A stretch of DNA of 64,000 nt from Melioribacter roseus P3M-2 (GCF_000279145.1 NC_018178.1:2462001-2526000), one strand, 5' to 3'; positions 1 to 64,000 are shown, counted from the first letter of the stretch. A program made the numbers and translations. Notes: a model not told the origin generated them from the sequence alone.

Positions 1-1
1 A

Positions 2-409
2 AATAATAAAGAAATTACTTTTAAAGTAATTCAGGAAAACGGACAAGATTATATAGTCTTCAATGTAGCGCCTGACAGCGCTGAGATCTTTTTCATTAAA
101 AATAAGACGACCGAAATTAAAGACGAGTTTAAGGACGGCAATTTAAAATCCGGCAGATTGAATAATTATCCGAATCCATTTAATCTTTCAACCAATATTA
201 CATTTTCTTTGGACGAGCCTGGCGTTGTTAAACTCACGATTTACGATGTCCTTGGCAGACAGGTAGATACCGTTTCGAAAATCTATTCGGCGGCGGGGGA
301 ACATTTATTGACTTATTCAGCGAACAAATTAAGCGGCGGCGTTTACTTTTACGCATTGGATACAAGCAGGGGCAGAATCGGGGTTAACAAGATGTCGCTA
401 TTGAAATAG
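2..409 (+). CDS. C-terminal part of a secreted protein with type IX secretion sorting domain (5' end outside window)
   Basis: The frame is open from base 2 to the TAG at 407-409, so only about 135 C-terminal residues are present. The last 80 residues begin with NNYPNPFNLSTNI, continue through VKLTIYDVLGRQV and GGVYFYAL, and end in KMSLLK. This is the pattern of a Por-secretion (type IX) C-terminal sorting domain, which is removed after the protein crosses the outer membrane. The function of the exported part cannot be told because it lies upstream of the window. The internal TTG at 158 is not a credible start, since the same frame continues upstream without a stop. The sorting tail is the best taxonomic clue in the window. 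Confidence 0.85.
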   Translation, partial: NNKEITFKVIQENGQDYIVFNVAPDSAEIFFIKNKTTEIKDEFKDGNLKSGRLNNYPNPFNLSTNITFSLDEPGVVKLTIYDVLGRQVDTVSKIYSAAGEHLLTYSANKLSGGVYFYALDTSRGRIGVNKMSLLK

Positions 410-434
410 ATTTATCCAATAAATCGGAGATGCA

Positions 435-1454
435 ATGTCCCGGAAGTTATTGTTGAAAGCAGTCGAACAGGCATATTCGGACCGCAGACGGCTCGTTGCG
501 CCGTTACTCGGATTCCCCGGAATTAATTTGACGAATTCCTCGATCAAAGTAGCCCAGCAAAATTACATAGAGCATTACAAAGTGTTGAACGCTTTATATA
601 ACGAATTTCATCCCGATGCAATGTTTACGTTAATGGATTTGTCTGTGGAAGCAAACGCATTGGGTTGTTATACCCTCTTTCCGCAGGAAGAATCTGCAAC
701 GGTATTACATTCGTCTTTCGATGAAAGCAGACTGGAATTTATGAACAGTATAGAGATCGAAGGGGACTCAAGAGCCTTGAGTTATTGCGCTACGGTGAAA
801 AAAATGTCGGAAAATTTTCAGGACTCGATGACGTGCGCATATATTACCGGTCCTTATACATTGGCGGGTTTGATTTTGGGAGCCAACAAAGCTGCCGAAA
901 TGACGTTAACAAATCCGGAACTTCTGGACGATGTTTGCGGAACGGCTTACGAAAAAATTAAAACTTACGCGGAAATGTTAACCTCTTCCGGAGCGAAAGC
1001 CGTGTGCGTTCTCGAGCCGAGCGCAGTTATGCTGGGCCCTGAACAATTTATCCGTTTTTCCGCAGAATATGTAAAAAGAATAACGGAAATTTATTCAGAA
1101 TCGGACATCGCATTTATATATCATATCTGCGGAAATTCGATGCACCTGCTTGAGGCTATGTGCGACGCGGGAGTTAATGCATTGAGTCTCGATTCTCCGG
1201 AAACAGGCATGGACATCAAAAAAGCGTGCAAGTCGGCAGGGGATAATATAATTGTGATTGGCAATATTAATCCTGCCGGGAAAATTTTATACGGAACAGA
1301 CGATGAAGTATTTAATGAAACGGAAAAGCTTTTGAACGAAACGGCGGAATTTCCGAACTTCGTACTGAGCACAGGCTGCGATTTGCCTCAGGCTGTTCCC
1401 CTCGAAAATATCAGAGCTTTTATGGATGCGGGCAGGAAGTATAAATTGCCTTGA
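435..1454 (+). CDS. Uroporphyrinogen decarboxylase/MtaA-family protein (probable corrinoid-linked methyltransferase)
   Basis: A 339-residue protein of the UroD-like TIM-barrel superfamily. The motif YHICGN gives H230-x-C232, and a further cysteine lies in LSTGCDLP (C315). The H-x-C...C pattern is the zinc site of methylcobamide:thiol methyltransferases (MtaA/MtbA/CmuA type), and is not found in true heme-pathway HemE. The likely role is methyl transfer to or from a corrinoid protein, but the substrate is unknown and no corrinoid protein or activase is adjacent. The ATG at 435 has a GGAGA four bases upstream. It stands alone between the preceding secreted-protein gene and a convergent glycoside operon. 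Confidence 0.75.
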   Translation: MSRKLLLKAVEQAYSDRRRLVAPLLGFPGINLTNSSIKVAQQNYIEHYKVLNALYNEFHPDAMFTLMDLSVEANALGCYTLFPQEESATVLHSSFDESRLEFMNSIEIEGDSRALSYCATVKKMSENFQDSMTCAYITGPYTLAGLILGANKAAEMTLTNPELLDDVCGTAYEKIKTYAEMLTSSGAKAVCVLEPSAVMLGPEQFIRFSAEYVKRITEIYSESDIAFIYHICGNSMHLLEAMCDAGVNALSLDSPETGMDIKKACKSAGDNIIVIGNINPAGKILYGTDDEVFNETEKLLNETAEFPNFVLSTGCDLPQAVPLENIRAFMDAGRKYKLP

Positions 1455-1480
1455 AAAAAAAGCGGAGTTTGAAACTCCGC
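1454..1480 (-). terminator. Rho-independent terminator of the GH130 operon
   Basis: A nearly perfect inverted repeat at 1462-1480 (GCGGAGT stem arms) is preceded on the plus strand by eight A residues. Read on the minus strand this is a GC-rich hairpin followed by a run of T, just after the GH130 stop codon. It also lies directly after the convergent UroD-family gene. Confidence 0.75.
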
Positions 1481-1482
1481 CG

Positions 1483-2472
1483 TTAAAATACTTCCGAATT
1501 ATTTTTTATGTAATCGATTAACTCGTCAACCTGCGTAAAAGCAATCGCCGTATATGTGTCTGCGGCGCCGTAATAAATTGCAATTCTGCCCGTCGGAGCG
1601 TCGAACAGGGCTGCGCACGGAAATACAACGTTTGGTACAAAGCCTACGGTTTCATATTCTTTTTCCGGCGTCAGTAAATAATCTCTTGTTCGATAAAGCA
1701 CTTTTGAAGGATTGTCCAGATCCAATAGCGCTGCGCCAAAACTGTATACAAAGCCGTTGCAGGTTGTAGTTACTCCGTGATAGAATAACAGCCAGCCTTC
1801 TTTGGTTTCGATAGGAACGGGACCGGCTCCGATTTTAGTGCTTTGCCACCATCCGTTTCCTCCGCTTCCCATTACATAGCGGTGATTGCCCCAGTGGATT
1901 AAGTCGGGGCTTTCGCTTATGTAGATATTTCCGAACGGCGTATGTCCGCTGTCGCTCGGACGGCTCAGTATCATATATTTCCCGTTTATTTTACGGGGGA
2001 AGAGCACTCCGTTTCGATTATATGGCATAAACGGGTTCGGCATTCTGACAAATGTTTTGAAATCTTTGGTTCGGCCAAGACCGATTGACGCGCCGCGCAT
2101 ATCGTCGCACCAAACAATATAATATGTGTCGTCTATTTTTACTACGCGCGGATCGTAAGCGTAGCTGGTAGGATTTGGATTGCCGTTTTCGTCAACCCAA
2201 GCGATCGGGTCGGGGAAGATTTCCCAACTGATGGCGTCTTTGCTTAATCCGGCAAAGAGCGTCGCTCTGCCGTTTTTTTGATCCGCTCTGAATACGCCTG
2301 CAAAACCGTCTTCAAAAGGAACGACTGCGCTGTTGAATATTCGAGCTGCTTTAGGTATCGGATTCCAGCCGATAATCGGATTGCCGCTGTATCGCCATAT
2401 AACGTCGTTTTTGTTTTTCTTTTCTTCCCACGGAATCGCAGGCAGCGCTCCTCCTATGATTGTGTGGCTCAT
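1483..2472 (-). CDS. GH130 family beta-mannoside phosphorylase/hydrolase
   Basis: A 329-residue cytoplasmic protein, without signal peptide, with the five-bladed propeller features of glycoside hydrolase family 130: RIFNSAVVPFEDGFAGVFRA near residue 44, YDPRV around D107, NGVLFPRKINGKYMILSRP, and KIGAGPVPIETKEGWLLFYHG. Family members phosphorolyse (or in some clades hydrolyse) beta-1,4- or beta-1,2-mannosides such as mannosyl-glucose. The exact substrate cannot be set from the sequence. It is the last gene of a minus-strand operon behind a GH94 phosphorylase (13 bp gap) and a GPH symporter, which supports a phosphorolytic role in the cytoplasm on imported disaccharides. Confidence 0.88.
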   Translation of the reverse strand: MSHTIIGGALPAIPWEEKKNKNDVIWRYSGNPIIGWNPIPKAARIFNSAVVPFEDGFAGVFRADQKNGRATLFAGLSKDAISWEIFPDPIAWVDENGNPNPTSYAYDPRVVKIDDTYYIVWCDDMRGASIGLGRTKDFKTFVRMPNPFMPYNRNGVLFPRKINGKYMILSRPSDSGHTPFGNIYISESPDLIHWGNHRYVMGSGGNGWWQSTKIGAGPVPIETKEGWLLFYHGVTTTCNGFVYSFGAALLDLDNPSKVLYRTRDYLLTPEKEYETVGFVPNVVFPCAALFDAPTGRIAIYYGAADTYTAIAFTQVDELIDYIKNNSEVF

Positions 2473-2485
2473 ATGTCACCTCATT

Positions 2486-4879
2486 TTATTCTATATAAAC
2501 TGTAATTTGATTCGTTTCTTTAAGTTTTGTAATCGGTATAAAATCCGATTCTATCTTTTCTCCGTTCAAAATTATCTGCTTTACTCCGCATTCCTTTTTA
2601 TTATTGTTAAGAATTGTAATGTCGAGTAATTTTTTTCTGAAGATTCGTTTTACGGAAACCTTATTCCAATACGACGGAATACAGGGCGAAATCTTAATTC
2701 CGTAATAATCCGGCTGTAAACCGAGTATATATTGCGAAGCCGCAAAATATGCCCACGAGGCTGTTCCCGTTAACCACGGCAATCTGGAAGCTCCGTAACG
2801 AGGACTGTATTTGCTGTGAGTAAACTGGGAATAGACATACGGCTCAATCTCTCTTATTTCCGCCGTATCGTTATAACGCGCGGGCATAAATCTCTTATAG
2901 TAATCGTAAGCAATATTTCCTCTGCCTAAAATTGCTTCCGCAATTACAGCCCATCCCTGGGTATGATTGAAAATAGATGCATTTTCTTTCATACCTTTAT
3001 TAAAAACTCTCGATTTATTGACGTTCGGATCCGTATTCTCTACGGGCGGGTCGCATATTAACAAACCGTAGTCGGTTAAAAGACGATTTTTTACTGTATC
3101 CATTATTCGTATGCCTTCTTCTTGGTTCACATGGCGGCTGATAATCGACCAAGATTGAGGATTCAAGAAAATCGAAGCTTCGTCATTTTCTTTAGAGCCG
3201 AATTTAAGTCCGTCGGCGCGGTAAGCGCGCAAGAACCATTCTCCGTCCCATCCGTATTTTTTTATGTTTTCGTCCAGGTTATTCAGATGTGAAAGAGCCC
3301 ATTGCTTTTCGCTATGTTCACCCAACAGATCTGAAATTTCTATAAATGTATGAAGAGCATAGCGAAGTTGAAAAGCTACGAATACGGATTCTCCGTCGTG
3401 ACCAAGCTGCAGACAATCGTTCCAGTCGGCCGCCAGTCCGCACGGTAAACCGTGTTTGCCGCTTCTCTTAAGATTAAATTCGATAGCCCGTTTGAGATGC
3501 ATAAAGACCGTGTCTTCCCCTTCGTCGGAATAGGGGAGAATCTTATTGTAAAAACCAACGTCGCCCGTTTCTTTAACGTAAGCTGGAATAGTATTGAAAA
3601 GCCACAAGCAATCGTCGGAACGATACTCTCTTTCATCCGGGCGGGTTTCGCAGCCGGGTTTATGAGCAAACGGCTTGACTACGGGCATTGCGCCGCCTGT
3701 GGACGTCTGTCCTGTTATCATCAATTCGAGCCGTTCGCGCGCTTCGTCGGGTATCAGATGCAAAACACCCAGCATATCCTGAACGGTATCCCTGTAACCG
3801 AGACCGTCTCTTTCGCCGCTGTAAACCAAACTCGCGGCGCGCGACCAGGAATAAGTAATCATGCAGTTATAAGGATTCCAGGTATTGAACATGCTGTTGA
3901 AAAGTTCGTCCGGGGTTTCGGCTGTTAAGCCTTCTAAACGGTTATGCCAGTAGTCGACTAATTTTCGGAACTCCGCATAAACTTTATCGGGGTGAGATAA
4001 TTCCTGCAACGCTTTGCGACCTTCCTCTTCTGCTTTGCCTATTCCCATTACGACTGTAAGTTCTTTGGTCTCTCCGGGATTAAGCGCAATATCCGTTTGC
4101 AATACGCCGCAACCGTTATCTCCTACGGCAATCGAATTCGAACAGAATCCTCGTTCCAGAGCTAACGGTTTTGAATAATTGCCGTACGTACCGAGAAAAG
4201 CTTCCCGGTCGGTATCGAATCCGGTAATTTTCGAGCCGCTCAATGCAAGGAAAGTATGGCGCGCCTGATCGCTGTATTGAAAATCATCCGGTCTCGGGGG
4301 CATAAACACATTTGTACCGTGGTCGATTATATTATCAATCACGTCCATTTTAATAATAAATTGAGAGTACTGGAGATTGTTCATATCCTGCTGAATGTTC
4401 CAGTTGTTGGCATATTCAACATATGTGAATATGCGTAACTTTCTTTTTTCAGTATCCCTGTTGGTAAGTTTAAGATGCCAGTATTCATAATTCTTATTAA
4501 GCGGGACGAAATAGAGCGTCTCGGAAACGATATCGTCGTATTCCGATCTGATTACGGTATAGGCAGTGCCGTGTCTGCATTCCGATTTGAATTTCTCGAG
4601 AGGCTTGCCAACGGGCTGCCACGAAGCCGACCAGAAATCTTTCTTGTCGATATCGTAAATGTAAAAATATCTTCCCGGTTGGTCCATCGGTATTGAATTG
4701 AAACGGAGACGAGTAAATCTTCCTTGAGCTGCGGATTTATAAAAACTGTAACCGCCGGCATTGTTTGTAATTATCGCTCCGTATTCGGTAGACCCCAAAT
4801 AATTGCTCCACGACTTAGGAGTATCCGGTCGCGTTATTACGTATTCTTTTTTCCGATCGTCGAAATAACCGAATTTCAT
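2486..4879 (-). CDS. GH94 family disaccharide phosphorylase (chitobiose/cellobiose phosphorylase type)
   Basis: A 797-residue protein with the GH94 layout: an N-terminal beta-sandwich (YFDDRKKEYVITRPDTP, NNAGGYSFYKSA), a helical linker and an (alpha/alpha)6 barrel. The motif GLAADWNDCLQLG gives D488 as the expected catalytic acid. Length and N-terminal wording (ITRPDTP, SASWQPVGK, KSECRHGTAYT) resemble N,N-diacetylchitobiose phosphorylases at least as much as cellobiose phosphorylases, so I leave the substrate open. The reaction is phosphorolysis of a beta-1,4-disaccharide to a sugar-1-phosphate plus free sugar. It is the middle gene of the symporter-GH94-GH130 operon. Confidence 0.9.
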   Translation of the reverse strand: MKFGYFDDRKKEYVITRPDTPKSWSNYLGSTEYGAIITNNAGGYSFYKSAAQGRFTRLRFNSIPMDQPGRYFYIYDIDKKDFWSASWQPVGKPLEKFKSECRHGTAYTVIRSEYDDIVSETLYFVPLNKNYEYWHLKLTNRDTEKRKLRIFTYVEYANNWNIQQDMNNLQYSQFIIKMDVIDNIIDHGTNVFMPPRPDDFQYSDQARHTFLALSGSKITGFDTDREAFLGTYGNYSKPLALERGFCSNSIAVGDNGCGVLQTDIALNPGETKELTVVMGIGKAEEEGRKALQELSHPDKVYAEFRKLVDYWHNRLEGLTAETPDELFNSMFNTWNPYNCMITYSWSRAASLVYSGERDGLGYRDTVQDMLGVLHLIPDEARERLELMITGQTSTGGAMPVVKPFAHKPGCETRPDEREYRSDDCLWLFNTIPAYVKETGDVGFYNKILPYSDEGEDTVFMHLKRAIEFNLKRSGKHGLPCGLAADWNDCLQLGHDGESVFVAFQLRYALHTFIEISDLLGEHSEKQWALSHLNNLDENIKKYGWDGEWFLRAYRADGLKFGSKENDEASIFLNPQSWSIISRHVNQEEGIRIMDTVKNRLLTDYGLLICDPPVENTDPNVNKSRVFNKGMKENASIFNHTQGWAVIAEAILGRGNIAYDYYKRFMPARYNDTAEIREIEPYVYSQFTHSKYSPRYGASRLPWLTGTASWAYFAASQYILGLQPDYYGIKISPCIPSYWNKVSVKRIFRKKLLDITILNNNKKECGVKQIILNGEKIESDFIPITKLKETNQITVYIE

Positions 4880-4902
4880 AATTTTAATTCCTTTTGAATC
4901 GA

Positions 4903-6318
4903 TTAGGAAACGGCAAAATCATCTTTTCTATTTTTTCTTCTTTCTTCAAGTTCGGACGCTATATTGCTCATCGTATCTTCGTCGAGTTTATAGAACAACA
5001 TTACAATCAACGATAGTATTCCGATAAAAGCCGGTATTAAACTTACCAGAAGTCTCAAACCTTCTTTGACTGCTTCGGATTGAGCGATGTTCGCCTGATA
5101 ACCTACTAAAGTCAAAAGCCAGCCTGCGAATGCGGTTCCGAATGCCCACCCGAATTTTTGCGACATTGTCGAAGCCGAAAAGACCAGGCCCGTGGCTCGT
5201 CTTTTATTTTTCCATTCCGAATAATCGGCAGAGTCGGCATACATTGCCCAAATTAGGGGAGTAAGGGGACCGCTTGTGAGCGAATAAATTATTTGCAGAA
5301 TAAAAATCCAAGAAACGTCGCTTGGTTTAAGCGCATAAAACGCGGCGTTAGAGATTATCGAAGTAATAAATAAAATTATAAAAGCTTTTTTCTTTCCGAA
5401 CAGACTTGCAAACCACTTTGTACAAAGGACTCCGATGATTGCGGAAATCTGACCGATACCGTTGAACGCCGACGTCAATTCGACAAAACCGAGATTATAC
5501 ACCGTTCCGAATAAGTTCAATTGTTGATGTTCAACGTAGTATTTGAAATAGTGGGGAATGACGCTTATACGGGTGGCTACGAAGAGAACCATGAAGATAG
5601 TAGCCGCCAATAAAATCAGCCACGGTTTGTTGTTTATCAAATCTTTTAAGTCGTCTTTGACCGATGACTTTTGGCGGGGCGGCGGCATAACCCTTTCTTT
5701 TGTGGAAATAAAGGCAATAAAGAAAAATATTACTGCGGCGGCTCCGTATACCATCATAGTTTTTTGCCAGCCTGCAGCTTCATTGCCTCCGCCGAAATAT
5801 TGGGTCAAAGGCAAAGCCGTTACTGAAACAATCGTTCCGCTGAGATATGCGAAAACATATTTGTATGACGAAACGCTTGTCCTTTCTATTGTGTCCGGAG
5901 TAATAACTCCAAGGAGCGAAGAATAAGGAATATTAATCGCTGTGTAGAGCATCATTAACAGCATGAATGTTACGTAAGCGTAAACTAATTTACCCGTATA
6001 GCTCAAATCGGGCGTTGTAAATGTTAATACTCCTACAACGGCAAGCGGCACGGAACACCATAGCAAATACGGTCTGAATTTTCCCCAGCGCGTATTTGTT
6101 CTGTCTGCTATTATTCCCATCAAAGGGTCGTTAATACCGTCCCAAATTCTCGATACCAAAATCATTGTCCCGGCAGCTGCGGCTGTTATACCGAATACGT
6201 CGGTATAGAAGTAAAGCAGATATGCCGTTATTGTTTGCCAGAATAATACGGAAGCAAGGTCGCCGAATCCGTATCCGGCTTTTTCCCAGAAAGATAATTT
6301 CTGAACCACTTTACCCAT
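4903..6318 (-). CDS. GPH family sugar:cation symporter (MelB-like)
   Basis: A 471-residue integral membrane protein with about 12 hydrophobic segments. The N-terminus KAGYGFGDLASVLFWQ and the loop RIWDGINDPLMGIIADRTNTRWGKFRPYLLW are diagnostic of the glycoside-pentoside-hexuronide:cation symporter family. It is the first gene of the minus-strand operon, 23 bp upstream of the GH94 gene, so it probably imports the disaccharides that the two phosphorylases cleave. The start at 6318 faces a 274-bp divergent intergenic region shared with the fucosidase gene. Confidence 0.92.
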   Translation of the reverse strand: MGKVVQKLSFWEKAGYGFGDLASVLFWQTITAYLLYFYTDVFGITAAAAGTMILVSRIWDGINDPLMGIIADRTNTRWGKFRPYLLWCSVPLAVVGVLTFTTPDLSYTGKLVYAYVTFMLLMMLYTAINIPYSSLLGVITPDTIERTSVSSYKYVFAYLSGTIVSVTALPLTQYFGGGNEAAGWQKTMMVYGAAAVIFFFIAFISTKERVMPPPRQKSSVKDDLKDLINNKPWLILLAATIFMVLFVATRISVIPHYFKYYVEHQQLNLFGTVYNLGFVELTSAFNGIGQISAIIGVLCTKWFASLFGKKKAFIILFITSIISNAAFYALKPSDVSWIFILQIIYSLTSGPLTPLIWAMYADSADYSEWKNKRRATGLVFSASTMSQKFGWAFGTAFAGWLLTLVGYQANIAQSEAVKEGLRLLVSLIPAFIGILSLIVMLFYKLDEDTMSNIASELEERRKNRKDDFAVS

Positions 6319-6592
6319 AGGAATACCCCTGTAGTTTAATGATAATTTATTGATTAGCTCTCCTTTTCGATGGGTATCCTCAACTAGAAATCATATGTCT
6401 GCGGCTAATAATACTTGTCTATCTTTAATTAGAATGATGACCAAAATAAAAAGTTTTTTTATAAATAAAACTTAAAAATATAGTTATTGTTATTAGCTTT
6501 TATTAAAATAATAAAGCGTATTGAAGCTTTTGCTAATTAACTTTTTGTGAATATTTTTACGTGTATACAAAATCGAATAAAGGACGGGCGAA

Positions 6593-7897
6593 ATGAAAAC
6601 GATTAAAATTGTTCTGCTGATCTTAACGATTTTACCCACGGCTGTATTTATGCAAGTTGATTATACGCCTACGCGGGAAAATATGGCAAACCGAAACTGG
6701 TTCAGGAATGCTAAGTTCGGACTTTTTGTGCACTGGGGAATATACAGCGTACTCGGAGACGGCGAGTGGGTTATGGAACAACAGAGAATCGATAAACAGA
6801 CTTACGAAAAAGTAGCGTCGTTTTTTAATCCTACCGAATTCGACCCGAAAGAATGGGTGCGGTTGATCAAAGACGCCGGCATGAAATATATTACAATTAC
6901 AACGCGGCATCACGACGGATTTTCGATGTTCCACACAAAACAGAGCGATTGGAATATTGTCGATAAAACTCCTTATAAAAAAGATATTATAAAAATGATT
7001 GCGGATGAATGTCATAAAGAGGGAATAAAAATATTCTTCTATTATTCGCTGGTCGATTGGTATCACGAAGATTATTATCCGAGAGGCGCAACCGGACATT
7101 ACAGCGGGAGAAACAATAACGGCGACTGGAATAAATATATCGAATTCATGAAAGCGCAACTGACCGAATTGCTGACAAATTACGGCGAAATTGCCGGCGT
7201 CTGGTTCGACGGGCTGTGGGATAAAAAAGACGCCGACTGGAAAATCGGAGAAATTTACGAATTGATTCACAAGCTACAGCCTCAGTGTATGATAGGCAAT
7301 AATCATCATCATGCCCCGATAGAAGGCGAAGATTTCCAGATGTTCGAAAAAGATTTGCCCGGGCAAAATAAATCCGGTTTCAGTAAAGACGTCCAGGTAA
7401 GCAAGCTTCCGCTTGAAACATGCGAGACGATTAACAACTCCTGGGGATTTAATCTACGCGACAAAAATTATAAATCGGTTAAGACAATTGTGAATTATTT
7501 GGTGAGAGCCGCCGGCAACGACGCTAATTTTCTTCTAAACGTGGGTCCCATGCCGAACGGCAAAATACAAAAAGAATTTGCAGACACTTTGCGAAGAGTA
7601 GGAAAGTGGCTCCAAAAATACGGCGAAACAATTTATGGCGTCGGAAAAGGTCCGATTGAACCTCGCTCATGGGGCGTCAGTACGCAAAAAGGAAATAAGA
7701 TTTATATTCATATACTCGCTCCGGAAGATGAAATTCTTTTTGTGCCTCTTTTGAAGGGGAATATAAGGAAGATAAATTTATACGAGTCGAACAAGCCGCT
7801 CGATTACATCCGAAATGAATTGGGCATTTTAATAAAACTGGACAAAGACGATTTCAATCATACGGATACAATCGTTGTGATAGAAACAAAAGAATAA
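6593..7897 (+). CDS. Secreted alpha-L-fucosidase, GH29
   Basis: A 434-residue protein with an N-terminal hydrophobic signal (residues 3-20). GH29 motifs are clear: WFRNAKFGLFVHWGIYS (H47, W48), TTRHHDGFSMF (H106, H107) and AGVWFDGLWD, where D206 fits the family nucleophile. The enzyme removes fucose residues from glycans in the periplasm or outside the cell. It is divergent from the symporter-phosphorylase operon and convergent with the large sensor kinase, so all may belong to one glycan-use locus. No type IX sorting tail is present, which points to the periplasm. Confidence 0.92.
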   Translation: MKTIKIVLLILTILPTAVFMQVDYTPTRENMANRNWFRNAKFGLFVHWGIYSVLGDGEWVMEQQRIDKQTYEKVASFFNPTEFDPKEWVRLIKDAGMKYITITTRHHDGFSMFHTKQSDWNIVDKTPYKKDIIKMIADECHKEGIKIFFYYSLVDWYHEDYYPRGATGHYSGRNNNGDWNKYIEFMKAQLTELLTNYGEIAGVWFDGLWDKKDADWKIGEIYELIHKLQPQCMIGNNHHHAPIEGEDFQMFEKDLPGQNKSGFSKDVQVSKLPLETCETINNSWGFNLRDKNYKSVKTIVNYLVRAAGNDANFLLNVGPMPNGKIQKEFADTLRRVGKWLQKYGETIYGVGKGPIEPRSWGVSTQKGNKIYIHILAPEDEILFVPLLKGNIRKINLYESNKPLDYIRNELGILIKLDKDDFNHTDTIVVIETKE

Positions 7898-7914
7898 GAT
7901 TAATTTTTGTTTCT
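7882..7914. terminator. Hairpin between convergent genes (bidirectional terminator candidate)
   Basis: AGAAACAAAA at 7882-7891 is complementary to TTTTGTTTCT at 7905-7914. The stem overlaps the ends of both the fucosidase and sensor-kinase genes, which are only two bases apart. The stem is AT-rich, so strength is uncertain. Confidence 0.45.
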
Positions 7915-10900
7915 GAAAACAATAGTGAAAGTTGTGCCGACGCCTTTCTCGCTTTCCACCGAGATGTCGGCATTATTCATTTCACAATATCTTTTCACGA
8001 GCGCCAGTCCAAGACCGTTGCCTTCGAACTGTCTGGTGTATCCCCGTTGTTCCTGAGAAAAAGCCGAGAAGAGATAGGGCAAGTATTCTTTTGAGATGCC
8101 TATGCCGGTATCGGAAATTTTTAGCGTTACATCCTTATTATCATTGCGGAACGCGGTTATTTCTATTTTCCCACTGAAAGTATATTTGATTGCATTGTCG
8201 GTCAGATTAACAATAATTTGCGTTACCGAATATTCATCGGCATATATAGTCAGATCCGGGTCTTTAACGTTCAATATAAAATCGAGATTTTTCTTATTGG
8301 CTTTATGTTCGAATTCGAGAGAGAGCTCTTCCAACAAATTAGATAGATTAATATTTTTATATTTGGCTTCGTAACTTCCGGTTTGAAGCTCGGACATGTT
8401 GAGTATCAGGTCGATTGTCCTTACGATTCTGTCTCCGGCTTTATCTATCGAATCGAAACTTTCTTTAAGCGTTTCGTCGTTTCCAGTATCTACAGAATCA
8501 CGTATTAAATCGACGAAATTAAGAATCGTATTTATGGGCGATCGGATTTCATGCGACATTTGCGCCAGAAATTCACTCTTGAGTTTTTCCGAGCTTTCGG
8601 CTTTTTCTTTTGCAATCAGTAATTCTTTTTCAATTTCTTTTCGCTCGTTAATTTCTTGAAGCAATTTTTCGTTCAACAGGGTTTTCTCTTTTATCAGGGA
8701 TTCAAGTTCGTTTTGTCTTTTTCGTACCGAGTTTATCTTGATTCTGTAGCTTGCGACAATTGCAATCAGAAGAAAGAGCGCGCCCGCAAGCCTGAACCAC
8801 AAGGTCTGATAAAAAGGGGGGTGAATGATAATATTAATACTTACCCCTTCTTCATTCCAGTACCCGAAAGAGTTTGCCGCTTTTACATGAAAAGTGTATT
8901 TGCCCGGCGGTATCCTCGAAAATACGGCGTAGTTCCTGTTCCCGATATAATTCCAATCTTTATCCAGACCTTCCATTTTATAAGCGTATGAATTCTTATC
9001 GGGCGCAGAAAATTTCATTGCGGCAAATTCAATTGTAAAGACATTCTGTTTGTACGAAAGATTTATTTCCCGCAAAAATGAAATATGTTTCGGTAAAATT
9101 ATGTCGCCGTCGATTTCGTCTCCTATTTTTACGGGCGAGTTGAACAGCTCGAAATCCGTCAATACGACTTTCGGTGGAATCGTATCGATAACTATTTCTT
9201 CAGGATTAAACATAACCATTCCCTTGTTGCCGCCGAAAATAAAATCTCCCGTCGATTTAATCTTCGCGGCAGATCTAACGTAATATTCGTTACTTGGCAG
9301 CCCGTTGCTTCTGTCGAAGTTGATAAACGTATTTTTGTACGGATTGAATTTGGAAATTCCTTTGTTAGTGCTTATCCATAGATTGCCTTCGGAGTCTTCC
9401 AGAACGCTCTGAATATTATTATCCGGCAAGCCGTCCTTCTTTGTATAACTCTTAAAAGAAATATTCCCGTTAGCGTCCGTAATAATCAAGTTAATACCCT
9501 GTACGGTTGCCGCCCAGAGTCTGCCCCGGCTGTCTTCGAACAAACTCAGGACTTTATTATCGCTGATGCTGGTTGAATCATCGGGATTATGTTTGAAATG
9601 TCTGAAAGTTTTATTTTTATAGTCGAACAAGTCGAGCCCGCTTTCGTCCGTCCCGACCCATATTCTTCCTTGACTGTCCTGGAAAGCCGTCCAAAGATTA
9701 TCGCTTGCAATGCTGTTTGTAACTTTAGGATCATGTCTGAAGATAGTCAACCTGTTTTTTCCTTTATCATAAATATTTAAGCCGCCGCTGTATGTGGCAA
9801 AAAGAATTTCGCCGGTATTTATCTGAGAAATTGAGAATGCAAGATAGCTGCTTAAAAACGGAGTGGTATAATTAATAAAATTGTTTTTACCGGGATTATA
9901 TTTCGATACTCCCAAGTCGGTTGATATCCAGATATCGCCTTCTCTGTCCTGATAAATCGTCCTGATTCTGTTATCCATCAAAGAATTGGCGTCGTTGGCA
10001 TTGTGTACGAATTTAACGTAGCTTTTATGCGACGGATTAAGCCTGTAAACTCCATTGCCGTATGTGCCTATCCATAAATACCCTCTGTTGTCTTCGAGTA
10101 TCGAGTAAATCATAACGGGATTTCCGCCGGATTTTTCATTTTCCGGCAGGGTCAAAAATCGGAAACGCGATTTTTTGAAATCGAGCTTATTGACGCCTCC
10201 GCCGTTAGTCCCAATCCATATTATACCTTCATTATCCTTACAGAGAGAATATACATTGTTGCTGTTGAGACTGTGCGGATTATTATGTTGGTAATGATAA
10301 TGAGTGAATTTTTTCGACGATTTGTCGAATTTATATAATCCGTTGATGTTTGTGGCAATCCATAAATTATTGTCGTTATCTTCTGTGATAGCTCTGATTG
10401 TTTTATCGGCGCTTTGCTCTGTATATGGATTGTTATAACGTATAAAGTTATTCTCGGACTCGGAATATTTATTTAAACCTTCGCTGGTACCGATCCAGAG
10501 CCGTCCCGTCTTATCTACGAAAAGCGCATTGACAAAATTACCTTCGAGACTCCGTTCATCGTCGGGAATGTTGAAATAAAATTCCGAGCTGTTGTTTCGC
10601 GGATTATATTTTATCAGTCCGTTCCATGTTCCTAACCAGATAAATCCCGAGCTGTCTTCCGCCATCGAGGTAATATATTCCGAGCGTTCGTATTTGTGAA
10701 ACGGAATGATTTGCGTGTAGTCGATAAAACGATCGGTTTCGAAATCGTATCTGCACAAACCTTCTTCTGTTCCGATCCACAGTCGCTCTTTGGAGTCGTA
10801 TAACAAAGCCCGTACTCGGTTTGAAATAAGCGAGTTGCTGCTTCTGTCTTCTTTACGGTAGCGTTTAAACTTATCCAGAGAACGACTATAGCGATTGAGT

Positions 10901-11265
10901 CCTTCGCCCAACGATGCAATCCAAAGGTCTTTGTTCTTGTCTTCAACAATTGCATAAAAGCCCTGTCCCACTATGCTTGTCGAATCGTTCTGGTCTGTCT
11001 TATAAACCTTAAAGCCAAAACCGTCGTATCTGTTAAGTCCGTCGAATGTTCCGAACCACAAAAATCCCTCAGAATCCTGAAATATACAAAGTACGGTATT
11101 CTGCGAAAGTCCGTCTTCGGAAGTGATATGTTCGAAACGATAATCCTGCGCGGTTATTATTGTCGGAGATAATACGGTCGACAAGAACAATAAAAACAAA
11201 TAAGTATATTTCTTACAGATCTGAGGTCTAATAGACATGTCCAAAGTTATAAATTGTATACGCAA
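7900..11265 (-). CDS. Two-component regulator propeller sensor histidine kinase (SusR-like input, no receiver or AraC domain)
   Basis: A 1121-residue protein. A signal segment (KYTYLFLLFLSTVLSPTIITAQ) is followed by many Reg_prop blade repeats of the form SxGxLWxGTxxGLxxY, a Y_Y_Y domain (YAYKMEGLDKDWNYIG, PPGKYTFHVKAANSFG), one membrane span (LAGALFLLIAIVASYRI), a short coiled coil, and HisKA with FLAQMSHEIRSPINTI (H905). A HATPase_c domain with DTGIGIS and GNGLGLALVKRY then ends the protein. Hybrid two-component systems of Bacteroidota normally add a receiver and AraC-type HTH; both are absent here. A start at Met10 (11238) gives a more normal signal peptide. It probably senses a periplasmic glycan product, given its neighbours. 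Confidence 0.9.
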   Translation of the reverse strand: MRIQFITLDMSIRPQICKKYTYLFLLFLSTVLSPTIITAQDYRFEHITSEDGLSQNTVLCIFQDSEGFLWFGTFDGLNRYDGFGFKVYKTDQNDSTSIVGQGFYAIVEDKNKDLWIASLGEGLNRYSRSLDKFKRYRKEDRSSNSLISNRVRALLYDSKERLWIGTEEGLCRYDFETDRFIDYTQIIPFHKYERSEYITSMAEDSSGFIWLGTWNGLIKYNPRNNSSEFYFNIPDDERSLEGNFVNALFVDKTGRLWIGTSEGLNKYSESENNFIRYNNPYTEQSADKTIRAITEDNDNNLWIATNINGLYKFDKSSKKFTHYHYQHNNPHSLNSNNVYSLCKDNEGIIWIGTNGGGVNKLDFKKSRFRFLTLPENEKSGGNPVMIYSILEDNRGYLWIGTYGNGVYRLNPSHKSYVKFVHNANDANSLMDNRIRTIYQDREGDIWISTDLGVSKYNPGKNNFINYTTPFLSSYLAFSISQINTGEILFATYSGGLNIYDKGKNRLTIFRHDPKVTNSIASDNLWTAFQDSQGRIWVGTDESGLDLFDYKNKTFRHFKHNPDDSTSISDNKVLSLFEDSRGRLWAATVQGINLIITDANGNISFKSYTKKDGLPDNNIQSVLEDSEGNLWISTNKGISKFNPYKNTFINFDRSNGLPSNEYYVRSAAKIKSTGDFIFGGNKGMVMFNPEEIVIDTIPPKVVLTDFELFNSPVKIGDEIDGDIILPKHISFLREINLSYKQNVFTIEFAAMKFSAPDKNSYAYKMEGLDKDWNYIGNRNYAVFSRIPPGKYTFHVKAANSFGYWNEEGVSINIIIHPPFYQTLWFRLAGALFLLIAIVASYRIKINSVRKRQNELESLIKEKTLLNEKLLQEINERKEIEKELLIAKEKAESSEKLKSEFLAQMSHEIRSPINTILNFVDLIRDSVDTGNDETLKESFDSIDKAGDRIVRTIDLILNMSELQTGSYEAKYKNINLSNLLEELSLEFEHKANKKNLDFILNVKDPDLTIYADEYSVTQIIVNLTDNAIKYTFSGKIEITAFRNDNKDVTLKISDTGIGISKEYLPYLFSAFSQEQRGYTRQFEGNGLGLALVKRYCEMNNADISVESEKGVGTTFTIVFRNKN

Positions 11266-11362
11266 AAATAGTTATATACTTATTTATTATCGAGGCAGAG
11301 CGGTTTTTTTTTAATGAACTGTAATGACGCGAAAAATGTTCATTACTCAAACGGGAGGACTC

Positions 11363-11911
11363 ATGTTCAGTAAAATAATATTTTTATTTTTCGCATTTAG
11401 CCTGGCTTTTGCTCAAAAGGGCGGAAGCATTTATGATTTCAAAGTTAAAGACATCGACGGTAAAGAAGTACCGCTCAAAGATTACAAAGGAAAAGTGTTG
11501 ATGATTGTCAATGTTGCAAGCAAATGCGGATTTACGCCTCAATACGAAGCTCTTCAAAAAATCTACGAAAAATATCAGGATAGAGGTTTTGAAATACTTG
11601 CGTTTCCGTGCAACGATTTCAAAGGGCAGGAACCGGGCACAAACGAGGAAATAAAAGAATTCTGCTCTGCCAATTATCATGTTACATTCCGGTTGTTCGA
11701 TAAAATTCATGTGCTGGGCGATAACAAAGCGCCGCTTTACAATTACCTGATTAACAGCGAAGGGATTGAAAAAGGCGAGGTTAAATGGAATTTCGAAAAA
11801 TTTATTGTCGATAAGAACGGGAAAGTAGCAGCCAGGTTCCGAAGCCCGGTAAAACCGGACAGCGGGGAGATAACCGACTTAATCGAAAGATTACTCAGCG
11901 AAGTCAACTAA
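11363..11911 (+). CDS. Glutathione peroxidase family thiol peroxidase, exported
   Basis: The frame is open from 11324, but ATG 11363 has GGGAGGA just upstream and places a normal signal peptide (MFSKIIFLFFAFSLAFAQ) at the N-terminus, giving 182 residues. The GPx catalytic set is intact: C55 in NVASKCGFTPQY, Q89 in FKGQEPG, W142 and N143 in VKWNFEKF. C83 in FPCNDF is the second cysteine typical of thioredoxin-dependent plant/bacterial GPx. The protein should reduce peroxides in the periplasm. Its last 8 bp overlap the convergent TerB-like gene. Confidence 0.9.
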   Translation: MFSKIIFLFFAFSLAFAQKGGSIYDFKVKDIDGKEVPLKDYKGKVLMIVNVASKCGFTPQYEALQKIYEKYQDRGFEILAFPCNDFKGQEPGTNEEIKEFCSANYHVTFRLFDKIHVLGDNKAPLYNYLINSEGIEKGEVKWNFEKFIVDKNGKVAARFRSPVKPDSGEITDLIERLLSEVN

Positions 11912-12338
11912 GTCCCAAAGCCTCTTTAACTTCCATTTTGGCGGCTATCATGTCTCTGTGGCTAAGTTTCAGATTGTTGGTTATTAATCTTACGAGATGG
12001 TCTTCGTAACGGTTCAATACTTTGTCTGCAAAAACCAGACGCCATATTTGTTTTACAAGATCGTATTTTTCTTCGTTATTGAAATACTTGTTTATTACGT
12101 CGGTAAATTCGTATATGCTCACGCTTTGCAGTATTGCGTCTTCGGCAATATCGAGAAGTTCGTGAGTCTCTTCGTCATTTAAGTCGAATAAACTTTTTAT
12201 CGAATTGATTAGGGTTTGTCTTTCCTCATTTGTAAATTTATTATCCGATTTGGCAATTTCCAAAAAGACTGAGGCGGTTGCAAGTTGTAATTTCTTATTA
12301 AATTTTTGATTATTTAAAATAGTGTCCAGTTTCGACAT
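11904..12338 (-). CDS. TerB-like alpha-helical protein
   Basis: About 144 residues from ATG 12338 (the frame is open to 12359, giving 151). The sequence ATASVFLEIAKSDNKFTNEERQTLINSIKSLFDL followed by a second helical block resembles the TerB/DjlA-N fold with its acidic metal-binding helices (D-x-x-F-x-x-E-E). The TerB family is linked to tellurite resistance and envelope stress, but no other ter gene is nearby, so the role is open. The gene is convergent with the peroxidase, and a strong inverted repeat lies just upstream of its start. Confidence 0.6.
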   Translation of the reverse strand: MSKLDTILNNQKFNKKLQLATASVFLEIAKSDNKFTNEERQTLINSIKSLFDLNDEETHELLDIAEDAILQSVSIYEFTDVINKYFNNEEKYDLVKQIWRLVFADKVLNRYEDHLVRLITNNLKLSHRDMIAAKMEVKEALGLS

Positions 12339-12370
12339 CTTATTTACTCCGATATTCATTAGATATAAAA

Positions 12371-12387
12371 ATATTGCCCGGCAATAT
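12371..12387. promoter_or_regulatory. Perfect inverted repeat upstream of the TerB-like gene (operator candidate)
   Basis: ATATTGCC-C-GGCAATAT is a perfect 8-bp dyad with a single central base, starting 33 bp upstream of the likely start of the minus-strand TerB-like gene. Its symmetry and short centre suit a dimeric DNA-binding protein rather than an RNA hairpin. The facing gene nrdJ starts 244 bp away. Confidence 0.35.
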
Positions 12388-12630
12388 AAAAAAGATATTC
12401 GATAGAATTTTGATTATCTCTTTTTAGAAGAAAAAATTTTTTAGACCGGACTGTGAAAACAGCCGAAAAACGAAGGGGGAATATAAATCAATTGAGTAAT
12501 TTTTACTTTTTTGATTCAGGCAATTGCTAAAAAAAATTTTTTTAGTTAAGTTGCCATTCCCACGTGAGAGACGAAAAGTTCTTAAAGATTTAATAAACAA
12601 GTTTCGTTCACCAATTGATTGGAGAACTAA

Positions 12631-15600
12631 ATGAAGGTCAATCGTATATTTACAGTCGAGGGCAAAGACCCTTTTGAATCGATAGAGTTTGTTAAGAGAA
12701 CCTCGGAAATTAAAAATCCGGACGGTTCCATTGTCTTCCGGATGGAAGAAGTGACCGTGCCCAAAGAATGGTCGCAGGTAGCTACCGATATATTAGCTCA
12801 AAAATATTTCAGAAAAGCCGGAATTCCCAAATTACTTAAGAAAGTTAAAGAAGAAGGAGTCCCCAAGTGGCTTCAGCCTTCGGCTCCCGACCCGAAATTG
12901 AGTGAATTGCCTGAAAAAGACAGGTATACATCGGAAACCGACGCGCGTCAGGTATTTCATCGTCTGGCGGGCACATGGACATACTGGGGTTGGAAAGCCA
13001 AATATTTTGATACCGAAGAGGATGCAAGGGCATTTTACGACGAACTTGCGTTTATGCTGGCAAAACAGTATGCGGCTCCGAATTCGCCCCAATGGTTCAA
13101 TACGGGATTGAACTGGGCTTACGGCATCAACGGACCTGCTCAGGGACATTATTATGTCGATTTTCGGACGGGCGAGTTAAAGCAATCCGAAGACGCTTAT
13201 ACGCATCCCCAACCGCACGCTTGTTTCATACAATCGATTAGAGACGACCTCGTAAACGAAGGCGGTATAATGGATTTATGGGTGCGCGAAGCTCGCCTCT
13301 TCAAATACGGCTCGGGCACAGGCACAAATTTTTCCGATATCAGAGGCGCAAACGAACCTTTAAGCGGCGGAGGGAAATCCTCCGGTTTGATGTCTTTTCT
13401 TAAAATAGGCGACCGCTCGGCGGGAGCTATCAAATCGGGCGGAACTACGCGTCGCGCCGCCAAAATGGTAACGCTCGATATCGATCATCCGGACATTGAA
13501 GAATATATCAACTGGAAAGTCGTCGAAGAACAAAAAGTTGCAGCTCTGGTTGCAGGTTCGAAAATATGCAATTTCCATTTGAATAATATAATGAAAGCCT
13601 GCTACGAGGAGCATCCCGAAAACGACCGCTTCAATAAAAGAACGAATCAAAAATTAAGAAAAGCGGTTATCGAAGCCCGAAGGGCTAAAGTTCCCGAAAA
13701 TTATATCGACCGGGTTATCAAATTGGCTAAAATGGGCTTCCGCTCAATCGAATTTCCGGTTTACGACACCGATTGGAATTCTGAAGCATACGCAACCGTT
13801 TCCGGACAAAATTCGAATAATTCCGTCAGAGTTTCTAACGAGTTTATGATAGCGGTTTTGAACGACGATGATTGGAATCTTTATTGGCGTACGGAGAAAA
13901 AGAACGCCGCCAGAGAAGGCAGAAATCCCGTTGCCTGCAAAACTTTGAAAGCCCGGGATTTATGGGATCAGATTGCATACGCCGCATGGTCGTGCGCCGA
14001 TCCCGGTTTGCAATTCGACACTACAATCAACGAATGGCATACGTGTCCGCAGAGCGGTAGAATCCGAGCTTCGAATCCGTGCAGCGAATATATGTTCCTT
14101 GACGATACGGCTTGTAATCTGGCTTCTTTGAATCTTGTCCGTTTTTACGACGAAAAACAACACAAATTCAACATCGAAGCCTATCGACATGCCGTAAGAC
14201 TCTGGACAATTGTTCTTGAAATCAGCGTGCTAATGGCTCAATATCCGAGCAAAGAAGTCGCTCAGAACAGCTATGAATTCAGAACGCTCGGACTCGGATA
14301 TGCTAATCTCGGTTCTTTATTGATGCGACAGGGAATTCCGTACGACAGCAAAGAAGCCACTGCCATTACGGGCGCCTTGACAGCCATAATGCATATGCAT
14401 GCTTACGCAACATCGGCGGAAATGGCGAAAGAACATGGAACATTCCCGCGTTTTTCCGAAAACAAAGAGCATATGCTGAGAGTAATAAGAAATCACCACC
14501 GCGCCGCTTATAACGTGCCGGCAAAAGAATACGAAGGACTTTCGATAATTCCGATGGGAATCGACCCGGAATATTGTCCTTCCGACTTATTGAAAGCCGC
14601 CCGTCAGGATGCGGATATGGCTTTGAATATGGGCGAGGAATACGGATTCAGAAACGCTCAGGTTACGGTAATTGCTCCCACCGGAACGATCGGTTTGGTA
14701 ATGGATTGCGATACCACGGGTATCGAACCCGATTTTGCCTTGGTTAAATTTAAAAAACTTGCCGGCGGCGGCTATTTCAAAATTATAAATCAATCGATTC
14801 CTCCGGCTCTCAGAAAACTCGGGTATAACGAAGACCAGATAAAAGAAATTGTAAAATATGCAAAAGGTTCCGGCACGCTGGAAGGATGCCCTTATATCAA
14901 TCATGAATCCTTGAAAGCCAAAGGCTTTACGGATGAAATTCTGAACAAAATTGAAAATATTCTTCCGACTGTCTTCGAACTCAGTTTTGCATTCAATAAA
15001 TATACGCTCGGAGAAAAGTTCTTAAAAGAACAACTCGGTTTTACAGACGAACAGATTAACGACATCGAATTCGATTTATTGACGGAACTCGGATTTACGC
15101 GCGAAGAAATTTCTGCGGCCAACGATTACGTTTGCGGCACAATGACAATCGAAGGCGCGCCTTTCCTTAAATACGAGCATTATCCCGTTTTCGACTGCGC
15201 AAATAAATGCGGCAAAAGGGGAACCCGTTTTATCAAGCCGGAGGCTCACATTAGAATGATGGCTGCGGCTCAGCCGTTCATCTCCGGCGCAATTTCCAAA
15301 ACTATAAATCTGCCTAATTCGGCTGAAATAGAAGATATTAAAAACGCATACATGATGTCGTGGAAACTCGGATGTAAAGCGAACGCGCTCTACCGCGACG
15401 GTTCCAAACTTTCGCAGCCTCTCAATACCATGAGCGAAGAGGAAATCGAGGAAATACTCGAAAAGAAAGAGGAAAACGATATTGTTAAGATTGCGGAAAA
15501 AATTATTCACAGATATATTGCCAAAAGAAGGAGACTCCCCGACAGAAGAACGGGTTATACGCAGAAAGTAAAAATTAACGGTCAATCGGTTTATCTTCGT

Positions 15601-16206
15601 ACCGGAGAATACGAAAACGGACAGCTCGGAGAAATCTTTATCGACATGCATAAAGAAGGAGCCGCTTTCCGGAGTCTGTTGAATTGCTTCGCAATTTCAA
15701 TTTCGCTCGGCTTGCAGCACGGAGTGCCCCTCGAAGAATTTGTCGACGCTTTTGTATTTACGCGTTTCGAACCGAGCGGTATTGTAACGGGTCACCGCAG
15801 AATTAAAATGGCTACTTCCGTTATCGATTATATCTTCAGAGAACTTGCGGTCACTTACCTCGGGAGAAACGACCTGGCTCACGTCGACGAGGAGGAAGTC
15901 TCGGGCAAACGGAAACAGTCGGCGGCTTCGTGCCGTACTGTGATTGAAACCGATTATATCGACGAAGAAGTCGTAAGCGAACGTATGGTGGAACTCGACA
16001 AAGATTCCGATAAAGACAACGGAAAATGGGCGTCCTCTTCAAGCGAAGCCAAAATTAAAATGATTTCTCGCAACGACCCCGTAGCCAAAGCGCGCGAACA
16101 GGGATACACCGGAGATATCTGTCCCGAATGCCAGAGTATGACAATGGTGCGCAACGGCACATGTTTGAAATGCACTACTTGCGGTGCGACTACCGGCTGC
16201 AGTTGA
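12631..16206 (+). CDS. nrdJ: Class II (vitamin B12-dependent) ribonucleoside-diphosphate reductase
   Basis: A 1191-residue protein of the large NrdJ subtype. The active-site string NPCSE (N482, C484, E486) carries the thiyl radical cysteine, and C198 (PHACFIQ) with C495 (TACNLAS) form the redox pair. [18 protein letters not shown] is the phosphate-binding region. The C-terminus [10 protein letters not shown]...[17 protein letters not shown] is the zinc-ribbon/redox tail of this subtype. No ATP-cone is evident at the N-terminus. The enzyme makes deoxyribonucleotides using adenosylcobalamin, with or without oxygen. ATG 12631 follows GGAGAAC. A terminator follows the stop codon. Confidence 0.96.
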
Positions 16207-16219
16207 TTTTTTGAATCGA

Positions 16220-16241
16220 GGGGGCATAAGCCCCCTTTTTT
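16220..16241 (+). terminator. Rho-independent terminator of nrdJ
   Basis: GGGGGC-ATAA-GCCCCC hairpin (16220-16235) followed by TTTTTTA, 14 bp after the nrdJ stop codon. Confidence 0.92.
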
Positions 16242-16358
16242 ATTCTTAATAAAGGAATTACCGGGATTTTTTATATTTGTCCTGTCCTTTTTAATTTTGT
16301 CCATTTTAATTGACTTTTTATCCTAAAAGGGATAGTTTTTCAATCTTAATTTGGAATT

Positions 16359-17045
16359 ATGGTAGCCGATAATATTAAAAATATATTCGATAAAATTGAC
16401 AAGGCGTGCAGTCGTTGCGGGCGCAGTTCAAACGAAATTAAATTAATCGGCGTATCGAAAACCGTTTCGACCGAAAGGATTATCGAGGCTTATAGAGCCG
16501 GATTAAAGGTTTTCGGTGAAAATAAGGCTCAGGAACTGAAAGAAAAAGCGGAAATCCTTTCGGACTACGATGATATCGAATGGCATTTTATCGGTCATCT
16601 CCAGACGAATAAAGTTAAGTACGTTATTGATAAAGCGGAATATATACACTCGGTCGATTCGTTGAAACTTGCTGAAGAAATCGAAAAAAGAGCGAAGAAA
16701 ATTTCGAAAGTGCAAAATGTGCTTCTTGAAATCAAAACTTCCGACGAGGTTTCGAAATTCGGATTGACAGATATCGACGAAATTTATCGAGTGGCGGAAT
16801 TTTGCAAAAACTCCGCCAACTTAAAACTCATTGGATTGATGACTATTGCTCCTTTTGTCGACGATGAAAATGTTGTCAGAAATGCGTTTATAAATTTGAG
16901 AAATTTAAAAGAAAAGTTGATAAGCGAAGGTTTTGAAATGACGGAATTATCGATGGGGATGACGGGTGATTTTGAGATTGCAATCGAAGAAGGCGCAACA
17001 ATGATACGAATTGGAACCGCAATTTTCGGCGCAAGGAGTAACTGA
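16359..17045 (+). CDS. YggS/PLPBP family pyridoxal-phosphate homeostasis protein
   Basis: A 228-residue single-domain alanine-racemase-fold protein. IKLIGVSKT contains the PLP lysine (K34). GLKVFGENKAQE, WHFIGHLQTNKVKYV and SMGMTGDFEIAIEEGATMIRIGTAIFG are the family signatures. It binds PLP and helps control vitamin B6 and amino-acid pools without a known catalytic activity. It opens an operon-like run behind the nrdJ terminator, with the DivIVA-like gene starting one base after its stop. Confidence 0.93.
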   Translation: MVADNIKNIFDKIDKACSRCGRSSNEIKLIGVSKTVSTERIIEAYRAGLKVFGENKAQELKEKAEILSDYDDIEWHFIGHLQTNKVKYVIDKAEYIHSVDSLKLAEEIEKRAKKISKVQNVLLEIKTSDEVSKFGLTDIDEIYRVAEFCKNSANLKLIGLMTIAPFVDDENVVRNAFINLRNLKEKLISEGFEMTELSMGMTGDFEIAIEEGATMIRIGTAIFGARSN

Positions 17046-17046
17046 G

Positions 17047-17616
17047 ATGAAGTTTACTCCGTATGGCATAAAGAATCAGGAATTCAATAAATCCGTAAGA
17101 GGATACGACCGCGACGAAGTCAAAGCATTTTTGGAACGTCTGGCCGATGAATTCGAAAGAATATCGAATGAAAACGATAGATTGCAAAAAGAACTCGAGT
17201 TGAAAGAGGAACAATTGGCAGAGTACAAAAAACTCGAGAAAAATTTGCAATCGGCGCTCCTTAGCGCCACGGAAACCACTTCGAAAGCGGTCGATTCGAC
17301 TAAAAAACAAACCGCTTTAATGATAAAAGAAGCGGAAATTAAAGCGGCTCAAATTATCGAAAAAGCCAAAGAAAGCGCCGACGCCCTAAGAGAAGCCGTT
17401 ATAAAATTGAGAGAAGAAAAAAAATTATTGATTGCAAAATTAAAAGCGATGGTGGATACTCAATCCAATCTGATGGAAATTATTACGGATAAAAATAAAA
17501 CAACGCCGGATGTTTTAATAAAAAACAAACAGCAAGCGAATCGACCAAAGAAGAACAATCGGAGATTAATGTGGACGATATTTTGGAGAAATTATTATGA
17601 GCAAACTGATCGATAA
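17047..17616 (+). CDS. DivIVA-domain coiled-coil protein (apparent -1 frameshift near the 3' end)
   Basis: Begins at ATG 17047, one base after the yggS stop. The N-terminus MKFTPYGIKNQEFNKSVRGYDRDEVKAFLERLADEFERI is the DivIVA membrane-binding domain, followed by a long coiled coil. DivIVA-type proteins bind curved membrane and organise division or polar complexes. In the reading frame used, the end becomes a basic and aromatic tail and overlaps the next gene by 20 bp. A -1 shift at AAAAAAC (17520-17526) instead gives an acidic helical tail ending in VDDILEKLL, with its TGA at 17598-17600 overlapping the next ATG. That second end is the more natural one, so the true product probably needs the shift. 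Confidence 0.8.
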   Translation: MKFTPYGIKNQEFNKSVRGYDRDEVKAFLERLADEFERISNENDRLQKELELKEEQLAEYKKLEKNLQSALLSATETTSKAVDSTKKQTALMIKEAEIKAAQIIEKAKESADALREAVIKLREEKKLLIAKLKAMVDTQSNLMEIITDKNKTTPDVLIKNKQQANRPKKNNRRLMWTIFWRNYYEQTDR

Positions 17617-18418
17617 TATCAACGAAACTTTGAGCGTCATCAGAAAATATACCGACAAGAATTACGAAGTCGGAATTATTCTGGGAACAGGACTGGGAGG
17701 ATTGGTTAAAGAGATTGAGGTGGAACATACGATTGACTACGGAGAATTGCCTCATTTTCCGCTTTCCACAGTCGAATCGCACCAGGGTAAATTGATTTTA
17801 GGAAAAATAGGCGACAAAAACGTCGTCGCAATGCAGGGCAGATTTCATTACTACGAGGGATATTCCATGAAGCAAATCACATATCCCGTCCGCGTAATGA
17901 AATTTATGGGCGTTAAGTATTTAATGGTATCAAACGCATGCGGAGGCATGAATCCGCTCTTTAGAAGAGGGGATATCATGTTGATTGTCGATCATATCAA
18001 TCTGCTGGGTGACAATCCGCTGATCGGTCCGAATGAAGACGAATTGGGTCCGAGATTCCCCGACATGAGCGAACCTTACAGCCGGGATTTGATTAAACTG
18101 GCTGAAGAAGCGGCATTGAAAAATAAAATACGCGTTCAAAAAGGCGTTTATGTGGCTGTGCCCGGACCGAATCTCGAGACAAGAGCCGAATACAGATTCT
18201 TGCGCACTATCGGAGCGGACGTCGTCGGCATGTCGACCGTTCCGGAAAATATTGTGGCGAACCACATGGGAATGAAAGTGCTGGGTATCAGTATAATTAC
18301 CGACGAATGTTTTCCGGATGCGCTGAAGCCTGTATCTTTGGAAGAAATTCTCGAAGCCGCAAACGAAGCGGAACCGAAAATGACTTTGATAATGAAAGAA
18401 GTGATCGAAGCTTTATGA
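17597..18418 (+). CDS. Purine nucleoside phosphorylase (inosine/guanosine type)
   Basis: A 273-residue member of the trimeric PNP family. GIILGTGLGGL, the phosphate-loop ESHQGKL, MQGRFHYYEGY, SNACGGMN and the purine-site region GVYVAVPGPNLETRAEYRFLRTIGADVVGMSTVPE are all present. The enzyme splits purine ribonucleosides with phosphate to base plus ribose-1-phosphate in the salvage pathway. Its start overlaps the corrected end of the DivIVA-like gene as ATGA, and its stop overlaps the next start as ATGA, so translation is probably coupled through the run. Confidence 0.95.
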   Translation: MSKLIDNINETLSVIRKYTDKNYEVGIILGTGLGGLVKEIEVEHTIDYGELPHFPLSTVESHQGKLILGKIGDKNVVAMQGRFHYYEGYSMKQITYPVRVMKFMGVKYLMVSNACGGMNPLFRRGDIMLIVDHINLLGDNPLIGPNEDELGPRFPDMSEPYSRDLIKLAEEAALKNKIRVQKGVYVAVPGPNLETRAEYRFLRTIGADVVGMSTVPENIVANHMGMKVLGISIITDECFPDALKPVSLEEILEAANEAEPKMTLIMKEVIEAL

Positions 18419-19029
18419 CCGAAAGGAAAAATATCTATTATGCAACGCCGGGACTGTTGGCGGTAATCATTTTTGCTTCCGATTTCCTGAGCACCGAAAT
18501 ATTCAAGTCGGGTTATCAGGATTTTTCCGTCTGGTTCCTCCTTTCCCTTTTTGCATTTGTTTGCGGATGGCTTATTAATAAAACGCTCGGTTACAATCAC
18601 GGAGGCAAAGTGATTTTTGCCGTGATAATTTCGGTTTCGTTTATAAGCGTTGTAATGATAACTATGTTCAGGGAATATTTCGGATTGAACGACCTGCTTG
18701 TGGAGAACATGATACTCTATTTATTGAGAAACGTAATGCTCGGATCGATGGCGTTGTTCGGAATGGTAACGTGCGAACTTTTAATATTGCAGCGCGATAA
18801 AGTAAACGCCTCGAAAAGCAGGGACGAAATCAGAAATTTACTGGAGTCGGCTAAAAGGGAAGCGAACATTATTATCGACGAAGCAAAAATAGGCGCCGAT
18901 AAAATAATTTACGAAGCTCAGAAAACAGCCGACGAAATTATTAATAGGAAAAATCAGCTCGAAATGCAGCTGAAAGAATTAATCGCTGCGGAAAAAGAAT
19001 TAATAAAAAAATACGAATCGGAAGAATAG
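18415..19029 (+). CDS. Hypothetical membrane protein with C-terminal coiled coil
   Basis: The proposed start ATG 18415 overlaps the PNP stop (ATGA); the open frame extends upstream inside PNP but without likely coding content. The 204-residue product has four hydrophobic segments at about 11-27, 37-56, 64-85 and 102-124, then a charged helical tail (130-204) with the repeated AKREANIIIDEAKIGADKIIYEAQKTAD pattern seen in ATP-synthase b-subunit-like and DivIVA-like coils. I do not recognise the family. Proximity to the DivIVA-like gene suggests an envelope-organising role, as inference only. Confidence 0.7.
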   Translation: MTERKNIYYATPGLLAVIIFASDFLSTEIFKSGYQDFSVWFLLSLFAFVCGWLINKTLGYNHGGKVIFAVIISVSFISVVMITMFREYFGLNDLLVENMILYLLRNVMLGSMALFGMVTCELLILQRDKVNASKSRDEIRNLLESAKREANIIIDEAKIGADKIIYEAQKTADEIINRKNQLEMQLKELIAAEKELIKKYESEE

Positions 19030-19055
19030 TTACTCATAAATATAGAGATATAAAG

Positions 19056-22000
19056 ATGTTCAAACAATTTGACGAAAAAATCAATTATCCCAAAATCGAA
19101 GAAGAAATTCTGAAGTTCTGGCAGAAGAACAAAATATTCGAAAAGAGTATCGAAACTAGAGACGCTAATTCTCATTTTACATTTTACGAAGGACCTCCTA
19201 CGGTGAACGGGAAACCCGGCATACATCACGTTATGGCTCGAACTCTGAAAGATCTCGTATGCCGTTATAAAACGATGAAAGGTTTTCGCATACAACGCAA
19301 AGCCGGCTGGGATACGCACGGTCTTCCCATCGAAATTGCTCTCGAAAAAGAACTCGGATTTACTCAAAAATCGGATATCGAAAAATACGGCGTGGGTAAA
19401 TTCAATAAAAAAGCAAAAGAACTCGTTTACCATCACATAGAGATGAAAGAAGGATGGCGTACGCTTACCGAAAGAATGGGCTACTGGATTAATCTCGACG
19501 ATCCGTATATTACTTGTACGAACGAGTATATCGAATCTGTTTGGTGGGCGTTATCCGAATACTTCAAAAAAGGATTGATTTATAAAGGCTTTAAGATCGT
19601 TCCTCAATGTCCGCACTGCGAAACGCCATTGTCGTCGCATGAACTTGCTCTCGGCTATAAAGAAGTGCGCGATCCGAATGTGTACGTCAAGTTCAAAATG
19701 AAAGACGAAGACGCGTCGGTTCTGGTATGGACTACGACTCCCTGGACGTTAATTTCTAACGTGGCTCTTGCGGTCGGCGAGGATATCGATTATGTAAAGA
19801 TAAAAACCGAAAATCACGGCGCACTCTATCTGGCAAAAGCCCGACTTTCCGTTATTAAGGAAGATTACGAAGTATTGGAAGAACTGAAAGGGAAAGACCT
19901 GCTCGGTAGGGAATATGCGCCGTTGTTCGATTATATAAAAGTTAATAAACGGGCATGGTATATCGTATCCGGCGATTTTGTAAGCACCGAAGACGGTTCG
20001 GGAGTGGTGCACATTGCTCCGGCATTCGGCGCCGACGACTACGAAGTTTCTATGAAGTACGATCTGCCTTTCATACAGCCTGTTACAAAAAACGGACGCT
20101 TTACCGAAGAGGTTACTGATTTTGCGGGCAGACTGATCAAGTCAATCAAATTCGAAACACACGAAGAAAAAGGAGTCGATCCGGATATAATTCGAAATCT
20201 TAAAGAAAGAGGATTGGTCTACAGAGCTACTACCGATTACCTGCACTCCTACCCGCATTGCTGGCGATGCGACAATCCTTTAATCTATTATGCAAGAGAC
20301 AGCTGGTATATCAGAACCACTCAGGTGGCTCAAAGAATGATCGAACTCAATAAAACCATTAACTGGCATCCGCCGGAAGTCGGCGCAGGCAGGTTCGGCA
20401 ACTGGCTCGAGGAAAACAAGGATTGGTCGCTCTCGAGAGACAGATATTGGGGAACTCCGCTTCCTATATGGGTAAACGAAGACGGGGATATGTTTGCAGT
20501 CGGATCGATCGCGGAATTGAAAGAAGGCTTTGTGATAAGGGACGGAAAGAAGATTGCCGTGAAAGATTTACCCGAGGAAGAAATCGATTTGCATAAACCG
20601 TTTGTGGACGAAATTAAATTCGAAAAAGACGGTAAAATTTATTCACGAACGCCGGAACTGATCGACGTGTGGTTCGACAGCGGCGCCATGCCTTTCGCGC
20701 AATTCCATTATCCGTTCGAGAATAAAGAATTATTCGAAAAAAATTACCCGGCGGATTTTATTTGCGAGGGAATCGACCAGACGCGCGGCTGGTTCTATAC
20801 CTTGCATGCAATCGGCGCTATGCTTTTTGACAGCATTACTTTTAAGAATGTTATCGTAAACGAACTGGTGCTCGACAAAAACGGACTTAAAATGTCGAAG
20901 TCGAGAGGAAACACAGTCGATCCGTTCGCCTTATTCGAAAAGTACGGGGCGGATTCGACCCGCTGGTATTTGGTTACTACAAGTCCGCCTTGGAAACCGA
21001 CATTGTTCGACGAAGACGGAATTGTGGAAGTGCAAAGAAAATTTTTCGGCACGCTCGTTAACACATATTCGTTTTTTGCGCTTTATGCAAACATCGACAA
21101 ATTCACTTATAAAGAAGATACGATTCCTTACGAAGAACGCCCGGAAATCGACAGATGGATTATTTCCAAATTGAATGCGCTTGTGGAAGAATACGAAAAA
21201 TATATGGAAGACTACGATGTAACGAAAGCCGCACGCGCCGTATCGAATTTTACAATCGATCAATTGTCCAACTGGTATGTGCGCAGAAACAGGCGCCGGT
21301 TCTGGAAATCCGAAATAAATAAGAATAAATTATCGGCTTATCAAACTCTCTACGAATGTCTGCTTACAATTTCGAAATTGACCGCTCCTTTTGCCCCTTT
21401 CATTGCCGAAGAAATTTACCTTAATCTTAATTCGGCTACAAAGCGGGAAGAATACGAGTCGGTGCACCTGGCATACTATCCGAAACCGGGCTACAGGGAT
21501 AAAGAACTGGAAACCAAAATGGACGTGGCTCAGAGAGTGGTTTATCTGGCGCGTTCAATAAGAGCTAAAAATAATCTGAAAGTGCGTCAGCCGTTGCAAA
21601 AGATGATGGTCTATGTCGATAAAGACTTACGCGACGCGCTTGCAAAAATGAAAGAAGTTGTTTTGGAAGAAGTGAATATAAAGGAAATGGTAATTCTTGA
21701 AGACGATGCAGATATAGTAAATAAGAACGCTAAACCGAATTTCAAAACCATCGGTCCCAAATTCGGCAAACTCGTAAAAAAACTGGCAGAAAAGATAAAA
21801 GAACTGGATAAAGATTCGATTGCGCGTATTGAGAAAGGAGAGTTGGTTGAAATTGATGTCGATGGCGAAACCGTTTCGGTCGGCAGGGAAGACGTAGAAA
21901 TTGTCAGCAGCGAAATTGAAGGCTGGCTCGTTGAATCCGAAGAAGGCGTTACCGTTGCAATCGACACCGAACTGACCGAGGAACTTATTGCCGAAGGATA

Positions 22001-22247
22001 TGTAAGAGAATTCGTCAATAGAGTACAGAATATGAGAAAAGACCTCGATTTCGAAGTAACCGACAGAATTAATCTCTATGTAAACGGAGACGAAAAATTA
22101 ATTAAATATTTGAACGATTTCAGCGATTATATAACAAATGAAGTTCTTGCGAATACGATAATGTTTAATTCTGAAGGAGGCACTGTTCAGGAATGGGAAC
22201 TGGGGGATTATAAGTGCAAGATCGGTATTGAAAAAGCATTAAACTAG
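19056..22247 (+). CDS. ileS: Isoleucyl-tRNA synthetase
   Basis: A 1063-residue class I aminoacyl-tRNA synthetase. The HIGH-equivalent is GIHHV at residues 55-59 within FYEGPPTVNGKPG, and KMSKS lies at 612-616. WDTHGLPIE, QCPHCETPLSSHE, GIDQTRGWFYT and the editing-domain phrase VWTTTPWTLISNVALAV identify IleRS. The H-H-V form of the HIGH motif and the long C-terminal region ending in an anticodon-binding domain fit the eukaryote-like (type 2) IleRS found in many Bacteroidota relatives. It lies 26 bp after the membrane/coiled-coil gene and 13 bp before the zinc-finger gene. Confidence 0.96.
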   Translation: MFKQFDEKINYPKIEEEILKFWQKNKIFEKSIETRDANSHFTFYEGPPTVNGKPGIHHVMARTLKDLVCRYKTMKGFRIQRKAGWDTHGLPIEIALEKELGFTQKSDIEKYGVGKFNKKAKELVYHHIEMKEGWRTLTERMGYWINLDDPYITCTNEYIESVWWALSEYFKKGLIYKGFKIVPQCPHCETPLSSHELALGYKEVRDPNVYVKFKMKDEDASVLVWTTTPWTLISNVALAVGEDIDYVKIKTENHGALYLAKARLSVIKEDYEVLEELKGKDLLGREYAPLFDYIKVNKRAWYIVSGDFVSTEDGSGVVHIAPAFGADDYEVSMKYDLPFIQPVTKNGRFTEEVTDFAGRLIKSIKFETHEEKGVDPDIIRNLKERGLVYRATTDYLHSYPHCWRCDNPLIYYARDSWYIRTTQVAQRMIELNKTINWHPPEVGAGRFGNWLEENKDWSLSRDRYWGTPLPIWVNEDGDMFAVGSIAELKEGFVIRDGKKIAVKDLPEEEIDLHKPFVDEIKFEKDGKIYSRTPELIDVWFDSGAMPFAQFHYPFENKELFEKNYPADFICEGIDQTRGWFYTLHAIGAMLFDSITFKNVIVNELVLDKNGLKMSKSRGNTVDPFALFEKYGADSTRWYLVTTSPPWKPTLFDEDGIVEVQRKFFGTLVNTYSFFALYANIDKFTYKEDTIPYEERPEIDRWIISKLNALVEEYEKYMEDYDVTKAARAVSNFTIDQLSNWYVRRNRRRFWKSEINKNKLSAYQTLYECLLTISKLTAPFAPFIAEEIYLNLNSATKREEYESVHLAYYPKPGYRDKELETKMDVAQRVVYLARSIRAKNNLKVRQPLQKMMVYVDKDLRDALAKMKEVVLEEVNIKEMVILEDDADIVNKNAKPNFKTIGPKFGKLVKKLAEKIKELDKDSIARIEKGELVEIDVDGETVSVGREDVEIVSSEIEGWLVESEEGVTVAIDTELTEELIAEGYVREFVNRVQNMRKDLDFEVTDRINLYVNGDEKLIKYLNDFSDYITNEVLANTIMFNSEGGTVQEWELGDYKCKIGIEKALN

Positions 22248-22260
22248 TAACGGAGGAAAC

Positions 22261-22950
22261 ATGGCAAAGAAACAGACACAAAAAAAGAGCGCTGCTGATT
22301 CCAAAAAATCCGCTGCAAAGAGCGCGAAATCGAAAAAATCTGCTTCGGCTGTATCGAAAAAGAAAACTACAGGCAAAAAGGCTGTAACCAAATCTTCGAA
22401 AAAAGCAGCCGTTTCTAAGAAATCGACTTCCAAAGTTGCCGAAACAAAGTCGAAAAAAGCCCCGAAAAAAACGGAGAAGAAAAAAGTGGCGTCTGAAAAT
22501 AAAGTAGAAGTAATGTCCCCAACCAAAAAAATGAAGAAAATTCAGGGATATTCCAAGGCGGAACTCGAAGAATTCAAACAAATTATAATTGAAAAAAGAA
22601 ATGAAATAATCGAGCAGCTGCAGGCGCTCAAAGAACAAATGATGGACCCTACAACGGGACAGTATGTTAACGAAAATTCGCCTTATTCTCTTCATATGGC
22701 CGAACAAGGCACCGATGCAATGGAAAGAGAGAAACTCTATCTGTGGGCTCAACGTGAAAATAAATTTTTGGGATACCTCGACGAAGCTTTGCAAAGAATC
22801 GAAAACGGAACATACGGCATCTGCATCGAATGCATCGACGAGCCCCAGAATCTCTGTCCCACATGCCCCTTGATTCCAAAAGAAAGACTGAAAGCCGTGC
22901 CGCATACGCAGCATTGTTTGCAGGTTAAACAAAAAATGCAGTCCAAATAA
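22261..22950 (+). CDS. DksA/TraR-type zinc-finger protein with lysine-rich N-terminus
   Basis: A 229-residue protein in two parts. Residues 1-80 are lysine, alanine and serine rich, resembling a histone-H1-like tail. Residues 90-229 form a coiled coil (ELEEFKQIIIEKRNEIIEQLQ) and a DksA-like zinc module with GTYGIC(188)IEC(191) and IPKERLKAVPHTQHC(219). Between them is an extra C199-P-T-C202, while the usual final Cys-x-x-Cys keeps only C219. The protein probably acts on RNA polymerase through its secondary channel. A GGAGG lies 5 bp before the ATG. It lies between ileS and lspA. Confidence 0.85.
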   Translation: MAKKQTQKKSAADSKKSAAKSAKSKKSASAVSKKKTTGKKAVTKSSKKAAVSKKSTSKVAETKSKKAPKKTEKKKVASENKVEVMSPTKKMKKIQGYSKAELEEFKQIIIEKRNEIIEQLQALKEQMMDPTTGQYVNENSPYSLHMAEQGTDAMEREKLYLWAQRENKFLGYLDEALQRIENGTYGICIECIDEPQNLCPTCPLIPKERLKAVPHTQHCLQVKQKMQSK

Positions 22951-22965
22951 TCGACGGGATGTTAA

Positions 22966-23622
22966 GTGAAAGCGCTTTATGTAACACTATCGGTAATAAT
23001 AGTCGACCAGATAACCAAGTTGATCGTTAAGGGAATATCGATACCTTTTTTGAATATTCATCTGGAAGGCATGTCGTACGGCGAAAGCATCAACGTTATA
23101 GGCGACTTTTTTAAGATTACATTTGTTGAAAATCCGGGTTTAGCCTTCGGTATCGACGTCAACGACAGCGCAAAATTAGCGCTTTCAATATTTTCATTAA
23201 TTGCCAGCATTGGCATTTTCTATTACTTATATAAATCGAAACATCAAAAACTTGTCGTAAGGGTGGCGCTTGCCTTGATACTCGGCGGCGCAATCGGGAA
23301 TATGATAGACCGCACTTTCTACGGCGTTATTTACGGATATGCGCCGATTTTTTACGGCAGAGTAGTCGACTTTTTCAACGTCGATTTCTTTGACTTCACA
23401 ATATTGGGAAGGACTTACGACCGATGGCCAATTTTTAATATAGCCGACGCCTCCGTTACCGTCGGCGTAATTTTGTTGGTTATCTTTCACAGCAATGTAA
23501 AAGAAGATCTCCCGGAAAAAGAAACGGCTGTTCCGGAAGACAAGGCTAAAGAATATGATGAATTATCGACAATAAATTTGTCTGTGGCTGATGTCCAGGA
23601 TAGTAACGGAAAAGAAAATTAG
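22966..23622 (+). CDS. lspA: Lipoprotein signal peptidase (signal peptidase II)
   Basis: A 218-residue membrane protein from a GTG start. VIIVDQITKLIVK begins the first span. The catalytic aspartates are D115 in GGAIGNMIDRTFYG and D161 in FNIADASVTVGV, and VVDFFNV is also conserved. The enzyme cleaves prolipoproteins after lipidation in the inner membrane. A hydrophilic tail of about 40 residues follows the last span and is longer than in most LspA. The likely start of rluD overlaps its 3' end. Confidence 0.93.
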   Translation: MKALYVTLSVIIVDQITKLIVKGISIPFLNIHLEGMSYGESINVIGDFFKITFVENPGLAFGIDVNDSAKLALSIFSLIASIGIFYYLYKSKHQKLVVRVALALILGGAIGNMIDRTFYGVIYGYAPIFYGRVVDFFNVDFFDFTILGRTYDRWPIFNIADASVTVGVILLVIFHSNVKEDLPEKETAVPEDKAKEYDELSTINLSVADVQDSNGKEN

Positions 23623-24576
23623 AATTGAAATACCCCCGGGCAAAAAAAGGAAAGGATCGACGTTTTTCTTTCAAATGCAATCGAACATTCCACCCGCTCC
23701 AAAGTTCAGAAATTAATTAAGGCAGGGCTTGTACTCGTAAACGGCGAGAGTGTAAAATCGAATTATTTGGTTAATCCCGGAGATACGATCGACGTAACCA
23801 TTCCGATTCCTCCACGCCCGGAAGAAACCATACCCGAAGAAATTCCGCTCGATATAGTCTATGAAGACGAGTATTTATTAATCGTTAACAAGCCGCCCGG
23901 AATGGTTACTCATCCGGCGTTCGGTAATTACAGCGGAACTCTTGTAAACGCTCTTTTGGGTTATACCAATAAATTAAGTCAGCTCAACGACAACGTAAGA
24001 CCGGGAATAGTCCATAGGCTGGATAAGAATACCAGCGGATTGCTGTTGATTGCAAAAGACGAATGGACTCACGCGCAGCTGGCAAAACAATTTTCCGCTC
24101 ATACAATCGAAAGGGAATATTGGGCTGTTTGCTGGGGATTATTTAAAGAAAAAAAGGGCGAAGTTATAGGAAATATTGCGCGTTCGACAAAAGACAGAAA
24201 AATATTTGCAGTAAGCGAAAACCAGGGCAAATATGCGCATACGTTTTATGAAGTGATCGACGAATATGAATTTGCGTCGCTCGTTAAATTGAGATTGAAA
24301 ACAGGCAGAACTCACCAGATAAGGGTGCACATGTCACATATTCATCATCCGGTTTTCGGCGATCCCACTTACGGCGGAAGAAAAATTGTTTACGGCGCCG
24401 AACTACCGAAAATGAAAAGCAGGGTCGAAAATTTATTAAAAATTATGGAACGTCAGGCTCTTCACGCCAAAACGCTCGGTTTTATCCACCCGAATACCAA
24501 AGAGAAAGTGTTTTTTGACTCGGAGCCTCCGGAAGATTTTCGTCAGTTGTTGGCAAAACTTAAAAATACGCCCTAA
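23591..24576 (+). CDS. rluD: RluD-family 23S rRNA pseudouridine synthase, frameshifted at an A-run
   Basis: The catalytic domain is intact: VNKPPGMVTHPA, HRLDKNTSGLLL with the catalytic Asp encoded at 24022-24024, and LKTGRTHQIRVHMSHIHHPVFGD. The S4 RNA-binding domain (ERIDVFLSNAIEHSTRSKV) is in the same frame from about 23641, but that frame has a TGA at 23626 and no start codon before the S4 domain. The natural N-terminus (ATG 23591, MSRIVTEKKIRIEIPPGKK) lies in the neighbouring frame. The two join at the seven-A run 23642-23648; one extra A would restore a single frame. It is therefore a sequencing error, a slippage-expressed gene or a recent mutation. Confidence 0.85.
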
Positions 24577-24639
24577 ACTTTTTTTTATTTTTTACGATAA
24601 TAGATTGCCCTAAGGAACCATACAAACCAATCTTTTTAA

Positions 24640-24664
24640 GGACCACATTTATTGTGGTCCCCTC
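24640..24664 (+). terminator. Hairpin terminator after rluD
   Basis: GGACCACA (24640-24647) pairs with TGTGGTCC (24653-24660) with a 5-nt loop, followed by a weak CCTCCTTTT tract. It lies between the end of rluD and the convergent sensor kinase gene. Confidence 0.6.
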
Positions 24665-24667
24665 CTT

Positions 24668-26632
24668 TTAAATCTGTTTTTTAATCACCGTATGGATAAT
24701 TTCCAGGAGGTCTTCTTGTTCGTACGGTTTGGCTATGTAGTAATCGAATCCTTCTTTCAGGAGCTTCTTCTCGTCCCGCAGGAGGGCATACCCTGTAATC
24801 GCAATTAGAGGAAGATAGTTATAGCCGGGATTTTTTCTTACTTCCCTTGCAAAATCGATTCCCGAAGGACCGCTTCCGAGATTTATATCTACGAGGATGG
24901 CTGTGTAATTTCCGTGTTTTAATTTTTCAACGGCTTCGTAATAATCGAAAGCCGTGTCGACTTCGCAAACATCCTTGAGATAGAGACTTACAAGTTCCGC
25001 ATTGAGTATATTATCTTCTATACTGAGAATTCTGGGTTTGTTTTCTCCGGTGTGAATTATTTCATCTTTGTTCGGGACTCGTGATTCCTTTTCTGTTGGT
25101 TTTTGCTCTTTGCCGTTGAATGTTCCGGGCAGTGTTATAGTAAAAGTGGAGCCTTTGCCCAGTTCGCTTTCAACGCTGATGTCGCCGTTCATCAAATTTG
25201 CCATCTTTTTGGCTACAGCGAGTCCGAGTCCGCTGCCTTCGAAATTTCTTCTGATGCCTTCGCTAATCTGGCGGAATTCTCTGAAGATTTTTTCCTGGTC
25301 GTTTTTGGCTATGCCGATTCCGGTGTCGATTACTCTTATTACAGCCAGCGTTTGATTATTAGGGCCGTTCTTTGTGTCGACTTCAATTGTCACACCGCCT
25401 TTTTGAGTAAATTTAATCGCATTATCGACAATATGCATTAAAATTTGTTTGAACAGATTCTCGTCGGCAACTGCGTTAATATTATTGTCGAGTACTTTTA
25501 TATCGAAGGAAAGCGATTTCTCCGATGCCGTTTTATTATAGTTTGTAAGGAAATATTTTGTGTACGAGCCAAGATTGAATTCGGTTATGTTGATCGGTAT
25601 AGCGCCTGATTCGATTTCCGATAGATTGAGTATCGAATTGAGCGTAATGAGCAACCGCTTGCCGGATTTCAAAATCTTATCGACCATTTCGACCTGCTCG
25701 ATATTATTGAGGTCGTCTCTCAGCAGACTGGCAAATCCGATGATTCCGGTCAGCGGAGTTCTTAATTCGTGACTCATATTTGAAAGGAGAGTGGATTTGA
25801 GGCGATTAGCTTCTTCGGAACTGTCGAGAGCTCTCTTGAGTTCGAATTCCATCTCTTTCTTTTCTGTTATGTCTTCCTTGATGGCGAGGAAATTCGTTAT
25901 TTCGCCGTCTTCGTTACGGATGGGGGAGATGGTAACGGATTCCCAATAGAACTCGCCGTTTTTCTTTTTGTTTTTGAATTCGCCGCGCCATTCTCTGCCC
26001 GCCAAAATGTTTTCCCACAGGTCTTTGTAGACGTGGTCGGCGGTATAGCCCGACTTTAACAAACTCGTTTTTTTACCGTAGACCTCTTCGAAAAAATAAC
26101 CCGTTACTTCGGTGAATTTGGGATTCGTATATTCGATTCTTCCGTCGAGGTCGGTTATTATTATAATCGAAGAACTCTGGTCGACAATCCGGGTAAGTTT
26201 ATTAATTTGCTCGGAAATCTTTTTCTTCTCGGTAATGTCTCTTATGAATATTATATCAAAAACTTTATCTTCGGAAGGAATGGCTTTGTAATTAATTTCA
26301 ATGTCGAATTCTGTATAGTCTTTTTTAATACCTCGGGCGTGATAATTTTTTAGCTCGCCGGAAGAATTTCGGCATCCGTCGATTTTTTCTTTGAAACGAT
26401 CGACGCATTTATCCAGAAGAAATTCTGAAAACGGTTTGTTAATAAGCTGGTCTTTGTCGTTATAGCCGAATGTATGAGCGAAAATTTTATTGTGATAAAC
26501 TATCGAATAGTCGTTTAAGATTACAATTGCATCGAATGAGTTTTCGAATGCGTTGAATAATAGGGAATCGATATTTCCGGTCGACTTCATACTGCTGAAT
26601 AATTCCAATATTTTTGACAGATTATTATTCAT
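24668..26632 (-). CDS. PAS-PAS hybrid sensor histidine kinase with C-terminal receiver
   Basis: A 654-residue protein without membrane spans. Two PAS domains (about 20-130 and 145-255, the second with the PAC phrase GEFYWESVTISPIRNEDGEITNFLAIKEDITEKK) are followed by HisKA with LLSNMSHELRTPLTGI (H288), HATPase_c with DTGIGIAK and GSGLGLAVAKKM, and a receiver domain with phosphoacceptor D582 in AILVDINLG. It probably feeds a phosphorelay in response to a cytoplasmic redox or ligand signal. It is the second gene of a two-kinase minus-strand unit that is divergent from the chemotaxis operon; no dedicated output regulator is adjacent. Confidence 0.9.
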   Translation of the reverse strand: MNNNLSKILELFSSMKSTGNIDSLLFNAFENSFDAIVILNDYSIVYHNKIFAHTFGYNDKDQLINKPFSEFLLDKCVDRFKEKIDGCRNSSGELKNYHARGIKKDYTEFDIEINYKAIPSEDKVFDIIFIRDITEKKKISEQINKLTRIVDQSSSIIIITDLDGRIEYTNPKFTEVTGYFFEEVYGKKTSLLKSGYTADHVYKDLWENILAGREWRGEFKNKKKNGEFYWESVTISPIRNEDGEITNFLAIKEDITEKKEMEFELKRALDSSEEANRLKSTLLSNMSHELRTPLTGIIGFASLLRDDLNNIEQVEMVDKILKSGKRLLITLNSILNLSEIESGAIPINITEFNLGSYTKYFLTNYNKTASEKSLSFDIKVLDNNINAVADENLFKQILMHIVDNAIKFTQKGGVTIEVDTKNGPNNQTLAVIRVIDTGIGIAKNDQEKIFREFRQISEGIRRNFEGSGLGLAVAKKMANLMNGDISVESELGKGSTFTITLPGTFNGKEQKPTEKESRVPNKDEIIHTGENKPRILSIEDNILNAELVSLYLKDVCEVDTAFDYYEAVEKLKHGNYTAILVDINLGSGPSGIDFAREVRKNPGYNYLPLIAITGYALLRDEKKLLKEGFDYYIAKPYEQEDLLEIIHTVIKKQI

Positions 26633-26646
26633 CTGTTTTGTCCCCT

Positions 26647-27849
26647 TTATTCCGCTTTGGGCAGTGAAACATAGAATGTGGTTCCTTTATCGGGTTCGCT
26701 TTCGAACCAGATTTTGCCGTTGTTTAGTTCCACCATTTCTTTACATAACAACAATCCTAATCCCGAGCCGGGTTCGTTTTCGGTGCCGAGCATATTTACC
26801 TGCTCGCCCAATTTGAACAGTCTATCCTGCGTCTCTTTATCCATTCCAATGCCCTGGTCGCTTACAGACACTTCTATGCTTCCATTCGTTCGTCTGCCGT
26901 TGATAATGATCGCGCCTCCTCGCCTTGAGAATTTGATGGCGTTAGATAACAGATTTCGGAAAACCATCTGAACCATATTCTCGTCTGCATACGCAATGAG
27001 GCTTTCGCTCAAATAATTTATTACAGTCAGATTCTTATTATTGAGCGCGTGTTTGTTCAGTTCGATGATGTTGCTGTATACTTCCGTCAAATTAACTTTG
27101 ACCGGATTGACCTTTACCTGTCCGAGTAAAAGTCGCGACCAGTTGAGAAGTTCGTCGACCAGATTATAAAGATTTTTAACCGATGATTTTGCATAGCCCA
27201 GATAACGTCTCAGTTCTTCGGGATTCAATTCGTCGAATGTCTCGGAAATAATATCGAATATACCGAGCAAACCTTGAAACGGGCTTTTTAAATCGTGTGC
27301 AATCAGGGATATAAATTTATCTTTTGCGTTTAGTTCTTCTCTTAATTCTCTGTTTTCTACTTTCAATTTTTGGATGTTTTCTTCTTCGGCGACATCTTTT
27401 GTAGTTCCGGATTGCTCAACTTCGACAACGGGTAAATTCCCGGTGAGAGTCAAACCGCCTCTGACTTTTTCGGATATATCGAGAAAAGCCCAGAGTCTAG
27501 TCTCCTGCGACAATCCCCGAATGGGATACGTAACCATTTTGATGTATCTGTTGCCCTTTACCGGTAATACCGCGCTGAAATTACGGGTGAAGTCTAATTT
27601 GAGTTTTTCGACAGGTTCTATATTGATTAAGTCGCTTAATAAGTTTTCTTTTATGTACTCGAATAATCTGTCCGTTTGAGAAGTAACATCGGAATCGAAT
27701 CCGATATTCAGCAGATTATAAAGAGAGCTGTTTGTGTGGATTATATTGCCGCTTTTGTCCGATACAAAATATCCCACGTCGAAACTGTTAAGCAGAGTAA
27801 ATAATGCTTGAAGATGGCTGTTGTCGATATTTTTTGAATTAAGTGCCAT
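26647..27849 (-). CDS. PAS-domain sensor histidine kinase
   Basis: A 400-residue soluble kinase. The N-terminal part (FDVGYFVSDKSGNIIHTNSSLYNLL) is a PAS domain, followed by a short coiled coil, HisKA with FISLIAHDLKSPFQGLLG (H185), and HATPase_c with N-box FRNLLSNAIKFS, DQGIGMDK and GSGLGLLLCKEMVELNNG. The AHDLKSP form of the H-box is usual for soluble Bacteroidota-type kinases. It is 14 bp upstream of the hybrid kinase and starts at the 367-bp intergenic region facing the chemotaxis operon, so a link with motility control is possible but not shown. Confidence 0.88.
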   Translation of the reverse strand: MALNSKNIDNSHLQALFTLLNSFDVGYFVSDKSGNIIHTNSSLYNLLNIGFDSDVTSQTDRLFEYIKENLLSDLINIEPVEKLKLDFTRNFSAVLPVKGNRYIKMVTYPIRGLSQETRLWAFLDISEKVRGGLTLTGNLPVVEVEQSGTTKDVAEEENIQKLKVENRELREELNAKDKFISLIAHDLKSPFQGLLGIFDIISETFDELNPEELRRYLGYAKSSVKNLYNLVDELLNWSRLLLGQVKVNPVKVNLTEVYSNIIELNKHALNNKNLTVINYLSESLIAYADENMVQMVFRNLLSNAIKFSRRGGAIIINGRRTNGSIEVSVSDQGIGMDKETQDRLFKLGEQVNMLGTENEPGSGLGLLLCKEMVELNNGKIWFESEPDKGTTFYVSLPKAE

Positions 27850-28100
27850 TAGAGATATTCTAATATAAAAAAGTTATCTGATTTTTCCGCCGATAAACTC
27901 GGATTTTTCCCTTCCGTATTGCAAGCCTTCCGCGCAAATACAAACCGAATTTTATTACACAATATTATTATCGGAAAAAATATTTAATTATTTAATTTTT
28001 TTTGAAAAAGAAAATGAATAATAGCGGACAAAATATATTCATTTTTTTGCTAAAACTTTTGTCAAATAGTTCGATAATAGGATGAAGAATTTTTGGCAGC

Positions 28101-28116
28101 TGGCTAATATTCGACA
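28101..28116 (+). promoter_or_regulatory. Upstream dyad of the chemotaxis operon (enhancer-binding site candidate)
   Basis: TGGCTAATATTCGACA matches the left half and centre of the shared motif TGGCTAATAATAGCCA found before three other motility operons. Its centre is 61 bp upstream of the -24 GG. A weaker similarity lies 18 bp upstream (28083-28098). Confidence 0.7.
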
Positions 28117-28167
28117 CTATTGAAAATAAAATCGGTTAAAAAGAGTTATTAAAAGCCGTTAAAAAAC

Positions 28168-28182
28168 AGGCATATTTATTGT
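28168..28182 (+). promoter_or_regulatory. Sigma-54-like -24/-12 promoter of the chemotaxis operon
   Basis: AGGCAT-N5-TTGT with GG at 28169-28170 and the -12 G at 28181, so GG-N10-G spacing is exact. The ATG of the first gene is 36 bp from the -12 G. The -12 element ends in T, not the consensus C. Confidence 0.6.
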
Positions 28183-28216
28183 ATAAGTAAACCGAACAAA
28201 AAAATATAAGAGAATT

Positions 28217-29596
28217 ATGGAAAAAGAGGCTCGTAATCAAACCGTAAATTCTGAGAATAGATCTGCCGACGACATAATCCAGGAACTTTATTCCTTTGTC
28301 GATAAAGGAAATCTGGACGGCGACCTGGAATTTATTTGCGGACTAATTTCTCACGAGGATAAAGGGGTTCGTAATGCGGCTACTATGCTCCTGTTAAATA
28401 AAAGACCCGAAAAAGCGCCAAAATATATTGCGCCTTTTATATCGTCGGAAGATATAGCAGTGCGAAATCTCGCCGGCGAAATATTGGTGAAATTGGGCAA
28501 ACTGTCCGTACAACCGCTTATCGAATACAATACAGACAAAAACGACGACGACCAGAAATTTATTATCGACTTGCTCGGTTTGATAGGCGATCCTACGGCG
28601 GGCAATCACATTATGGAAGTTCTCAGCGCTACGGATAACGATAATGTTATTCTTGCATGCATCGAAGCTCTCGGAAACGTCCGATTCGAAGAATCGATCG
28701 ACATACTGCTTTTGTTCTATGAAAGGAACGAACTATATAAACCGACGATTGTAGAAGCGCTAGGTAAAATCGGTTCGCAAAAAGCCCTCGATTTCCTTCT
28801 TGCCAAATTCAATATGGAAGACGACCTTACAAAATATTCGATACTCGAAAGTCTGGGCGCGATAGGGGATATCAATACATATTTCTTTTTATTGGAACAA
28901 ATTCCCAATATTCACGGTCCGCTCGTTTGGCCGTTAATTACTTCCATTTATCAGCTAAAAGAAAAATTTAATCTCGACATCCCATACGACGACAAGATGA
29001 AAAGCCTTCTTTTGTATACGCTCAACGAAGGCAGTCCCGAACACAAAAAAATTGCGCTCACTTTGATTAAGATTTTCAACGACAAAGATATTCTGCTGGC
29101 AAGCCTGAAATTCCTGGGCGACGATTACGAACTCGACGATATGGTGCGCGAAAAATTATATAACAATATTGAATATTTTCTCGAAGAAATTCCTCACTTA
29201 CTCGACTCGAAACCCGAAAATATAAAACATATTTTGAATCTTTTAATGGGAATAGTTTCTTCGATAAGCTACGAACAAAAAGAATCGATTCCGTTGCTGT
29301 TGATCCGCAATATACTGCATGCCGTAAGCAATTATCTGAATCATCCCGACGAGGAAGTAAGGCGTACGAGCATGGAAATCCTTTTCTATCTCGACGTCGA
29401 AACGGCATTCCTCTTTATCGATACAATGGTAGCCGACGAAAATATTTGGAATAAAATGAGATTGATTGAAATACTCGAACTGCTCGAAGTGGACGCTTCG
29501 ACCGAAACTCTTTCAAGAATGTTGAACGACGAGGATGAAATGGTGCGCGAACGAGCCGCCGAAATAGTTAATTACAGAAAATCCACTATTAATTGA
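28217..29596 (+). CDS. HEAT-repeat protein at the head of the chemotaxis operon
   Basis: A 459-residue soluble protein made of alpha-helical HEAT/PBS-lyase-like repeats, for example VRNAATMLLLNKRPEKAPKYIAPFISSEDIAVRNLAGEILVKLG and LACIEALGNVRFEESIDILLLFYE. No enzymatic motif is visible. HEAT proteins act as scaffolds for protein partners. As first gene after a sigma-54-like promoter and 10 bp before cheR, it is probably co-expressed with the chemotaxis proteins, but its partner is unknown. Confidence 0.85.
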   Translation: MEKEARNQTVNSENRSADDIIQELYSFVDKGNLDGDLEFICGLISHEDKGVRNAATMLLLNKRPEKAPKYIAPFISSEDIAVRNLAGEILVKLGKLSVQPLIEYNTDKNDDDQKFIIDLLGLIGDPTAGNHIMEVLSATDNDNVILACIEALGNVRFEESIDILLLFYERNELYKPTIVEALGKIGSQKALDFLLAKFNMEDDLTKYSILESLGAIGDINTYFFLLEQIPNIHGPLVWPLITSIYQLKEKFNLDIPYDDKMKSLLLYTLNEGSPEHKKIALTLIKIFNDKDILLASLKFLGDDYELDDMVREKLYNNIEYFLEEIPHLLDSKPENIKHILNLLMGIVSSISYEQKESIPLLLIRNILHAVSNYLNHPDEEVRRTSMEILFYLDVETAFLFIDTMVADENIWNKMRLIEILELLEVDASTETLSRMLNDEDEMVRERAAEIVNYRKSTIN

Positions 29597-29606
29597 AAAA
29601 AGAATT

Positions 29607-30524
29607 ATGAACCAGTCATCGGATTTGAAATTATCGGAGTTCAGAAAAAGCCTGGGTAGCGTGCTTCCTAAGCAAATGACTATGTCCCTTCCGTTATTTC
29701 AGGAAATACGGAAATATATATATGAAAGTACGGGAATCTATTTCCAGGACAACAAAAAATATCTTCTCGAAAGCAGACTCCAACGACGTATAAATTATCT
29801 GGGGCTCAACAGTTTCGAGGAATATTTTTCGCTTCTAAAACGGAATTCAAATCCTGAAGAGAAAAGATATTTTTACGAAGCTATCACAATCAACGAAACT
29901 TTTTTCTTCAGGAATCAGCCTCAGCTCGACGCCATGGCGTCGAAAATATTCCAGGAAATTATTAACAATAAAAAATTCCAACCCGGTTTGCTGCCTCACC
30001 AGAGAAATAAAATTAGAATCTGGAGCGCGGCAAGTTCTTCCGGAGAAGAAGCCTATTCGATCGCTATGGTGTTTCACGATTTGATTCAACCGAAATATCC
30101 CGACGTAACTCTTGAAATAGTCGGAACGGACATAAACACAAGCGTTGTGGAAACGGCAAAGGAAGGAGTATACAAAGAATATTCGATACGGAATATCCCC
30201 CCTTATTATCTCAAAAAGTATTTTAAGATAAACGGCAATTCGTACGAAGTGGTGCCGGAAATTAAAAAGTTTGTTTCTTTTAAAGTAATGAATCTTTACG
30301 ACGACATTATGATGCGCACGATGACGGGATTCGATGTAATTTTTTGCGCCAACGTTTTAATTTATTTCGATACGGCTTCGAAAATAAAAGTGGTTTCTCA
30401 TTTATATAATTCTTTGAACCGCGGAGGATATCTTTTTATCGGATATTCCGAAACGCTGCAGGGAATTTCGAAAGCATTTAAGCTGGTTAGTTTTCCTAAA
30501 ACTGTTGGATATAAAAAGGAGTAG
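29607..30524 (+). CDS. cheR: Chemotaxis protein methyltransferase CheR
   Basis: A 305-residue protein. A short N-terminal extension of about 30 residues precedes the CheR helical domain (IRKYIYESTGIYFQDNKKYLLESRLQRRI) and the SAM-dependent methyltransferase domain with ITINETFFFRNQPQLD, IWSAASSSGEEAYSIAM, IVGTDINTSVV and VIFCANVLIYFD. It methylates glutamates of chemoreceptors. It sits between the HEAT-repeat gene and the first receiver gene. Confidence 0.95.
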   Translation: MNQSSDLKLSEFRKSLGSVLPKQMTMSLPLFQEIRKYIYESTGIYFQDNKKYLLESRLQRRINYLGLNSFEEYFSLLKRNSNPEEKRYFYEAITINETFFFRNQPQLDAMASKIFQEIINNKKFQPGLLPHQRNKIRIWSAASSSGEEAYSIAMVFHDLIQPKYPDVTLEIVGTDINTSVVETAKEGVYKEYSIRNIPPYYLKKYFKINGNSYEVVPEIKKFVSFKVMNLYDDIMMRTMTGFDVIFCANVLIYFDTASKIKVVSHLYNSLNRGGYLFIGYSETLQGISKAFKLVSFPKTVGYKKE

Positions 30525-30532
30525 TTAAATAA

Positions 30533-30898
30533 ATGAAACGAGTAATATTAGTAGCGGACGATTCTCCTACTATCAGAAAGTTTGTAAGCGTTGCGTTAAG
30601 TACGAAAGGCTACGAAATTATTGCTTGCGCCGACGGTATGGAAGCGCTGGAAAAATTGCCCGGCAATAAAATCGATCTGCTCATAACCGACCTTAATATG
30701 CCGAATATCGACGGTTTCCAGTTAATAAAATCGATTAGGGAAAACGAGGAGTATAAAGAACTTCCGATAATCGTATTGTCTTCGCTGGGAAGCAGCGAGG
30801 ACATACATCGCGGTCTGGAATACGGAGCCAATTCGTATTTAATAAAACCGTTCGACCCCAAAAGAGTTTTATATGAAGTTTCAAAATATCTGAATTAG
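30533..30898 (+). CDS. CheY-like single-domain response regulator (first copy)
   Basis: A 121-residue receiver domain only: VADDSPTIRKF supplies the acidic pocket, D53 in LLITDLNMPNIDG is the phosphoacceptor, and LIKPFDPK gives the conserved lysine. It may serve as phosphate sink or as an alternative motor or adaptation output next to the second CheY. It follows cheR by 8 bp. Confidence 0.92.
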   Translation: MKRVILVADDSPTIRKFVSVALSTKGYEIIACADGMEALEKLPGNKIDLLITDLNMPNIDGFQLIKSIRENEEYKELPIIVLSSLGSSEDIHRGLEYGANSYLIKPFDPKRVLYEVSKYLN

Positions 30899-30909
30899 GA
30901 GTAATAAAA

Positions 30910-31287
30910 ATGGCACTAAAATTCTTAGTTGTAGACGACTCTGTTACCATGAGGAGAATTGTTGCAAATTCTCTCAAATCAATCGGGTACGAAAATTTCG
31001 TCGAAGCCAGCGACGGCAAAGAGGCTCTGACGAAATTGAATTCCGACGACACAATCAATTTCGTAATTACCGATTGGAACATGCCGGAGGTTTCGGGACT
31101 GGAACTCGTTAAAGCCATCCGTTCCGACGAGAAGAAACAATCGATCCCGATTCTAATGGTAACTACAAGAGGATTGAAAGAAGATATTCTCGAAGCCCTG
31201 CAGGCAAAGGTGAACAATTATATTGTAAAACCTTTTACTCCTCAAATACTTCGCGAAAAAATAGAACAAATTTTAGCCAGCGCTTAA
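30910..31287 (+). CDS. cheY: Chemotaxis response regulator CheY (second copy)
   Basis: A 125-residue receiver. LVVDDSVTMRRIVANSLKSIGY, D55 in FVITDWNMPEVSGLELVKAIR, and YIVKPFTPQILREKI closely follow the classic CheY pattern, more so than the preceding copy. When phosphorylated by CheA it should bind FliM and change motor rotation. A good GGAG precedes the ATG. Confidence 0.94.
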   Translation: MALKFLVVDDSVTMRRIVANSLKSIGYENFVEASDGKEALTKLNSDDTINFVITDWNMPEVSGLELVKAIRSDEKKQSIPILMVTTRGLKEDILEALQAKVNNYIVKPFTPQILREKIEQILASA

Positions 31288-31300
31288 TCAGAGGTAAATA

Positions 31301-32089
31301 ATGGAAAATAAACTCAGTATGGAACAGGTATTCGAGAAATTAGGGGACTTGAAGCAATTTTTCATCTTCGGTCAGAAAATTGTCCCGCTCTTCAAAAAGA
31401 TAATCGATTTTATGACCGATATAGTCCCGCTTCTCGAAAATGTAAACAATTCGATTCAGGATACAACGAGTAAAATTCCGAAAGCCGCTCATCAAATCAG
31501 CAGCGTTACGAGCGCAACGGAAATTGCCACGAGTGAAATTCTCGACATTGTCGATTCGATGTCGAATGATATGATAAAGATTAAAAACGAACTGAGCGAT
31601 TTGAAAAACGGTTTTCTCAATCAACGAGTCGCTCTCGACGCATTCGCTCAAAAAGCAACCGGTTTGAACGGCGAGTTGGATGAATTGAAATCCAATCTAA
31701 GCATCGACGAGCTTGAGAAAAAAGTAATTTCGCTCGAGGAAGTAATCAATAAAATTGAGTTGGACGCGACAAATATAACAATTTCTTTGCAGGTTCAGGA
31801 TATTACGGCGCAGCAACTCGCTTCGGTCAATCATCTGATCCATTCCGTTCAGGATAAATTATCCTCTCTGTTAATCGATTTTAATCGACAGGACGGGGTA
31901 GTTCTGCCCGAAACCGAAGCTCCTAAAGTTGATCCTAAAGCATTCAACCCGGACGCAAAATACGACAGAAGCGAAAGTCATCAGTCCATAGCCGATCAAC
32001 TTATCGAGCAAACGAAAAAACAAAACAATGACAACGGCAGCAAAGCGTCACAGGAAGAAATAGACAAACTTTTTCGGAACAATGGCTGA
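31301..32089 (+). CDS. cheZ: CheZ-like CheY-P phosphatase with FliM-like C-terminal motif
   Basis: A 262-residue helical protein. LQVQDITAQQL contains D167 and Q171 with the D-x3-Q spacing of the CheZ active site (D143/Q147 in Escherichia coli). A long coiled region precedes it, as in CheZ. The last residues read ASQEEIDKLFRNNG, nearly the same as the N-terminal CheY-binding helix of FliM in this window ([10 protein letters not shown]). The protein should bind CheY-P through that tail and dephosphorylate it. It overlaps cheA by 8 bp. Confidence 0.82.
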   Translation: MENKLSMEQVFEKLGDLKQFFIFGQKIVPLFKKIIDFMTDIVPLLENVNNSIQDTTSKIPKAAHQISSVTSATEIATSEILDIVDSMSNDMIKIKNELSDLKNGFLNQRVALDAFAQKATGLNGELDELKSNLSIDELEKKVISLEEVINKIELDATNITISLQVQDITAQQLASVNHLIHSVQDKLSSLLIDFNRQDGVVLPETEAPKVDPKAFNPDAKYDRSESHQSIADQLIEQTKKQNNDNGSKASQEEIDKLFRNNG

Positions 32090-33908
32090 TACAACACAAA
32101 ACCCAATGCTCGTAGACCCGGAGATGAAAGAAATTGTCGACAGCTTTTTGCTGGAGACAAAAGAAATTCTTGAAAATCTCGACGTCGACTTGATGGAACT
32201 CGAAAAATCTCCGGAAGATCTTGACCTCTTGAACAAGATTTTCAGGTCTTTTCATACCGTCAAAGGAACCTCCGGCTTTTTAGGTCTTGAAAAATTACCG
32301 GAAGTCACTCATAAATGCGAAGATATTCTGAATAAATTAAGAAAAGGAGAAGCAAAGCTTACCACCGAATTGATGGACGGCATTCTTCTCGGCTTCGACA
32401 CTATCAAAGAATTGCTCGTAAAAATCGAAAACGATAAAAACGAAGACGTAGAAGTCGATAATGTAATTAACGTTTTACAAAGTCTTCTGGCGGGAATAAG
32501 TTCTGAATCTTCGCAGGACGCGCCCGATACTCCCGTTCAAAACGAAGATAAATCGAGCGCACCGGCGGACCAACCGGTTGAACAAAAAGAAAACAATATT
32601 ACCGCAGCCGGAGATAACGCGCCAAAAGAAGATGTCCCTAAAGAAACTGATCAACCCAAAAAAGTTGCCATGCCCAAATCGGCACCCAAGACGGAACCGA
32701 AAAAAGCGGATAACACCATTCGCGTCGAAGTAGAGCGACTCGACGCTCTCTTGAATATTGCTTCGGAATTGGTCCTGGGACGCAACAGGCTTACTCAGGT
32801 TAATAACCAGTTCGCTCTCGAGTATGAAGGAACCGGTTATGCAAAAGACCTTGCCGACGCAACCAAGCAAATCGATCTGATGACCACAGAGCTGCAGCTT
32901 GTGGTTATGAAACTGAGAATGATCAAGATAGGCAAGGTGTTCAACAGATTCCCGCGTCTGGTGAGAGATTTGTGCAAAGAGTTGAATAAAGAAGTGGAAT
33001 TGAAAATCTTCGGCGAGGATACCGAAGTAGATAAGAACCTGATTGAAGAAATTAACGATCCTCTTGTGCACTTGATTCGTAACTCCGTCGATCACGGAGT
33101 CGAAAAACCCGAGGCGCGCGAGGCAGCCGGCAAGCCGCGCAGAGGGACTGTTATTCTTTCTGCCGAACACGAAGGAAACAATATAGTTATTACAATCGAA
33201 GACGACGGCAAAGGAATCGATCCGGAAGTTATTAAAGACAGAGCCATTAAAAAAGGATTTCTTTCGCCCGAAAGAGCAAAAGAACTTTCAAAGCAAGAAG
33301 CATACAACTTGATATTTCATCCCGGGTTTTCGACCGCCGAACAGGTCAGCAACGTCTCCGGACGAGGCGTCGGTATGGATGTGGTCAAAACAAACGTTAC
33401 AAAACTTAGAGGCACAATAGCGGTTGAATCGGAAGTGGGCAAAGGAACCAAAATAATTCTACGCCTGCCCCTGACGCTTGCTATTATTTCCGGTATGATT
33501 GTCGAAGCATGCGGTCAAAAATTGGTTATTCCGCTTCATTCGGTTATCGAGGTAATTAGAGTAAATAAAGAACAAATTGAAACCGTAAGAGGCCGAGAGG
33601 TAATAAATCTGAGAGATACCGTTCTCCCGATTGTCGGACTCGACGAATTAATTAACCATTCGGGCAACGGAAACGGCAATGAAAAACAATGGCAGTATAT
33701 TGTTGAAGTGGGTATTGCCGAAAAGAGATTCGGCATTAAAGTGGACGACCTCGTCGGCCAGCAGGAAGTTGTAATCAAATCGTTAGGCAATTATCTCGGC
33801 AAAATCGACGGTATTGCAGGCTCGACGATTATGGGCGACGGAACGGTTGTAATTATTCTTGATATTAACGAATTATTCAACAAAATGGAAAAGCGGTTAG
33901 ATGCATAA
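32082..33908 (+). CDS. cheA: Chemotaxis histidine kinase CheA
   Basis: A 608-residue protein. The P1 Hpt domain has FRSFHTVKGTSGFLGL with H58. An acidic, proline-rich linker (about 130-210) follows with no recognisable P2 CheY-binding domain. Then come P3 (IRVEVERLDALLNIASELVLGRNRLTQ), the P4 ATPase (LVHLIRNSVDHGVE, DDGKGIDPE, GRGVGMDVVKTNV) and the P5 CheW-like domain. It phosphorylates CheY and CheB in the receptor array. No cheW or receptor gene is in the window, so those must be elsewhere. Confidence 0.95.
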   Translation: MADTTQNPMLVDPEMKEIVDSFLLETKEILENLDVDLMELEKSPEDLDLLNKIFRSFHTVKGTSGFLGLEKLPEVTHKCEDILNKLRKGEAKLTTELMDGILLGFDTIKELLVKIENDKNEDVEVDNVINVLQSLLAGISSESSQDAPDTPVQNEDKSSAPADQPVEQKENNITAAGDNAPKEDVPKETDQPKKVAMPKSAPKTEPKKADNTIRVEVERLDALLNIASELVLGRNRLTQVNNQFALEYEGTGYAKDLADATKQIDLMTTELQLVVMKLRMIKIGKVFNRFPRLVRDLCKELNKEVELKIFGEDTEVDKNLIEEINDPLVHLIRNSVDHGVEKPEAREAAGKPRRGTVILSAEHEGNNIVITIEDDGKGIDPEVIKDRAIKKGFLSPERAKELSKQEAYNLIFHPGFSTAEQVSNVSGRGVGMDVVKTNVTKLRGTIAVESEVGKGTKIILRLPLTLAIISGMIVEACGQKLVIPLHSVIEVIRVNKEQIETVRGREVINLRDTVLPIVGLDELINHSGNGNGNEKQWQYIVEVGIAEKRFGIKVDDLVGQQEVVIKSLGNYLGKIDGIAGSTIMGDGTVVIILDINELFNKMEKRLDA

Positions 33909-34992
33909 CATTTCGGTTCTTGTGGTAGACGATTCCGCTTTCATGAGAAAATCGATTTCTCTGATGCTTGAAAGCGACCCTTCGATTAAAGTGGTGGCTG
34001 CCGCGCGTAACGGCGAGGAAGGCGTCGAGCTGGCTCGGAAATTACGACCCGACTTGATTACGATGGATATCGAAATGCCCGTTATGGACGGTTTGACGGC
34101 GCTTAAAAAAATTATGGAGACCGCTCCCACTTCGGTAATAATGATAAGTTCTTTGACGACCGAAGGAGCCGAAGCCACAATCAAGGCGATGGAATTGGGA
34201 GCAGTCGACTTTATTCCGAAAGAACTTTCGTATGTGAACGTTAATATCGGCAAAATAAAAGAAGACCTGATTTCCAAAGTCAAAGAGATTACTCGCCATA
34301 AACTTATCGCCTCCCGTTTAGAACGCATTCGCAATATAGAAAAAAGAAAACCCGTTTATACCTCCGCGAAAGATTTGCCCCAAATGCATTATGCCGCGCT
34401 GTCGATCGGTATCTCGACCGGCGGTCCTCTTTCCCTTCAGAAAATTATTCCGAAATTGTCGGGAAGTATAAATATACCGGTCTTTATCGTTCAGCATATG
34501 CCGCCCAAATTTACAAAATCACTGGCAGACAGACTCAATTCTTTGTCGCAGCTCGAAGTCAAAGAAGCCGAAAACGGCGAATTGGTCAGAGGAGGAGTGG
34601 TTTATATTGCGCCGGGCGGTCAACATATGAAATTGAAAAAAGTAAGCAACCTGAATTATACGATTGATATTACCGCGGAACCGGCTAATACGCTGCATCG
34701 TCCATCTGTCGACGTTACAATGACGTCCGTTATAGAGCATTATGGAAAAAATACTCTTGCAGTTATTATGACGGGTATGGGCAAAGACGGGCTCGAAGCC
34801 GTCCGCCTATTGAAATCTAAAGGCGGCGTTGCAATTGCTCAGGACGAAGATACCTGCGTCGTCTACGGTATGCCGAAAGCTATTGTAGACTCGGGACTTG
34901 CGGATTTGGTTTTACCGCTCGAAAAAATACCAGAAACAATAAACGGAGCTTTAGTAAATGGAAAAGAATCAGTTCGAAGATATAGTAATTAA
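33901..34992 (+). CDS. cheB: Chemotaxis protein-glutamate methylesterase CheB
   Basis: A 363-residue protein. The receiver domain has D56 in LITMDIEMPVMDG, followed by a linker and the methylesterase domain with S172 (IGISTGGP), H199 (VQHMPPKFTKSLADRLN) and D296 (TGMGKDGLEAV) as the catalytic triad. It removes receptor methyl groups and may deamidate glutamines. It overlaps cheA by 8 bp and the following small gene by 35 bp. Confidence 0.95.
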   Translation: MHNISVLVVDDSAFMRKSISLMLESDPSIKVVAAARNGEEGVELARKLRPDLITMDIEMPVMDGLTALKKIMETAPTSVIMISSLTTEGAEATIKAMELGAVDFIPKELSYVNVNIGKIKEDLISKVKEITRHKLIASRLERIRNIEKRKPVYTSAKDLPQMHYAALSIGISTGGPLSLQKIIPKLSGSINIPVFIVQHMPPKFTKSLADRLNSLSQLEVKEAENGELVRGGVVYIAPGGQHMKLKKVSNLNYTIDITAEPANTLHRPSVDVTMTSVIEHYGKNTLAVIMTGMGKDGLEAVRLLKSKGGVAIAQDEDTCVVYGMPKAIVDSGLADLVLPLEKIPETINGALVNGKESVRRYSN

Positions 34993-35203
34993 AGACTTTA
35001 ATGTAACATCCTCCAAGTCGGGTAATTTAATTAAAGCCAAAGACGTTAAATTAAACGGCTATTCCAAGATTACCGTCGAAGACGACGAAAACGAAGACGT
35101 TAAAATTTATTTGAAAAAAGATATAAACGACGTTGTCAAAGAAATCAAATTCGTATGCTCCTGCGGTCAAACCAAAACGGTTATACTCGATTATAATGAT
35201 TAA
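34958..35203 (+). CDS. Small unknown protein at the end of the chemotaxis operon
   Basis: An 81-residue hydrophilic protein starting inside the 3' end of cheB, with GGAG 9 bp before its ATG. It is rich in Lys, Asp and Glu and ends in KFVCSCGQTKTVILDYND, with a Cys-Ser-Cys-Gly motif that could bind metal. I do not recognise a family. The overlap with cheB and the typical ribosome site argue that it is real and co-translated. What it does is unknown. Confidence 0.65.
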   Translation: MEKNQFEDIVIKDFNVTSSKSGNLIKAKDVKLNGYSKITVEDDENEDVKIYLKKDINDVVKEIKFVCSCGQTKTVILDYND

Positions 35204-35212
35204 TAATTGCCA
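35197..35212 (+). promoter_or_regulatory. Second, tandem copy of the motility dyad upstream of flgB
   Basis: TGATTAATAATTGCCA agrees with TGGCTAATAATAGCCA at 13 of 16 positions and is centred exactly 18 bp upstream of the main dyad. It overlaps the last codons of the preceding small gene. Confidence 0.5.
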
Positions 35213-35214
35213 AC

Positions 35215-35230
35215 TGTCTAATTTTAGCCA
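35215..35230 (+). promoter_or_regulatory. Upstream dyad of the flgB operon (enhancer-binding site candidate)
   Basis: TGTCTAATTTTAGCCA matches the shared motility motif with its right half TAGCCA intact. Its centre is 62 bp upstream of the -24 GG of the flgB promoter. Confidence 0.7.
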
Positions 35231-35282
35231 TTCTTTTCTCCTTCATATCACTTAAAACACCCGTTTTTAAGCCTTTTTAAGA

Positions 35283-35297
35283 TGGCACTTGTTTTGG
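35283..35297 (+). promoter_or_regulatory. Sigma-54-like -24/-12 promoter of the flgB operon
   Basis: TGGCAC-N5-TTGG: GG at 35284-35285 and -12 G at 35296 with exact GG-N10-G spacing. The -24 half is a perfect match to the TGGCAC consensus; the -12 half differs by G for C. The flgB ATG lies 37 bp after the -12 G. Confidence 0.7.
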
Positions 35298-35332
35298 ATA
35301 GTTTTATTTAAAAATATCCAAGATAAGAGGAA

Positions 35333-35728
35333 ATGGGAAATTCAATTAAACTTCTCGAAAATCTTTTAGACTATTGTTCCGTAAAGAACAAAGTAATAGC
35401 AAATAATATTGCTAATATTCATACCGAAAATTACAAGCGGGAAGACGTTGAATTTAAAAGCCTCCTGGAAGAAAATTCCAACGCGCTTTTGAGAACGACT
35501 GAATCCAGGCATTTACGAATGTTAAACGATCCTTTGGACAGACAAAATCGCTTCAGAATAGTAACCGACGACTCGTCGGAAAGTCTGTCTGGCATAAATA
35601 ACGTAAATATTGAACAGGAAATGGCTGAACTGGCGGAAAATACTCTGAGATTCAAATTCGCTTCTAAAAAAGTTGGCGAATACTACAAAATGATTCAAAA
35701 AGTAATAAACGGAGGAGGAAGATTTTGA
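35333..35728 (+). CDS. flgB: Flagellar basal-body rod protein FlgB
   Basis: A 131-residue proximal-rod protein. The N-terminal helix KNKVIANNIANIHTENYKREDVEF carries the rod-protein ANNIAN motif, and the C-terminal helix EMAELAENTLRFKFASKKVGEYYKMIQKVI is typical. It starts 36 bp after the sigma-54-like promoter and ends in TTGA, overlapping the TTG start of flgC. It forms part of the rod linking the MS-ring to the hook. Confidence 0.95.
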   Translation: MGNSIKLLENLLDYCSVKNKVIANNIANIHTENYKREDVEFKSLLEENSNALLRTTESRHLRMLNDPLDRQNRFRIVTDDSSESLSGINNVNIEQEMAELAENTLRFKFASKKVGEYYKMIQKVINGGGRF

Positions 35729-36228
35729 AATTATCAGGCAGTTTGTTCGGTCTCGGTATAAGCGCTCGCGGTATGAGTATCCAGCGTAAGAAAATGGAGC
35801 TCATCTCGCAGAACATTGCAAACGCCGATACGGTACGCAGCGTGGACGGCCAACCGTATCAACGCCAATATTTACGTGTGAGACAGGAACAGAACAGTTT
35901 TGCCTCCAGGCTGAAATTGGAAGAAGGCGAATTGATAAGACTGAACGCCACCAATCCGAATCATTTTGTTCGCAACGACGTAAAATCCTTAGGCTTGCCG
36001 CCGGTAAACGACGATGTTGAAATTAATGTGGCTGAGGACCCCAAGCCAGGCGATCTGGTTTATATGCCCGATAATCCGGATGCAGATGAGAACGGATATG
36101 TGCGAATGTCGAATGTGAATATTATAAACGAAATGGTCGATATGATTGCCGCCACAAGGGCTTACGAAGCAAATCTCACGGCGTTAAATTCGTCAAAGCA
36201 AATGATAAAAGATTCTCTGGAGATATAA
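35725..36228 (+). CDS. flgC: Flagellar basal-body rod protein FlgC
   Basis: A 167-residue rod protein from a TTG start that overlaps the flgB stop. SARGMSIQRKKMELISQNIANADTVRS at the N-terminus and GYVRMSNVNIINEMVDMIAATRAYEANLTALNSSKQM at the C-terminus are the FlgC signatures. The GGAGGAGGAAG before the TTG explains the use of a weak start. Confidence 0.95.
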   Translation: MKLSGSLFGLGISARGMSIQRKKMELISQNIANADTVRSVDGQPYQRQYLRVRQEQNSFASRLKLEEGELIRLNATNPNHFVRNDVKSLGLPPVNDDVEINVAEDPKPGDLVYMPDNPDADENGYVRMSNVNIINEMVDMIAATRAYEANLTALNSSKQMIKDSLEI

Positions 36229-36229
36229 C

Positions 36230-36466
36230 ATGAAGATTACCACAAACTCGTTCGGCAATTATTCTCTCAATCGTATTAATCAGAACCAACAGATACATAA
36301 AGCGGCTCAGGCGGATAAAAAGCCTGAAATTACAAATGCAGAAAAGAAATTCTTCGCTAATCTTTATCCCGAAAAAACGGATGAAATTCTCAAATACGAA
36401 TTCTACAATGCCAAAGGTAAGGTTAGCGGAGTTACGGTCGGGTCATTATTTGATAAGAGAGGTTAA
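36230..36466 (+). CDS. Small unknown protein between flgC and fliE
   Basis: A 78-residue soluble protein that starts 2 bp after flgC and ends 3 bp before fliE. Residues 35-78 (AEKKFFANLYPEKTDEILKYEFYNAKGKVSG...GSLFDKRG) look like an ordered domain; the N-terminus is Asn/Gln-rich and probably flexible. No family is recognised. Its fixed place between two early rod genes suggests a role in rod or export-gate assembly, as inference. Confidence 0.75.
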   Translation: MKITTNSFGNYSLNRINQNQQIHKAAQADKKPEITNAEKKFFANLYPEKTDEILKYEFYNAKGKVSGVTVGSLFDKRG

Positions 36467-36468
36467 TC

Positions 36469-36750
36469 ATGAAAATTGACGGTTTAAGCGGCTTTATTGC
36501 CAATGCCATCAATCAGGAACAGAAAAAGCAAGTCGATTCGGGCAACGTTTTTGCCGATCTCCTCAAAAGCGTAAATCAAGCGCAGGCTGAGTCGGCAAAA
36601 GCTATCGAAGATTTTGTCGCCGGCAACGGAGTCGAACTTCACGAAGTGATGATAGCCGGCGAAAAAGCGAAAACGAGTCTCGATTTGTTGATGGAAATAA
36701 GAAACAAAACAATCGACATGTACAAAGAACTAACTAAAATACCGATATAA
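36469..36750 (+). CDS. fliE: Flagellar hook-basal body protein FliE
   Basis: A 93-residue protein; NVFADLLKSVNQAQAESAKAIEDFVAGN and LHEVMIAGEKAKTSLDLLMEIRNKTIDMYKELTKIPI are the FliE signature. It joins the MS-ring to the rod. Gaps to both neighbours are 2 bp. Confidence 0.95.
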   Translation: MKIDGLSGFIANAINQEQKKQVDSGNVFADLLKSVNQAQAESAKAIEDFVAGNGVELHEVMIAGEKAKTSLDLLMEIRNKTIDMYKELTKIPI

Positions 36751-36752
36751 TT

Positions 36753-38378
36753 ATGAATTCAAGTCCATTACAAGCTTTATTTGGTATAATTAACAAACTG
36801 AATCCGAAACAGAAATTCATGCTTGCCGGTGGCGTTATTTCCACCGTGGTACTTCTGATCGTCATGCTTTTTTTCCTTAACGAGCCTAATTATACGACGC
36901 TCTATACCGGATTGTCTGCCGAAGACGCCTCGAAGGTCGTAGAATATTTGAACAGCCAGAAGATTCAGTATAAAATCGACGATAACGGACAAACGATTAA
37001 AATTGCCAGAGAAAAAGTATATGAAACCCGTCTGGCGCTCGCTGGAAGAGGCATTCCCAGTTCCGGCGTTATCGGGTATGAAATATTCGATAAGTCCACA
37101 ATGGGTATGTCGGAATTTATGCAGAAATTGAATTACAAGAGAGCGCTCGAAGGAGAGCTGGCAAGAACAATCACTCAAATTGACGGAGTTGAAGGCGCCC
37201 GGGTTCATATTGTAATACCTCAAAAAACAATTTTCAAAGAAGAGGAAAAACTGCCGTCGGCTTCGGTTGTGTTAAAGCTGCGCAACAGTAATTTTATCGG
37301 CAAAGAAAATATCGCTTCGATTGTGAATCTGGTATCGAGCAGCGTCGAGGGTATGCCGCCGGGCAGAGTATCGATTATCGACACAAAAGGAAGAATCCTT
37401 TCAAACGACTCTGAAGAAGGACCTCTGGCGTTTGCCTCTACAAAACAATATGAAGTAAAACAATCGGTCGAAAATTACCTTGCCAAAAAAGCCCAGTCGT
37501 TACTCGACAATATTTTGGGATACGGAAATTCTGTAGTGAAAGTCAATGCCGATCTTAATTTCGACCAGGTAGAAAAAACAATGGAACAGTACGACCCGGA
37601 ATCTCAAGTTGCCATTAGCGAACAAACAATCAAATCGAATAATGCCGGAAGCTCGTTAAAAGACACAACCGTGCAGTCGAGCGAAAATTCGCTCACCAAT
37701 TACGAAATAAGCAAGACTATTCAAAAAGTTGTAGAAGGCAGCGGGAATATAATACGCCTGAGCGTCGCCGCAGTAGTTAATGATATACCGAAAGAAATAG
37801 ATAACGAAGGCAAAAAAGAGATTGTTTACGAGCCGCGCTCACAGGAGCAGTTGAAGAAGCTGGAAGAACTTGTAAAAAACGCTGTCGGTATCGATCCGCA
37901 GCGGAACGACCAATTTTCGCTTGTGAGCATTCCTTTTGAAGTAAAACAAATTGAAGAAGTTCCGGAAGAAAAAGGGGCGCTCGGCGGAATTCCGAATGCC
38001 GACGAATGGATGAACGTATTGATCATGCTCTTTGCCATCATCTCCGCAATCTTTGTACTGAAGAGCTTAATGAAGAAATTGAAAAACGAAAAAATAATCA
38101 TCGGCACGGTTAATACCGCATCTGCGGCGGATTCGCTTGCGCTCAGCGGAGGCAGCGCCGGCGCTCTGTCTCAGTCGAGCGCCGCATCGGGTATGATGCA
38201 GCAGTTGGCGCAGCCTCGTAAAAGACCGATGCTGCAGATAAACGATATCGAAGATGAAATTTCCGATGAAGCCGTAGCCAAAAAAACACAACAGGAAAAA
38301 ATTATCAATTACGTTACTAAAAATCCGGGTGAAGCGGCAAAATTAATAAACGCGTGGATGCACGAAGATGAAATCTGA
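36753..38378 (+). CDS. fliF: Flagellar MS-ring protein FliF
   Basis: A 541-residue protein with two membrane spans, near residues 22-45 and 419-440. The secretin-like ring-building region (TTLYTGLSAEDASKVVEYLNSQKIQYKI, ALEGELARTITQIDGVEGARVHIVIP) identifies it. The C-terminus NYVTKNPGEAAKLINAWMHED is the FliG-binding helix. It forms the ring at which the flagellum nucleates. The stop overlaps the fliG start by 11 bp. Confidence 0.96.
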   Translation: MNSSPLQALFGIINKLNPKQKFMLAGGVISTVVLLIVMLFFLNEPNYTTLYTGLSAEDASKVVEYLNSQKIQYKIDDNGQTIKIAREKVYETRLALAGRGIPSSGVIGYEIFDKSTMGMSEFMQKLNYKRALEGELARTITQIDGVEGARVHIVIPQKTIFKEEEKLPSASVVLKLRNSNFIGKENIASIVNLVSSSVEGMPPGRVSIIDTKGRILSNDSEEGPLAFASTKQYEVKQSVENYLAKKAQSLLDNILGYGNSVVKVNADLNFDQVEKTMEQYDPESQVAISEQTIKSNNAGSSLKDTTVQSSENSLTNYEISKTIQKVVEGSGNIIRLSVAAVVNDIPKEIDNEGKKEIVYEPRSQEQLKKLEELVKNAVGIDPQRNDQFSLVSIPFEVKQIEEVPEEKGALGGIPNADEWMNVLIMLFAIISAIFVLKSLMKKLKNEKIIIGTVNTASAADSLALSGGSAGALSQSSAASGMMQQLAQPRKRPMLQINDIEDEISDEAVAKKTQQEKIINYVTKNPGEAAKLINAWMHEDEI

Positions 38379-39402
38379 AAAACAACAGGAAGTAATGCTG
38401 GAAGACGTTAGCGGCGTCCAAAAAGCCGCTATGCTGATGGTGGCGCTTAATGTGGAAGCCGCCTCCGCTGTCCTTAAACATCTTGATCCGAATGATATCG
38501 AAGTGATTTCCGCCGAAATAACGAGAGTCAAAAACATACCGTCGAAGGTGGCGGATAAAGTTATCGAAGAATTCTACGGCATGGTAACGGCGCGCGAATA
38601 CGTGCTAGAAGGCGGTTTGGACTATGCGCAGGCCGTGCTCGAAAAAACTTTCGGAGCTCCTAAAGCGGTTGAAATTATCGAAAAAGTCAAAAGACTTACT
38701 ACCTTAAAAGGGTTCGACGTTCTTAAAAAAGCCGAGCCGACTCAACTAATCAACTTCCTGAGTAAAGAACATCCGCAAACCATGGCTCTGATTCTATCGC
38801 AGTTAAGTCCCGATCAAACGGCGGCGGCGCTGAAAGAATTGCCCGAAGACCTCAGAATCGACGTGGCTCATCGCATTGCCACGTTGGGTAAAATCGCTCC
38901 GCAAACGCTCAAACAGATAGAACATGTAGTCGATGAAATCGCGGGACTATCGATGAGCCAATCGGTCGGAAAACTTGGCGGCGCGAAATGTTTGGCGGGC
39001 ATTTTAAACAGATTGAACGTCACTCTTACAAAGGATATACTTAATAAAATGGAGGAAATCGACCCGGAAACCGCTTACGAAGTAAAAAGACTGATGTTCA
39101 TCTTCGACGAAATTATCAATATATCGGATAAAGACCTGCAGAAAATATTACGCGAGGTCGACCGTAAGGATCTGGCTCTGTCGCTCAAAATTGCAGACGA
39201 ACGGCTGAAAGAAAAAATATTCAGAAACATGTCGGAACGCGCGGCAGACCTGCTGAAAGAAGAGCTCCAGTATATGGGCAAAGTAAAATTGAAAGAAGTA
39301 GAAACGGCTCAGGGCAGAATTATCGATATTATTAAGAATCTGGAAGAAGCCGGAGAAATATCGTTGAATATGAGAGGCGGTCCGGAGGAAGTTTATGTCT
39401 AA
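38368..39402 (+). CDS. fliG: Flagellar motor switch protein FliG
   Basis: A 344-residue protein with the three FliG domains: an N-terminal FliF-binding domain (VSGVQKAAMLMVALNVEAASAVLKHLDPNDIEVISAEITR), a middle domain with FLSKEHPQTMALILSQL, and a C-terminal torque domain (MFIFDEIINISDKDLQKILREVDRKDLALSLKIADERLKEKIFRNMSERAADLLKEEL) with the charged residues that meet the stator. Confidence 0.96.
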   Translation: MKSEKQQEVMLEDVSGVQKAAMLMVALNVEAASAVLKHLDPNDIEVISAEITRVKNIPSKVADKVIEEFYGMVTAREYVLEGGLDYAQAVLEKTFGAPKAVEIIEKVKRLTTLKGFDVLKKAEPTQLINFLSKEHPQTMALILSQLSPDQTAAALKELPEDLRIDVAHRIATLGKIAPQTLKQIEHVVDEIAGLSMSQSVGKLGGAKCLAGILNRLNVTLTKDILNKMEEIDPETAYEVKRLMFIFDEIINISDKDLQKILREVDRKDLALSLKIADERLKEKIFRNMSERAADLLKEELQYMGKVKLKEVETAQGRIIDIIKNLEEAGEISLNMRGGPEEVYV

Positions 39403-40018
39403 CGTCCTTAAAATTAATGCCGGCAAAGCCAAACCGACCGTTAAAGTTTCTTCAAAAACTCAGGTGGTCGAAGAAGTAAATACCTTCGAAACCGGTCGGC
39501 AAAGGATCGAAGAAGCTTATAACAAAGGCTTTGAAGAAGGACGTAAAAAAGCGCGCATGGAAATCGAAAAAGATTATTCCGAAAAACTCTTCCAAAAGTA
39601 CGAAGAAATTTATCATGTGCTTACCGCATACGAACAAAAAATGGAAGAATATGAAACGGCTTTCGAATTGCTGGTGGTGAATACAGCGGTTGAAATTGCG
39701 CGGAAAATTGTACGACGCGAAGTTGAAACCGAATCTTTGATAAACGATAATCTCAAAAACGCAATTTCCAAAATTATCGGCGCCAACGAAGTTATTATTA
39801 AACTTAATCCTGAGGATAAGGACGAGCTTAACGAATTCAGCAAAAGTTTACTGAACAACAGTTCTTTCAATAAAATAAAATTCGAAGCGGACGAAAGAAT
39901 TGAAAAAGGCGGATGCCTGGTGGAAACGGAAATAGGAAATGTGGACGCGCGAATTTCGAGTCAACTCGAGGAAATTAGACTGAAACTGGAAGAATCGATT
40001 AATAAGAAAAACCAATGA
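39395..40018 (+). CDS. fliH: Flagellar export ATPase regulator FliH
   Basis: A 207-residue protein overlapping fliG by 8 bp and fliI by 4 bp. The glycine-poor N-terminal half (AYNKGFEEGRKKARMEIEKDYSEKLFQKYEEIYHVL) is a helical stalk and the C-terminal half (AVEIARKIVRREVE...VIIKLNPEDKDELNEF...GGCLVETEIGNVDARISSQLEEIRLKL) matches the FliH/YscL E2-like domain. It anchors FliI to the export gate. Confidence 0.9.
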   Translation: MSNVLKINAGKAKPTVKVSSKTQVVEEVNTFETGRQRIEEAYNKGFEEGRKKARMEIEKDYSEKLFQKYEEIYHVLTAYEQKMEEYETAFELLVVNTAVEIARKIVRREVETESLINDNLKNAISKIIGANEVIIKLNPEDKDELNEFSKSLLNNSSFNKIKFEADERIEKGGCLVETEIGNVDARISSQLEEIRLKLEESINKKNQ

Positions 40019-41340
40019 TCGAACTGGAAAACATAGTAGACAATTATCGTCGTGTAATAGAAAAAACTGACCCGCTGAAGGTTAACGGACGGGTTGTGGA
40101 CGTGGTCGGTTTAATAATTGTTTCCGTCGGTCCTAATGCCGTTATGGGAGAAGTATGCAGCATTGTCGACAAGGATGGCAATGAAATATGCAAATCGGAA
40201 GTGGTAGGATTTAAGGATGGAAAAGTGCTGTCGATTGCGCTGGGCGAAGTGCATGCAATTTCGCCGGCGTGCGAGATTAAAGCGACAGGGAGAGGCTTTT
40301 ATGTGGGAGTCGGTCATGAACTGCTCGGCAGAGTTATAGACGGACTGGGAAATCCAATTGACGGTAAAGGCGAAATAAACTATACGGCTTTCCGTGAAGC
40401 TCACAGGGAAGCTCCGAATCCGCTTGCAAGAAAAAGAATAACAACCCCTCTGCAAACCGGAATACGCGCTATCGACGGTTTGCTGACAATAGGCAAAGGA
40501 CAAAGAATGGGAATCTTTGCCGGCAGCGGAGTCGGCAAAAGCGTTACTTTAGGTATGATCGCGCGGAATACAAGCGCAGACATAAACGTAATAACATTAA
40601 TCGGCGAACGGGGCAGGGAAGTAAGAGAATTTATCGAAAGAGACCTGGGCGAAGAAGGATTGAAACGTTCCGTCGTTGTCGTTGCCACAAGCGATAAATC
40701 GCCTTTGATCAGAATGAAAGGCGCCTACGTGGGCACTACGATTGCAGAGTATTTCAGAGACCAGGGACTCAATGTAATGCTGATGATGGATTCGGTTACT
40801 CGTTTTGCCATGGCTCAAAGAGAAGTAGGACTGACAATCGGCGAGCCCCCGACAACAAAAGGATATACGCCGTCGGTCTTTGCGCTATTGCCTAAATTGC
40901 TCGAAAGAGCCGGCAATTCGGAAAAAGGTTCGATTACCGGAATTTATACGGTCTTGGTCGACGGAGACGATATGGTCGAGCCGATTGCCGACGCCGTTCG
41001 CTCGATACTCGACGGACATATAGTACTCTCCAGAAAATTAGCTAATAAAGGACATTATCCTGCTATCGATACTCTTCAGAGCGTAAGCAGGGTTATGCCG
41101 GATATTATCGATTCGGAACATTATAAAAAAGTAATGTCTTTCAACGAACTGCTGGCGACTTATCGCGAAGCCGAGGACCTTATTAATATCGGCGCATACG
41201 CAAGAGGAAGTAATCCTAAAATAGACCTTGCAATAAGCAAAATCGAGGCGTTGAACGGCTTCCTGAAACAGGGGATTTTCGAAAAAGCAAATTATCCCGA
41301 TACTATTGAAAAGTTACGCCAATTGATCGATTATAATTAG
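40015..41340 (+). CDS. fliI: Flagellum-specific export ATPase FliI
   Basis: A 441-residue F1-beta-like ATPase. The Walker A loop is GSGVGKS at residues 170-176, the Walker B region is VMLMMDSVTRFAMAQRE, and GEPPTTKGYTPSVFALLPKLLERAG is diagnostic for the type III/flagellar ATPase. It powers early steps of substrate delivery to the export gate. Confidence 0.96.
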   Translation: MIELENIVDNYRRVIEKTDPLKVNGRVVDVVGLIIVSVGPNAVMGEVCSIVDKDGNEICKSEVVGFKDGKVLSIALGEVHAISPACEIKATGRGFYVGVGHELLGRVIDGLGNPIDGKGEINYTAFREAHREAPNPLARKRITTPLQTGIRAIDGLLTIGKGQRMGIFAGSGVGKSVTLGMIARNTSADINVITLIGERGREVREFIERDLGEEGLKRSVVVVATSDKSPLIRMKGAYVGTTIAEYFRDQGLNVMLMMDSVTRFAMAQREVGLTIGEPPTTKGYTPSVFALLPKLLERAGNSEKGSITGIYTVLVDGDDMVEPIADAVRSILDGHIVLSRKLANKGHYPAIDTLQSVSRVMPDIIDSEHYKKVMSFNELLATYREAEDLINIGAYARGSNPKIDLAISKIEALNGFLKQGIFEKANYPDTIEKLRQLIDYN

Positions 41341-41349
41341 GAAAGATGA

Positions 41350-41781
41350 ATGTCTGAATTTAAATACAAATTCGAGTCGATTTTACGCATTAAAAATATT
41401 CTCGAAAAAAAAGTTTTAAAAGAGATAGCCGAAATTAATTTTGAAATTAATAAAGCGGAAGAGTTGAAAAAAAATTTGATTAAAAAATTAAAAGATTTGA
41501 ACGAAACGGCTTCGAAAGGAAAAATAAAGGCGCTCGAATATAAAAGCGTTAAGGCGCATTGCAATTTGATCGAAAAAGAAATCGAAGAAGCGGAGCGTAA
41601 AATTCTGGATTTAATGAATAAAAAGAAAATGAAACAGGAAGAATTAAAAGAAAGAACGAAGGAAAGAAGAATCCTCGAAAAATTGAAAGAAAAAAAGTAC
41701 GAAGAGTATATCGTGGAATCCAACAGAACAGAACTGAAACAACTCGATGAAATAGCGATAAATAATTTTAACAGGAAATAA
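41350..41781 (+). CDS. fliJ: Flagellar export chaperone FliJ
   Basis: A 143-residue, highly charged coiled-coil protein beginning FKYKFESILRIKNILEKKVLKEIAEIN, the FliJ start pattern, placed between fliI and a motE-like gene. It should form the central stalk of the FliI hexamer. Sequence conservation in this family is low, so position is a large part of the call. Confidence 0.85.
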   Translation: MSEFKYKFESILRIKNILEKKVLKEIAEINFEINKAEELKKNLIKKLKDLNETASKGKIKALEYKSVKAHCNLIEKEIEEAERKILDLMNKKKMKQEELKERTKERRILEKLKEKKYEEYIVESNRTELKQLDEIAINNFNRK

Positions 41782-41783
41782 AA

Positions 41784-42383
41784 GTGAACGGAAAAGTAAT
41801 AATATCATTTATACTGGCCTTTATTGTGGTTACCGTAGTAATGATATACGGCGCTACAACATACAGAAATATATTCGACTTCGACTTTACTCCGGTATCG
41901 GAAATCGAAGCGCAAAAAGCTAAAATGGCTCAAAATGCCGACGCAAAGGATAAAGAAAAATTTAATAGACGCAGCGATAAAAAAGAAGTAAAAAAGTCTT
42001 ATGATTTCTCCGATAACGGCGCGTACGATACGATGACTGTCAGTCTTAAAGATTCTTCTTCGTTGATTGACAGCATTAACACGCTCCTTGCGGAAATACG
42101 CAGGCTGCAAAACGAAAAGGAAAAGCTATTAGAAAGTCAAAAAAAAGCGGATAATCAGGAAAATGCAACTCCTCCGGAAGAAGAACAAAAGTACCGCGAG
42201 TGGATTAAAAATACGGTAAAACTGTACGAAGCGATGGATACAAAAAAAGCCGCTAAAATAATTCAGAATTATTCCGATAATATAGCGAGAGACATAATAT
42301 TTTCTATGAAAAAGAAGAAAGCGGCGGAAATAATAGCAGAATTAAATCCTGAAATCGCAAACAGAATAATTAGTTTACAATGA
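41784..42383 (+). CDS. MotE/YlxF-like flagellar protein with MgtE-N-type C-terminal domain
   Basis: A 199-residue protein from a GTG start. One N-terminal membrane span (VIISFILAFIVVTVVMIYGA) is followed by a flexible charged linker, a coiled coil, and a C-terminal domain (KLYEAMDTKKAAKIIQNYSDNIARDIIFSMKKKKAAEIIAELNPEIANRI) that matches the MgtE N-terminal/MotE helical domain. In other bacteria such proteins help stator or motor function. It overlaps fliK by 4 bp. Confidence 0.8.
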   Translation: MNGKVIISFILAFIVVTVVMIYGATTYRNIFDFDFTPVSEIEAQKAKMAQNADAKDKEKFNRRSDKKEVKKSYDFSDNGAYDTMTVSLKDSSSLIDSINTLLAEIRRLQNEKEKLLESQKKADNQENATPPEEEQKYREWIKNTVKLYEAMDTKKAAKIIQNYSDNIARDIIFSMKKKKAAEIIAELNPEIANRIISLQ

Positions 42384-44506
42384 TGAACTTCAATCCGTTA
42401 TTTATTGATAATAATTTAAGCGGTCTCGGACTCGGCGCTCTTCAACAGAGCGGCAAAACGTCTGCGGGTCAGGGAACTAAAAATTATCTGTTTGCGGATA
42501 TCATAAAAGTTTATGAAGAAGAGTTAAACGTAGCAAATTCCAAACTGGGCAACGATCTGCTTGTGAACCTGGAAGGATTGAAAGATTTTATTGTTACCAA
42601 AACCGACACCAAAATTATCGATGGATTCCAGAACAGCCTTAATAATCTCGAAGAATTATCCATTGTTTCGAATTCAAACTCCGTCAATATCGAAGATGCA
42701 AAGATCTCTTCGAAAATTTTCGTGCTTACTCCCGATAATCTTCTCGCTTTTCTCGGAAGCATAAACAATATTATTTCGGAATCGGAATCCCCTCAAACAA
42801 AGAGCGAGCCGGGTGGCGCTCTGTTCTATTTGAATGATTTCAAAAACTCACTGCCGACAGAAGACGATTCGAACAAGCAATTGCTCGATATAAAAAAATT
42901 ATTCTCCGTTATGTCGAATAAAGAGTCGGTTAAATTCAATTTTACGACAAACGGTGAAAAATTGACGGTTGCCATCAGTCAATTATACGATAAAGGCGAC
43001 AAACCCGAACAAAAAAGAGATAATACCGCCGGCGCAGACGGTAGCGAAACGAATTCCGAGAAATTGGCGTTGTCTCAGAATCTGTTGCTGAACATAGCCG
43101 GGTTCAGCGAACTCGAAAAAGTCGGCGCGGAATATTATAAAATAGAAATCGTACATATTCATAAAGGCGAACAAAAAATATTCGATATCAATACCGGGCA
43201 GATAAGGGAACCGGAAATTAATAACCGCGAAATACTTACGAATAAGAATACGTCCTTAAACGAAAGTTCGGAAAACATTTATAAAACCGATAATAATTCG
43301 GATAAAATAGCCGGAGAAATTAAACCGGTAGCTAAAAATAACGACGAGCAGAAAACTCAAAAAACGGAAATTCAAGGAATAGACCTTTCGAAATTGAATC
43401 TGAAGGACCTCGATACGGAATTGACAAAAGAAGAATTTCATAAAATCCAGGAAGTTCTCAATTCGAAAGAACGAAAAATCGATTCGACCGGCAAAGTCTA
43501 TTCAAAAATCATAACTTCGGAAGAAAACAAAACAATTGCCGAATTTAATCCGCCTGTCGTCAAAAAAGAATCGACCGCAAAAATAAAATTATCCGAAAAT
43601 TTAAAAGAAAGCTTGACTGATAACGACGGCGTTAAGAAAAATATTCCGGAAATAAAAGTCGAATCGAATAAAACGGACGCCCGGATTAACTCTGAAAACC
43701 CTGATAAGCCCGTTGAACAAAAAATTCAAATCGATAAGCCGGAGGCGTCGCCTCAAGTAAAAATCGGCAATGAAAACAAAATAGAAACGAAGACGGAATC
43801 GAATTCTTCTTCCAACATTAACGCAGAAGAAGCGAATGCAGTGAAAAAGGAGACTAATTTAAGCAAGGACGAAAAAGAATTCGATCGGCAAAAAGAACAA
43901 AATGTCGAAACAAAAGAAACCGCGGTAAAAGAACAAAAAGAAACCGACAGAAAACAACCTCTGAACGATCAATTCGCTAAAGAATTGAATAAGCAGCACG
44001 ACAATTTGATTCATAAAACCGATAACCAGGTCGAAAGAGTTAACGCAGGCGACAATCAACCGAAGATTGAAAACGGCAGCGTCAAAAACGAAAATTTGAA
44101 AGAAGCTTTCAAAATCGTTAAGGCTGCGGAAGTAATTTCGGAAATAGTAAAAAGCGTAGACGGCACAAAACAGCATCTGAGTTTCAAACTCGAGCCCGAA
44201 TCGCTCGGGAAATTAACCGTATCAATCGACTACGTAAATAATAAATTACACGCTCATATCGAAGTCGAGAACGAGCAGATTAAGCAATTTGTGCAGTCGA
44301 ATCTCGATCAGTTGAAAAACAATTTGCAAAATAACGGCGTACAGGTGAACAGCATTAATGTCGGATTGAATAATAACGAGCAAAAAAATACAAAATACGT
44401 AAATCCAAAAAGAAAATTCCATGGGAAGATTGCAGACGTTAAAACCGAAGACGTTCCCGAAGTAAAGAAGATGATGGGTTACAACACATACGATTTTTTA
44501 GTATAG
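42380..44506 (+). CDS. fliK: Flagellar hook-length control protein FliK
   Basis: A 708-residue protein, large for FliK. The middle (about 250-590) is an extended, Lys/Glu/Asn-rich low-complexity ruler region. The C-terminal Flg_hook domain has LSFKLEPESLGKLTVSIDYVNNKLHAHIEVENEQIKQFVQSNLDQLKNNLQNNGVQVNSINV. It measures hook length and triggers the export switch at FlhB. ATGATG at the start leaves the first or second Met possible. Confidence 0.92.
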   Translation: MMNFNPLFIDNNLSGLGLGALQQSGKTSAGQGTKNYLFADIIKVYEEELNVANSKLGNDLLVNLEGLKDFIVTKTDTKIIDGFQNSLNNLEELSIVSNSNSVNIEDAKISSKIFVLTPDNLLAFLGSINNIISESESPQTKSEPGGALFYLNDFKNSLPTEDDSNKQLLDIKKLFSVMSNKESVKFNFTTNGEKLTVAISQLYDKGDKPEQKRDNTAGADGSETNSEKLALSQNLLLNIAGFSELEKVGAEYYKIEIVHIHKGEQKIFDINTGQIREPEINNREILTNKNTSLNESSENIYKTDNNSDKIAGEIKPVAKNNDEQKTQKTEIQGIDLSKLNLKDLDTELTKEEFHKIQEVLNSKERKIDSTGKVYSKIITSEENKTIAEFNPPVVKKESTAKIKLSENLKESLTDNDGVKKNIPEIKVESNKTDARINSENPDKPVEQKIQIDKPEASPQVKIGNENKIETKTESNSSSNINAEEANAVKKETNLSKDEKEFDRQKEQNVETKETAVKEQKETDRKQPLNDQFAKELNKQHDNLIHKTDNQVERVNAGDNQPKIENGSVKNENLKEAFKIVKAAEVISEIVKSVDGTKQHLSFKLEPESLGKLTVSIDYVNNKLHAHIEVENEQIKQFVQSNLDQLKNNLQNNGVQVNSINVGLNNNEQKNTKYVNPKRKFHGKIADVKTEDVPEVKKMMGYNTYDFLV

Positions 44507-44516
44507 GAGAAAGAAA

Positions 44517-45203
44517 ATGGTAACAGATGTGAATTCAAGCGGAAGCGTTAATACAAACGCCAATGTATCGGCAAATAAAAGCGCGCTGGGCAAGGACGAT
44601 TTTTTGAAACTTATGATTGCGCAATTAAAAAATCAGGACCCGCTTAATCCCATGGACGGCACCGAATATGCATCGCAATTGGCGCAGTTCAGCTCGCTAG
44701 AGCAAATTACAAATCTTAACAATTACCTGAAACAGAGCGTAGACGCCAATTATATGTTGACTCAGTCGATAAACAATACAATGCTGGCAAATTTAATCGG
44801 GAAGGAAGTAAAAATAGGAGGAGATTCGATTAAAGTCGCAGGTCAGGATTCGGTTACACTAGGATACGATATTCCGGACGGGGTAAAATCTGTAAAAATT
44901 AATATTTATAACCAATACGGTACGCTCGTTAAAACAATTGAAGCTCCGAATAAAAAGGGGAGCAATTTTGTCGATTGGGATTTCATAGACGGTAACGGTA
45001 ATCGTGTAGCTGACGGAGATTATACTTTCGAAGTGAACGCATACAATTACAATAACGAAGAAGTTGAAGTAACCCAGTATAAATCCGGTCCGATAGACGG
45101 AGTAAAATATACCGAATCAGGCACATTATTAATAATTAACGGAGTGGAATACTCGTCAGGAGATATTCTCGAAATAATAAACAAAAAAGGAGGTGATAGT
45201 TAA
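44517..45203 (+). CDS. flgD: Flagellar hook assembly protein FlgD
   Basis: A 228-residue hook cap. DDFLKLMIAQLKNQDPLNPMDGTEYASQLAQFSSLEQITNLN is the conserved N-terminal FlgD signature; the C-terminal part (VKINIYNQYGTLVKTIEAP...FVDWDFIDGNGNRVADGDYTFEVNAY) is the FlgD Ig-like domain. It caps the growing hook while FlgE is added. Its last base is the first base of the next gene. Confidence 0.95.
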   Translation: MVTDVNSSGSVNTNANVSANKSALGKDDFLKLMIAQLKNQDPLNPMDGTEYASQLAQFSSLEQITNLNNYLKQSVDANYMLTQSINNTMLANLIGKEVKIGGDSIKVAGQDSVTLGYDIPDGVKSVKINIYNQYGTLVKTIEAPNKKGSNFVDWDFIDGNGNRVADGDYTFEVNAYNYNNEEVEVTQYKSGPIDGVKYTESGTLLIINGVEYSSGDILEIINKKGGDS

Positions 45204-45595
45204 TGGCCGAAATCAACGGTGTTTCTGTTCCTTTTGTTCCGATAGTCGGGAACAACACTGCGGTCAGGAATTCCCGTGATCCTGTAAAAGCCTCGTTCGA
45301 TTCGATTTTTCAGCAGGAACTCGAAAAGGTTAAATTTTCCAATCATGCCCTGAAGCGCCTCGAATCGAGGAATATACAGTTGGGCGAGGAAGATTTAACA
45401 AAAATTCAGAATGCGGTTGAAAAAGCCGAGTCGAAAGGCGCCCGCGATTCGTTGATTTTGATGGATCTTTCGTCAAACGATCGAAAAGCGGCTTTTATTG
45501 TAAATATTCCGAACCGTACGGTTGTTACGGCAATCGAGGTCGAAAACGCTGAAGAAAATGTATTTACGAATATCGACAGCGTAGTTTTTGCTTAA
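45203..45595 (+). CDS. Flagellar operon protein of the TIGR02530 type
   Basis: A 130-residue protein with FDSIFQQELEKVKFSNHALKRLESRNIQLGEEDLTKIQNAVEKAESKGARDSLILMDLSSND and VVTAIEVENAEENVFTNIDSVVFA. This is the small flagellar operon family that lies between flgD and flgE in many bacteria. Its function is not established; a hook-assembly or export role is likely from its place. Confidence 0.85.
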   Translation: MAEINGVSVPFVPIVGNNTAVRNSRDPVKASFDSIFQQELEKVKFSNHALKRLESRNIQLGEEDLTKIQNAVEKAESKGARDSLILMDLSSNDRKAAFIVNIPNRTVVTAIEVENAEENVFTNIDSVVFA

Positions 45596-45606
45596 AAATA
45601 ATATTT

Positions 45607-45659
45607 CGGAGCGGGACCTTCCGAGGACGCTCCGGATCCGGCGGACTGACTGAAGCCGG
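45607..45659 (+). other. GC-rich structured leader upstream of flgE
   Basis: Two possible hairpins: CGGAGCG (45607-45613) with CGCTCCG (45628-45634), and CCGGC (45638-45642) with GCCGG (45655-45659). A 10-bp palindrome CCGGATCCGG (45632-45641) bridges them. No T-run follows, so it is not a standard terminator. It could be an mRNA processing or stability element separating flgE from upstream genes. Confidence 0.4.
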
Positions 45660-45704
45660 GTCAACTGAAAAATAATTAATTATAAAAAGTCCAAGGAGGT
45701 TAAA

Positions 45705-47381
45705 ATGGCACTTCTTAATTCTCTCTTTGCAGGCGTTTCCGGTCTGCGCAATCATCAATCGATGATGGATGTAATCGGCAATAATATCTCGAACGTAAAC
45801 ACAATCGGCTTTAAGGGTTCGCGCGTTACGTTCAGCGATACGTTCAATCAGTTTGTAAAATCGGGTACGAATCCCACCAGCACTTCCGGCGGCACTAATT
45901 CGTTCCAGATCGGTCTCGGCATGAAAATCAATTCGATCGACCGTAATTGGAATCAAGGCACATTCGAAAGAACGGGAATTACAACCGACCTTGCTCTCCA
46001 GGGACAAGGGTTATTTATCCTGAAAAGCAACGGGCAGCAATTTTATTCCAGAGCCGGAGCGTTTATTTTCGACGCCGACGGTAAACTGGTCAATCCTCAA
46101 AACGGCGCCGTAGTTCAGGGCAAAATTGCAAACGGCTTGGGAGAAATACCCGCCGGCACGACATTACAAGATATTGTGATCGACAAAAATCTGAGACTCC
46201 CCGCGGTAAAAACAACTAAAGTATCATGGGGCGGTAACTTGCAAAGCAGCTCTACAACCATCAGAACGGATATTGTAGAGTTAGTTGGCAATCTTAAAAA
46301 GGAAACACCTACTTCCACGCAATATTTCCCCGGGCCTGCAGATACTGACTGGAGTGTAAGTACGATTTATAATAAAGACGGAAAAGAATACCAGCTCTGG
46401 AACCGGTATGAACAAGATACGAGCGGCAACTGGACATATTACTATGAAATAAGAGACGATGCCGGCAATCCGCTCGGAACGCCTATTACAGGCAATCAGG
46501 CTCTTACCTTTGATGCATTAACAGGAGTGTGTACTAATGATCAAATAATTATCCAGGATGCAACGGAAAAAATTGATTATAAACTGAACTTTTCTTCTTT
46601 AAGCAATTTAATAGCCGACAGCAATGTAGTAACCAGGATAGACAAAGCGGAAGTACCCGAACCCGTTCTCGGCGCAGTTACAATTTTCGATTCTTTGGGT
46701 AATCCGCATACATTGTCGGTTAAATTCGAGCACGTTGATAATAACCGCTGGAGCTGGAGCGTTTCGATACCTACTACCAGCGGTTCTTTGAGTCCTAATG
46801 CCTACGGAGAAATTTATTTCGATCCCAACGGGCAGATACAGAGCGTATGGCAAGCAGGCAGCCAGGTTACGTCTTCTCCTCCGATTCCAAAAGTAACATT
46901 CACGCCGGCAAGCGGCGCTGAAGCTCAGATAGTAGATATTGATTTTGGAAGCGGCACCGCAGGCGTTACTCAAACTAACCTTACATCGCAAATTGCAGCT
47001 CTTTCGCAAAACGGATCCGCTTCGGCTGCTTTATCGAATCTTAACATAGACCAGTACGGAAATATTATCGGCATCTTCTCCAACGGAAATTCGAGAAAGT
47101 TGGCTCAGATAATGGTGGCTACGTTCAAGAACCTTAACGCTCTTGTGAGCGTGGGCGATAATATGTACAATGTGGCGGCAAATAGCGGCGATCCGCGTAT
47201 CGACACTCCGGGAGAAAATTCCGTTACTACAATTCAGTCCGGCGCTCTCGAACAATCGAATGTCGATCTGTCGGAAGAATTTACCAAAATGATTATCTCG
47301 CAGCGCGGTTTCCAGGCAAATGCGCGAGTTATAACTACAGCAGATAATCTTCTCCAAGAAATCACTAATCTTATCAGGTAA
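45705..47381 (+). CDS. flgE: Flagellar hook protein FlgE
   Basis: A 558-residue protein. GVSGLRNHQSMMDVIGNNISNVNTIGFKGSRVTF is the N-terminal rod/hook motif, and SNVDLSEEFTKMIISQRGFQANARVITTADNLLQEITNLIR is the C-terminal coiled-coil helix. It is longer than enteric FlgE (about 400), with an expanded exposed domain. A strong AAGGAGG lies before the ATG, as expected for an abundant structural protein. A terminator follows. Confidence 0.95.
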   Translation: MALLNSLFAGVSGLRNHQSMMDVIGNNISNVNTIGFKGSRVTFSDTFNQFVKSGTNPTSTSGGTNSFQIGLGMKINSIDRNWNQGTFERTGITTDLALQGQGLFILKSNGQQFYSRAGAFIFDADGKLVNPQNGAVVQGKIANGLGEIPAGTTLQDIVIDKNLRLPAVKTTKVSWGGNLQSSSTTIRTDIVELVGNLKKETPTSTQYFPGPADTDWSVSTIYNKDGKEYQLWNRYEQDTSGNWTYYYEIRDDAGNPLGTPITGNQALTFDALTGVCTNDQIIIQDATEKIDYKLNFSSLSNLIADSNVVTRIDKAEVPEPVLGAVTIFDSLGNPHTLSVKFEHVDNNRWSWSVSIPTTSGSLSPNAYGEIYFDPNGQIQSVWQAGSQVTSSPPIPKVTFTPASGAEAQIVDIDFGSGTAGVTQTNLTSQIAALSQNGSASAALSNLNIDQYGNIIGIFSNGNSRKLAQIMVATFKNLNALVSVGDNMYNVAANSGDPRIDTPGENSVTTIQSGALEQSNVDLSEEFTKMIISQRGFQANARVITTADNLLQEITNLIR

Positions 47382-47391
47382 TAGTTCCTAA

Positions 47392-47427
47392 GGGATTGCC
47401 GTTAAAACGGCAATCCCGTCATTTTTC
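47392..47427 (+). terminator. Rho-independent terminator after flgE
   Basis: GGGATTGCCGT-TAAA-ACGGCAATCCC, an 11-bp perfect stem at 47392-47416, followed by GTCATTTTTCTT. It closes the flgB-flgE operon. Confidence 0.92.
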
Positions 47428-47464
47428 TTAAGCAAGATTTCCGTGATGTAGCAGAATGTGCAGG

Positions 47465-47480
47465 TGACTAATATTAGCCA
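47465..47480 (+). promoter_or_regulatory. Upstream dyad of the fliL operon (enhancer-binding site candidate)
   Basis: TGACTAATATTAGCCA, part of the 18-bp near-palindrome GTGACTAATATTAGCCAC (47464-47481). Its centre is 61 bp upstream of the -24 GG of the fliL promoter. It lies in the short gap between the flgE terminator and fliL. Confidence 0.75.
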
Positions 47481-47531
47481 CTTCGTAATTCTTGATTTTT
47501 GATTAGTAATGAATTTTAAGGCTTTAACGAG

Positions 47532-47546
47532 TGGCATATTAATTGA
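47532..47546 (+). promoter_or_regulatory. Sigma-54-like -24/-12 promoter of the fliL operon
   Basis: TGGCAT-N5-TTGA with GG at 47533-47534 and -12 G at 47545 in exact GG-N10-G spacing. The fliL ATG is only 17 bp from the -12 G, which would leave a leader of about five bases. Confidence 0.6.
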
Positions 47547-47559
47547 AAACTATTAGTCA
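47544..47559 (+). promoter_or_regulatory. Degenerate dyad copy over the fliL start region
   Basis: TGAAAACTATTAGTCA matches the dyad mainly in its right half (TATTAGTCA), which repeats the half-site of the upstream copy. It overlaps the -12 element and the expected transcription start, so bound protein there could repress. Confidence 0.35.
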
Positions 47560-47561
47560 CT

Positions 47562-48101
47562 ATGGCACAGGAAAACGAAAATATCTTAGAACAGTCTGAA
47601 ACTTCCGGAACCTCAAAAGGTTCCAGCTCAAAAATCCTTGTTATAGGATTGCCGCTTTTCATTGTTCAACTTGTAGCGGTTTATTTTATAACCGCCAATA
47701 TTTTGCTGCCCAAAATCCAATCCCACTATGCAGTTCCAACAGAAGAGCACGCTCAATCGGGCGATTCTTCAGCCTCCGAAAGCGAAGGCGTGGAATTCGG
47801 AAAATTCATTTATGTGGTAGACGACCTCATAATCAACCCCGCCGGCACGGACGGCAAACGCCTTTTGCTTGCTTCGATCGGGTTCGATATTGCAACAGAA
47901 CAAAATAAAAAGGAACTCGAAGAAAAAGAAGTATTGGTAAAAGACGCGATTATTTCCGTTATGGGCAGCAAGGATATGACTCAGTTGAGCAACGCTCTTT
48001 ATCGGGATTCACTGAAAATCCAAATATCCGACCAAATCAAGCAATTGATGCCAGACGTTAAAATTAATAACATTTACTTCAGTAAATATATTTTACAATA
48101 A
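47562..48101 (+). CDS. fliL: Flagellar basal body-associated protein FliL
   Basis: A 179-residue single-span protein: the span is ILVIGLPLFIVQLVAVYFITANILL (residues 28-52), after a Ser-rich cytoplasmic tail. The periplasmic domain has YVVDDLIINPAGTDGKRLLLASIGFDI and AIISVMGSKDMTQLSN, matching the stomatin-like FliL fold. FliL surrounds the stators and supports torque. No Shine-Dalgarno is seen before the ATG. It is the first gene of the switch/export operon. Confidence 0.93.
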   Translation: MAQENENILEQSETSGTSKGSSSKILVIGLPLFIVQLVAVYFITANILLPKIQSHYAVPTEEHAQSGDSSASESEGVEFGKFIYVVDDLIINPAGTDGKRLLLASIGFDIATEQNKKELEEKEVLVKDAIISVMGSKDMTQLSNALYRDSLKIQISDQIKQLMPDVKINNIYFSKYILQ

Positions 48102-48103
48102 TT

Positions 48104-49090
48104 ATGGCAGAAATACTCTCACAACAAGAAATCGATCAACTGCTCGATAATATAAAAAGCGGGCAGGAGCAAAAAAACGAAGAGCAGAGCGATAAAGACA
48201 AGGAGGCGGTGCTTTTTGACTTCCGTCTTCCAAATCGTATCTCCAAGCACCAACTCCGCATTATTCGGAGTATCTGCGACAACTTCGGCGAAAGTTTTAC
48301 ATCGTTTCTTGTTACCAAACTCCAAACTGCCGTTAACATTAACGTCGCTTCAATCGACCAAATCTATTATTCGGAATACGTGCTTTCGGTTTCAAATCCT
48401 GCTTGCCTTTATACTTTCAATATAAAGAATACCGACATCAAAGGAATACTTGAACTTAATAATGATCTGGCGTTCCTGTTTGTCGATAAATTGCTGGGAG
48501 GCAACGGATTAACGACGAAACAGGTTAAGGTCATCACGCCGATCGAGCAAAGAGTGTTGCAGGTTATAGTAGACCGTATAATGTACGACCTTAAAAAGTC
48601 GTGGCAAATTATCGACGACCTGGAATTCGAAATCGAAAAATTTGAGCCGGATATCGATTTTGCTCAGATTACGTCGCAAAGCGAATCCGTTCTCCTTATT
48701 TCGTTCGAATTAATAATGGGCGACCAGTCGTACATGATGAACGTCTGTTTTGCCACTTTTGCATTCGACTCTATACTGGCTAAAATGACGACCCAAAAGT
48801 TATCGTCCATTAAATCGACCAAATATTTCGGCGTAACGTCCAGAGAAGTTCTCTCGAAACATTTGGCGCAAACCGCGGTTCCTATTAACGTGGAATTCGG
48901 CACAACCAAACTGACGGTAAAAGAAATTATGGAGCTCGAAGTGGGGGATATTATCAAACTGAAGAATAAAGTTCATGAAGAACACAAAATCAGAACCGGC
49001 AACAGATTGTTGTTTTTAGGCAGAGCCGGCGTGCTGAACAATCACAAAGCAATAAAAATAACTGAAAAAGTATTCGAAAAAAAACTCTAA
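48104..49090 (+). CDS. fliM: Flagellar motor switch protein FliM
   Basis: A 328-residue protein. The N-terminal [16 protein letters not shown] is the CheY-P-binding helix. The CheC-like middle domain ([37 protein letters not shown]) and the C-terminal SpoA domain ([19 protein letters not shown]) follow. It is the C-ring target of CheY-P and so links the chemotaxis operon to the motor. FliM starts 2 bp after fliL. Confidence 0.96.
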
Positions 49091-49100
49091 AGAGGGAATT

Positions 49101-49475
49101 ATGAGTGAAAATATCAACAATCCCGACGCTATGGAAAACCAGGAAGATAGCTTTACAGCCTCACTGGCTCAGTTCGACGAATTCGACGACTCCACCCGTA
49201 CCCTGGGCGGAGCCGACGAAAAACTGAATCTGTTGAAAGACCTCCAGATGAACGTCTATATCGAATTGGGACGAACACAAATGCAGATTAAAGATATTCT
49301 CGAGCTCGAAAGAGGTTACGTTATAGAACTGGAAAAATTAGCCAGCGAACCGGTGGACGTTTTCGTCAACAATAAAAAAATAGCCGAAGGCGAAGTCGTG
49401 GTAATCGATAAACATTTCGGCATAAGAATAACATCGTTGGTTGACCCTGCGCAAAGAATAAAGGATATCTATTAA
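49101..49475 (+). CDS. fliN: Flagellar motor switch protein FliN
   Basis: A 124-residue protein with a flexible N-terminus and a SpoA domain: [63 protein letters not shown]. This is the classic FliN pattern. It completes the C-ring and docks FliH. The last base of its stop is the first of fliO. Confidence 0.96.
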
Positions 49476-49822
49476 TGTCGGCCTTCGATATTACACAGGC
49501 TTTACTGCCGCTAATCCTTGTAATTATGATTCTGGGCATAACGCTCTACTTCGTAAAACGCTATACGTTTACGATGAAGGGCGGCAAACGAATGCCTTTG
49601 AAAATTGAAGTGCTTAGCAACCAGCTTATAATGCCCAAAAAATATCTATCGATTGTGCGAGTGGAAGATAAAATTATGCTGCTCGGAGTAAGCGAAGCGG
49701 GAATTACTTTAATAAAAGAGTTCGACAGTATAGACCTTCCGGACAATAACGAAACCCAGAACGGCGATAATCAGAAAAAATCTTTTTATGAATTGCTCAA
49801 GCAGAATTTAGGAATGCGATGA
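49475..49822 (+). CDS. fliO: Flagellar export component FliO
   Basis: A 115-residue protein with one N-terminal membrane span (ALLPLILVIMILGITLYFV) and a cytoplasmic domain (IEVLSNQLIMPKKYLSIVRVEDKIMLLGVSEAGITLIKEF) matching FliO/FliZ. It helps assemble the FliP ring of the export gate. It overlaps fliP by 4 bp. Confidence 0.88.
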   Translation: MSAFDITQALLPLILVIMILGITLYFVKRYTFTMKGGKRMPLKIEVLSNQLIMPKKYLSIVRVEDKIMLLGVSEAGITLIKEFDSIDLPDNNETQNGDNQKKSFYELLKQNLGMR

Positions 49823-50574
49823 AAAAGTGGATTATAATCGGGATTATATTGTTAAGCGGTTTTACATCTCTTTATGCTCAATCTCAATCGCCATCGATTC
49901 CTATTCCCAAAATTGATCTCGGAATCGGTACAGCAACGTCGGGCGAAGACGTTTCCGTAACCCTCCAGATTTTATTGTTGATGACGATTCTGGCGCTTGC
50001 GCCTTCAATCGTTATTATGACAACGGCGTATTTGCGCATTATAATCGTATTTCATTTTCTTAAAAGCGCTCTTGGCACTCAGCAAATGCCTCCGTCTCAA
50101 CTTCTGGCCGGAATTGCGCTTTTTATTACCTTTTTTATTATGGCGCCAACATGGAACCGGGTTAACGACGATGCTTTATCTCCTCTGATGGACAACAAAA
50201 TATCAGTCGAAGAAGCTTACAACAAAGGCATCGAACCTATCAGAGAATTTATGTTTAAGAATACAAGGGAAGAAGACCTGGAATTGTTTGTCGGGCTTTC
50301 GAATTTACCGAGACCCGAGACCAGAAACGACGTGCCCACTTATGTGTTGATTCCGGCTTTTGTATTGAGCGAGCTTAGAATCGGTTTCATTATCGGATTC
50401 TTTCTGTTCATTCCGTTTCTGATGGTCGATATGATCATCTCGAGTATTCTGATGTCGATGGGTATGATGATGATGCCTCCGATGATGATTTCGCTGCCGT
50501 TTAAGATATTATTATTCATACTCGTCGACGGATGGAATTTGATTATCGGTTCTCTAGTAAGGAGTTTTCATTAA
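49819..50574 (+). CDS. fliP: Flagellar export gate protein FliP
   Basis: A 251-residue protein with a cleavable signal (IIIGIILLSGFTSLYAQ) and four spans. LALAPSIVIMTTAYLRIIIVFHFLKSALGTQQMPPSQLLAGIALFITFFIMAP and IPFLMVDMIISSILMSMGMMMMPPMMISLPFKILLFILVDGWNLI are the FliP signatures. It forms the core of the export channel with FliQ and FliR. Confidence 0.96.
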   Translation: MKKWIIIGIILLSGFTSLYAQSQSPSIPIPKIDLGIGTATSGEDVSVTLQILLLMTILALAPSIVIMTTAYLRIIIVFHFLKSALGTQQMPPSQLLAGIALFITFFIMAPTWNRVNDDALSPLMDNKISVEEAYNKGIEPIREFMFKNTREEDLELFVGLSNLPRPETRNDVPTYVLIPAFVLSELRIGFIIGFFLFIPFLMVDMIISSILMSMGMMMMPPMMISLPFKILLFILVDGWNLIIGSLVRSFH

Positions 50575-50840
50575 TGTCGGAAGAATTGATCATAGAAGTA
50601 TTGAAGGACGCGTTTTATACGTCTTTTATTATTCTGCTGCCCATATTGGGGGCGTCGCTAGTTATCGGCATTTTAATTTCGATATTCCAGGCTGCCACGT
50701 CGCTGCAGGAGATGACGCTTACTTTTGTGCCCAAATTAATTGTAACCGTGCTTGTGATAATATTTTTATTGCCCTGGATTGCGGAAAAAATGATCTCGCT
50801 AACGAATAAAATGTTTACAATGTTTCTCAATGTGATATGA
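50574..50840 (+). CDS. fliQ: Flagellar export gate protein FliQ
   Basis: An 88-residue protein starting at ATG 50574 in a TAATG junction with fliP (the open frame extends upstream within fliP but that part is not FliQ-like). Two hydrophobic hairpin spans, with GILISIFQAATSLQEMTLTFVPKLI as signature. It overlaps fliR by 4 bp. Confidence 0.95.
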   Translation: MSEELIIEVLKDAFYTSFIILLPILGASLVIGILISIFQAATSLQEMTLTFVPKLIVTVLVIIFLLPWIAEKMISLTNKMFTMFLNVI

Positions 50841-51634
50841 CGACGAATATTCTGATAAAGGATTTTATTTTATTCATTTTCGTATTCATGAGAATAGGAG
50901 GATTAATATTCGCCGCTCCGGTTCTTTCGTTCAAAGGCTTTCCGGTATTGGCGAGAATATTTCTGGCAATTGTTATAGCTTATATTGTTTTCTTTACTTT
51001 GAATAAATCAAATGTCAATATCGATCTCGACTTAACGAATCAATCTGGCTTGACAACTCTGTTTTTTTATTCAATACGCGAACTATTGACGGGCTTAATA
51101 CTTGGCTATGCAATGAATTTTATTTTTTGGGCGGTATCTTATGCCGGTCATTATATCGGTTTCGACATGGGACTCATGCTGGCCGAGGCTCTTAATCCCG
51201 TTCAGGAAATCCAGACAAATATTGTCGGGCAATTTTTATACTACTCGGCGCTAATGATTTTCATCTTAATTAACGGTCATCATTATTTAATAAGCGGACT
51301 GACGGCGTCCTTTAGCGTCGTTCCGATTGGCAAGTACGTAATCAACGAACCGGTTTACACTTTGTTGATTAAATATTCTTTTCTCGTATTTACAATTGCG
51401 ATAAAAATTGCTTCGCCCATTATCGTATCGTTTTTCCTGGTGCATCTGGCCGAAAGCATCATTGCGCGCGTGATTCCGAACATGCAGATTATCTATATTA
51501 CTCAACCGCTGAAATCACTGCTGGGAATATTCATGATATTGTCGTTAATACCGTTCTATGTTTATGTGCTTAAAAATTTACTTGAAGGTTACGAATACAA
51601 ATTACTCGATTTAATAAGAGCAATGGGACAATAA
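50837..51634 (+). CDS. fliR: Flagellar export gate protein FliR
   Basis: A 265-residue protein with about six spans. MRIGGLIFAAPVLSFKGFPVLARIFLAIVIAY at the N-terminus and FDMGLMLAEALNPVQEIQTNIVGQFLYYSALMIFILINGHHYLISGL in the middle are FliR features. It joins FliP and FliQ in the gate and lies 3 bp before flhB. Confidence 0.95.
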   Translation: MTTNILIKDFILFIFVFMRIGGLIFAAPVLSFKGFPVLARIFLAIVIAYIVFFTLNKSNVNIDLDLTNQSGLTTLFFYSIRELLTGLILGYAMNFIFWAVSYAGHYIGFDMGLMLAEALNPVQEIQTNIVGQFLYYSALMIFILINGHHYLISGLTASFSVVPIGKYVINEPVYTLLIKYSFLVFTIAIKIASPIIVSFFLVHLAESIIARVIPNMQIIYITQPLKSLLGIFMILSLIPFYVYVLKNLLEGYEYKLLDLIRAMGQ

Positions 51635-51637
51635 AAA

Positions 51638-52723
51638 ATGCCGAATTTCGAAGGACAGGAAAAGACCGAACAACCGACCGGGAAAAAGCTCGAAGACGCG
51701 CGTCAGAAAGGGCAGGTCGCCAAAAGCAGCGAAATTAATTCGCTCGCAATTTTCGGCAGCGGTTTGATCATTGTTTTCTTATTCAAGAGTTACATCGGCG
51801 GACAGTTTTATGAATTTTCAACTGATATATTTTCAAAACTCAATCAAGTGGAAATGAGCCACACTGTTCTCCAGACATATGCGTTAAGATGGGGAGTGTT
51901 TTATTTGATGCTGATGATGCCCATTTTGATTGCCGTTTTTATTGCCTCGATTGTCAGTAATGTGTCGCAAGTAGGATTCAGAATTACGCCGGAAGCAATC
52001 TCGTTTTCGCTCGACAAATTCAATCCTTTAAAAGGTATAAAAAGAATTTTGTTTTCAACCCGCTCGTTTGTCGAATTGGGTAAATCGCTGCTCAAGCTCG
52101 TTATCATCAGCATTTTTACTTATTTCATTATATCCGAGCTTATTAGAAAGAGCATACAGTTAATTGACCTGAGCATCGAAGATACGGTCGAATTTATGCT
52201 CGATTCTTCTTTTTCGCTGATATGGAAAATCGTACTCTTTTTCGTTGTGATAGCGGCGGTCGATTATATTTTTCAGCGCTATAAATTCAGAAAAGATATG
52301 ATGATGACCAAGGAAGAGGTTAAAGAAGAATTAAAGCAGACGGAAGGCGACCCGGTGGTGAAGGGAAGAATTAAGAAAGAAATGATGATGGCGGCTCGCC
52401 GCAGAATGATGCATGAAGTTCCCAAAGCCGACGTGGTAATTACCAACCCGACTCACGTCGCCGTAGCGCTCAGATACGAAATGGGTAAAGACGGCGCGCC
52501 TAAGGTTGTAGCCAAAGGTTTGGATTTGGTGGCGCAGCAAATCAAAAAAATTGCAGCCGAAAATAACGTGCCGATGTACGAAGACGTTGAACTTGCAAGG
52601 GCTTTGTACAAAACGTGTGAAATCGGGGATGAAATTCCGGCTAACTTATTCAAAGCCGTAGCTCAAATTCTGGCTTATATTTATCAGATGAAAAAACTCA
52701 AAAAACAGAAGAGCATAATCTGA
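51638..52723 (+). CDS. flhB: Flagellar export switch protein FlhB
   Basis: A 361-residue protein with four spans and a cytoplasmic tail. EKTEQPTGKKLEDARQKGQVAKSSEIN starts the protein and the self-cleavage motif NPTH lies at residues 270-273 (VVITNPTHVAVALRYE). Cleavage after N270 lets FliK switch substrate specificity from hook to filament. The motif is intact. Confidence 0.96.
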   Translation: MPNFEGQEKTEQPTGKKLEDARQKGQVAKSSEINSLAIFGSGLIIVFLFKSYIGGQFYEFSTDIFSKLNQVEMSHTVLQTYALRWGVFYLMLMMPILIAVFIASIVSNVSQVGFRITPEAISFSLDKFNPLKGIKRILFSTRSFVELGKSLLKLVIISIFTYFIISELIRKSIQLIDLSIEDTVEFMLDSSFSLIWKIVLFFVVIAAVDYIFQRYKFRKDMMMTKEEVKEELKQTEGDPVVKGRIKKEMMMAARRRMMHEVPKADVVITNPTHVAVALRYEMGKDGAPKVVAKGLDLVAQQIKKIAAENNVPMYEDVELARALYKTCEIGDEIPANLFKAVAQILAYIYQMKKLKKQKSII

Positions 52724-52724
52724 T

Positions 52725-54788
52725 ATGAAACTGTTCGGGAAAAATAGCGATATTTTACTGGCATTCGGTTTGATACTGATGCTCGGTTTAATGTTGATTC
52801 CTTTGCCGGCGTCGTTTCTCGATTTTCTCCTTTCGTTAAATATTACGCTTGCTCTACTCGTGCTAATTGTATCGTTATACATACAATCTCCGCTCGATAT
52901 TTCTGTGTTTCCGGGACTTCTGCTCGTGCTTACTTTGTATCGCCTGGCTTTGAATATATCGTCTACGCGTCTGATATTAATTGACGGTTTTGCCGGTCAG
53001 GTTATCGAATCGTTCGGATCGTTTGTGGTCGGCGGCAATTATGTGGTCGGTTTTATAGTGTTTATTATTCTTGTTGTAATTCAGTTTATAGTAATCGTAA
53101 AAGGCTCCGGCAGAATTTCGGAAGTGGCTGCGCGATTTACGCTGGACGCTATGCCGGGTAAACAAATGGCCATAGATGCGGATTTGAATACAGGTTTAAT
53201 AACCGAAGCCGAAGCAAGAAAAAGAAGAGCCCGTATAGAAAGAGAAGCCGAATTTTACGGCGCTATGGACGGCGCGAGCAAATTCGTAAAAGGGGACGCA
53301 ATTGCGGGATTAATTATCAATGCGATTAATATCGTCGGAGGTTTTGTTATCGGCGTAGCTCAGAAAGGTATGTCGTTTCAGGACGCAGTCCAAACTTATA
53401 CGATTTTAACGATTGGAGACGGACTTGTTTCTCAAATTCCCGCGCTTTTGATTTCCACCGCCGCCGGTTTGGTCGTTACCAGAAGCGCATCCGGCACCGC
53501 TCTCGATTTTCAAATGAAAAGCCAATTGTTTTCCAATCCGAGAGTGTTGGCTACGGTGTCGGGAGCCGTGTTCCTCTTTGCATTCATACCCGGTATGCCT
53601 ACGATTCCTTTTCTTATCTTAAGCGGAGTGCTCGGCACATCATCTTATATGAACAAAAAAGGAGTAACGTCCGAAGCGGTAATTGAAGAAACCGATGGCG
53701 AAGAACCGAAAGACGAAGAATCGAAACCGGCTGAAGAAAAAGTTGAACAATATCTGCAAGTCGACCCGATAGAAGTTGAAATCGGCTACGGTTTAATTAG
53801 TTTAGTCGACGAAAAACAGGGCGGTAATTTATTCCAGAAAATATCTTCTACAAGAAAGGTAATAGCCCTTGAATACGGAGTATTGATACCGCCCGTTCGC
53901 GTTAGAGACAATCTGCAGCTTTCGCCGAATGAATATGTAATCAAAATTAAAGGGAACGTAGTCGCAAGCTTTGAATTGTACCCCGACAGATACCTGGCGA
54001 TGAATCCCGGCGTTACCGAAGAAGAATTATCGGGAATTCCGACAAACGACCCCGCCTTCGGTCTGCCGAGTTACTGGATAACTCACGAAGAAAAAGAAAA
54101 AGCGGAAATGCTCGGATATACTGTCGTCGATGCAATCTCCGTTCTTGCTACGCATTTGCAGGAATCGCTCAAACGGAATTTCGACAAAATACTTTCGCGC
54201 CAGGAAGTAAAACAATTGCTCGAAAATTTGAAGAAAGAATACCCGGCGGTTGTCGAAGATATCAATCCGGACATCCTCAATCTAGGTATGATTCAAAAAG
54301 TGCTTCAAAATCTTTTGAAAGAAGGAATCCCGATAAAAGATTTTGTGAGAATTCTCGAAGCGTTAATCGATTATTCCAAAACCACAAAGAATATCGACGT
54401 ATTGACCGAATATGTGCGACACACAATCGGCGATACAATAGCCAATTTATACAAAGATTCGAACGGAATAATCCACGCCGCAGCATTGGGCGAAAATTTG
54501 GAAACCATGATTACTAAATCGCTCCAGGCTCAAAAAGACAGTATGATAACGCTCGGTCTTTCAACTGAAGTGTTGCGCGAACTCAATATCAGAATTCAAC
54601 AGGAAGTTGAAAAATTCAACAACATGGGATATCCTCCAATCATTATAACTTCGGCGGCAATCAGACCCTATTTTTACCGTCTGGTCAATTCGAGTTTTCC
54701 CGACCTTGTATTGCTTTCGTATAGCGAATTGCCGTCAAACGTAGAAATCGAATTTATCGGAAAAGTAGAGGTGGGTAATGCAAATTAA
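52725..54788 (+). CDS. flhA: Flagellar export gate protein FlhA
   Basis: A 687-residue protein with about eight spans in the first 320 residues and a cytoplasmic substrate-docking domain. The FHIPEP region (ALNISSTRLILIDG, GRISEVAARFTLDAMPGKQMAIDADLNTGLITEAEARKRRARIEREAEFYGAMDGASKFVKGDAIAG) is complete. It overlaps flhF by 11 bp. Confidence 0.96.
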   Translation: MKLFGKNSDILLAFGLILMLGLMLIPLPASFLDFLLSLNITLALLVLIVSLYIQSPLDISVFPGLLLVLTLYRLALNISSTRLILIDGFAGQVIESFGSFVVGGNYVVGFIVFIILVVIQFIVIVKGSGRISEVAARFTLDAMPGKQMAIDADLNTGLITEAEARKRRARIEREAEFYGAMDGASKFVKGDAIAGLIINAINIVGGFVIGVAQKGMSFQDAVQTYTILTIGDGLVSQIPALLISTAAGLVVTRSASGTALDFQMKSQLFSNPRVLATVSGAVFLFAFIPGMPTIPFLILSGVLGTSSYMNKKGVTSEAVIEETDGEEPKDEESKPAEEKVEQYLQVDPIEVEIGYGLISLVDEKQGGNLFQKISSTRKVIALEYGVLIPPVRVRDNLQLSPNEYVIKIKGNVVASFELYPDRYLAMNPGVTEEELSGIPTNDPAFGLPSYWITHEEKEKAEMLGYTVVDAISVLATHLQESLKRNFDKILSRQEVKQLLENLKKEYPAVVEDINPDILNLGMIQKVLQNLLKEGIPIKDFVRILEALIDYSKTTKNIDVLTEYVRHTIGDTIANLYKDSNGIIHAAALGENLETMITKSLQAQKDSMITLGLSTEVLRELNIRIQQEVEKFNNMGYPPIIITSAAIRPYFYRLVNSSFPDLVLLSYSELPSNVEIEFIGKVEVGNAN

Positions 54789-55872
54789 GAAATTCGTCGC
54801 GCCTACATTACGCGAAGCCAAAGAACAAATGAAAAACGAACTCGGCGGCGATGCCATTATTCTGGGCACAAGGGTAATCGAAAACGACAGAAGATTCAAT
54901 TTCAGGAAAATGTTTGAAATTACCGCGGGAGTGGACGAAGAAATCAAGAAAACTCCCTCGTTCGACGAACCGGTAAATGAAAGTGTCGATATCGATGTTG
55001 AATTGTCCAGGCTTACGCAAAAAATATTCGAAGCCAAAGAAAATAAAAAAGTTGCCGCGGAAGATGTGGTTACCGAAGCAAGAAAACTAACAATGACACA
55101 ATTGGACGAATACCTGGAAAAATTACTCGACCTGGAAATTAATCGCCAGCTGGCTAAAGAATTGGTTGAACAATTGAAGAATTACGACGGTCTGCTTGGC
55201 GAAGCGAATCTGGAAAATTATCTGATTGCCGGAATGGCTTCGATGATTCCTACAAAGGAATTCAAAGTAAAAAAGAACCGCAATACAAAAGTGGCGCTGG
55301 TAGGACCGACCGGTGTAGGTAAAACTACCTGTATAGCCAAGTTGGCCGTTATATCGAAGATTATTCATAAACTTAAAGTAGGACTGATTTCGATCGATAC
55401 ATATCGTTTGGGAGCTATAGATCAATTGCGGATATTTTCTGAAATAAGCGACATTGAAATGAGCGTGGCATACGAACCCTCCGACATGCCGAAGCTGATT
55501 AAAAAATTCAAAGATAAAGACCTGATTTTCATCGACACGGTCGGCAGAAGCCAGAAAAACAGGGAGAATTTGAATAAGATTAAAGAATATCTCGACGCGG
55601 CTGAAGTAGACGAAACGATTTTGGTAGTTAGCGCCACAAGTTCTATGCGTACGCTCTCCGATGTAGCCGAGAGATTCAAAGTTCTCGATTACGGTTCGGT
55701 GATCTTTTCGAAAGCCGACGAAGCCGTTACTTACGGCAATATTTTCAATCTGGCGAATAAATTCAATCTGCCCGTAATGTTCCTTACGAACGGTCAGGTT
55801 ATACCCGACGATATTTTATCGGTCAATCCCGAATATCTTGCAAACGTAATTTATAAAGGGAAACTCTACTGA
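54778..55872 (+). CDS. flhF: Flagellar biosynthesis SRP-type GTPase FlhF
   Basis: A 364-residue protein: an N-terminal basic region (MQIKKFVAPTLREAKEQMKNELGGDAIILGTRVI), an N domain, and a GTPase domain with the P-loop GPTGVGKTT (176-184), SIDTYRLGAIDQLRIFSE and FIDTVGRS. FlhF sets the place, often polar, where flagella are built. The flhG partner follows in an overlapping TGATG junction, which favours a polar or lateral-count-controlled flagellum. Confidence 0.95.
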   Translation: MQIKKFVAPTLREAKEQMKNELGGDAIILGTRVIENDRRFNFRKMFEITAGVDEEIKKTPSFDEPVNESVDIDVELSRLTQKIFEAKENKKVAAEDVVTEARKLTMTQLDEYLEKLLDLEINRQLAKELVEQLKNYDGLLGEANLENYLIAGMASMIPTKEFKVKKNRNTKVALVGPTGVGKTTCIAKLAVISKIIHKLKVGLISIDTYRLGAIDQLRIFSEISDIEMSVAYEPSDMPKLIKKFKDKDLIFIDTVGRSQKNRENLNKIKEYLDAAEVDETILVVSATSSMRTLSDVAERFKVLDYGSVIFSKADEAVTYGNIFNLANKFNLPVMFLTNGQVIPDDILSVNPEYLANVIYKGKLY

Positions 55873-56732
55873 TGAACGATCAGGTAAAACGTCTGCTGGA
55901 ATTACGACGCCTTCAAAATAACAGGGAGGGGAAAACCGCTCTTGTAGTCTCGGTATGTTCCGGCAAAGGCGGAACCGGCAAGTCGTTTGTTTCGCTGAAT
56001 CTTGCATATAAACTTGCGCGGCTAAATAAAAAAGTTCTTGTCGTCGATTTCGATTTCAATTTATCGAATTTGCATTTGCTTTTGAATGAAACCGTCAGGG
56101 AACCGCTCTCCGATTTTTTCAATCAAAAAGTAACTTTCGACGAACTGATCTACAGATATAACGATAATCTGCATTTGATTTTCGGCGATTCCGGCAGCAA
56201 CAATTTTCCCAAAATTACAAACGATCTTATCGAATATTTCTTTATCCATCTTGAAAAAGCCTCGCGAAATTACGACTTTGTTTTTATCGACTCGGCTGCG
56301 GGAGCCGACTCGAATACGATGTATCAAATCAGCCGGTCGGATTTGAATTTAATCGTTGCGTCGCCGGAACCGACTGCGATAATGGACGCATACGTACTGA
56401 TAAAACTGATTACCGAGCAAAGCGTCGATAAACGTTACATGAACATGCCCGAAAACATTATAATTATCAATAAAGCGGACGACAAAGAAGAAGGCGAGCA
56501 GGCATTCCAGAATTTGAGTACCGCCGTTCGGCATTTCCTCAATAAAGAAATTATGCTCCTTGGCGTTATCGGGCACGACAGAACCGCATATAAATCGATT
56601 ACCAACCAGGAACTGCTGGTTGAACACTATCCGAATTCGATGGCAGCCCTTCAGATAGACGACCTTGCAAGACGCTTCCTGAATATTGCACAGATGGCTA
56701 ATAATAGCCAGTTTCTTAACCAAAAATCCTAA
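55872..56732 (+). CDS. flhG: MinD-like flagellar number regulator FlhG
   Basis: A 286-residue ParA/MinD ATPase. The N-terminal helix NDQVKRLLELRRLQ fits the FlhF-activating DQ-x3-LR element. The deviant Walker A is KGGTGKS (residues 32-38), and LVVDFDFNLSNLHLLLNE and FVFIDSAAGADSNTMYQISRSDLNLIVASPEPTAIMDAYVLIK follow. It limits flagellar number through FlhF, and in sigma-54 systems the homologue FleN also restrains the FleQ-type activator. The dyad for the next operon lies inside its last codons. Confidence 0.94.
   Translation: MNDQVKRLLELRRLQNNREGKTALVVSVCSGKGGTGKSFVSLNLAYKLARLNKKVLVVDFDFNLSNLHLLLNETVREPLSDFFNQKVTFDELIYRYNDNLHLIFGDSGSNNFPKITNDLIEYFFIHLEKASRNYDFVFIDSAAGADSNTMYQISRSDLNLIVASPEPTAIMDAYVLIKLITEQSVDKRYMNMPENIIIINKADDKEEGEQAFQNLSTAVRHFLNKEIMLLGVIGHDRTAYKSITNQELLVEHYPNSMAALQIDDLARRFLNIAQMANNSQFLNQKS
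56695..56710 (+). promoter_or_regulatory. Upstream dyad of the fliA operon (best copy of the motif)
   Basis: TGGCTAATAATAGCCA: two perfect 6-bp arms around ATAA. It lies within the last codons of flhG. Its centre is 60 bp upstream of the -24 GG of the fliA-operon promoter. Confidence 0.75.
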
Positions 56733-56760
56733 ATTCAGCCTGAAAATCAAGTTTTTCTAA

Positions 56761-56775
56761 TGGTATAGTCTTTGC
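56761..56775 (+). promoter_or_regulatory. Sigma-54-like -24/-12 promoter of the fliA operon
   Basis: TGGTAT-N5-TTGCAT with GG at 56762-56763 and GC at 56774-56775: the -12 half is a perfect match. The first ATG lies 30 bp after the -12 G, and a GGAGAG ribosome site lies before it. Confidence 0.72.
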
Positions 56776-56803
56776 ATCTCTCTTATTCAAAAGAATAGGA
56801 GAG

Positions 56804-57031
56804 ATGATGAACAAAATAATAATGCAATTCGGATTACTCGTTTTCTTCTTCTCCGTAATTTATTTTGTTCAAAAAGGACTCGACGTTACGCGGGTAATAC
56901 TGAATTCCCTTTCGATATTTCTCCTTTTGACCATAATGTTAAGCTTCGTCGCTATCAGTTTAATTAAAGCCATCAATCGTAATTCGTTGGAAAAAATAAA
57001 AGAACCATCGGGAAAAGACAGTAATGAATAA
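56804..57031 (+). CDS. Small two-span membrane protein upstream of fliA
   Basis: A 75-residue protein with two hydrophobic segments (about 8-26 and 33-56) and a short charged tail. AGGAGAG precedes ATGATG. It is the first gene of the operon and overlaps fliA by 8 bp, so it is probably translated with it. No family is recognised. A stator-, sigma-factor- or envelope-related role is possible but unsupported. Confidence 0.75.
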   Translation: MMNKIIMQFGLLVFFFSVIYFVQKGLDVTRVILNSLSIFLLLTIMLSFVAISLIKAINRNSLEKIKEPSGKDSNE

Positions 57032-57659
57032 AAACGAATATTTATGGGAATCCTTCAAGGCGCATCCTTCGCCTGAATTGAAGAAGAAGATTATTCTCAA
57101 TTACATCAATCTTGTCCATTATGTAATCCACAAGACTAATCTCAACCAAAGCGAATTATTCGACAGAAGAGATTTTTTCCAATTCGGTATCGAAGGCTTG
57201 AGCGAAGCCATCGACCGTTTTGACCCGGATTACGGGACAAAGTTCGAAACTTATGCAATTCAAAGAATACGCGGCAAAATTTACGACGAAATTCGAAAAT
57301 ACAGCCATAAATACGAGATGATCGGCGAACCCGAGCCGGTCACCACAAGCAGCAGCGGAACGGTTTCGCTCAACAGCAATTATATCGAAGAAGAAGGTAT
57401 GCAAATGTATGAAATGATGGCCGACGACAGCGAAGAGCCTCTGCAGATTCTCGAAAAGAACGAGATGAAAGAACGATTAGTCGAAATGATCAAACAATTG
57501 AGCGACCGCGACAGAATGATTATTACTCTCTATTATTACGAAGAACTCAATTACCAGGAGATTGCAAAGGTTCTCAATATTACTGTATCGCGCGTCTCTC
57601 AGTTGCATTCTAAAATAATGAAAATACTCAAACAAAAACTTTCTGAAAAAAATGGTTGA
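57024..57659 (+). CDS. fliA: FliA-like sigma-28 factor, short form without clear domain 3
   Basis: A 211-residue sigma-70-family protein. Region 2 (YINLVHYVIHKTNL...DFFQFGIEGLSEAIDRFDPDYGTKFETYAIQRIRGKIYDEIRKYSHK) and region 4 (RLVEMIKQLSDRDRMIITLYYYEELNYQEIAKVLNITVSRVSQLHSKIMKILK) match FliA/SigD/WhiG. Between them lie only about 55 acidic, Ser-rich residues, with no sign of the helical region 3.0-3.1 (typical FliA is about 240). It should transcribe late flagellar genes, which are outside the window. Confidence 0.85.
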   Translation: MNKNEYLWESFKAHPSPELKKKIILNYINLVHYVIHKTNLNQSELFDRRDFFQFGIEGLSEAIDRFDPDYGTKFETYAIQRIRGKIYDEIRKYSHKYEMIGEPEPVTTSSSGTVSLNSNYIEEEGMQMYEMMADDSEEPLQILEKNEMKERLVEMIKQLSDRDRMIITLYYYEELNYQEIAKVLNITVSRVSQLHSKIMKILKQKLSEKNG

Positions 57660-58524
57660 ACAGGGAACATCCGAAATCAAGGAAAGGATACGGAAGCAGC
57701 TATCGGGAATAGGCAATATACCGGCTGTTCCGCAGGTTATTGCAGAGGTTTCCAATATGCTCGATAATGAGATGACCAGCGCGTCGGACCTTTGCAGAGT
57801 TATATCGAGGGATCAGGCGCTGGCCGCCAAAATTTTGGCGGTTGCAAATTCGCCTCTCTACGGTTTGCCCCGCAGGGTTTCAACTATAGAATTTGCAGTC
57901 GTAATTATCGGCTTCGATCACATCAAAAACATTCTTCTGGCTCTCTCGCTGCTCGATACCTTCAAAGTAAGAAACGCGAAAGATTGGAATCATCAGGAAT
58001 ATTGGCGTCATTCCATTCTGACCGCTACCGGCGCCAAAAGAATTGCGGACGATCTGCGATACCCGAAGTCGGGCGAGGTTTTTACCGTCGGTCTGTTGCA
58101 CGATCTGGGACTCGTAATTTTATATAAATATATGAATTACGATTACAAACAGATAATGGAATTGGTCGATAATCAGGGCTTGAGTTTTCTGGAAGCGGAA
58201 AATAAAGTGCTCGGATATACGCACAGTCACATTGCCGAGTTCCTGCTGGAAAAATGGAATTTCCCCAGGAATATAATCGATGCAGTCGTAAACCACCATA
58301 CGCCCTCGGAATCGGAATTTAGTCCTGTCCTCAGTTCGCTGGTCCATTTGACCGATTATATGACGCAGAAATTCGAAATCGGGACTTTTATGTGCGACGA
58401 CAATATGCCTCTGGACGAAAATATTCTCGAAATTCTTCAATTCGGAAATATGGAATATCTGGAACAATTTATGGAAAGCTATAAACCTTTATTTAATCAA
58501 CATTTTGAATCACTAAACAGATAA
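57652..58524 (+). CDS. HDOD-domain protein (first of a pair)
   Basis: A 290-residue single-domain protein. LSGIGNIPAVPQVIAEVSNMLDNEMTSASDLCRVISRDQALAAKILAVANSPLYGLPRRVSTIEFAVVIIGFDHIKNILLALSLL is the HDOD core, and TVGLLHDLGLVILYKY keeps an HD pair. HDOD proteins usually lack phosphodiesterase activity and act as signalling adaptors, some in polar flagellum control. It overlaps fliA by 8 bp and is 5 bp before its paralogue. Confidence 0.9.
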   Translation: MVEQGTSEIKERIRKQLSGIGNIPAVPQVIAEVSNMLDNEMTSASDLCRVISRDQALAAKILAVANSPLYGLPRRVSTIEFAVVIIGFDHIKNILLALSLLDTFKVRNAKDWNHQEYWRHSILTATGAKRIADDLRYPKSGEVFTVGLLHDLGLVILYKYMNYDYKQIMELVDNQGLSFLEAENKVLGYTHSHIAEFLLEKWNFPRNIIDAVVNHHTPSESEFSPVLSSLVHLTDYMTQKFEIGTFMCDDNMPLDENILEILQFGNMEYLEQFMESYKPLFNQHFESLNR

Positions 58525-58529
58525 GAGCA

Positions 58530-59411
58530 ATGAACACAATAGTATTCGATCAGGCGCAAAAGAGGGAACGTACACAACTGGTATTGAAAAGAGTTACAAC
58601 GCTCTCGCCGGTGCCAAAAATCCTTTCGGAAGTTCTGGAATTATTAAAAGACCTGAATACAAGTCCACAAAAACTTGCTAAAGCTATCGCTAAAGACCAG
58701 AGTATAGTGGTCAAAATTCTTACGATAGCCAACTCGCCGTTTTACGGACTTGCCAAAAGGGTTTCGTCCATCGAATATGCCATTATGATTCTGGGTTTCA
58801 ATGAAATCAGAAATATTGTAATGGCGCTTTCGCTGATGGAAACGATGAAAAACAAAAGCGATGAATATATGAACCAGAAAGATTTCTGGCTTCATTCGTA
58901 TATAACCGCCACGACGGCAAAAAAGATTGCCGACGATATGAACATTCGTGAAAGCAACGACGTTTTTATCGGCGCTCTTCTTCACGATCTGGGCATCTCG
59001 GTAATCCATCGCTATATGCACTCGGATTTCGTTAAAATTAAAGAGAGCGTGGAAAAAGGTTCGAAATATTCCGAAGCCGAAAATCAGCAACTCGGTATGG
59101 ATCATCAAATGGTAGGTTACAGCCTTCTGCGCAATTGGAATATCCCCGAGCATATCTGCGATATGGTAAGGTACCATCACAATCCCAATCAATCGACAAA
59201 TACGAAAATTCTCTCGTCGATAATTCATCTGAGCGATTACATGACGCAAAAACTCGATATAGGAAAATTCGATTGGGACAACGACCTTGAACTCAATCCG
59301 GAAGCCGCTACAATTCTCCAGTTCAAGGATATTAATGAAATTGAAGAGTTTATTGAAAGTTACAGGGAACCAATTTCATCACAAATAGATTCACTGAGGA
59401 ACCTGCTTTGA
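58530..59411 (+). CDS. HDOD-domain protein (second of a pair)
   Basis: A 293-residue paralogue of the preceding protein, with the same order of motifs: VTTLSPVPKILSEVLELLKD, ISIVVKIL-type DQSIVVKILTIANSPFYGLAKRVSSIEYAIMILGFNEIRNIVMALSL, and FIGALLHDLGISVIHRYMHSDF. The pair clearly arose by tandem duplication. It ends in TTGA, overlapping the TTG start of the GAF/kinase-like gene. Confidence 0.9.
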   Translation: MNTIVFDQAQKRERTQLVLKRVTTLSPVPKILSEVLELLKDLNTSPQKLAKAIAKDQSIVVKILTIANSPFYGLAKRVSSIEYAIMILGFNEIRNIVMALSLMETMKNKSDEYMNQKDFWLHSYITATTAKKIADDMNIRESNDVFIGALLHDLGISVIHRYMHSDFVKIKESVEKGSKYSEAENQQLGMDHQMVGYSLLRNWNIPEHICDMVRYHHNPNQSTNTKILSSIIHLSDYMTQKLDIGKFDWDNDLELNPEAATILQFKDINEIEEFIESYREPISSQIDSLRNLL

Positions 59412-60718
59412 GAGTTATTAAAGACAATACCGCGCGATTCGAATCGTTTTCGAAATCGCTTCAGTACTATACGAAAGGAAATTCCTCCGGGGATTTTCAA
59501 CTGATTAATATCGAAACTCATCGTTCGAGAAATAATCTGTTCGAAAAGTATAATTACATTGTCCAGTCGTTGTATACTTTTCAGAAAAAATTTGCGGGTC
59601 TAAAAAATATCGACGATATCCACTTCTTGTTCAGTCATCACGTCAAAATGATAATTTCTTCCAAGGAAGTCGATCTGTTCCTGTTCGACGACTCGCGCAC
59701 GATCTTGAAATCGGTAAGCTCGAAATCTTCCGCGCTCCAGAATAATCTGGTAAACAAAGCTTTTAAGAACGGTATATTGGACTGGATATTCGAGACTCAG
59801 AAGCCGACGCTCATTCCGGATTTGAGCTCGATTACAGGCGAAGGCTCCAAATTGTATCAAACTATATTTCCTGTTTATTATCAAAAAAATCCGGTAGGCG
59901 TGGTATCGCTTTTGGGTCCGGCTTATAAAATTTCGGAGGATTCGCTCGAAAATCAGGCTATCTATATTCTATTGAGCGCCGTAATACCTCAAATTATTTC
60001 GATACAGCAAAAAAACAAAATAAACAAGCTTTACGACGACTTACAAACTTACGAGTCGAAACTTAATAATGATTTCAAACTTTACGCCGTCGGAGAATTT
60101 GCCGAAGGTATCATTCACGATATGCTCAATTCGCTGCAGGTTATTCTCAGCAACGTCGATTATATCGAAAGTCTAAATACCGGCGTGGATACCGAGATAT
60201 TCGAAAAAATAAGGGAACGCGTCGAAAGGCTCAGCGGGCTGTCCCAAAAACTCTTCAAATTCAACGAAATAAATCAGAATGGCGGCAAACAAAATCTGCC
60301 GTGCGATCTTAATAACCTCGTCAAAGAATTCTACGGCGTTGTTACGGCAACGCTCAAAAGCCTCGAACTCGAATGCGAACTTGACCTCGAAGACAATATA
60401 CCGCCCGTGCTCGGAAACTCAAAAGAGATTAAACAAATTCTTACGAATATCTTTTCGATGATTAAGAAGAAATCGAACCGGGGCAGCGGTATTGTTATTC
60501 AAACCAAGTATATAAACGAGGTTATAGTTCTCTCGGTATTTGTTACCGATTATTGGGAAGATTTCGGCGAGTCGAGCGATTATATATCGAATCTCACAAT
60601 AAAAATAGTCGGCGAATTGATGAAAAAATGCGACGGCAAAATCGAATACGATTCAATGCCTCTTAAAGGCACTTCAATTCATTTGTTGTTCCCATTAAAG
60701 AGGAAGTTAACAAAATGA
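59408..60718 (+). CDS. GAF-domain protein with histidine kinase-like, probably degenerate, catalytic region
   Basis: A 436-residue soluble protein from a TTG start. A GAF domain (about 65-200, DIHFLFSHHVKMIISSKEVDLFLFDD...PVYYQKNPVGVVSLLG) is followed by an HisKA-like helix with AEGIIHDMLNSLQVIL (H237) and an ATPase-like fold with N-box-like KEIKQILTNIFSMIKK. The G1 box (DxGxG) is replaced by VTDYWEDFGESSDY and no GLG motif is seen, so ATP binding is doubtful. It may be a pseudokinase partner of the HDOD proteins. Its stop overlaps the next start (ATGA). Confidence 0.8.
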   Translation: MRVIKDNTARFESFSKSLQYYTKGNSSGDFQLINIETHRSRNNLFEKYNYIVQSLYTFQKKFAGLKNIDDIHFLFSHHVKMIISSKEVDLFLFDDSRTILKSVSSKSSALQNNLVNKAFKNGILDWIFETQKPTLIPDLSSITGEGSKLYQTIFPVYYQKNPVGVVSLLGPAYKISEDSLENQAIYILLSAVIPQIISIQQKNKINKLYDDLQTYESKLNNDFKLYAVGEFAEGIIHDMLNSLQVILSNVDYIESLNTGVDTEIFEKIRERVERLSGLSQKLFKFNEINQNGGKQNLPCDLNNLVKEFYGVVTATLKSLELECELDLEDNIPPVLGNSKEIKQILTNIFSMIKKKSNRGSGIVIQTKYINEVIVLSVFVTDYWEDFGESSDYISNLTIKIVGELMKKCDGKIEYDSMPLKGTSIHLLFPLKRKLTK

Positions 60719-61302
60719 GAACTCTGATTGCAATACTGATCCTTTTGTACGGATTGCCCGTCCGGGCGCAGAGCGACAGTCTATCGCTTCAGACGGAAAA
60801 TGAAATTACCGCTGAAGATTCGGTGAATGTAAGAGAACTCGTGGCTCAGCAAATTCTTATGGCTAAAATTAAAAACGAAAAGAAGGAAATTAAAGAACCC
60901 GATATTATTCAGACGGCGCCCGAATATGAAAACGAATCGCCCGTAGTCATAAAAAAGAAAAAGTCGGTTTATCAATTGTTTGTGGATCTGCCTTTCAACG
61001 TAAAACTGCTGATTTCCTTCTCGGCGTTTTTGTTCGCTCTTATCTTTATTCGAAGAGCCGTTCTTAAAGCGCAGCAAAAAGCCAGGAAGAAACTGAAAAT
61101 TAAAATCGGCATGATGAGAGAAGAAAAATTGCAGCCGACAACGGATATCCGGAGAAGTAAATTCAGAAAAGAATTATTGAGCAATCCCGTAATCAATAAG
61201 CTGAACGACAAAAATATCAATAAGAAAGCTAAGGAACTTAAAGTGGCGCAGGGCGAATTGATGCTCGCTGCCAGACTTAAATATTACGAGTTCCATAACT
61301 AA
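60715..61302 (+). CDS. Unknown membrane-anchored protein inside the flagellar operon
   Basis: A 195-residue protein with an N-terminal signal (TLIAILILLYGLPVRAQ), an extended hydrophilic region, one span (VKLLISFSAFLFALIFI) near residue 100, and a Lys/Arg-rich helical C-terminus. If the signal is cut, the N-terminal half is periplasmic and the basic tail cytoplasmic. No family recognised. It is 13 bp before flgF. Confidence 0.78.
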   Translation: MRTLIAILILLYGLPVRAQSDSLSLQTENEITAEDSVNVRELVAQQILMAKIKNEKKEIKEPDIIQTAPEYENESPVVIKKKKSVYQLFVDLPFNVKLLISFSAFLFALIFIRRAVLKAQQKARKKLKIKIGMMREEKLQPTTDIRRSKFRKELLSNPVINKLNDKNINKKAKELKVAQGELMLAARLKYYEFHN

Positions 61303-61314
61303 GGAGAAGTCGCA

Positions 61315-62025
61315 ATGATTAAAGGTATTTATTCGGTGGCAAGAGGAATGGTGCAAAGGTCTCAGAATATCGACATTATTGCCAATAATATTGCAAATAT
61401 TAACACCACCGCATATAAAAGGGAAATACCTTTTTCCGAATACATTAACGAAGCGGGAGAGGCTCAGTTCAAAAAATTAACGAGCATGCAGCAGGGCGAA
61501 ACCGTGCTTACATCCAATCCTCTCGACGTGGCAATTTCCGGAAGGGGATTTTTCATGATTAAAAACAGCGACGGTCAGTACGAATTGACGCGCGACGGAA
61601 GATTCCGTCTATCGGACGACGGATATATTGTGGACGGGAATGGGAATAAAGTCCAGGGTAAAAGCGGCGAAATTTATATGGGCGAATTGATCAGAAACAA
61701 GGACTCGGAAATTAAAATTTCCAACAACGGAGAAATCAGAGTAGGCAATCAGTTCATCGATACTATCCTTGTAGTGGATGTGGAATTTCCCGAAAGTTTG
61801 AGTCGTATCGGCGCATCGAATTTTTTGTTGGGAAATCAGCCGTTTAAGGAATTGAACGAAGACGACTTCAAACTTGCGCAGGGATATCTGGAAGAATCGA
61901 ATACAAATCCCATTCTGGAAATGGAAGCGATGATTGCGCTTAACAAATCTTATGAAACGTCGCAAAAAATTATAAACGCGCTTGATCAGTCGCTCGATCA
62001 CGCAAATCAAATTGGTAAAATATAA
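61315..62025 (+). CDS. flgF: Flagellar basal-body rod protein FlgF
   Basis: A 236-residue FlgE/F/G-family protein. ARGMVQRSQNIDIIANNIANINTTAYKREIPF at the N-terminus, SNPLDVAISGRGFFMIKNSDGQYELTRDGRF, and the C-terminal GYLEESNTNPILEMEAMIALNKSYETSQKIINALDQSL. It is the shorter of two adjacent rod genes and precedes flgG, the usual order for flgF. Confidence 0.9.
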   Translation: MIKGIYSVARGMVQRSQNIDIIANNIANINTTAYKREIPFSEYINEAGEAQFKKLTSMQQGETVLTSNPLDVAISGRGFFMIKNSDGQYELTRDGRFRLSDDGYIVDGNGNKVQGKSGEIYMGELIRNKDSEIKISNNGEIRVGNQFIDTILVVDVEFPESLSRIGASNFLLGNQPFKELNEDDFKLAQGYLEESNTNPILEMEAMIALNKSYETSQKIINALDQSLDHANQIGKI

Positions 62026-62037
62026 ACGAGGTAGACT

Positions 62038-62838
62038 ATGCCAACGAGAGCATTGAGAACTGCGGCATCCGGAATGTATGCGCAACAGATTAATATCGAA
62101 GTCATTTCGAACAATATAGCGAATATCAACACAACCGGTTTTAAGAAAAACCGAGCGGACTTCCAGGATTTGATGTATCAGGAAGTCAACATAAATCCGT
62201 TGACGAGTTCGACTCCGGGAATTTACGAAACGACGAATAATAAAGTTCAGGTGGGAAACGGAGTAAAGCCTGCATCCACTCAAAAAATATTCAAACAAGG
62301 CGACCTTGTAGCCACAAATAATCAGATGGATTTGGCAATTTACGGCGACGGATTTTTTCAGGTGCGCAAAAGCGACGGCGCTTTCGCCTATACTCGCGAC
62401 GGCTCGTTCAAGCTGAACGCCGACGGCAGAATAGTAACTTCGAGCGGTTACGAACTCGATCCCGGCTTTACGATCAATAACGACGTAGTAAATCTGATGA
62501 TTGCCAAAGACGGAACGGTCGAAGCCGAATTGGTCGACGGTTCGCGCGTTACTCTCGGCAGTATCGAAATTGCCCGTTTTATGAATAACGGCGGTTTGGT
62601 CGCTTTGGGAGATAATTTGTACGGAGAAACCCCGGCTTCAGGTCAACCGATACTCGGAACGCCGGGAGAAGACGGATTCGGCGAAATTCATCAGGGATAT
62701 CTCGAAACCTCTAATGTCGATATCGTCGAAGAAATGATTGCAATGATTGCAGCTCAACGGGCTTACGAAATCAATTCCAAAACCGTTAAAACGGTTGAAG
62801 ATATGATGACTATGGCAAATAATCTGAAGAGGGGATAA
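62038..62838 (+). CDS. flgG: Flagellar distal rod protein FlgG
   Basis: A 266-residue protein, close to the standard FlgG length. RALRTAASGMYAQQINIEVISNNIANINTTGFKKNRADFQDLMYQ and the C-terminal HQGYLETSNVDIVEEMIAMIAAQRAYEINSKTVKTVEDMMTMANNL are classic FlgG signatures. Forms the distal rod crossing the periplasm. Its last base overlaps flgA. Confidence 0.96.
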   Translation: MPTRALRTAASGMYAQQINIEVISNNIANINTTGFKKNRADFQDLMYQEVNINPLTSSTPGIYETTNNKVQVGNGVKPASTQKIFKQGDLVATNNQMDLAIYGDGFFQVRKSDGAFAYTRDGSFKLNADGRIVTSSGYELDPGFTINNDVVNLMIAKDGTVEAELVDGSRVTLGSIEIARFMNNGGLVALGDNLYGETPASGQPILGTPGEDGFGEIHQGYLETSNVDIVEEMIAMIAAQRAYEINSKTVKTVEDMMTMANNLKRG

Positions 62839-63485
62839 TGTTGGCAATATTCGTTTTAATATTGCTTCAATTATTTCCGGGTGATTCATTCGAATCAAAG
62901 TTGCAGAATTATTTATCCGAAAAATTGTCGGACTATTCCAGATTTACGTTTAAAGTAAACAGTCTGCCGGTCAATTACAGCCGGATCGAAATTGACGATA
63001 CCCGGCAATTGAGGATAAGCAACAGGTATGCATTTTTACCGGTTCAGGTTTACGATGCATACAGCAATGTCAACAATTCGTTTATAACCATCGAAATTGA
63101 ACTTTACAAAACTGTGCTTAAGGCAAACAGGAAAATAGAAAGAGGGGAAGCGCTGAGCGGCGACATGTTCGATTCCATCGAAGCGGAAATAACTTCAATT
63201 AAAGGAACTCCCGTCTTCGAAACTGAAGAAATTGCGGGTAAGAGGAGCAGAACGATTATTAATGAAGGCACGGTATTGACGGAAGAATTAATTGAACCCG
63301 TACCCGACGTTTTCCGCGACAGTAAAGTAATACTTCATGTAATAAAAGGGAGCGTAGACATTTCGGTCGACGCCACAGCTCGTCAGGAAGGCAGGATCGG
63401 CGAAATAATACGGGTTATTACGACGGATAATAAAATATTCAGAGCAAGAATAATAGACAAACAAAACGTTTTATTGGAAGACTAA
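62838..63485 (+). CDS. flgA: Flagellar P-ring assembly chaperone FlgA
   Basis: A 215-residue periplasmic protein with a short N-terminal signal (MLAIFVLILLQLFPGDS). The SAF domain (VLKANRKIERGEALSGDMFDSIEAEI...AGKRSRTIINEGTVLTEELIEP) and the C-terminal beta-barrel (GSVDISVDATARQEGRIGEIIRV...FRARIIDKQNV) match FlgA, the chaperone of FlgI. It implies a P-ring and a Gram-negative-type basal body. Confidence 0.92.
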   Translation: MLAIFVLILLQLFPGDSFESKLQNYLSEKLSDYSRFTFKVNSLPVNYSRIEIDDTRQLRISNRYAFLPVQVYDAYSNVNNSFITIEIELYKTVLKANRKIERGEALSGDMFDSIEAEITSIKGTPVFETEEIAGKRSRTIINEGTVLTEELIEPVPDVFRDSKVILHVIKGSVDISVDATARQEGRIGEIIRVITTDNKIFRARIIDKQNVLLED

Positions 63486-63486
63486 A

Positions 63487-64000
63487 ATGAAAAATTTAAC
63501 GCTGTTTTTATTAATTATGACTGCAGGCGTATTCGGGCAGAATATGAGGCAGAATTCGCTCTATTCACTCTTTGCGGACAATAAAGCGGTTGCAATCGGC
63601 GACGCAATTACGATTATTGTAATGGAATCGTCCCAGGCGTCAAACAACGCGGAAACTACCACGGGCAGGACGAGCAGCATAGGAGGTAATTTCTCCGGCA
63701 ATATGGACAGCGCTCCGCTGCCGAAAGCCGACGGTAGTTTGGGCACTACAAATTCATTCGAAGGCGCTGGCTCGACCAAAACCACCGGATTGGTCAGGAC
63801 AAAAATAAGCGCTCTCGTCGACACGGTATACGCCAACGGGAATATGCTGATTACTGGCAGCAGGAAAATTGTAATCAACGGCGAAGAACAAATAATTAAA
63901 ATTAAGGGAATAGTAAGACCGAGCGATATATTGCCCGACAATTCAGTCTATTCGTATAATATATCGGAAGCCGAAATTACTTTCGAAGGCAGCGGTATGA
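63487..64000 (+). CDS. flgH: Flagellar L-ring protein FlgH (3' end outside window)
   Basis: 171 residues from ATG 63487, open at the window end. NSLYSLFADNKAVAIGDAITIIVMESSQASNNAET, LVRTKISALVDTVYANGNMLITGSRKIVINGEEQIIKIKGIVRPSDI and ISEAEITFEGSG follow FlgH closely. The signal peptide (LTLFLLIMTAGVFGQ) contains no cysteine, so the usual lipobox is absent. It forms the outer-membrane ring of the basal body. The next base after flgA is a single A. Confidence 0.92.
   Translation, partial: MKNLTLFLLIMTAGVFGQNMRQNSLYSLFADNKAVAIGDAITIIVMESSQASNNAETTTGRTSSIGGNFSGNMDSAPLPKADGSLGTTNSFEGAGSTKTTGLVRTKISALVDTVYANGNMLITGSRKIVINGEEQIIKIKGIVRPSDILPDNSVYSYNISEAEITFEGSGM

Follow-up and report, generated by a model that had tools for sequence, protein, structure and literature searches.

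Why do genes for two HDOD proteins, a kinase-like protein and a membrane protein lie between fliA and flgF in Melioribacter roseus P3M-2, a bacterium for which flagellar motility has been reported (PMC3534657)? The window, which is the whole stretch of DNA analyzed here, comprises 64,000 nucleotides (NC_018178.1:2462001-2526000) of a genome assembled as a single contig of 3.30 Mb. The four genes, as well as fliA and flgF, are all open reading frames on the plus strand. The fliA gene for a sigma-28 family sigma factor of 211 aa (57024..57659) overlaps by 8 bp with the gene of a first HDOD protein, HDOD1 (57652..58524; 290 aa), which is followed after a 5-bp gap by a second, tandem HDOD gene, HDOD2 (58530..59411; 293 aa). 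The gene of the kinase-like protein (59408..60718; 436 aa), which has a GAF-like region, a DHp region and a degenerate ATPase domain, starts with a TTG codon in a TTGA overlap with HDOD2, and the gene of a putative FipA/SwrB-like membrane protein (60715..61302; 195 aa) starts in an ATGA overlap with the kinase-like gene. Thus, the four genes and the junctions described in an earlier, sequence-only reading of this DNA are confirmed. The downstream neighbor is flgF (61315..62025, plus strand), encoding the proximal rod protein (TIGR02490, 4.7e-44, below the cut-off of that model), followed by flgG (62038-62838). On the upstream side, also on the plus strand, lie flhF (54778-55872, assigned by position and length), an flhG/minD-like gene (55872-56732), and a gene for a small membrane protein of 74 aa with two hydrophobic segments (56807..57031) between flhG and fliA. 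A chemotaxis gene group is found elsewhere in the window (28217-34989), with cheR, two cheY-like genes, a cheZ-like gene, cheA and cheB, and a gene for a HEAT-repeat protein (28217-29596) in front.

Is this arrangement peculiar to M. roseus? The gene order flhA-flhF-flhG-small ORF-fliA-HDOD-(HDOD)-kinase-membrane protein-flgF-flgG-flgA is shared by the order of M. roseus and families f4, f6, f9, f13, f17, and f18, and it was found in nearly all flagellated members of the class (Melioribacter and its kin). Given this class-wide recurrence, a chance arrangement is disfavored, and a local insertion or transfer of the four genes is ruled out. The term "insert", used in the sequence-only reading, is thus unsupported, while its idea of a conserved signaling unit linked to the flagellum has held up. 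When co-occurrence was assessed, the module was present in 27 of the 27 flagellated genomes of the order and in none of the 13 aflagellate ones (Fisher p 8e-11, with kinship ignored), and one genus (g6) includes both flagellated and aflagellate genomes. Here "flagellated" means that flgF is present in one sample and that flhA is present in the other; four genomes of the second sample (G414, G433, G441, and G476) were counted on the HDOD pair alone and not on the whole locus. One genome counted as aflagellate, G140, retains the genes from fliL to flhG (L103:3657-12984) and lacks fliA, the module, and flgF. This cluster represents either a partly decayed flagellar system or an incomplete genome. 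Because the cluster ends after flhG and flgF is absent, G140 was rejected as a case of a flagellated genome without the module.

In the class sample, an HDOD gene is linked to fliA or to the kinase gene in 47 of the 50 flgF-bearing genomes, as judged from loci or match coordinates, and no such fliA-HDOD pair was seen in the flgF-bearing genomes G071, G128, and G143. Nearly every flagellated genome in the order has the tandem HDOD copy. Some loci have extra ORFs between the membrane protein gene and flgF (L066:11391-12545, L068, L069, and L078:7133-8401); the extra ORF of L078 matches FliK (PF02120). Outside the class, the HDOD survey covered one phylum sample, in which the matches were far weaker, the best (1.8e-57) lying on a short contig where no FliA was seen.

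Both HDOD proteins match PF08668 over their full length with 202 and 187 bits, far above the cut-off of 22.9 (6.8e-60 for HDOD1 and 3.8e-55 for HDOD2). In HDOD1, residues H150, D151, H191, H215, and H216 are invariant among the operon orthologues and match the metal-ligand positions of HD-type proteins, and H120, another such position, is kept in at least 90% of them. The solved relatives of HDOD1 are 3hc1 and 1vqr (Cj0248). In seven HDOD proteins encoded beside fliA in families f4, f9, f13, and f18, a C-terminal sigma region 4 was found, and the profile used there also pointed to two more f9 loci. Such proteins are encoded directly 3′ of fliA at L054:6314-8439, L078:11351-12040, L079:7504-8577, L077:1708-2766, L061:7306-8472, and L080:6988-8154. 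Of the sigma models, those of NCBIfam for FliA/WhiG rank first or near the top on these proteins. Sigma region 4 is absent from HDOD1 and HDOD2 of the window. In several fusions, the recognition-helix segment differs from that of FliA, for example DEPAVAELHDRAV in L079 versus SESRVFQIHSAVL. Because of this departure, these fusions may act by mimicry and not by binding DNA. PhyR-type sigma mimics are also made of a signaling domain fused to a sigma-like part. The putative mimics differ from PhyR in that the signaling domain is an HDOD rather than a receiver, only region 4 is present, and the window has no such protein.

For the kinase-like protein, Pfam gives only sub-threshold matches to HisKA, HATPase_c, and GAF_2 (E 0.13 for GAF_2), and the nearest NCBIfam models are AtoS-type histidine kinases (6.7e-15). 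The TTG start is backed by relatives that start at the same residue (M-R/K-V/L/I-I-K). In an AlphaFold model (mean pLDDT 75, pTM 0.43), a GAF-like alpha/beta region (residues 87-170), DHp-like helices (180-289), and an ATPase-like domain (297-429) are recognizable, and Foldseek matches this model to sensor kinases (3e-14). The window protein has HDMLNSLQ, TNIFSMIKKKS, VTDYWE, and ISNLTI, whereas active kinases have HEIKNPLQ, LNLLINARDAM, DTGTGI, and GTGLGL. Thus, it retains the phospho-acceptor His and has lost G1, G2, and the Asn-Ala of the N box, and it is predicted to be inactive as a sensor histidine kinase. In families f4, f6, f9, f13, f17, and f18, the orthologues have all four boxes (H, N, G1, and G2) preserved. 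Based on these canonical orthologues in six families, the lost ATP-binding motifs, and the fold match, the window protein is assigned as a pseudokinase derived from a sensor histidine kinase, in agreement with the earlier description of the third protein as pseudokinase-like. All tabulated kinase-like proteins of the order (f1, f2, and f25) are degenerate, and among them the His residue is left only in M. roseus, nearly all of its relatives in the order having lost it. The tabulated orthologues of f12 and f20 are degenerate as well, and some f20 proteins retain parts of the ATP site. Together with the FliA tree, this pattern would be consistent with kinase activity having been lost two or more times.

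For the window sigma factor, the NCBIfam FliA/WhiG models are the best and cover most of its length (4e-45 to 3e-47, below the curated cut-offs); the operon context and the FliA tree support its assignment as FliA. A clear FlgM gene exists in the M. roseus genome (L102:11772-12032), close to the flagellin gene and fliD. Thus, the module would supplement the FlgM checkpoint, and the idea that it substitutes for a missing FlgM was discarded. The late genes at L102:8405-12032 comprise flagellin, a FliD-like gene, and FlgM, and a near-consensus sigma-28 site (TAAA-N16-GCGATAA) lies 5′ of the flagellin gene.

Does the module follow fliA or the rod genes? In the loci examined from more than 10 families, an HDOD gene lies directly 3′ of fliA. 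In f8 and f20, flgF is located elsewhere and the HDOD gene still follows fliA; in several f20 genomes, the kinase gene also follows fliA-HDOD. Six genomes of family f12 have neither flgF nor flhA, yet they keep the small ORF, fliA, and the HDOD gene. In the five f12 loci that are not cut by a contig end, a kinase-like gene and two receiver-like (REC-REC) genes follow the HDOD gene, and in the one f12 locus typed by Pfam, a gene for an NtrC-type sigma-54 activator lies upstream. The f12 cassettes (L056 and L084-L087) carry genes for a FlgM-like protein, an NtrC-type regulator, the small membrane protein, FliA, HDOD, a kinase-like protein, and receivers. The small membrane protein corresponding to 56807-57031 is retained with the cassette across the class, including f12. 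The f12 FliA is the sister of the FliA of the order in the tree (support 100/99), which is consistent with a cassette that has outlived the flagellum in f12. WhiG and the chlamydial sigma-28 factor are FliA-like sigma factors that are likewise kept without a flagellum; unlike them, f12 additionally has the FlgM-like, HDOD, and kinase genes.

The FlgM-like assignment in f12 derives from a class-specific profile, for which FlgM sequences from the class were used. With this profile, the small upstream genes, one in each of the five loci, took the first five ranks among 344 ORFs, mainly on the strength of about 30 C-terminal residues. The Pfam FlgM model gave no match reaching threshold in f12. 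In the same five loci, a match to the sigma-28 consensus TAAA-N15/16-CCGATAA starts 56-106 bp upstream of the FlgM-like gene. In the 3.7-Mb genome G051, this site is the sole intergenic exact match of the sigma-28 pattern; genome-wide enrichment of the pattern was not found in G051 (6 matches versus 12 for the reversed-pattern controls).

The membrane protein has a signal-like N-terminus, one transmembrane segment near residues 92-118 by hydropathy, and basic C-terminal helices with the motif KVAQGELMLAARL, in which E and L are invariant. It has no significant Pfam match, and its DUF2802 and DUF6115 scores are below the cut-offs. Its structure model (pTM 0.29) is too weak for a fold search. 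In other families, a protein of similar layout is encoded in the same slot between the kinase gene and flgF, and a profile-profile comparison of the window protein with these homologues gave a probability of 95% (E 2e-8). The f17 and f9 homologues match DUF2802 (1.6e-5) and DUF6115 (2.9e-7), and in two genomes, the f17 homologues exceed the DUF6115 cut-off (31-32 bits versus 27). FipA of Vibrio, a DUF2802 member whose gene lies downstream of flhA-flhF-flhG-fliA, recruits FlhF (PMC11620751). The window protein shares with FipA a single membrane pass, a C-terminal E...L motif, and a location downstream of flhA-flhF-flhG-fliA, and one f17 member has a G-x15-E-x2-L spacing like that of FipA G110/E126/L129. 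Two features set the window protein apart from FipA: the conserved G is missing, and the N-terminal stretch preceding the transmembrane segment is longer. SwrB, another membrane protein with a single pass, whose gene closes the fla/che operon of Bacillus subtilis, promotes hook secretion, and both hook assembly and the full activity of sigma-D depend on it (PMC4526659). The sequence link to SwrB is a weak DUF6115 match only, with the DUF6115 membership of SwrB itself presumed. Thus, the window protein, described as unknown in the sequence-only reading, is best called a diverged FipA/SwrB-like protein that stays below the curated scores. A candidate assignment as FliO was rejected; another small ORF (49475-49822) holds the usual fliO place before fliP. 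Because the protein is FipA/SwrB-like and was not seen in the aflagellate f12 cassettes, it most likely has a separate function in the same operon, in which it would serve FlhF or the export apparatus.

What may the module do? Judging from the gene neighborhoods and protein sequences, I consider that there is an even chance that HDOD1, HDOD2, and the GAF-like pseudokinase constitute a control cassette linked to sigma-28, with FliA or FlgM as its target and the membrane protein standing apart. Since the cassette stays with fliA even in relatives without a flagellum, its probable target is the sigma factor rather than the flagellar machinery. The kinase-like protein would sense a cue through its putative GAF domain and relay it to the HDOD proteins, by phosphorylation where the kinase is active and by a change of shape where it is a pseudokinase, as in M. 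roseus. The HDOD proteins would then set the amount of free, active FliA via contact with FliA or FlgM. On the other hand, the operon position can mean co-expression only, and HDOD proteins elsewhere influence motility by other routes (PMC11004494, PMC6543031).

Three other explanations were weighed against sigma-28 control. FlrB/FleS and FlgS are NtrB-like soluble flagellar sensor kinases, and the window kinase-like protein resembles them in being linked to flagellar genes. It might belong with FlrB and FlgS and have an NtrC-type sigma-54-dependent regulator, encoded elsewhere, as its partner; the HDOD proteins would be accessory outputs and the pseudokinase a leftover regulator. The canonical kinases of the six families, closest to AtoS-type kinases, and the NtrC-type activator and receiver proteins flanking the f12 cassette fit this scheme. 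However, no NtrC-type regulator was found in the scanned parts of the window cluster, no cognate regulator was seen alongside in flagellated genomes, and the protein is a pseudokinase in the order, where the loss of the ATP site would require another phosphodonor. I regard this scheme as unlikely. It is distinctly unlikely that the HDOD proteins are general adaptors of second-messenger signaling or RNA turnover, or phosphohydrolases, placed in the operon only for co-expression with motility genes. The conserved metal-ligand positions and the motility effects of HDOD proteins in Pseudomonas, Xanthomonas, and Campylobacter (PMC11004494, PMC6543031) accord with it, but the specific linkage to fliA, the sigma region 4 fusions, and the retention beside a FlgM-like gene in aflagellate genomes do not. 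SadB, GsmR, and C. jejuni Cj0248 are HDOD proteins with such reported effects (PMC11004494, PMC6543031); the window proteins differ from them in being tandem, in lying in the fliA operon, in being coupled to a GAF-like kinase or pseudokinase, and in having relatives with sigma region 4 fusions.

In the sequence-only reading, the four proteins might assemble into a single complex, detect a ligand, and act from the membrane on rod assembly, the motor, or FliA. A complex acting on the rod or motor would suit the close association with flgF that is seen in the order and several other families, and also the resemblance of the membrane protein to the hook-secretion promoter SwrB (PMC4526659). However, the HDOD and kinase genes remain with fliA where flgF is elsewhere, and they persist without flgF or flhA in genomes where the membrane protein was not seen. 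Among the targets proposed, FliA is thus favored, the rod and motor are not, and a complex acting on either of them is highly improbable.

In the open-licence literature, no description of the HDOD/kinase/membrane-protein unit was found, as the earlier reading had supposed. Each part resembles something known, but I found no account of their combination or of its survival where flagellar genes are absent. I tentatively propose, as a possibility short of probable, that HDOD proteins, together with a GAF-like kinase or pseudokinase, make up a so far undescribed class of sigma-28 controllers that bind FliA or FlgM, in some lineages as HDOD-sigma region 4 mimics. In such a class, the sigma factor would be freed by a signal and not by FlgM export, and the system could survive loss of the flagellum as an autoregulated circuit. 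Export of FlgM through the hook is the textbook route to free sigma-28. The f12 genomes lack flagellar genes and keep FliA, the FlgM-like protein, and the cassette; therefore, export is unavailable there, and f12 offers a direct way to look for a different control of sigma-28. In addition, the fusion to a FliA-like region 4 gives a concrete target for the widely distributed HDOD proteins. Finally, a canonical kinase decaying to a pseudokinase within one conserved operon is a good case for studying how pseudokinases originate.
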